From IMG/VR virus record IMGVR_UViG_3300037200_000291, positions 1 to 22,678 of that record: a DNA stretch of 22,678 nucleotides. One strand, 5' to 3'. Source of the stretch: a virus. The notes below the pieces were generated by a model, which worked only from the letters and a program-made list of their open reading frames with translations, did not search any database and was not told the origin of the DNA. Made by a program: the position numbers and the translations under genes. Below, piece by piece: positions 1 through 22,678 of this stretch; within the stretch, counting starts at the first letter, position 1; the number at the start of each line of letters is the position of its first letter.

Positions 1-147
1 CCGATCTTTGATCGGGAGTACGATCGCCGCGTCCGTGAACACGATGCCGTGCTTCAACTTCGGATTCAGCCCGGCTTTTTCACACGCGTTCAGCGCGGAA
101 GCAAGTCTGTCCAGCGCTACGGATGGTGAGCGCGCAGTTCTTCCCAT
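1..147 (-). CDS. Small phage protein, C-terminus cut off by window edge
   Basis: The first 49 residues of a minus-strand gene run off the left edge. The ATG (147-145) lies inside the end of the preceding gene (117-414), so the two overlap by 31 bases in different frames, as in tightly coupled phage operons. Visible features are a helical stretch (VALDRLASALNACEKAGL) followed by a strand-rich part with KHGIVFTDAAIVLPIKD. Third positions are mostly G or C, which supports this frame. I do not recognise a function. It resembles the small conserved proteins found next to portal and capsid genes in actinobacterial phages, but that is recollection of a general pattern rather than a match. A weak purine-rich stretch (CAGGA) precedes the ATG. 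Confidence 0.6.
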   Translation of the reverse strand, partial: MGRTARSPSVALDRLASALNACEKAGLNPKLKHGIVFTDAAIVLPIKDR

Positions 148-414
148 TCCTGAACTGCTCTTTGGCTTGCTGCCCTTACTTCCGGGGTGACGTTTCCGCC
201 TCCGCTTGCCCAACGTTCAACAGCTCCGATCGCAAGGGCGTGAGCAGATTCTTCATCATGACCATCGCGCATCAGCGCATTCCTGATATTTTGGATGCCC
301 GCCTAAGTAAGCGGGAAGTTGCATTAGAGGATGCTCTGAATGCCACACGCCTTCATGTCCGATAGGCGCGTGATGGGTTGACAGCTCAGGCGTTTCCGCA
401 GACTTCTCGATCAC
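117..414 (-). pseudogene. Frameshifted small conserved phage protein
   Basis: A GTG start (414-412) sits 9 bases after a strong AAAGGAGG-type ribosome site (about 424-431). Frame 0 reads MIEKSAETPELSTHHAPIGH, then GVWHSEHPLMQLPAYLGG, and stops at 258-256. The frame that continues the protein reads IQNIRNALMRDGHDEESAHA, then a segment ending EWEELRAHHP, and stops at 119-117. Together they match a familiar small phage protein layout (GLWH..., LPAYIQNI..., a helix rich in A/I, ERWASGGG, VTPEVRAA, EWE). The break lies around 298-315, where about 10 extra bases also form a GC-rich inverted repeat. An ATG at 272 could start a 51-residue C-terminal piece. Either the gene is broken, a +1 frameshift is used, or the sequence has an error. 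Function is unknown. Confidence 0.6.
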
Positions 415-443
415 TTTACACCACCTCCTTTCTTTTGTATATT
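415..443 (+). promoter_or_regulatory. Putative leaderless promoter for endonuclease VII-like gene
   Basis: TTTACA (415-420), a 17-base spacer and TATATT (438-443) form a near-consensus sigma70-type promoter on the plus strand. The ATG of the next gene is at 451, 7 bases after the -10, so transcription would begin at or next to the start codon and no Shine-Dalgarno is present. The element overlaps the ribosome site and start region of the divergent minus-strand gene. Leaderless transcripts are common in Actinobacteria. Inferred from sequence only. Confidence 0.5.
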
Positions 444-450
444 AGATGTT

Positions 451-1011
451 ATGAACTCATCTAATTCAGAAAAGGGCTGTGATGTACCAGGATGCCTAAG
501 GGAAGTGGTCGCAAAGGGTTACTGCAAACCTCACTACCGACGCTTCACAGATTACGGGGATCCTCAGGCAACTCCACTACCTGAAGAAATCGACATTGAC
601 GGGTATCGCATTTGCTCCGCATGCGGAGAGAAGAAGCTTCTCGAAGAAGACTTCTCGCCCGACTCCCGGTGCCGCAAAGGGCGTAAGCGAACCTGTAAAA
701 AGTGCATAGCAAAATATGTCAAAGTCTGGGGCGAGTTCAACAAGGAACGTGTTCGCGAAAATCAACGCGTTGCTCGCATCCGGAGAGTCTTTGGCTCTGA
801 TGGACTAGAAATCGACAAACGACGTCAAGCGGGCGAAGGTTGCGATATCTGTGGTGAGCAAACGATCCGCATGGCTGTTGATCACTGCCACGAGACCGAC
901 CAGGTACGCGGACTACTTTGCAGGTGGTGTAACCTGACGCTTGGCTATGTCCGTGACGATCCAGCAAGACTGAGAGCCATGGCTGATTACCTCGAACGTA
1001 CCCGAGGATAG
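451..1011 (+). CDS. Recombination endonuclease VII-like (His-Me finger) nuclease
   Basis: A 186-residue protein with three Cys/His modules. The first is an N-terminal zinc knuckle (C10, C15, C25, H28), common in phage HNH proteins. The second is a four-Cys module (C55, C58, C82, C85). The third is a C-terminal nuclease domain (about 125-183) with CDIC at 131-134, AVDHCHETD at 142-150, GLLCRWCN at 154-161 and the ending YVRDDPARLRAMADYLE. The DHCH plus CxxCN arrangement is the signature of the endonuclease VII fold (Pfam Endonuclease_7), which cuts branched or specific DNA. It is the only plus-strand gene in the window and lies between the portal fusion and the small minus-strand genes. That position, and the leaderless promoter, fit a free-standing homing-type insertion. 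Family confidence is high; whether it resolves junctions or acts in homing is undetermined. Confidence 0.88.
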   Translation: MNSSNSEKGCDVPGCLREVVAKGYCKPHYRRFTDYGDPQATPLPEEIDIDGYRICSACGEKKLLEEDFSPDSRCRKGRKRTCKKCIAKYVKVWGEFNKERVRENQRVARIRRVFGSDGLEIDKRRQAGEGCDICGEQTIRMAVDHCHETDQVRGLLCRWCNLTLGYVRDDPARLRAMADYLERTRG

Positions 1012-1019
1012 GCACAAAG

Positions 1020-1036
1020 GTCCCTGCGGACATTTT
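1020..1036. terminator. Weak bidirectional hairpin between convergent genes
   Basis: GTCC (1020-1023), loop CTGC, GGAC (1028-1031), then ATTTTAG on the plus strand. It lies in the 50-base gap between the convergent endonuclease gene and the portal fusion. The stem is only four pairs, so termination is tentative. Confidence 0.25.
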
Positions 1037-1061
1037 AGCACATTGTTTCGATTCTGGCGAA

Positions 1062-4000
1062 TTACTTATTCTGCGAATCAGAACCGGAATGGAATTGGCT
1101 GCTATGGGTCTCCTCGGCAGCCTGGATGTCCCCGGACTGAATGAATCCTACATACGCCAGGACGGGCTTGCCGAGCTTCCTGCGAGCCAGTGCCCGGTGA
1201 TGCCCGTCAACCACGACAGCCTTTTCCCTGCCCGGGACCTGCACCAGGATACTCGGGTTCGTGTGCCCGCGATTAGCCTTGATGTCCCTGGCGAAACGGT
1301 TTACCGCATCAGCCTGATGTGATGCCGCCCATTCCTCGATATCGTGGTCGTCAATCCGCTCCCAGGGAATCTCGACGGGACCGATCCAGCGGGCACGCTT
1401 TACCCAGGCGATCTTATCTTCCGGGAAATTCGACCGGAGCTGGGACAGGATATGCTCAGGATCGGTCTCATTCGGATCACGATAGTCGCCGGGTCCGCCA
1501 GAACCCTTTCCCACGGGGACGACAACATCGGAGTCAGCCGCCGGGTCCCAGTGCTCCACCGCCTCGCCCGGATCGTACACTTCCGGCGGGACCGCGCGGG
1601 GGCTGTAGGGCTTCGGGGTCTTCGGCGGGACCACCCCGACGACAGGATGACCGGAATCGTTCTTGGGGAGCTTGCCGCTCGGGACGCCGGAACCCGAGGG
1701 CTGACCGCTGACTTCCAGCTCCGGCCAGAAGTCCTCGTCCTCCTCGCCCTGGTCCGGGAACCTGCTGGCATGAGGGGCAGCCTGACGGGCATGAGGGTAA
1801 GCCTCGTCGTTATCACCCCGGGGGTAGACCCGGGGATTCGTCGTATCGGCGAAATTGTCATCATGCGGCGGGTCCCCGCCAGGAGATGCCCCTGGATAAG
1901 CCCCAGGACCAGCGTCACGCCAGTGCAGCTCGGGATCCTCCGTGCCGTCCGCGCGATGCGGATACGGCCAGCGGCTTCCTACGGCTTGCAGGCGCTGTCC
2001 TGGGGTGTCCAGCACCATCTGCTCGCCGTTCTCGTTCACCATCCGCTGGAGGGATTTCAGCAGCCGGAGGTTCTCCTCCAGGTGGACTTCCTTCTCCCAG
2101 TCATCCCGGAATTTCTTCGTCAGGTCCAGGCTCCCGATTTCACCCCGGCGGAACCAGGCGGTGCTCAGGGTCTCCTCGGGAGTTGACCCGTTCATCTTCG
2201 GGGTGAAGATCTTACCGGTCTCGCACAGCCACAGATATGCTTTTACCCCATCAGGGTCAGTATGGCTGAAATCGTGCACCACCCGGAACGAGGGGAGGTC
2301 CCCGATTTCCTCGGTGACTTCTCTTACGGCTGCATCCCATCCGTTCTCGCCGACATGGGTCGTACCTCCCGGCATCCCCCAGGAGCCGTCATCACGCTGC
2401 TGGAGGAGATAACGCCAGTGGTCTTTCTCATCCTTGGCGCGGAACAGCAGCCAGGCGACCCGGGACTGGTCTTCCTGATCAGACTTGCCGATGTGCGACT
2501 GCGGAGGGATAGCCTCGATCCCTGCGGGAGCAGGCACACAGCGGCACTGCACGTGGACCAGCCCCAGGGTGCCGCCCTTGGAGAACGGGGCATCCAGCGG
2601 AATGTCCTCATCCTCTGCCGCATCGAGGCAGTCATCGCAGGTATCATCGGGCGCGATCAAGAGATGCTTGTAGGAGACCCCGTGATCCTTGTAGCACTGC
2701 AGAGCCGCGGTGTTCATCGCCCTTGCTACCTCGGTCCGCGCGATCATCTCGCTGCGGCTCCCGGAGTTAGCCAAGCCGGTGCGCATGATCTGCTGCAGCC
2801 AGTGCTCGCCTTCGGTGTTCAGGAAGCCCCGCAGGTGCTCGCTGTCCTCTTTCGAGGTGAAGTCGGCAGGCTGACCCGTGACCAGGGATTTCGCGGAGGC
2901 GTAGCCAAGGTGCCATGCCTCGGTCCACAGGGGTGTCAGGGTGGCTGTGAAGACGCTCTTCGCGGCATCGGAGACAAGTCCCCGCAGGGTGATGTTGTCC
3001 ACCCACATCTTGCCGGTCGCCGCATCCTTGCGAATCTGGGAGCCCTTGGCTTCCGCGGCAGCGAAAGCATCCGCTACCTGCTGCTTGTAAGCCCCGACGA
3101 GACCAAGGTCGTGCTGCCAGCCAGGGAACTGTGTTACAGTTTTACCCCGGTGTGGATCGGAACCTGGATCTGGCTGGGCGTCTTCACTGGCGTCCAGCCA
3201 GTCCTTGGCGATATCGAGGTCACCTGCCCGGTCAATGGCAACATCCAGCAGGACACCCTTGGCGATGTCCTCAGCAATCATGCCCAGGATGCGGTTGGTG
3301 ATGTGCACCGGGTCCCAGGTGGTGATCTGGCGTCCCTTGCGGAGATGCCTTTTCAGCGCGTCCAGCTCCGCGGTCACAGCCTTCTTACGGCTGCCAGCAA
3401 CCGAGCTGCGGCTCGTTGTTCCTCCGGTCCTGGGCGTCGGACTCTGTATCGCTCCGGAGGCGGCGCTGTGTCCGGGAGTGACGCCTTCTCTATGGGGGGA
3501 GACGGGCGCGGGGTGAGACCCATTCGGCTTCGTCTGCCCGCCAGCACGGACCGTGGGCTGCTTGGTTCTTGATCGCGACGACGAAGTGCGCTGCCCGGAG
3601 TTGGTGCCCTGACCGTTGGAGCCGCCCTGCTGCATTGCCGCGATGAGCTGCGGTGCCATGGACAGGGGAATCGGACCCTGCGCGGTGAAGACAACAGGCT
3701 CCGAGGTCTCCTGCAGACCCCACGGGGGAAGATCGAGGCGCTCCCTGATCTCGTCAATGCTCGAAATAGCATTCTGGACCTGCTGGACACCCAGCTCGGT
3801 GATCGCCTGCTTATCCTCGTCATCAACAAGTCCCTCGAACTGGAACTGCATATCGGGCTGATTGCAGATGTCCTGCAGTACGTGGTTGAAGATATCGCAG
3901 ATCCACTGCAGCAGGGGCTTGGTGGACTTGCGGGACTTGATGTCCCGGGAAGACTGGGCGGCGAGGCGAAGAGCAGAGGCATTAGCACCGCCGCCAGCGG

Positions 4001-5273
4001 AAGTGCCGCCCACATTGGGAAGAATGCTCAACTCGGTCGTCTGAACATCAAAAGCCATGCAGACCTGGGTCATGACGAGGTTGTCAAATGAGTCAGAAAG
4101 GTCAACCGGGCGCTGCGGCTCGACACGGCTTCCCGGGGGGAGGACAACTACCTTCAGGTGGTACGCCGGATCCCCTGCAAGGGCATTCAGCGCATTCTGC
4201 AGCTCCCCGATCTGCGTGGGAGTGATGTTCGGGTCGCCCGGTGAGATGTAAACCGCGGGGACGGTACCCTCGGTGTAGTAGTCAAGCTGGAATTCCTGCT
4301 TCTGCAGCCCCGAGATGATGGGCAGCAGTGCCCTTTCCACCGGGGGGAACCCGTACGGGGTCTCCCTGCGGGACACCAATGGCGCGTAGAGCATGATATC
4401 GCTGCGGAAATCGTTGACCTCGGCACCCTGGAGCCCGTAGTCGTCGATATCCTGACCGGTTGCGAGTGTCATGTAGTCGCTGCGGGGTACTCCGTAGAGG
4501 TACTGCTGGTATGCAGGGGCTGGAGGGCGGGGCTTTTCCCCGTGCATCCCCACGAGAGGCCGGATAGTCGGTCCGGAGATCAGGTTGAGGCTGTCCAGGT
4601 CGCTTCCGAGGAGCCCTCTGCCGCCCATGCCGAAGGATGCGCCGTATTTCGGGCGGAAAATCAGCGCCAGCGCGTCATAAACGAGGATTTCCTCTAGCAA
4701 TGCGTCCAGGAAGGAGCTGAAATTCCAGAAATCCGGGTCCGGGTGCTTGAAGAACTTCGTTGCCTCGGCTTTGCGCTCGCCGAAGTCCTTCATTGCCTTG
4801 TGATCGCCCTGGTAAGCCTTCGCCGCGTCCGTGGTGAGGTTGATTTCCCATTCCAGACCCCGGATTTCCTCCTTGCGGAGTTCAATGCAGGCTCTGGCGA
4901 CCGAATAACGGTTACTCAAGGTCCACAACTGCTCAAAAGAGGCTAGTTTGAGCCCTTCCGTCCCGGGCGGGGTCGGGAGGTTCCAGCCGACCCGGTACTG
5001 CCACAGCCTGGGATCGGCGAACTGACCCCCGGGGGGCGGTTCATCGACGGGAACGGGCTGTATCGGGCTGAACGGACCGAAAGCACCATCGGTGAACGTC
5101 CTGCTCGGGCGGGGCAGGAATGGACCGTAGCTGTTCGAGTAAGAATTCTGCAGGTACATTTCTGCGGCGATAGGACTGACCCTGCCCATGCCATTCGAAC
5201 TCGGGGCAGGCGTATAACGCGCTCCGCCGGGAGTCGCCTTCAGGGCGTTTACAATTGCGCCGGGTCTCGCCAC
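1062..5273 (-). CDS. Portal protein fused to MuF-type head protein, NUDIX and ParB-like domains
   Basis: One uninterrupted 1403-residue frame with a GTG start preceded by AAGGGAGA. Residues about 95-540 are a phage portal (early SNRYSVARACIELRKEEIRG, then a long core containing YTEGTVPAVYIS). A Ser/Gly/Pro linker (550-630) leads to a MuF/SPP1 gp7-type domain (about 635-915) with ARTEVARAMN (845-854), DDTCDDCLDA (876-885) and VHVQCRC (906-912). A NUDIX domain follows (about 935-1065). Its box begins at G970 and matches Gx5Ex7REUxEExG through GENGWDAAVREVTEEIG. An acidic, Pro-rich linker (1085-1275) joins a ParB-like domain (about 1280-1385) with VVDGHHRALA (1354-1363). Portals form the dodecameric DNA gate, and MuF proteins enter or line the head. 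The NUDIX and ParB-like parts suggest a cargo or processing role, which is inference. Portals alone are usually 400-600 residues. Confidence 0.92.
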   Translation of the reverse strand: MARPGAIVNALKATPGGARYTPAPSSNGMGRVSPIAAEMYLQNSYSNSYGPFLPRPSRTFTDGAFGPFSPIQPVPVDEPPPGGQFADPRLWQYRVGWNLPTPPGTEGLKLASFEQLWTLSNRYSVARACIELRKEEIRGLEWEINLTTDAAKAYQGDHKAMKDFGERKAEATKFFKHPDPDFWNFSSFLDALLEEILVYDALALIFRPKYGASFGMGGRGLLGSDLDSLNLISGPTIRPLVGMHGEKPRPPAPAYQQYLYGVPRSDYMTLATGQDIDDYGLQGAEVNDFRSDIMLYAPLVSRRETPYGFPPVERALLPIISGLQKQEFQLDYYTEGTVPAVYISPGDPNITPTQIGELQNALNALAGDPAYHLKVVVLPPGSRVEPQRPVDLSDSFDNLVMTQVCMAFDVQTTELSILPNVGGTSAGGGANASALRLAAQSSRDIKSRKSTKPLLQWICDIFNHVLQDICNQPDMQFQFEGLVDDEDKQAITELGVQQVQNAISSIDEIRERLDLPPWGLQETSEPVVFTAQGPIPLSMAPQLIAAMQQGGSNGQGTNSGQRTSSSRSRTKQPTVRAGGQTKPNGSHPAPVSPHREGVTPGHSAASGAIQSPTPRTGGTTSRSSVAGSRKKAVTAELDALKRHLRKGRQITTWDPVHITNRILGMIAEDIAKGVLLDVAIDRAGDLDIAKDWLDASEDAQPDPGSDPHRGKTVTQFPGWQHDLGLVGAYKQQVADAFAAAEAKGSQIRKDAATGKMWVDNITLRGLVSDAAKSVFTATLTPLWTEAWHLGYASAKSLVTGQPADFTSKEDSEHLRGFLNTEGEHWLQQIMRTGLANSGSRSEMIARTEVARAMNTAALQCYKDHGVSYKHLLIAPDDTCDDCLDAAEDEDIPLDAPFSKGGTLGLVHVQCRCVPAPAGIEAIPPQSHIGKSDQEDQSRVAWLLFRAKDEKDHWRYLLQQRDDGSWGMPGGTTHVGENGWDAAVREVTEEIGDLPSFRVVHDFSHTDPDGVKAYLWLCETGKIFTPKMNGSTPEETLSTAWFRRGEIGSLDLTKKFRDDWEKEVHLEENLRLLKSLQRMVNENGEQMVLDTPGQRLQAVGSRWPYPHRADGTEDPELHWRDAGPGAYPGASPGGDPPHDDNFADTTNPRVYPRGDNDEAYPHARQAAPHASRFPDQGEEDEDFWPELEVSGQPSGSGVPSGKLPKNDSGHPVVGVVPPKTPKPYSPRAVPPEVYDPGEAVEHWDPAADSDVVVPVGKGSGGPGDYRDPNETDPEHILSQLRSNFPEDKIAWVKRARWIGPVEIPWERIDDHDIEEWAASHQADAVNRFARDIKANRGHTNPSILVQVPGREKAVVVDGHHRALARRKLGKPVLAYVGFIQSGDIQAAEETHSSQFHSGSDSQNK

Positions 5274-5285
5274 TCGGTCTCCCTT

Positions 5286-5441
5286 TTATATTCCGTCCAC
5301 GACCCACGTCGGGGCTGCGGCAAAGGTGGGCGTCAGGGTCTGCTGCGCGGGCAGGAACACCGGGACGCACGTGCCGGCCGGGATCGTCACAGCCGGGCCG
5401 GTCCCGCCGCCGACCCCCGGGACGCGCCATGGATTCCCTTC
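5286..5441 (-). other. In-frame coding extension after the fibre TAG stop
   Basis: Directly after the TAG (5444-5442) of the 941-residue fibre gene, the same frame stays open for 51 codons to a TAA (5288-5286). It keeps high G/C at third positions and encodes VTIPAGTCVPVFLPAQQTL followed by TPTFAAAPTWVVDGI. This resembles the fibre's own last 30 residues (VPITIGVRQAMVITWTG, then TAPTWQWFGL), sharing VP, Q, T and APTW at matching spacing. It has no ATG; the only NTG start in frame is GTG at 5390, without a clear ribosome site. It could be a readthrough extension, an alternative fibre tip, or a decayed duplicate. The portal ribosome site begins right after it. Confidence 0.55.
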
Positions 5442-8267
5442 CTAAAGACCGAACCACTGCCACGTCGGGGCAGTTCCTGTCCAGGTAATGACCATTGCCT
5501 GACGGACGCCGATAGTAATGGGCACCCCTACGGCAGGAACATTGGCGAGCGCGGTAGTCCCGATCTGGAACTGGGTCATCCCTCCGACTGAACTGAAGAC
5601 AACCTGCAACGGCGTCTGATAGCCAGCGGGGGTATAGGGGGAAGTCCCGGCGGTTCCCCCGTTGGGAACCGTGACCGAGCCGCGGGGGTTGTAGCCGATG
5701 CATTCCGTGACCTGCTGCGGGGTGCCGGTGAATACATTGGAGGGCGAGCCGCCCGTCGCGATGAAGAAGCAGCTCTTGAAGTAGGCGTGCGTGGAGGCAT
5801 TCACCGAGTTCGGGACCTCGCCCGCGGTGGACGTGCCGATCGCGGTTTCCAGGCGGCTAGAGACTGCCCGGAAGTTGCCGCCGGTCATGCCCGAGCAGTT
5901 CACGTCGTACGCGGTGCCGCCACCCTGATTGTTGGCGGCGAAGCTGCATCCGATCACCAGCACTTCCGGCGTATTGTTGACCTGCAGTCCGTCTCCGTAC
6001 GCCTGGTGACTCCGCACGCCGTTCAGGGTGACGTCGGAGCCCGCGTCCACCTGGATGGCTGCATTCCCGCCTTCCACCGACCCGCCGTTGATCGTGATGC
6101 CGCTCGGGGAGCCGTTCGTGCTCGACTCGATGTGCAGTGCCGCGGAACTCCCGGAGGACTGATTGGCGCCTACATCAGGATTAGTGATGGCAACGGTGGC
6201 GCAGGCGCCCTTGATATGCAGCGCGCTCCCGGTCGTACCTGAGGCGATGCCGATGTTGACGCCCTGCACCAGCACATCGGAAATGTCCTCGATCAGCAGC
6301 GCGTCGAGGTTCTCGTTCGCGCCTGAGCTTGCCCCGACCTGCTGGAGCTGAATATCGGTCAGGAAATGCTCGCCGAGGAAGCTTGACCCGGTGACGCCCT
6401 TGACGTGAATTCCGGCGGCGCAGTTCCGGCTGACGATCTGCCCGATCATGAGATCGACATTGGCGGCAGAAGACCCGCCGACTGCCTCTATTCCCCACCC
6501 GTTGACGTACTGGAACCACAGGTTCTTGAACCGGCAGTGCGCGTAGCCGTTCAGCTCGATCCCGTTGCACGCGGGATTCGATGTCACCGTAGAGGACGCC
6601 CCGACTATGCCGAGGTCCTGGACGCTGCACGAGATGGCATTTACGGAGACAGCCTCCGCGGCACCGAAAGAGGAGCCGATGCTGATGAGGGAAGCATTGG
6701 GACCGTCCCCGCGGATCACCGTCCCTGCCGTGGACAGTGCCAGCGCCGTGGAGGTGTTCACCTTGTATATCCCCGCGGGCAGGTAAACTGTCCCCCCGGG
6801 CGAAGAGACCGAGGCAAGGGCATTGTTTATCGCGGTGGTCGAGTCGGTCGTCCCGGTGGGGTCGGCGCCGAACTGGGTCACGGCATTCAGCCAGTCCAGC
6901 TGGATGCTGCCGCCGCCGCTGGCGTACCACAGGGATTCGGCGGAGTCCCAGACGAAGCTGTGCGCGGTGCTCGCGGCGATGATGTCCGCGGTCCCGTCCG
7001 CGACATTCGAGGTCCCGGAAGTGGCGAATGCCACCGGGTAGGACGCCTCGTTGATCACGGTGAGCTGCTGGCTCGCGGCAGTCCCCGCGGGGAGGATCAC
7101 CCCGGTCACCGCGGAAGAAGGAGATACCCGGGCGACACCCAAGCCGGAAGTGGAGATCGTGCCGTTATCAGTAACGGTCTGCGCCGTATCGGACTGCGCC
7201 CCCAGCACGGGAAAGTAGTTGTAGCTGGACGCCTGGTAGAGCTGCCCGTTCCAGTAGGGGTCCGCGGGGAGCGAACTGTACGCGGCATTGGTGGTGATGA
7301 AGAAGTACCCGGTGCGATCCGCCCGGAGCTTGGCGATGATCTGCCCGAGGGTGATCCCGTCGTTGATCTGGTTGATCGTGCGGCAGAACCTGCTCGCCGG
7401 GTAATCTGCCGCCCAGGTCTCCGGGGTGAAGGTGTTAATGAAGGTGTTCGCGTCTTCCTCGAAATCGCAGACGATATCGCACGCGGTCATGTAGGAGACG
7501 TCCGTGGGACTTCCGGGGTTAATCGCGACAAGTCTCTGCCCCGGGTAGGGCTTTGCCTTGACGTAGTTGTAGATCGACTGGTAGTAAGCCTGGTCTGCCC
7601 CGGCGGTATTAGTGGCTTCATCGAAGAAGATCCCGTCCGGGGTGTACCAGTCATACCAGCTGTCCACCTGCGCGGTCACCGTGGAGGTCGGGACCGTCGT
7701 GTAATTCGTGGAGACATACCCCAGGACCTTGATCCCTGCCGCCTGAGCCAGCGGGATCTGGGTGGTGAAGTCGCCGTTGACTGCATTCCCGGGACCGTTG
7801 CTGACATTCGCGATGATGATACTGGTCGCGGGAGCCGAGGACTGGACCTGCTGCCATGCCCCGCCGCCCTCATCGAAGTAACTGGGGTAGATGTACATCG
7901 GGATCATCAGCTGCATCACCGAATCCCCGGGAGGGTAATTCAGCTGTGCTGCCGCGGGACCCAGCCACCCTGCGGTCGCCACCTGGTAGATGGTGAAATC
8001 CGGGAGATGCCCGACCGGGGTGGTGTTCTCCGCGCCTCTTGTTACCGTCCAGGTATTGCCGGAAGTATTCGTGACCGCGATGATCTCAGAGGGGCTTGCC
8101 TGGTCCGCGACGTGGAACTGGCTCGGGGGGGTACTTGAACTCACCACCGGGAAAGAGGCTGAGGATGATACTGTCCAGGTCTCGATCGTCCCCTGTGCCG
8201 GAAGGTCAGTTCCCCCGGAGAGGACGACAGTGAAAGAGTCGTTGGCGAAGGTCTCGGTGGCAGTCAT
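5442..8267 (-). CDS. Tail fibre/tailspike with spherulin-4-like and pectate-lyase-fold domains
   Basis: A 941-residue protein whose ATG follows a GGGGGGATGA-type ribosome site. The N-terminal about 100 residues form a beta-sandwich attachment module (AVTNTSGNTWTVTRGAENTT) like those on other actinophage fibres. Residues about 118-345 resemble the spherulation-specific family 4 domain (LMIPMYIYPSYF, IIIANVSNGPGN, GIKVLGYVSTNY, and the acidic DGIFFDEA at 211-218), a TIM-barrel group related to glycoside hydrolases. Residues about 455-850 are a right-handed beta-helix beginning VTQFGADPTGTTDSTTAIN and GGTVYLPAGIYKV, typical of pectate-lyase superfamily tailspikes. The C-terminus (865-941) is a small beta module ending TAPTWQWFGL. 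It probably binds and cuts a host surface glycan; the substrate cannot be told from sequence. The gene follows the 121-residue gene with a 10-base gap. Confidence 0.85.
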   Translation of the reverse strand: MTATETFANDSFTVVLSGGTDLPAQGTIETWTVSSSASFPVVSSSTPPSQFHVADQASPSEIIAVTNTSGNTWTVTRGAENTTPVGHLPDFTIYQVATAGWLGPAAAQLNYPPGDSVMQLMIPMYIYPSYFDEGGGAWQQVQSSAPATSIIIANVSNGPGNAVNGDFTTQIPLAQAAGIKVLGYVSTNYTTVPTSTVTAQVDSWYDWYTPDGIFFDEATNTAGADQAYYQSIYNYVKAKPYPGQRLVAINPGSPTDVSYMTACDIVCDFEEDANTFINTFTPETWAADYPASRFCRTINQINDGITLGQIIAKLRADRTGYFFITTNAAYSSLPADPYWNGQLYQASSYNYFPVLGAQSDTAQTVTDNGTISTSGLGVARVSPSSAVTGVILPAGTAASQQLTVINEASYPVAFATSGTSNVADGTADIIAASTAHSFVWDSAESLWYASGGGSIQLDWLNAVTQFGADPTGTTDSTTAINNALASVSSPGGTVYLPAGIYKVNTSTALALSTAGTVIRGDGPNASLISIGSSFGAAEAVSVNAISCSVQDLGIVGASSTVTSNPACNGIELNGYAHCRFKNLWFQYVNGWGIEAVGGSSAANVDLMIGQIVSRNCAAGIHVKGVTGSSFLGEHFLTDIQLQQVGASSGANENLDALLIEDISDVLVQGVNIGIASGTTGSALHIKGACATVAITNPDVGANQSSGSSAALHIESSTNGSPSGITINGGSVEGGNAAIQVDAGSDVTLNGVRSHQAYGDGLQVNNTPEVLVIGCSFAANNQGGGTAYDVNCSGMTGGNFRAVSSRLETAIGTSTAGEVPNSVNASTHAYFKSCFFIATGGSPSNVFTGTPQQVTECIGYNPRGSVTVPNGGTAGTSPYTPAGYQTPLQVVFSSVGGMTQFQIGTTALANVPAVGVPITIGVRQAMVITWTGTAPTWQWFGL

Positions 8268-8277
8268 TCATCCCCCC

Positions 8278-8643
8278 TCACTGGACCTGGACCTGTCCGC
8301 CGACAAGGACGGGAATTTCCGGCGAATCGGTCACCTTGATGTAGATGATGTACGTGCCGACGCCGAGAGTTATCGTCCCAGAGGGACCGACCAGGCACTG
8401 GGCGGAGTACGGGTACAGCACATTCGTGCTCTCCGTGACCCAGGAGCCGCTCACCCAGTCCGCGTTCTGCGGGACCTGCGTGGGTGTAGGCATGAAAGCA
8501 AATTGAACTGCATCCCCGGTCGGATTGTAGGCAACCCCCGCCTTGGTAACTGAGACGGGAATGAAGATGTACTCCGTCGCGAGCTGACTCAGCCCTATGG
8601 AGGCGTAATTGCCCACATTCCACTCCATCCAGGGTCCGCTCAT
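8278..8643 (-). CDS. Small beta-rich virion-associated protein
   Basis: A 121-residue protein. The ATG (8643-8641) shares its A with the TGA of the preceding gene (TGATG), a classic coupled start; a GTG 42 bases upstream would add 14 residues inside that gene and is less likely. It is strand-rich, with YIFIPVSVTKAGVAYNPTGD, VQFAFMPTP, SGTITLGVGTYIIYIKVTD and an ending SPEIPVLVGGQVQVQ. This looks like an immunoglobulin-like or fibre-associated fold, and similar small proteins often sit between fibre genes in actinophages. No catalytic motif, signal peptide or membrane segment is seen. A structural or chaperone role in the fibre complex is inferred from its position between the PhoD-like protein and the tailspike. 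The specific function is not recognised. Confidence 0.75.
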   Translation of the reverse strand: MSGPWMEWNVGNYASIGLSQLATEYIFIPVSVTKAGVAYNPTGDAVQFAFMPTPTQVPQNADWVSGSWVTESTNVLYPYSAQCLVGPSGTITLGVGTYIIYIKVTDSPEIPVLVGGQVQVQ

Positions 8644-10835
8644 CACGGGACTGCCCACTGTGTTTTCACGTTTCCCGCTTTCCACTGGGAATACGGAATC
8701 CCCGTATCGAAAACCAGCGAGCGGAGGACCAGCGGTACTACCGGACCCCCGGGACCGCTCCGCACCGAGCCCTTACGGAACAGGTCGGATGACCGGGCGG
8801 CATTCCCGACGGATCCCTGCAGGGGGTAGACGGGAGGTCCGCTGGCGCTGAACATATCGGTCTGGGTTACCTGCGCGAGCTGGTTGACGGCATCCCAGCC
8901 CTGGAAGTTCACGCTGATCGCGGACCCGCTGTCGGTGACGGTAACCCGCCCGTACTGCCTGCATTCCCCGTTGGAGTTATTGTAATAGCTGGTAAATGTC
9001 TGGGGATTATAGGTAGCTGCCCCGGTCTGCCGCATCGGGGCGGCGCAGTACACCGGGAACCTTCCGCCGCCATTTGCCGCTGAATTACCTGCAGTAGACA
9101 CGGCTACGCCGTGAAAGTCCCCGTGGATCAGCAGGACGTTCCGCATCGTTGACCAGGACTCGACCATGTAGTTTACGATCGCAGCGCGCTCGGTCTGGTA
9201 AGACCACCATTTGCCCAGCTCGTCATCTTGTCCGATAGTGGGGACAATAGTGCCGAGCCACTGCGTGTCAGTGACAATGATCTTCAGCAGTTCCGGCTCG
9301 ATAAGCTGCGCCTGAAGCCATGCTAGCTGAGTGGCGCCGAGCATCGTCTTGGAGGAGTTGTCCGTGTTCGCGCCGGGAGAACGGTCGATATTGCGGATGT
9401 CCAGCATGATGAACCGGACCCGCCCTTGCACCCATGACTGGCACAGCGAGTGAACCGGGTTGTTTGCCGCGTCACCGAGGGTGCCCTGCGGGAAAATCTC
9501 CTGCGCCGCGACAAGATTCGCCGCGGTCCACAGGTTATCGGAGTCGTCGTTGACGCCGCCTGCGGTAGTGGTGCTGTCGTGGTTGGACCGGCAGTAGTAC
9601 CCCCACGCCTGGCGGGTGATCGGCTCCATTCCGTAATACCAGGTCTGAGCTTCGTATGTCCCGATCTGGCTGGGCTGGTCAGTGAACGTGGGGTTCTGGT
9701 AGCCGTAGTCCCCCGTGAAGACGTTCAGGTCCGCGCCCCACGCGATCCAGTCGTTCAGTGCAGTATCGGGACCGGGGGTCTCATCAGCGGTATTCACGCA
9801 GCTTGCGATGGCGAACGTGAACGACTGCGCCGAGCCGGGAGTGGCGAGGGTCTTAACGGTCCCCACGCTGCCAACGAGAGCCTCAGTGCCCCCGGGCGGA
9901 GTGTCGGCGAGCTGGCAGTAGTACCGGGTGAACGGGTTCAGCCCGGTCACGGCATGACTGACGTAGCCATACTGGTCCGGGGTCTGAGCGGAGACGTAGG
10001 TGACGTTCTGGGTGAGCCCGGAGTTAGTGGCGACTTTCAGCCGCAGGCTCGTCCCCCCGACCGGCTTGGAGATCACGTGGAACCCGCTCGGGGTGGGTCC
10101 GCCGCAGATCATCTGCTGGACGATCGCGCCGGGTCCGATGTACCCGGAAACTGATGCCGCGATGTCGTCCATGTAGTAGGTCATGCCGGTAACGCCCGTC
10201 GATGACGGACCGAACCGGACCTGAGTGATAGCGCCGCCGAGCGTGTTCAGGTTCGCCCCGGAGGTCTGCGTCTCGGTCGGGGTGGTGCTGTCCGGGGAGT
10301 CGAACAGCTTCACTTCCATCTGCCCGGTGCTGGCATTGGAGGTGACGTAGCCCTCGACGCGGTACCAGGCGCTGAGCGGGACGGTATTCGTGGTGGTGAT
10401 GATCACGGTCCCGGCGGCGTTGCGCATGCTCAGCGTGCCGCTGGCGTTGATGATCAGGTCACCGGCGCGTGACCCGCCGACGTTCAGCAGGCACAGCTGG
10501 TGCACCGACGCCGGATTGGCGGCCTGGTACAGGTAGATCCGGAACCAGGTCTGCGCCGCCGGATTGCCGAGCAGTCCGGAACTATTCCACATCAGGTAGC
10601 ATGCTGCCGTGGACGGCGTATACACCTGGCAGGATAGGCTGCCGGAATGCGCGACCGTGTTGCTGTAGGTGAGAGTGCTCGCGCCGCTAACCGACACGCT
10701 GTCGAACAGCATCCCGTCCGCGGTGCCGAGGCTGGCGTACGTCGGACCGCCGCTGCCCGGTCCCGCGGGGATGGCGATGCCGCTGGTGCCGCCCTCGAAA
10801 CAGCAGGCTAGGACCGGCTGGGTGTCGATAGCCAT
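8643..10835 (-). CDS. LamG-like + PhoD-like metallophosphodiesterase virion protein
   Basis: A 730-residue protein. Residues 1-235 form a LamG/concanavalin-like sandwich (QTWFRIYLYQ, AWYRVEGYV, TPTETQTSGANLNT, YYMDDIAAS, GYIGPG) clearly paralogous to the 374-residue protein upstream in the operon. Residues about 245-335 look fibronectin-III-like (TGLNPFTRYYCQLADT). Residues about 337-650 resemble the PhoD-like phosphatase/phosphodiesterase family (Pfam PhoD), with FAIASC (341-346), GDYGYQ (375-380), RSNHD (416-420), ATQLAWLQAQL (501-511) and HGDFHG (571-576), the metal-binding landmarks of that family. The C-terminal 80 residues are Pro/Gly-rich. PhoD enzymes cleave phosphodiesters and in Bacillus act on teichoic acid, so a virion enzyme against phosphodiester-linked wall polymers is a reasonable inference. 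There is no signal peptide, as expected for a virion part. The start lies 7 bases after the preceding stop and is probably translationally coupled. Confidence 0.85.
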   Translation of the reverse strand: MAIDTQPVLACCFEGGTSGIAIPAGPGSGGPTYASLGTADGMLFDSVSVSGASTLTYSNTVAHSGSLSCQVYTPSTAACYLMWNSSGLLGNPAAQTWFRIYLYQAANPASVHQLCLLNVGGSRAGDLIINASGTLSMRNAAGTVIITTTNTVPLSAWYRVEGYVTSNASTGQMEVKLFDSPDSTTPTETQTSGANLNTLGGAITQVRFGPSSTGVTGMTYYMDDIAASVSGYIGPGAIVQQMICGGPTPSGFHVISKPVGGTSLRLKVATNSGLTQNVTYVSAQTPDQYGYVSHAVTGLNPFTRYYCQLADTPPGGTEALVGSVGTVKTLATPGSAQSFTFAIASCVNTADETPGPDTALNDWIAWGADLNVFTGDYGYQNPTFTDQPSQIGTYEAQTWYYGMEPITRQAWGYYCRSNHDSTTTAGGVNDDSDNLWTAANLVAAQEIFPQGTLGDAANNPVHSLCQSWVQGRVRFIMLDIRNIDRSPGANTDNSSKTMLGATQLAWLQAQLIEPELLKIIVTDTQWLGTIVPTIGQDDELGKWWSYQTERAAIVNYMVESWSTMRNVLLIHGDFHGVAVSTAGNSAANGGGRFPVYCAAPMRQTGAATYNPQTFTSYYNNSNGECRQYGRVTVTDSGSAISVNFQGWDAVNQLAQVTQTDMFSASGPPVYPLQGSVGNAARSSDLFRKGSVRSGPGGPVVPLVLRSLVFDTGIPYSQWKAGNVKTQWAVP

Positions 10836-10842
10836 CTGTTAG

Positions 10843-11127
10843 CTACGCCGGGCTGCTGACGATCCAGCTCAGCGTCGTGGCGGTAGCCCCGGCGACGGCA
10901 TTGACCGTGCCCCCGGGGGATTTCACGTAGGTGGCATAGGTGATCGCGCGTCCCGGGTCGAGGATGTACCCGTTGGAAGTGGAAGCAGCACCGCTCCCCA
11001 CTGCCACGTACGCAGTACTCGCACTCACGGTCCCGCTGTTGATAGTGACCACCGCGGGACCCGGGGGCATGTAGAAGAGAACAGTGCTGACAGTCCCGAT
11101 GGTCGCCTGTCCGGTAACAAGGGGCAT
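10843..11127 (-). CDS. Small beta-rich structural protein
   Basis: A 94-residue protein with an ATG 5 bases after an AAGGAC ribosome site. It is almost entirely Ala/Gly/Ser/Thr/Val beta-strand sequence: TVSTVLFYMPPGPAVVTINS, TAYVAVGSGAASTSNGYIL, ATTLSWIVSSPA. It has no Cys, no membrane helix and no catalytic motif. The pattern (a strand pair, then ASTSNGYILDPGRAI, then a closing strand) resembles the small head-fibre or tip proteins of actinophages, which carry repeated beta units. Its position between two LamG-containing proteins points to a virion surface component. I cannot assign it further. Confidence 0.7.
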   Translation of the reverse strand: MPLVTGQATIGTVSTVLFYMPPGPAVVTINSGTVSASTAYVAVGSGAASTSNGYILDPGRAITYATYVKSPGGTVNAVAGATATTLSWIVSSPA

Positions 11128-11135
11128 ACGTGTCC

Positions 11136-12260
11136 TTACATCGAGACGAAGGTTGTGAGAATGCTCGGGAGCGCGCTGGTGTCACTCGGCGGAGCAGCAG
11201 GCGGCGGGGGCGTTGGCGGAATCGGCGGCACGTACCGCGGGGTGCTCCGCTGACTCGGTATCCGGGAGCCGCCGATGATACGACCGGGGATGACGGCACG
11301 GACGGGCTTTGTCTGCGGGTAGATGATCGCGGTGTTGGAAGGTCCGAGATAGCCGGTGCTGGAGAGCCCGACATCATCCATCCAGAACGGACCGACGTTT
11401 GCGACAGCGGTAATTGGACCGAAGTTATATGCAGTCGGGTTTACTGAGGAGGTGTTCAGGTTCGCCGCCGAGGTGTGGGTCTCGGTGGGGACAATTGAGT
11501 CCATCGAGCCGTACAGCGTTGCCGATACCTGGCCGACGGTAGCCGAGGCGACGATGAAGCCCTCGACCCGGAACCACCGGTTCAGGGGAATCGAGTTCGA
11601 GAACGTGACGAAGGTCGTGCCGGTGCTGCTGTAGCTGACTAGCAGCTTGCCGCTGGTAGTCACGAACAGGCTGCTGACAGCAGTGCTGCCGCCGCTTGTG
11701 CAGCTCCATATCTTGTGCTGATTGGTCGGGTTTACGGTGAAATACGCATACAGCCGGAACCACATCTGGCTTACGCTCGGAGCCAGTCCGCTGGTGTTCC
11801 ACTGGTTATACGAAGCGGCCGACGCTCCCGTGGCAATTTCATTAGCCAGGAGACCGTGCGCGACGTACGTGTTATCGAAAACATCGGTGGCGCCAGTGCC
11901 GGGACCTATAGCATCAAAGGCATTGCCCGAGCTGCCCCCGGTGTTGATGACGAGGAGCTGGAGATCGACCACGCCCCCGGTCGCGACCGTCCCGGTGGCG
12001 GAGCCGCTAAGGTAGGCGCACCCGGTGAACGTGTTCCCGGAAACACCCGTGTACGTGATTAGCGCAGTGGTTGACCCGGACGCCGCGACGAAAAGCGTCT
12101 GCGTTCCCGAGGTCGGGTAACCCGCGGTACTGGCGACGGCGAGAACCCCGGCACTCGGGAAAGACCAGGATGCGATGGTGCTGATCTCGCCGCCGTTGCT
12201 CCCGGACGCGACGGTGGTGGGAGCGGCGCCGCCCTCAAAGGAGTTGGTCAGGATCGTCAT
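11136..12260 (-). CDS. LamG-like virion surface protein
   Basis: A 374-residue protein whose ATG overlaps the preceding stop by four bases (ATGA). After about 30 residues comes a phage attachment-type beta module (about 32-98: LAVASTAGYPTSGTQTLFV, ALITYTGVSGNTFTGC, GTVATGGVV). A LamG/concanavalin-like domain follows (about 105-310) with QMWFRLYAYF, RWFRVEGFI, PTETHTSAANLNT, FWMDDVGLS and GYLGPS. The tail (315-374) is basic then Pro-rich (PPIPPTPPPPAAPP), suggesting a flexible linker. The LamG region aligns by eye, motif for motif, with residues 90-235 of the 730-residue PhoD-like protein, so one derives from duplication of the other. LamG folds generally bind carbohydrate, so a receptor-binding or decoration role is inferred. 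Confidence 0.8.
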   Translation of the reverse strand: MTILTNSFEGGAAPTTVASGSNGGEISTIASWSFPSAGVLAVASTAGYPTSGTQTLFVAASGSTTALITYTGVSGNTFTGCAYLSGSATGTVATGGVVDLQLLVINTGGSSGNAFDAIGPGTGATDVFDNTYVAHGLLANEIATGASAASYNQWNTSGLAPSVSQMWFRLYAYFTVNPTNQHKIWSCTSGGSTAVSSLFVTTSGKLLVSYSSTGTTFVTFSNSIPLNRWFRVEGFIVASATVGQVSATLYGSMDSIVPTETHTSAANLNTSSVNPTAYNFGPITAVANVGPFWMDDVGLSSTGYLGPSNTAIIYPQTKPVRAVIPGRIIGGSRIPSQRSTPRYVPPIPPTPPPPAAPPSDTSALPSILTTFVSM

Positions 12261-13753
12261 GGCATGCCACCCGGGGGATTCCTGTAGCCGGAGCGTCTCC
12301 GGGACTTGTGGATGTGCTCCCGGAGCTTCAGGAACACCCTGCGGTGCAGCGGCACCTCATCCCCCAGCCCGGGGGGACCGCCCAGCCATCTCCCGTCATC
12401 CGGGGGAATGGTCAGCCCCAGCCGGGTATTCGCGACCCAGATGGCATAGCTGTTCCCGGGAACGGCATAGAGAGTTCCCCGGGAAACCAGGTCAAGGTAA
12501 TCCAGGTAGTACACCGGGACATGCCCTATGTAGGTCCAGTACTCATACACCACGGGACTGAGGTCCGCGTCATACGGGATTCCCGGGCGGATCGTCCCGG
12601 GCTGCATCAGCCCGGGAGTCCCGGAGACGAATTCCGAGGTGACGACCGGGGTGGGAGGAGGAGGGACCGGTCCCGGGGGAGTCATGTACGGGGGGGGCGT
12701 GAAGCTGACTGACCCCCCGGAAGGACGACGCCAGGGACGCTTTGCCTGAGCAGGACGGGTCGCCTGCCGGAAAGCCGGACCCTTGGTAGGATTCCGGGGT
12801 GCGGAGCCCTTATTGCTTCCGAGGTGCCCTCTCGGGGGCAGGCTCGGGCGGATTCTCGCAGGAGAGGTCTTCTGCTGAAAAGCCGGACCCTTGGTGGGGT
12901 TCTTTACCGGGCTGCTCTGGCTGATCTCGGTGCGACCCCGGAGGAGAGGCTGCTGCGGGAGCTTTGCCCGGACCGCCTGCACCATCGGACGGAAAGCCGG
13001 ACCCGAGGTGATGGTATGCGGGACCGAGGACGCGGACTTGTAGGTGCGACCCGCCCGGAACGCCGCCGGGGTCCTTGCCTTAACCGCCTGGAGCGGGACC
13101 TGCACCGCGGGGGACGCCGGGACCTGCGCGACCCAGACGCTTGCCCGGTCGTAGGTGGTATTAGCGAGCTGGGTCCAGGTAAGGTCCAGGGTGTCACTGA
13201 CGGTTACGGTCAGCGTTCCCGAGCCGGTGCCGTTGTTCGAGACCACCGCGACGAGAAGACTTCCCCCGGGAGGAGAGAAGCTCGCGGTGCTGATCGTGGT
13301 CGCGGTGGTGGTGTTCTTGCCTGCCGGGGAACTCGGGTCCTCCGCGAGGGTCGTCGCTGCGAGGATCTCCGCGGCAGCCCAGATCAGGTTGCCCGTGGTC
13401 TCCGCGGGGGCTGATGCGCCTACCGTGACCGGGGTGGCTGCTGTTGTCGTTCCTGTACTGCGGAAGGTGCCGAAGGTGTCCCCGTCACCCGCGTACAGCA
13501 CGTTCTGGCTGAACGTGGTGCTGCCGTTCGCGGTGAAAGCGGTTGCTGCCGCGACGTTGGTGACAGCCCCGTAGACCCAGCTTCCGGTGGCTGTCGGGGT
13601 GATAGCCAGCTGGGGGGTGGTGATGCTGGTGCTCGCGTCCTGCGTCCCGTTCTGGGCTGCGGCAGCCAGTGCCCCGGTGAGGACCTTGACGGTGAGGATG
13701 ATCCCGTCATCGGTGCCGGTTCCGCCCTGGGAGGCGGTGACGGTCAGGGACAT
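12257..13753 (-). CDS. Virion protein with beta domains and basic Pro-rich repeats
   Basis: A 498-residue protein. Residues 1-210 are Thr/Ala/Gly-rich beta sequence in two halves (SWVYGAVTNVAAATAF, GNLIWAAAEI, then GSLLVAVVSNNGTGSGTLTV, LTWTQLANTTYDRASVWVA). Residues about 221-348 hold three and a half copies of a roughly 36-residue basic unit with GPAFRP, GPAFQQ, GPAFRQ and AVKAR, AVRAK, PAQAK. The unit edges are near 221, 257, 295 and 331. A Pro stretch (352-370) leads to a C-terminal domain with YEYWTYIGHVPVYYLDYLDL and a basic end (HIHKSRRRSGYRN). The gene overlaps the next by ATGA. Similar basic repeats occur on structural proteins of actinophages; a role as a flexible spacer or DNA/wall contact is speculation. 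Its ribosome site is weak (GAGG about 13 bases upstream). Confidence 0.75.
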   Translation of the reverse strand: MSLTVTASQGGTGTDDGIILTVKVLTGALAAAAQNGTQDASTSITTPQLAITPTATGSWVYGAVTNVAAATAFTANGSTTFSQNVLYAGDGDTFGTFRSTGTTTAATPVTVGASAPAETTGNLIWAAAEILAATTLAEDPSSPAGKNTTTATTISTASFSPPGGSLLVAVVSNNGTGSGTLTVTVSDTLDLTWTQLANTTYDRASVWVAQVPASPAVQVPLQAVKARTPAAFRAGRTYKSASSVPHTITSGPAFRPMVQAVRAKLPQQPLLRGRTEISQSSPVKNPTKGPAFQQKTSPARIRPSLPPRGHLGSNKGSAPRNPTKGPAFRQATRPAQAKRPWRRPSGGSVSFTPPPYMTPPGPVPPPPTPVVTSEFVSGTPGLMQPGTIRPGIPYDADLSPVVYEYWTYIGHVPVYYLDYLDLVSRGTLYAVPGNSYAIWVANTRLGLTIPPDDGRWLGGPPGLGDEVPLHRRVFLKLREHIHKSRRRSGYRNPPGGMP

Positions 13754-13800
13754 GACGACATCACCGCCTCGCCAGGGTTATCGGGACCCCCCTTGAGGGA

Positions 13801-14328
13801 TTACTCAGAGATGACGAGTTCAGCCAGCAGGTTCACCGCGGAGGTGGACCCGGCTGCGCCCAGCTCGTAGGTGAGCGCCAGGGTGCCCTGCCCGGGACCG
13901 ACGTTGACCTCGAAGCCGGGGGTGAACCACTCGCCCCAGTTCGCCCCGGCGGTGCAGGGGACGGTCTGGGACCAGACGACCCCGGCAGGGGTCGGGAAGG
14001 TGCCCGTGCCTGATCCGTTCGCCGTGGAGAAGTACCACGTGGAGACAGCCGCGGTCGTGGACTGGCTCACCGGGGCTGCGGTCGCGGTACCCACGACAAT
14101 CGGGGTCACGGTGCCCGAGGCCCGGCGTAGCCTGAAAGTGATCGTGCCATTGCTGGGATAAGACGCCGAGGAACCGCTGTAAGTGCCGACACGAATAGCA
14201 CTCACATTGAATTCTGACGCCGTCTGACCATAGAGCAGCACATATTCTGTGCCAAGCACGCCGCCAGTCCCGATGCTAATACCGGTGGCGACGTTGCAAT
14301 CGACATTGTAACTTCTTGCCACTGCCAT
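13801..14328 (-). CDS. Beta-rich head/tail decoration-like protein
   Basis: A 175-residue protein. I choose the ATG at 14328 because AGAGAGG lies about 8 bases upstream; a start 15 codons further up would fall in the hairpin that precedes this site. The protein is a mixed beta sandwich: MAVARSYNVDCNVATGISIG, EYVLLYGQTASEFNVSAIRV, GTITFRLRRASG, STWYFSTANG, WGEWFTPGFEVNVGPGQGTL, LTYELGAAGST. There is no signal peptide or membrane segment. It heads the surface-protein block and has the best ribosome site there, which fits a product needed in many copies. A decoration or fibre-base role is inferred from context; I recognise no named family. Confidence 0.72.
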   Translation of the reverse strand: MAVARSYNVDCNVATGISIGTGGVLGTEYVLLYGQTASEFNVSAIRVGTYSGSSASYPSNGTITFRLRRASGTVTPIVVGTATAAPVSQSTTAAVSTWYFSTANGSGTGTFPTPAGVVWSQTVPCTAGANWGEWFTPGFEVNVGPGQGTLALTYELGAAGSTSAVNLLAELVISE

Positions 14329-14345
14329 GATAATTACCTCTCTTA

Positions 14346-14374
14346 AATGCCGGAATTGGCGAATTCCCGGCATT
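14346..14374. terminator. Hairpin in front of the virion-surface block
   Basis: AATGCCGG (14346-14353) + AATT pairs with AATT + CCGGCATT (14367-14374), with one bulged base and a four-base loop, giving a 12-pair stem. On the minus strand it is followed at once by TAAGAGAGG, the ribosome site of the next gene, not by a U-run. It may be an imperfect terminator for the glycosyltransferase operon or an mRNA processing or stability element. Confidence 0.5.
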
Positions 14375-14387
14375 CACCGGGTATTGG

Positions 14388-15080
14388 TTAAACTGACTGC
14401 AGTGCGCGAATCTTCGCGATGTCATCAGCCATCCGGGTGCGGCGCCAGCTGAAATAGGCTTCGCGATCTGCCGGAATCTTCTTATTTGAGTCTGAATACG
14501 TCTTATCGGATGATGCTTTCCCGGTCGCCGGGTGGATGTGATCCACCGAGATAGCCCGGAGGTGCCTGATGCAGCCAGCACCCCAGCCGAGGTCAGCCCA
14601 TACGTTATCGACGTAGAAATGCTGCAACTCGGGGAGGCAGAACCAGCCGAGAGCCTTGACGATGTTGCTGCTGAGGCAGACCGCTTCCGGGATGTCCTCG
14701 CGGGTCCCGTCCCAGGGATAGCTCAGTCCCACGCCGCCCATCCGGATGATCCCGCTGATCAGGGACCTGTCCCAGACGGGGGTCATCGGGCAGTGATCGT
14801 CACCGAAAGATGCCAGGAAAGGATACTCATCAGCCCGGCGCACCGCGATCTCGTTGGTCCATTCCGCGAGACCCCGGCGCTTCCCTATCTCCAGGACGTC
14901 CCCGTCTGCCCCGGCTTTCCCGAAGACATACTCGTACTGGGCAAGCTCAGGGTCGTCATCATCAATCGCGACGTGAAGATGGGTTTTCAGCCCGCTTGTC
15001 TCGTGGATCGAATCCAGGAGACGGGCTATATTCCTCGGTCGCTCACGGCTCGGCGTGATGACCAGCAGGTCGCCCTTCAC
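14388..15080 (-). CDS. GT-A fold (family 2-like) glycosyltransferase
   Basis: A 230-residue protein with a GTG start that overlaps the methyltransferase stop (GTGA). The N-terminus LLVITPSRERPRNIARLLDS followed by HLHVAIDDDDPE (36-46) is the nucleotide-binding start of GT-A enzymes. FASFGDDHCP-like sequence (90-98, reading LASFGDDHCP) supplies the acidic metal/sugar-nucleotide motif. VDNVWADLGWGAGCIRHL (157-174) and VDHIHPATGK (179-188) are typical of phage glycosyltransferases of this size. Donor and acceptor are unknown. It closes a four-gene cassette with a family 4 glycosyltransferase and a methyltransferase, so building and capping a short glycan, perhaps on a virion protein, is the likeliest role. 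It is short but appears complete. Confidence 0.82.
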   Translation of the reverse strand: MKGDLLVITPSRERPRNIARLLDSIHETSGLKTHLHVAIDDDDPELAQYEYVFGKAGADGDVLEIGKRRGLAEWTNEIAVRRADEYPFLASFGDDHCPMTPVWDRSLISGIIRMGGVGLSYPWDGTREDIPEAVCLSSNIVKALGWFCLPELQHFYVDNVWADLGWGAGCIRHLRAISVDHIHPATGKASSDKTYSDSNKKIPADREAYFSWRRTRMADDIAKIRALQSV

Positions 15081-15655
15081 CAGGGTGCCTTAGTCACGTG
15101 CAGCGTCCCGGTGAGCCAGTCAGGACCCTCCGGGAAAACCTCGTCCAGGGCTTGATTGACGCCATCGATTCCCGCGACCGGGATATTGGGACCGGGATGC
15201 CCGTAGTCATGGCAGGCGATGAACCCGTCTTCGGCGACCAGTTGTTTCGCCCATTCGGCATCATGCTTAGCGCCCTGGTAGGAGTGATCGGCGTCGATGA
15301 AGACCAAGCCGAACTTCCTGCCCTGCGCAGCGAGCGCGGGAAGCGCGTCCTGGCTCGACTGCCGGACTATGGTCACGATACCGGAGACCCCGGCAGTCTC
15401 GACATTCACCAGCATTATGTCATGGGAGTTTGTCATGTTGTTGCTGTTGCAGGGCTGGTGAAAATCCACTGCCGTAACGCTTCGCGCACCGTGCCGTGCC
15501 ATCATGATCGCGGAGTAGCCGAATGCGGAGCCGACTTCAAGGCAGTCACGCCCCTCGGCAAGCCTGCCGAGGCAGTCAATCTCCTCAGCGGTAACCGAGG
15601 TGGAGATAAGAGGACCGTCCGGGGTGATTTTCACCCATTCCCACGGGTTAGACAT
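15077..15655 (-). CDS. Class I SAM-dependent methyltransferase
   Basis: A 192-residue protein from the ATG at 15655, which overlaps the preceding 45-residue gene by 8 bases; an ATG at 15691 would add 12 residues. Motif I is CLEVGSAFGYSA (38-49), followed by VTAVDFHQ (60-67). The post-motif acidic strand is LVFIDADHSYQGAKHDAEWA (117-136), and FIACHDYGHP (145-154) completes a pattern typical of the Methyltransf_24 and cephalosporin-hydroxylase-like families, which often modify sugars or small molecules. It lies between two glycosyltransferase genes in one overlapping operon, so O-methylation of the glycan they build is the natural inference. Nothing points to a DNA methylase: there is no DPPY-type motif or target-recognition domain. 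Confidence 0.85.
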   Translation of the reverse strand: MSNPWEWVKITPDGPLISTSVTAEEIDCLGRLAEGRDCLEVGSAFGYSAIMMARHGARSVTAVDFHQPCNSNNMTNSHDIMLVNVETAGVSGIVTIVRQSSQDALPALAAQGRKFGLVFIDADHSYQGAKHDAEWAKQLVAEDGFIACHDYGHPGPNIPVAGIDGVNQALDEVFPEGPDWLTGTLHVTKAPW

Positions 15656-15785
15656 TATCCTCTTGATCCTCTTCCTGATTCCATGGCTCATTCAGCCAGG
15701 CTTTGAGGTACGCTTCCCGGTGCCTGGGGTTGTCCCAGTCCAGCTCATCTTCATCCAGCAGTTTCTGGAGCCGGTGGTCGATCAT
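15648..15785 (-). CDS. Acidic 45-residue protein in glycosylation operon
   Basis: The ATG (15785-15783) overlaps the stop of the family 4 glycosyltransferase gene (ATGA), and the stop overlaps the methyltransferase start by 8 bases. The protein begins MIDHRLQKLLDEDELDWDN, continues PRHREAYLKAWLNEPWNQ and ends in an acidic tail. It is helical, rich in Trp and Glu/Asp, with no Cys and no membrane segment. Position alone suggests a partner of the flanking enzymes. Longer readings upstream run inside the glycosyltransferase gene in another frame and are not believable. Confidence 0.6.
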   Translation of the reverse strand: MIDHRLQKLLDEDELDWDNPRHREAYLKAWLNEPWNQEEDQEDNV

Positions 15786-16930
15786 TTGATGCGTTCCTCT
15801 ATTTCCGCGAGGACTGGTCTCATGTACAGCTCGAAAACCCTGCCAGCTTCGTACTGCAGGGCGAATTCCAGCGCTGATTTCCGGATCTTGCCAAGAGTCC
15901 CGTCCTGCTTGGCTTGCCATGCTGCTTCGTAGGCTTCGGTGATGTCCTTCACGTCAGGTCGGGTCCAGAAGGCACCGTGCCCACTGGTCCAGAAAGGCGT
16001 GCCCTCGACCAGCCAGCCGCCGCCGCAGAGTTCCGGCATCGCGGAGCCGTCCGTGGTGACCACGGGGATTCCGCAAGCCTGCGCCTCGATAAGGGGCAGA
16101 CCGAAGCCCTCCCCGTAGGAGCAGAGGGAAAGAATGTCCAAGCCCTGGTACCAGCTTGCGAGCTGCTCCCTGGTGATCAGCCCCAGGTCGTAGCTGTAGC
16201 TGTCCGGGTAGCCCACGGCACCGGCGATGCCCAGCCGGGCTGCAAGTCCCGGGAGGTTCAGTCCCGGGCTGTTCACGGGGGTGGTATGCATCGCCAGGTA
16301 GGAGTCAGGATGCCTTCGGTGGAATTCAGCGAAAGCCATCATCTGCTCGGGGATGCCCTTCCTCAGCGGGTCCCTGTTCATCGCGCACAGCCCGATGACG
16401 AAGGTTTCATCCCCTATTTCCGGGACCGTATCCCGGTAGGGCTTCTGGTCGCCGGGACAGAAGACCTTAGTGTCCACCCCGTGCGGCACGTACAGCGGCT
16501 CCAGCCCCTCATCCAGGAGAACCTTCTCGCCGAAGCGGGACATCGCGATAGGCATAGCCCGGGACTCCCGCAGGACCGTGACGTCCCCCTCGGACAGGGG
16601 GTAGGTGTCCACCGGGGTCCAGGTCACGACATTGACCTGACTCAGGGCACTGGCTGACTTCATCAAGCCGAAGATATCCGCGAGGACGAAGGTCAGGTCC
16701 GCCTCGAAGTACTCGTGGGTGCTGATGATGGTGTCATTCCCCGCGCTATCGCGTGCCGAGGGCAGTACGGGGAAGCCTTCCCATTCAAGGCAGTTCCCGC
16801 CGAAATTGTACGGGGAGGAGATCGCGACGACCTCATGTCCCGCGGCTGCTATCCGGGGAACGAAGAGGGCAGTCTCAACGGAGTAGCCACTGGAGCCCCA
16901 GGGAGCATTACTATGCCAGACCAGCTTCAT
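15782..16930 (-). CDS. GT-B fold (family 4) glycosyltransferase
   Basis: A 382-residue protein with an ATG preceded by GGGAGA at 7 bases. The N-terminal Rossmann half starts MKLVWHSNAPWGSSGYSVET with the Gly-rich acceptor loop and GHEVVAIS. The C-terminal half holds VPHGVDTKVF (148-157), FVIGLCAMNRDPLRKGI (177-193), LDILSLCSYGEGFGLPLIEA (264-283) and CGIPVVTT. E274 and E282 form the EX7E motif of retaining family 4 transferases, which contact the sugar-nucleotide donor. Length is normal for the family. The gene is the first of its operon, 42 bases downstream of a promoter with an overlapping palindrome. Donor and acceptor are unknown. It probably acts with the GT-A enzyme and methyltransferase on a virion or cell-surface glycan. 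Confidence 0.88.
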   Translation of the reverse strand: MKLVWHSNAPWGSSGYSVETALFVPRIAAAGHEVVAISSPYNFGGNCLEWEGFPVLPSARDSAGNDTIISTHEYFEADLTFVLADIFGLMKSASALSQVNVVTWTPVDTYPLSEGDVTVLRESRAMPIAMSRFGEKVLLDEGLEPLYVPHGVDTKVFCPGDQKPYRDTVPEIGDETFVIGLCAMNRDPLRKGIPEQMMAFAEFHRRHPDSYLAMHTTPVNSPGLNLPGLAARLGIAGAVGYPDSYSYDLGLITREQLASWYQGLDILSLCSYGEGFGLPLIEAQACGIPVVTTDGSAMPELCGGGWLVEGTPFWTSGHGAFWTRPDVKDITEAYEAAWQAKQDGTLGKIRKSALEFALQYEAGRVFELYMRPVLAEIEERIK

Positions 16931-16971
16931 TCACAAGTCTCCCGAGATAAGACACAAGGGTCCTCAGTGCG

Positions 16972-17000
16972 ATTATAAAGGTTTTTTGGCTCGAACGCAA
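16972..17000 (-). promoter_or_regulatory. Sigma70-type promoter for glycosyltransferase operon
   Basis: On the minus strand, TTGCGT (17000-16995), a 17-base spacer and a perfect TATAAT (16977-16972) lie upstream of the glycosyltransferase ATG at 16930. The spacing is optimal and the -10 is consensus. The -35 sits inside an 18-base palindrome. Together they give this cassette its own, possibly regulated, transcription start. Confidence 0.65.
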
Positions 17001-17007
17001 GTTCGAG
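16990..17007. promoter_or_regulatory. Palindromic candidate operator over the -35
   Basis: CTCGAAC (16990-16996), GCAA, GTTCGAG (17001-17007): perfect 7-base arms around four bases, covering the -35 at 16995-17000. A repressor bound here would block RNA polymerase. As RNA it could also form a hairpin, but it lies upstream of the predicted start and is not followed by a U-run. Confidence 0.5.
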
Positions 17008-17027
17008 TGCGCAATTCTTTACACCAC

Positions 17028-17079
17028 CGCCAGCCCGTCTGCCCAGCTCTGGAAAGTTGCCCTGGGTCGGGCTTTGGCG
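17028..17079. terminator. Three-part long hairpin in intergenic region
   Basis: Three 5-base arms pair in order: CGCCA (17028-17032) with TGGCG (17075-17079), GCCCG (17033-17037) with CGGGC (17068-17072), and CCCAG (17042-17046) with CTGGG (17062-17066). Small bulges separate them and a 15-base loop caps the stem. It lies just after the 63-residue gene and before the cassette promoter, so terminating the packaging operon is the simplest role. No U-run follows on either strand, so a structured RNA is possible. Confidence 0.45.
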
Positions 17080-17096
17080 ATGATGCCTTAATGGTA

Positions 17097-17288
17097 TCAC
17101 TCAGTTTTCTTCTGTGTCGAATTCTGCGCGCTCGCCATCATGGACGAGAAGAGCCCGATGATGAACTGGATCGCGGCATTCTCGCTGAACCCGGCTGCCA
17201 GCGCAGCAGAATGCAGCTTGCGCAGGTAGCCCATCGCGGAGATAAGCTCCTCCTCGGGACCGAAGGGATCGGGCGGCAGGTCATTCAC
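17097..17288 (-). CDS. Small helical phage protein
   Basis: A 63-residue protein. I choose the GTG at 17288 because GGAGG lies 7 bases upstream inside the end of the preceding gene, with an 8-base overlap. The protein reads MNDLPPDPFGPEEELISAMG, then YLRKLHSAALAAGFSENAAI, then QFIIGLFSSMMASAQNS, with a polar end. It is two helices, the second fairly hydrophobic but broken by polar residues, so a membrane anchor is possible but not clear. Function is not recognised. It is last in the run of small genes after the terminase. Confidence 0.65.
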   Translation of the reverse strand: MNDLPPDPFGPEEELISAMGYLRKLHSAALAAGFSENAAIQFIIGLFSSMMASAQNSTQKKTE

Positions 17289-17520
17289 AGTCGTCCTCCG
17301 TGTCATAGACATCATCGGTGAATATCACGCTGGACTCGTCCCACTTCTCGAAGTACTCCACCTCGGTGCGGTTCCCGTTGCCAAGCATCACGATGCGCTT
17401 CACCCGGGGGCAGGTCCTCAGGTGATATCCCCCGCAATCAGGGCACAGAGCATCGGGACGCACATCGAATATCCCCGAGGCTTGAAGTGTTTTGCGTTCA
17501 TCTGGAGTCAGCTTAGGCAT
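17281..17520 (-). CDS. Small zinc-knuckle protein
   Basis: A 79-residue protein with an ATG overlapping the previous stop by 8 bases. MPKLTPDERKTLQASGIFDV is followed by ALCPDCGGYHLRTCPRVKRI, a Cys-x2-Cys-x3-His-x3-Cys metal-site pattern, then strands (VMLGNGNRTEVEYFEKW) and an acidic end. Small proteins of this layout are common in actinophage packaging and head regions, but I know no assigned role. Binding to nucleic acid or a partner protein through the zinc site is an inference. Confidence 0.72.
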   Translation of the reverse strand: MPKLTPDERKTLQASGIFDVRPDALCPDCGGYHLRTCPRVKRIVMLGNGNRTEVEYFEKWDESSVIFTDDVYDTEDDCE

Positions 17521-17635
17521 CTTGCTCCGCGCGGGCGATATCCTCAGCTTCTACCGTGACGGTACCCTTGCGCAGCTTCAGAATCTGCTCTGCAAGGTGC
17601 TGCTTTGCCTCAGGTGGCAGGTCTTCGATGTTCAT
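17513..17635 (-). CDS. 40-residue helical protein
   Basis: The ATG (17635-17633) follows a strong AAGGAGA ribosome site and overlaps the preceding stop as ATGA; the stop overlaps the next gene by 8 bases. The protein reads MNIEDLPPEAKQHLAEQILK, then LRKGTVTVEAEDIARAEQDA. It is charged and helical, with no Cys and no membrane segment. The ribosome site and both overlaps make it a convincing gene despite its size. Function unknown. Confidence 0.68.
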   Translation of the reverse strand: MNIEDLPPEAKQHLAEQILKLRKGTVTVEAEDIARAEQDA

Positions 17636-17829
17636 GTTTCTCCTTGTCGGGTTTCCTGCTCAGGGCTTTCTGTCCAGGCGTAGGAGAATGCCCCGTCATA
17701 ATGCGCGTCATCATCACCGTGCGGACCCTGAGTGCACCGAAGGGCAACTCTGCCAGCCTCGAAGAGGAGCTTGATCTGCGCATTGCACTGAGGTTTCACC
17801 TCGGGCAAGTAACCGATAGGCTCAGTCAA
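17632..17829 (-). CDS. Small Cys/His/Asp-containing protein
   Basis: A 65-residue protein with a TTG start (17829-17827) that overlaps the end of the HNH gene by 8 bases. Sequence: MTEPIGYLPEVKPQCNAQIK, LLFEAGRVALRCTQGPHGDD, DAHYDGAFSYAWTESPEQ. The C15, C32, H37, H43 spacing could bind a metal. The upstream GGGGCAAG is a poor ribosome site, so coupling to the HNH gene is likely. Similar short proteins with CTQGPHG and HYDGAFSYAW-type sequence occur in Streptomyces and their phages, by recollection only. Function unknown. Confidence 0.62.
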   Translation of the reverse strand: MTEPIGYLPEVKPQCNAQIKLLFEAGRVALRCTQGPHGDDDAHYDGAFSYAWTESPEQETRQGET

Positions 17830-18400
17830 GTGCTTGCCCCGCGTACTGTGCTTGATGGGTTGTAAGCCGGGATATCCACTCCATGAACTCGTCCAGCGTC
17901 ATGTTGTTCTTGGCACGGTTGCAAATATGACAGCAGGTGACCACGTTGTCCAGTGTATACCCAAGGTCATTATTTACGCGATCTATCCCGTTGTAGACGA
18001 ACTCGCCGTTATAGAGACCTGAACGATTCACCGTGTTCGGCGGGATTCCGCAGTAGGAGCAGTTCATCGAGGTGATCTTGTCAAATTCCTCGTCAGCCAG
18101 CTCCCAAGTTCGACCTTTCCGCAAGGCGGCTGACTGATAACTGTTAAGTACCGAAGTCCTGGCTGCCTGACCGCGCACCCTGCCCCCTTTGGTTATCCTT
18201 CGGGAGCAGTTCATGCAAGCACTGTTATCGTGAAGACTGTCGGCGTTTACAACCCTTTCATTCCCGCAGTCACACCTGACCAGCCAGTTTGCGCCACCCT
18301 TTTTCGGGCGACCGTATTTGTCCTTACGTACCCGGCTTCCTGCTCGTTCAAGTGCGAGCAGTTTTCCAAACCGCTGACCAGTGCGGTCGATAAACTGCAA
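17822..18400 (-). CDS. HNH endonuclease next to the terminase gene
   Basis: A 192-residue protein. I choose the TTG at 18400 because GGAAGG lies 7 bases upstream and the terminase stop is only 2 bases before it; a TTG at 18427 would overlap the terminase. The N-terminal part FIDRTGQRFGKLLALERAG with CDC (43-45) and CMNC (62-65) is a zinc-bearing DNA-binding module usual in phage HNH proteins. The C-terminal nuclease (112-165) has CSYC (114-117), YNGIDRVNNDLGYTLDN (136-152) and CCHICNRAKNN (156-166), matching the HNH zinc-and-catalytic layout. HNH genes beside terminases either assist cos cleavage or are homing genes. The N-terminal module and poorer third-position GC favour homing. Confidence in the nuclease family is high. 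Confidence 0.87.
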   Translation of the reverse strand: MQFIDRTGQRFGKLLALERAGSRVRKDKYGRPKKGGANWLVRCDCGNERVVNADSLHDNSACMNCSRRITKGGRVRGQAARTSVLNSYQSAALRKGRTWELADEEFDKITSMNCSYCGIPPNTVNRSGLYNGEFVYNGIDRVNNDLGYTLDNVVTCCHICNRAKNNMTLDEFMEWISRLTTHQAQYAGQALD

Positions 18401-18402
18401 GG

Positions 18403-19953
18403 CTACACCTTCCTGCCGGTGAACCAATTCTTGCCGGTGTAGACGCTGGGATTATTATTTCCCCCCGAGGAGAGAGCGGCAACCTGAGCAAGGTAGAGCT
18501 GGGCACTCATGCTGCAGTTCGTGCACTCCTGGTGCTTGGGGTATTTCGTCCCGCATTTACGGCAGACATGCATGTAGGCGTCAGACCAGGAGCCCCTCGA
18601 AGGACGCGGCTCCTGAGTTTTCTCAGCCTTGCGCACATGCCCGCAGTTTACGCATGCGGCATGCTGCTTCTTATACGGCTTGCCGCAGTTATCACAGTTT
18701 ACCAGACCATAAGAGTTTATGAAGGACCCGTAAGAGACCAGTTTCAGTCCCCATATCGCGTGCAGCATTGCGTCAGCGCGGTCATCATGCTCGGTTGACT
18801 TGGCATTCGGCGCCAGGACGCAGAGCTGGTCCACCAGGATGCTCAGCGGTGCAGTGAGATGCACCCGACCCTGCTGGGCGAGGTTGCTGACCGGCTGGCT
18901 TCTCATGATCTTGCCTCTTGAGGAAAAGGCTTCCCGGCAGGGGATGTTGTCATCGACCTGCTTCAGGGCGTGGCGTATCCAGTCGCCGCCCATGTTGGAT
19001 TCGTAGTACACACAGTCTGCGTCATGGGCATAGAATGCCTGAGCGACCTTGACCATGACATCGCCAGGCTTACCCCGCATGGAATAATCGGCGAGGACGT
19101 AGGCATGATCCCGTCCGTCGTCACCTTCCGCGGACGCTACGACGACAATCCCGGATTCATCACTGCGTTCTTGAGATGTCATCGCAGGGTCCACTCCGAT
19201 GGCAATCTCGGTGAAGAATTCCGGGTACCGGGGGTCTCCCTCTGAGATGCGAGCCCGGTCCAGCTCGTCACGATTAAAGAGAGCACCTTCGACATCCCCG
19301 AGAAGTTCGCCTTCAAGTTCCTGGCGTCCCGTCCGGGTGCCTTCGTACTCCTGGCGGTACTCCTCGATGATCTCCTGGGAAAGGAACGGGTTCTCATACA
19401 TCGTACCGCGGGTGACATGGAACCGCGGGTTATCATCGATCTTCGCGACGAGCTTCCTGAGGAAATTGATCGATTTCGGCGTCGTCGTGATGACGATCTT
19501 GCTCTCGCCTTTCCGGACAGCGAAACGACCCGTCTCTTCCCAGAACTCATCAATGGTGTTGGAGGCTGCAACCGGCTCGTCAATCAGCAATCCCGAGAGG
19601 TTTCTTCCGCGAATCCGATTGGGTTCGGCGATGGAAAAGCCGAAAATGCAGGAGCCGTTGGAAAGTCTCAATTCCGTGCGGTTGATGTTAAAGTAGCTCT
19701 CCTCTCCGGGACGGAGCTGAGCCCGGATTCCCGAGGATCCGTTGAAGATGACCCCGAGCAGCTCGTTGCTCGTAGGAGAGGCGACGCCCCACTCAGTTCC
19801 AGGATATTTCAGGGCTTCACGGACCACCCATCCACTTCCGCACGCCGTCTTCCCGAATCCGCGCCCGGTCAGGAGAAGCCAGGTCCCCCAATCAGAATGC
19901 GTTTCCCCGGCGAGGCATTTCCGGTCCTGGCACTGGTAGGTAATGCCAGTCAC
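18403..19953 (-). CDS. Terminase large subunit (ATPase/nuclease)
   Basis: A 516-residue packaging motor from the first standard start (GTG 19953); the coding frame clearly begins earlier (see the next feature). The ATPase has Walker A TGRGFGKT (29-36), Walker B LLIDEP (122-127) and the coupling TTTPK (156-160). The RNase H-type nuclease has GVDPAMTS (253-260, D255), YYESN (316-320, E318) and DDRADAM (390-396). After the nuclease come two zinc ribbons, C420/C423/C434/C437 and C464/C467/C477/C480, and a Gly/Asn-rich end. Such a double ribbon is unusual for a terminase C-terminus and may contact DNA or the portal. The stop overlaps the HNH start region. No separate small terminase gene is evident in the window. 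Confidence 0.93.
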   Translation of the reverse strand: MTGITYQCQDRKCLAGETHSDWGTWLLLTGRGFGKTACGSGWVVREALKYPGTEWGVASPTSNELLGVIFNGSSGIRAQLRPGEESYFNINRTELRLSNGSCIFGFSIAEPNRIRGRNLSGLLIDEPVAASNTIDEFWEETGRFAVRKGESKIVITTTPKSINFLRKLVAKIDDNPRFHVTRGTMYENPFLSQEIIEEYRQEYEGTRTGRQELEGELLGDVEGALFNRDELDRARISEGDPRYPEFFTEIAIGVDPAMTSQERSDESGIVVVASAEGDDGRDHAYVLADYSMRGKPGDVMVKVAQAFYAHDADCVYYESNMGGDWIRHALKQVDDNIPCREAFSSRGKIMRSQPVSNLAQQGRVHLTAPLSILVDQLCVLAPNAKSTEHDDRADAMLHAIWGLKLVSYGSFINSYGLVNCDNCGKPYKKQHAACVNCGHVRKAEKTQEPRPSRGSWSDAYMHVCRKCGTKYPKHQECTNCSMSAQLYLAQVAALSSGGNNNPSVYTGKNWFTGRKV

Positions 19954-20112
19954 CGGGTGCGTCCACGGGACATGATGCCGGGGATCATCAGGAGGGAACT
20001 GCTTTGGTCTAGCGGTCAGCTCGAAGGGGCGTGGCTCCTTGGATGCCTTATCAGCGAGGATCTTCCTTGCCAGTTCCCGCTGGACTTCCGGGGAAAGTTT
20101 ACTCAGATCTAC
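19954..20112 (-). other. Upstream in-frame part of terminase lacking a standard start
   Basis: The terminase frame stays open upstream to a TAA at 20127-20125. It reads VDLSKLSPEVQRELARKILA, DKASKEPRPFELTARPKQFP, PDDPRHHVPWTHP with coding-like third positions, so it is surely translated or was until recently. An AAGGAG site (20126-20121) ends 8 bases before the GTA at 20112. The only start at good spacing, GTG 20114-20112, is followed directly by TAG in the wrong frame. CTG at 20106 is the nearest in-frame near-start. A base loss, a rare start codon or recoding are all possible. Confidence 0.65.
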
Positions 20113-20131
20113 ACAACCAACTCCTTAAATG

Positions 20132-20166
20132 ACGAAGCCCCCGGTGACCGACACCAGGGGCTTCGT
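20132..20166. terminator. Strong hairpin between muralytic enzyme and terminase genes
   Basis: ACGAAGCCCC (20132-20141) pairs with GGGGCTTCGT (20157-20166). GGTG/CACC continues the stem past one mismatch, with a 5-base loop. This 14-pair stem would end transcription from the muralytic enzyme gene. On the minus strand it is followed by CATTTAAGGAG, which supplies the terminase ribosome site, with only a short U-run. Confidence 0.6.
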
Positions 20167-20188
20167 TACGAGCAGCCAGGATAACATA

Positions 20189-20941
20189 CTAACACCCATC
20201 ATACGGTGCCCAGTCCGAGGTCCCGTCCTCACCGACCGTGTTCCAGAAGATCTGGGTCTGCTCCGCCGGGGAGGCAGTCCCGAATTCCCCGGGCGGACCC
20301 CCGTGCGCGACCCAGGTCTGCTCGGAGAACTGGTACAGACCCCAGTGCCCGCTGGCATTCCAGATATCCGGGTTGCCCCCGGACTCGGCGCGGATCACGC
20401 AGGACTGGAAGCCGCCCATGCCCGCGGTGCTGACGTTCGCCGCGGTCACCGCATCTCCCGCGTGGCTGCCGCCCTGCTGGACGTCAGCGGTGGTGACGGC
20501 AGGCGCCGGGGGAGGCTTCGGCAGCCAGACCCTCTCATCCCGGCAATCAGGAATGACCTGCTGACCCGTGGTGATCACATTCGGGTCGGTCCAGTGCAGG
20601 CGGTGATGATTGTAGTTCCAGATCCCGGTCCAGTCCGCGGGATTGCCGCAGTCCCTGGTCGCGATCCCGGAGAGGGTGTCCCCGGGAGAGATCGTGATCA
20701 TGCTGCTTTCCTGCTGCGGCGCTTGCTGGGCTGCCACTGTCAGGCTGTGCCCCGGGATGCCCTGATAGGCATCGAGGGTAGCTGATACTGCGTGTCCTGA
20801 CGATGAAGCGACGATCATGATACCTGCACTTGCGGTAATACTTGCTGCTCCCGCGGTGGCGGCAAAGGCGCGCACTGGCTTCGCGGGTTTCCTGTGGTGC
20901 CCCTTGATTAGAGGACGGACGTGCTTCCCATGGAAGGTCAC
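20189..20941 (-). CDS. LysM + Rpf/transglycosylase-like muralytic enzyme
   Basis: A 250-residue protein with a GTG start 6 bases after GGAG. A basic N-terminus (KHVRPLIKGHHRKPAKPVR) precedes a hydrophobic helix (about 26-47, FAATAGAASITASAGIMIVA), consistent with a signal peptide or signal anchor. A LysM domain (about 82-131) has ITISPGDTLSGIATRDCGNP and GQQVIPDC. The C-terminal 75 residues are a lysozyme-like transglycosylase related to actinobacterial resuscitation-promoting factors: SCVIRAESGGN (180-190, probable catalytic E186), GHWGLYQFSEQTWVAHGG, EQTQIFWN and the ending WAPYDGC. It binds and cleaves peptidoglycan after export. It is probably the endolysin or a lysis helper, less likely a virion part. 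No holin-like gene is beside it in the window. The gene is set off by hairpins on both sides. Confidence 0.88.
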   Translation of the reverse strand: MTFHGKHVRPLIKGHHRKPAKPVRAFAATAGAASITASAGIMIVASSSGHAVSATLDAYQGIPGHSLTVAAQQAPQQESSMITISPGDTLSGIATRDCGNPADWTGIWNYNHHRLHWTDPNVITTGQQVIPDCRDERVWLPKPPPAPAVTTADVQQGGSHAGDAVTAANVSTAGMGGFQSCVIRAESGGNPDIWNASGHWGLYQFSEQTWVAHGGPPGEFGTASPAEQTQIFWNTVGEDGTSDWAPYDGC

Positions 20942-21018
20942 AGAATCTCCAGTGTCGGAGTTCAGCCCTTATGAGATCCAGGAGAAACTGCAAAGTTCAG
21001 GACCTCTGGGCTCTGGCA

Positions 21019-21053
21019 ATAAGCAGCAAGAGACAGTGGTCCTTACTGCTTAT
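21019..21053. other. Inverted repeat upstream of muralytic enzyme gene
   Basis: ATAAGCAG (21019-21026) pairs with CTGCTTAT (21046-21053). AAG/CTT and GAC/GTC extend the stem after one mismatch and one bulge, with a four-base loop. No U-run follows on either strand, so a simple terminator is unlikely; an operator or leader structure is possible. Confidence 0.45.
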
Positions 21054-21080
21054 CTAACTCCATCCTTGCACCGGAGTCAA
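21051..21080 (-). promoter_or_regulatory. Possible promoter for muralytic enzyme gene
   Basis: Minus strand TTGACT (21080-21075), an 18-base spacer and TAGATA (21056-21051). The -35 is 5/6 consensus; the -10 is poor (3/6) and overlaps the left end of the inverted repeat. The gene starts about 110 bases downstream. Tentative. Confidence 0.3.
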
Positions 21081-21104
21081 ATCCTGTCTGCCGAAACGGG
21101 GAAA

Positions 21105-21365
21105 TCAGGAATCTTCCCTGAAGGTTTCCCGGAGGTTTTTGAGATTCTCGGAGATGGTGATAAGCTGCGACGCCTTATAGGCTCTGGCGGCACGACCCTG
21201 GCTTCGGTAACCTCGCATATTGAGTGTTCCCGCAGGTGAGAGCCCTGTGAAGCGCACAGCCTCCCGCAGGAGGACTTCCGGGATCTCCAGGAATCCCGCG
21301 GCGAAGTCCAGGGTCCAGCTTCTCCCGTCCAGCTCCGCCGGGGGGACACCCTGCCAGCCCGGCAT
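21105..21365 (-). CDS. Small MerR/helix-turn-helix-like protein
   Basis: An 86-residue protein. The ATG shares its A with the TGA of the homing endonuclease gene (TGATG). MPGWQGVPPAELDGRSWTLD is followed by FAAGFLEIPEVLLREAVRFT, GLSPAGTLNMRGYRSQGRAA and RAYKASQLITISENLKNLRE. The pattern, an EIP-type helix-turn-helix, an arginine-rich wing and PRAY-like AARAYKASQL, resembles MerR-type winged helices that read a DNA site, so it may be a phage regulator or terminase-associated DNA-binding protein. Two alternative readings in other frames cover the same bases but give Arg/Ser/Pro-rich sequence without structure. It is last before a gap with promoter-like and hairpin elements, which it could control. 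That link is speculation. Confidence 0.65.
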   Translation of the reverse strand: MPGWQGVPPAELDGRSWTLDFAAGFLEIPEVLLREAVRFTGLSPAGTLNMRGYRSQGRAARAYKASQLITISENLKNLRETFREDS

Positions 21366-21895
21366 CAGATGTGCGCCCAGTACTTACCGTTGATCGCGTC
21401 ACGCATAGTCTCGCGTGTCACCTCGTATTCATCAGCAAGCGATTGGTGTGTTATTCCACCTTCAGCATACCTGCGACGACATTCAGTGACGATCTCTTCG
21501 TTAAGCACTGCCGATCCGTGACGGCTTCCCTGCGCTCTGGTTCCATCCCGGAGGGTATCCGCCATGTTCTCTTTTCTTGTTCCGTAACAGAGATTCTCCA
21601 GTTCGTTACAGTACCTGCCTTTAGGTCCGTGACGAACTTCCTGACCCTCCGGACAGGGACCGAGGAAAGCCTCAGCTACGAGCTTGTGAACCTTCTTGCC
21701 GTAGGTCCTCTCTTTGTCAAAACAAAGAGCGACGACAAGATACCCAGGAGGCGGACCATCCACTTTCTGCTTCAGAACCCGCCCGCTGGTACCACGCTGC
21801 CCGTTAATACCCTTCCGGAATATACTCCGGACCTGACCACCATCAGAGACCTCATGCGAAGTTTCCCAGCCAACAACCGGACGCCATTCCGTCAA
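21365..21895 (-). CDS. NUMOD4/HNH homing-type endonuclease with C-terminal helix-turn-helix
   Basis: A 176-residue protein with a TTG start overlapping the preceding stop (TTGA). NUMOD4 is at 3-27 (EWRPVVGWETSHEVSDGGQV). The HNH_3-type nuclease follows (about 45-115): KVHKLVAEAFLGPCPEGQEV (68-87), RHGPKGRYCNELENLCYGTR (88-107) and KENMADT. The usual RH-x-D is read as RHGPKG here, so one common acidic position differs, but H89, N97 and N101 remain. A C-terminal helix-turn-helix (131-176: LNEEIVTECRRRYAEGGITH, QSLADEYEVTRETMRDAING) reads DNA. Such proteins are free-standing homing endonucleases. It sits between a zinc protein and the MerR-like gene without an intron. A/T-richer third positions than its neighbours fit recent arrival. 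Confidence 0.88.
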   Translation of the reverse strand: MTEWRPVVGWETSHEVSDGGQVRSIFRKGINGQRGTSGRVLKQKVDGPPPGYLVVALCFDKERTYGKKVHKLVAEAFLGPCPEGQEVRHGPKGRYCNELENLCYGTRKENMADTLRDGTRAQGSRHGSAVLNEEIVTECRRRYAEGGITHQSLADEYEVTRETMRDAINGKYWAHI

Positions 21896-22524
21896 GGGAG
21901 ACCGACCTCATTATCTTGCCAGACAAGCACGAAGTCGCCGACTATCGGACTGAACTCTAGTTTTGCTTTAGGTCTGCGACCCTCAGAATCATAGCAGTCC
22001 GGATTGCCGCAGTACACCTCGCCGGCATGCGGAAACATCTTGAGAGTGTGCTTCTCGCAGAATGTGCACCGACGCTCAGGCTCTCCCTCTACCCGGGGGA
22101 GTTTTCTCGGCATCTCGGTCCTGCCCAGTGCGATGTCAGCCCGGCGTAGCCATGCGTTCAGCTTTTTCAGTCGCCCGCGGACGGACGAGTCATCCGCACC
22201 TTCGCAAAGTCGGACTATATTCTCCAATGCCTTGGCGGTGTTCTCACTCGAACCCCCGCGAAGTCGGGACGGGAGATGGAGAACTAGGCGCAGCATCGCT
22301 TCCTCGTCCCTTGCGAGGGCATGGAGATCCATCACTACATTAGCTATCTGAGCATTCCATGGAGGTTGACTAAAATCGATACGCCCGTGGAAGTTATTAT
22401 CGCCGGACTGGCGGGACTTCACCGAGATGAGAACTTCGAGGCGCTCATTGAAAGCCAGCGCCTCGCTGACGCTTTTCCTCAGCTCGGTACGCAGGGCAAC
22501 ATGAACAGGAATAGTCGCAGGCAT
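21892..22524 (-). CDS. Zinc-finger phage protein of unknown function
   Basis: A 210-residue protein with an ATG at 22524 and no clear ribosome site. The N-terminal two thirds are helical (VHVALRTELRKSVSEALAFN, NVVMDLHALARDEEAMLRLV, RGRLKKLNAWLRRADIALGR). The C-terminus holds a four-Cys zinc site, CTFC (153-156), C172 and C177 in VYCGNPDCYDSEGRRP, followed by strands LEFSPIVGDFVLVWQDNEVG. The layout is familiar from actinophage and Streptomyces hypothetical proteins, and a DNA-binding or regulatory role is plausible. I know of no characterised member. Translation of the next gene is coupled through a TTGA overlap. Confidence 0.72.
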   Translation of the reverse strand: MPATIPVHVALRTELRKSVSEALAFNERLEVLISVKSRQSGDNNFHGRIDFSQPPWNAQIANVVMDLHALARDEEAMLRLVLHLPSRLRGGSSENTAKALENIVRLCEGADDSSVRGRLKKLNAWLRRADIALGRTEMPRKLPRVEGEPERRCTFCEKHTLKMFPHAGEVYCGNPDCYDSEGRRPKAKLEFSPIVGDFVLVWQDNEVGLP

Positions 22525-22563
22525 ATAGAAAGCATATTCTAATGCCCTGGTATTACGCTACTT

Positions 22564-22678
22564 TCATTCGCCCTCGTGCACCATCGCGTAGGTCATCCGG
22601 AAGGACACCAGCACCTTCTTGCGGTTCCACTTCGGGAGCTTGGCATAGGGCACCATCGCCGGGTGGGTCTTCTTCTCC
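22564..22678 (-). CDS. RyR-domain-like protein, N-terminus cut off by window edge
   Basis: The last 37 residues of a minus-strand gene that enters from the right edge and stops at TGA 22566-22564. They read EKKTHPAMVPYAKLPKWNRK, then KVLVSFRMTYAMVHEGE. The KTHPxMVPYxxLP pattern is like the end of RyR-type domains common in phage proteins, though this rests on a short fragment. RyR domains are thought to bind ligands such as nucleotides; no function can be fixed here. It lies 39 bases before the zinc-finger gene and probably belongs to the same operon. Confidence 0.55.
   Translation of the reverse strand, partial: EKKTHPAMVPYAKLPKWNRKKVLVSFRMTYAMVHEGE

What the first reader, a model, noticed from the sequence alone, without database searches (positions are those of the whole stretch)
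1062..5273. Portal, MuF, NUDIX and ParB-like domains fused in one 1403-residue protein
The frame is continuous and all four domains show diagnostic residues. Portal-MuF fusions and MuF proteins with enzymatic tails (MuF polymorphic toxins) are known. A perfect NUDIX box (G970 to G991) plus a DGHHR ParB-like domain behind a portal in every portal subunit is unusual. About 12 copies per virion would place a nucleotide hydrolase and a possible nucleotide-dependent or nuclease module at the DNA gate, suggesting delivery of an anti-host or anti-defence enzyme, or proteolytic release inside the head.
Basis: partly seen in the sequence, partly recalled or inferred. Interest (0 to 1): 0.78.

Follow-up and report, generated by a model that had tools for sequence, protein, structure and literature searches.

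The report
Phage portal carrying nucleotide-processing enzyme domains
The gate protein through which this phage's DNA enters and leaves its head carries a NUDIX hydrolase and a ParB-like nucleotide-binding domain; uncultivated phages shuffle and re-use these modules on their gate proteins, which suggests a tool kit carried inside the virion.

Summary
In detail: one minus-strand ORF (5273-1062, GTG, 1403 aa) encodes portal, MuF, NUDIX and a ParB/Srx-fold domain with DGHHR. The NUDIX box is exactly G970-G991.

NUDIX on a portal is not new. It occurs in Burkholderia phage Bcep1 and Arthrobacter phages Sonali and Mufasa8, and a 2022 survey reported such fusions as probable injected effectors.

The ParB/Srx domain is the less familiar part. 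I found no match in 50,697 phage records, yet 60 distinct sequences in uncultivated viruses. Of 57 with readable context, 42 are fused to a portal and 5 lie in another gene of a portal-bearing locus. They sit on at least four portal families (PF04860, PF06381, PF06074, phrog_145).

The modules occur in four orders, sometimes with a 2H phosphoesterase, or as separate genes beside a 2H-ADP-ribosyltransferase gene. NUDIX was probably acquired at least twice. Catalytic motifs are kept.

Best reading: the portal's C-terminal tail is a carrier for nucleotide-processing enzymes held in the head and acting early in infection (a polyvalent-protein arrangement). Interior position, release and substrate are inferred. 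A ParB/Srx function in DNA packaging or ejection is not excluded.

Verdict: confirmed; new variant of a known kind.

The parts
1062..5273 (-). Portal-MuF-NUDIX-ParB/Srx fusion protein, 1403 aa, GTG start
   Evidence: ORF; same architecture in L002, L003, L015, L019, L020, L021, L027, L117, L120
5279..5285 (-). Ribosome-binding site AAGGGAG
   Evidence: direct reading
3714..5012 (-). Portal domain, residues 88-520
   Evidence: phrog_2662 1.4e-51, Pfam PF04860 1e-7 below cutoff; dN 0.11-0.17 against relatives
3354..3713 (-). Low-complexity linker, residues 521-640
   Evidence: no domain hit
2523..3356 (-). MuF domain with helical arm, residues 640-917; Cys motif C879xxC882 and CRC 910-912
   Evidence: PF04233 2.8e-5, TIGR01641 SPP1 gp7 0.0018, C and H columns invariant in A5
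2088..2468 (-). NUDIX domain, residues 936-1062
   Evidence: PF00293 2.2e-10; Foldseek RenU 3.7e-7 and other NUDIX hydrolases
2301..2366 (-). NUDIX box G970-G991 (GTTHVGENGWDAAVREVTEEIG)
   Evidence: regex; E, R, E, E, E columns invariant in 19 sequences
1488..2051 (-). Fast-evolving linker, residues 1075-1262
   Evidence: 49-60% identity, dN 0.35-0.48 against relatives
1065..1484 (-). ParB/sulfiredoxin-fold domain, residues 1264-1403
   Evidence: profile match to SerK/SbnI 3.7e-6; AF2 pLDDT 86.6, Foldseek PadC/Srx/ParB; 60 relatives
1194..1208 (-). DGHHR motif, residues 1356-1360
   Evidence: invariant in all 43 aligned domains

Best explanation
The protein is a portal whose C-terminal side has been extended into a carrier for enzymes. 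After the portal and the MuF minor-head domain come exchangeable nucleotide-processing modules: a NUDIX hydrolase (cleaves NDP-X bonds) and a ParB/Srx-fold domain with DGHHR (probable nucleotide or metal site), in relatives also a 2H phosphoesterase. The most likely mechanism is that portal assembly places these modules inside the procapsid. They stay as internal tails or are cut free by the head protease, and they act at the start of infection against host nucleotide signals or nucleic acids, i.e. a portal-anchored polyvalent protein. Shown: fusion, intact motifs, purifying selection, shuffling of order, separate-gene variants next to an ADP-ribosyltransferase gene. Inferred: interior location, cleavage or ejection, substrate.
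For: Domains and fold. Catalytic columns invariant; NUDIX and ParB evolve more slowly than the linker between them in 3 of 4 comparisons each. Four orders: portal-MuF-NUDIX-ParB, portal-MuF-ParB-NUDIX, portal-NUDIX-MuF, portal-ParB-NUDIX-MuF. Split genes in L011, L023, L024, L025, L026. 2H phosphoesterase in L027 and L026; a gene with 2H and ADP-ribosyltransferase domains just downstream of the separate portal and ParB ORFs in L024; ParB joined to an Arr-like domain in L114. NUDIX on other head proteins: Bcep1 gp18 portal, Gilgamesh gp52 next to the major capsid gene, Pam4 capsid protease. NUDIX of the two main orders are different clades. PMC9503650 and PMC5512222 propose packaging and injection for such fusions.
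Against: Portals are not known to leave the virion, so delivery needs an unproven cleavage. No immunity gene or known target was sought. The ParB/Srx domain follows portals of unrelated families more faithfully than expected of random cargo, which could mean a portal function. Only a weak prohead-protease hit was seen in one relative (L003, E 0.0068), and the window ends before that region.
Confidence: 0.55

Rival explanations
1. The ParB/Srx domain is a working part of the portal machine: a nucleotide-controlled element on the inner crown that grips or senses DNA during packaging, end retention or ejection. NUDIX is a secondary passenger.
For: Of 57 informative sequences 42 are fused to a portal and 5 more share a locus with a separate portal ORF. 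Host portals belong to PF04860, PF06381, PF06074 and phrog_145, and the ParB tree needs at least 7 portal-family changes. The domain occurs with no NUDIX in many portals. MuF gp7 of SPP1 binds DNA and the portal (reference list).
Against: The domain also exists as a separate small ORF (L025, L033, L034, L110) and in a large Arr-containing protein (L114). No HTH or parS-type DNA-binding domain was identified. The position along the chain is not fixed, being before or after MuF and NUDIX.
Confidence: 0.22
2. The modules act in the infected cell while portals are being made, for example cleaning damaged nucleotides or removing alarmones, and are attached to the portal only for co-expression or stability.
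For: NUDIX relatives include MutT-like and Ap6A hydrolases.
Against: A low-copy structural protein is a poor carrier for a bulk enzyme. Separate genes would serve equally well, and the modules repeatedly return to head proteins.
Confidence: 0.1
3. A polymorphic toxin: the C-terminal ParB domain is a DNase delivered by the head that damages the host or competitors (Tox-ParB with DGHHR in PMC3482391).
For: DGHHR is the hallmark motif of Tox-ParB. MuF toxins are a known class.
Against: No immunity gene was looked for. In Tox-ParB systems the toxin is the variable tip, while here the domain is conserved and may lie in the middle of the chain. That survey's table does not list phage-head (MuF) delivery for Tox-ParB. 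No match in bacterial genomes beyond three weak partial hits, whereas MuF toxins are typical of temperate phages.
Confidence: 0.08
4. Non-catalytic decoys or structural fillers.
For: None direct.
Against: All NUDIX catalytic acids and DGHHR kept in distant relatives.
Confidence: 0.05

Closest known systems
Phage portal/MuF/protease-NUDIX fusions (Iyer et al. 2022, PMC9503650; Bcep1 gp18, Arthrobacter phage Sonali and Mufasa8 gp3, PHROG 15528)
   Same: NUDIX domain covalently attached to a portal or other head protein.
   Different: Different NUDIX clade, different order, and an added ParB/Srx domain that the cultured examples examined here were not found to carry.
Polyvalent proteins (Iyer et al. 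2017, PMC5512222)
   Same: Several conflict-type domains in one virion-linked polypeptide; ParB, 2H, ART partners.
   Different: The carrier is the portal itself; ParB type is DGHHR rather than DdrB-ParB (no ddrB-ParB Pfam hit).
Tox-ParB of polymorphic toxins (PMC3482391)
   Same: ParB fold with DGHHR.
   Different: Portal-linked; no toxin-delivery repeats seen; often internal, not the terminal tip.
SerK/SbnI free serine kinases
   Same: Closest solved sequences by profile (3.7e-6); SerK shares DGHHR.
   Different: In the ungapped alignment the SerK catalytic Glu30 (mutated in 5x0e) faces the invariant Ala54 of the portal domain; score far below the NCBIfam cutoff.
SPP1 gp7/MuF proteins
   Same: MuF Cys/His signature, next to or on the portal.
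   Different: [quoted passage not shown] here MuF is part of each portal subunit.

Membership tests
Caudoviricetes portal protein | portal-fold domain by profile | tested here: met
   phrog_2662 1.4e-51; PF04860 1e-7 but below gathering score in the window, above it in relatives L004, L003, L027
Caudoviricetes portal protein | dodecameric ring at the capsid vertex | not testable with these tools
   needs cryo-EM
NUDIX hydrolase | Gx5Ex7REUxEExGU box | tested here: met
   residues 970-991, last U is Asp992; catalytic acids invariant in 19 relatives
NUDIX hydrolase | alpha/beta/alpha NUDIX fold | tested here: met
   Foldseek RenU, DR1025, Ap6A hydrolase, E about 1e-6
NUDIX hydrolase | hydrolysis of an NDP-X substrate | not testable with these tools
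   assay needed
ParB/sulfiredoxin superfamily | ParB/Srx fold | tested here: met
   AF2 pLDDT 86.6; PadC 8.6e-4, Srx, ParB-CDP
ParB CTPase clamp | GERR-type CTP motif plus HTH and dimer domains | tested here: not met
   DGHHR in place of GERR (GERR from general knowledge); no HTH or other Pfam domain detected in the 140-aa region
Sulfiredoxin | catalytic Cys in GCHR | tested here: not met
   His in that position, invariant GHHR (GCHR from general knowledge)
SerK/SbnI serine kinase | catalytic Glu30 | tested here: not met
   faces Ala54 in the ungapped profile alignment; nearby position 57 is variable; a shifted alignment is not excluded
DdrB-like ParB | ddrB-ParB profile match | tested here: not met
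   no such hit in Pfam scans
Tox-ParB | ParB fold with conserved DGHHR | tested here: met
Tox-ParB | toxin tip with neighbouring immunity gene | not tested
   no immunity search made
MuF protein | MuF core with C..C / CxC signature | tested here: met
   PF04233 2.8e-5 (below gathering), invariant C240, C243, H268, C271, C273 in A5
Polyvalent protein | several effector-type domains in one virion-associated polypeptide | tested here: inconclusive
   domain composition fits; presence in virion not shown

The most novel reading that the evidence does not exclude
A nucleotide-binding ParB/Srx domain on portals of several unrelated families is a previously unrecognised working part of the DNA gate (nucleotide-controlled DNA grip or ejection switch), with NUDIX resetting or sensing the nucleotide.
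Probability: 0.2. Interest if true: 0.85.

Novelty: new variant of a known kind. Interest (0 to 1): 0.6.

Why it matters
It links two questions: which enzymes phages carry in their heads, and what the inner tail of the portal does. Showing that a ParB/Srx domain not found in the cultured-phage records searched has moved among at least four portal families gives a concrete target. If the modules are injected they are candidate early counter-defence enzymes. If they stay, they are a new part of the packaging gate.

Tried and rejected
Assembly artefact or frame-joining: rejected, same fusion in independent contigs. Bacterial prophage source: genome-contig scan gave only three weak partial hits in archaeal and clostridial MAGs. 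ParB domain in cultured phages: three tblastn queries, no match. The 43-row ParB alignment was too diverse to scan genomes, so a 12-row subset was used. PADLOC gave only weak hits. NUDIX substrate from structure: hits spread over many NUDIX classes, no assignment made. One NUDIX origin for the two main orders: disfavoured, AU p 0.025, group tested after the tree was seen, so only moderate. dS was near saturation, so dN and pN/pS were compared between segments rather than absolute ratios. First attempts at two Pfam batches exceeded the residue limit. Papers that join portal and ParB-like in one text with fusion and C-terminal: none found.
Full report
OBSERVATION. The window is an IMG/VR virus record of 22,678 bases. 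The ORF named in the finding lies on the minus strand, 5273 to 1062, GTG start, 1403 codons, with AAGGGAG five bases upstream. Pfam gives NUDIX above its cutoff (2.2e-10); portal (1e-7) and MuF (2.8e-5) are below theirs but confirmed by phrog_2662 (1.4e-51 over residues 88-912), by TIGR01641 (0.0018) and by relatives. The ParB-like call was weak on a single sequence (phrog_1033, 0.005).

FOLD OF THE LAST DOMAIN. A 43-sequence alignment keeps W27, W52, A54, P77 and D93-R97 in every row, and H127 and Q130 in nearly all. As a profile it finds the ParB-fold serine kinases SerK (3.7e-6) and SbnI (3.4e-5) in the PDB. The AlphaFold2 model (pLDDT 86.6, pTM 0.80) matches PadC (8.6e-4), sulfiredoxin, ParB bound to CDP, SerK and SbnI. 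It is therefore a ParB/sulfiredoxin-fold domain. It is not a serine kinase by the aligned catalytic glutamate, not a sulfiredoxin (His for Cys), not a CTPase ParB (DGHHR for GERR, no HTH found) and not DdrB-ParB. DGHHR is the motif described for Tox-ParB domains of polymorphic toxins (PMC3482391), whose table lists type II, V, VI, VII and PVC delivery but not phage heads.

NUDIX. Nineteen relatives keep all catalytic acids. The MuF-NUDIX model (pLDDT 76.6) matches many NUDIX hydrolases, best RenU (3.7e-7); no substrate can be assigned. Against four relatives, NUDIX dN is below that of linker 2 in L010, L002 and L019 and equal in L003; ParB dN is below it in L010, L002 and L019 and slightly above in L003. 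Synonymous sites are near saturation, so absolute dN/dS is unreliable.

SURVEY. Scans of IMG/VR with the full protein and the ParB domain gave 60 distinct ParB-domain sequences. Of these, 42 are in one ORF with a portal, 5 have a portal in another ORF of the locus, 3 start inside the ORF at a contig end, and 10 show no portal. Some sequences are close copies, the portal profiles were partly seeded from the same set, and L032 rests on a weak portal hit (5e-4), so these counts are descriptive. Carrier portals belong to PF04860, PF06381 (L040, L043, L059), PF06074 (L044, L046, L048, L072) and phrog_145 (L042, L106, L107). On the ParB tree the portal-family labels need at least seven changes (PF04860 counted as two groups); a PF06381 carrier groups with a PF06074 carrier at 99/85. 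The domain thus moved between portal families and stayed with portals.

ORDER. Four orders occur: portal-MuF-NUDIX-ParB (window and relatives), portal-MuF-ParB-NUDIX (L004, L045; in L028, L029, L030 MuF was not detected), portal-NUDIX-MuF (Sonali, Mufasa8), portal-ParB-NUDIX-MuF (L113). Split forms: L023 (portal | MuF-ParB-NUDIX), L011 and L025 (ParB as next ORF), L024 (portal | ParB | 2H-ADP-ribosyltransferase protein), L026 (portal-2H-ParB | MuF). L027 inserts a 2H phosphoesterase between MuF and NUDIX. L114 joins ParB with an Arr-like domain. NUDIX of the window's order forms a clade (98/93) apart from that of the other orders, which group with NUDIX domains on Gilgamesh gp52 and the Pam4 protease; one clade for both is disfavoured (AU p 0.025), so at least two captures are likely.

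WHAT IS KNOWN. PMC9503650 states that T4-like NudE NUDIX domains are fused to MuF, portal and the capsid-processing serine peptidase and may be packaged and injected. PMC5512222 describes portal or MuF fusions to 2H, InPase and PBECR domains. Bcep1 gp18 was annotated as NUDIX-like portal. Portal-NUDIX is therefore known; the portal-ParB/Srx family, the four-domain order and its spread across portal families were not found in the papers I could search.

MECHANISM. Shown: fusion, motif conservation, module exchange, effector-type partners. From general knowledge: portal C-termini face the capsid interior and portals are about twelve-fold. Inferred: modules sit in the head, are perhaps freed by the prohead protease (one weak S78 hit), and act on host nucleotide signals or nucleic acids early in infection. 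A portal-mechanical function for ParB/Srx is the main rival.

VERDICT. Observation confirmed, interpretation partly supported, new variant of a known kind, interest 0.6.

Noticed in passing
window 5442-16930, minus strand: Between the terminase (18403-19953) and the portal lie large structural-looking genes (spherulin-4/pectate-lyase fold, PhoD-like phosphatase, proline-rich proteins), a glycosyltransferase, a GT-like gene and a methyltransferase: an unusual gene order shared in part with L002.
   Followed up: partly
window 18403-19953: The terminase large subunit has a C-terminal extension with zinc-ribbon-like CxxC pairs (PF12773).
   Followed up: no
window 451-1011, plus strand: Recombination endonuclease VII gene (PF02945 1.1e-16) on the strand opposite to the portal gene.
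   Followed up: no
L011 634-5661: About 376-residue insertion in the portal with a Hint domain (PF13403 9.6e-7), probably an intein; L117 has a similar-sized portal insertion and L047 a LAGLIDADG insertion.
   Followed up: partly
L023 3361-7275: Intein-splicing domain (PF14890 5e-4) between MuF and ParB.
   Followed up: no
L024 7818-11753: 1312-aa protein with a 2H phosphoesterase and an ADP-ribosyltransferase domain just downstream of the portal and ParB genes.
   Followed up: partly
L069 (Streptomyces phage Gilgamesh), record 31978-45852: 13.9-kb gene of unknown function near the head genes, possibly a polyvalent protein.
   Followed up: no
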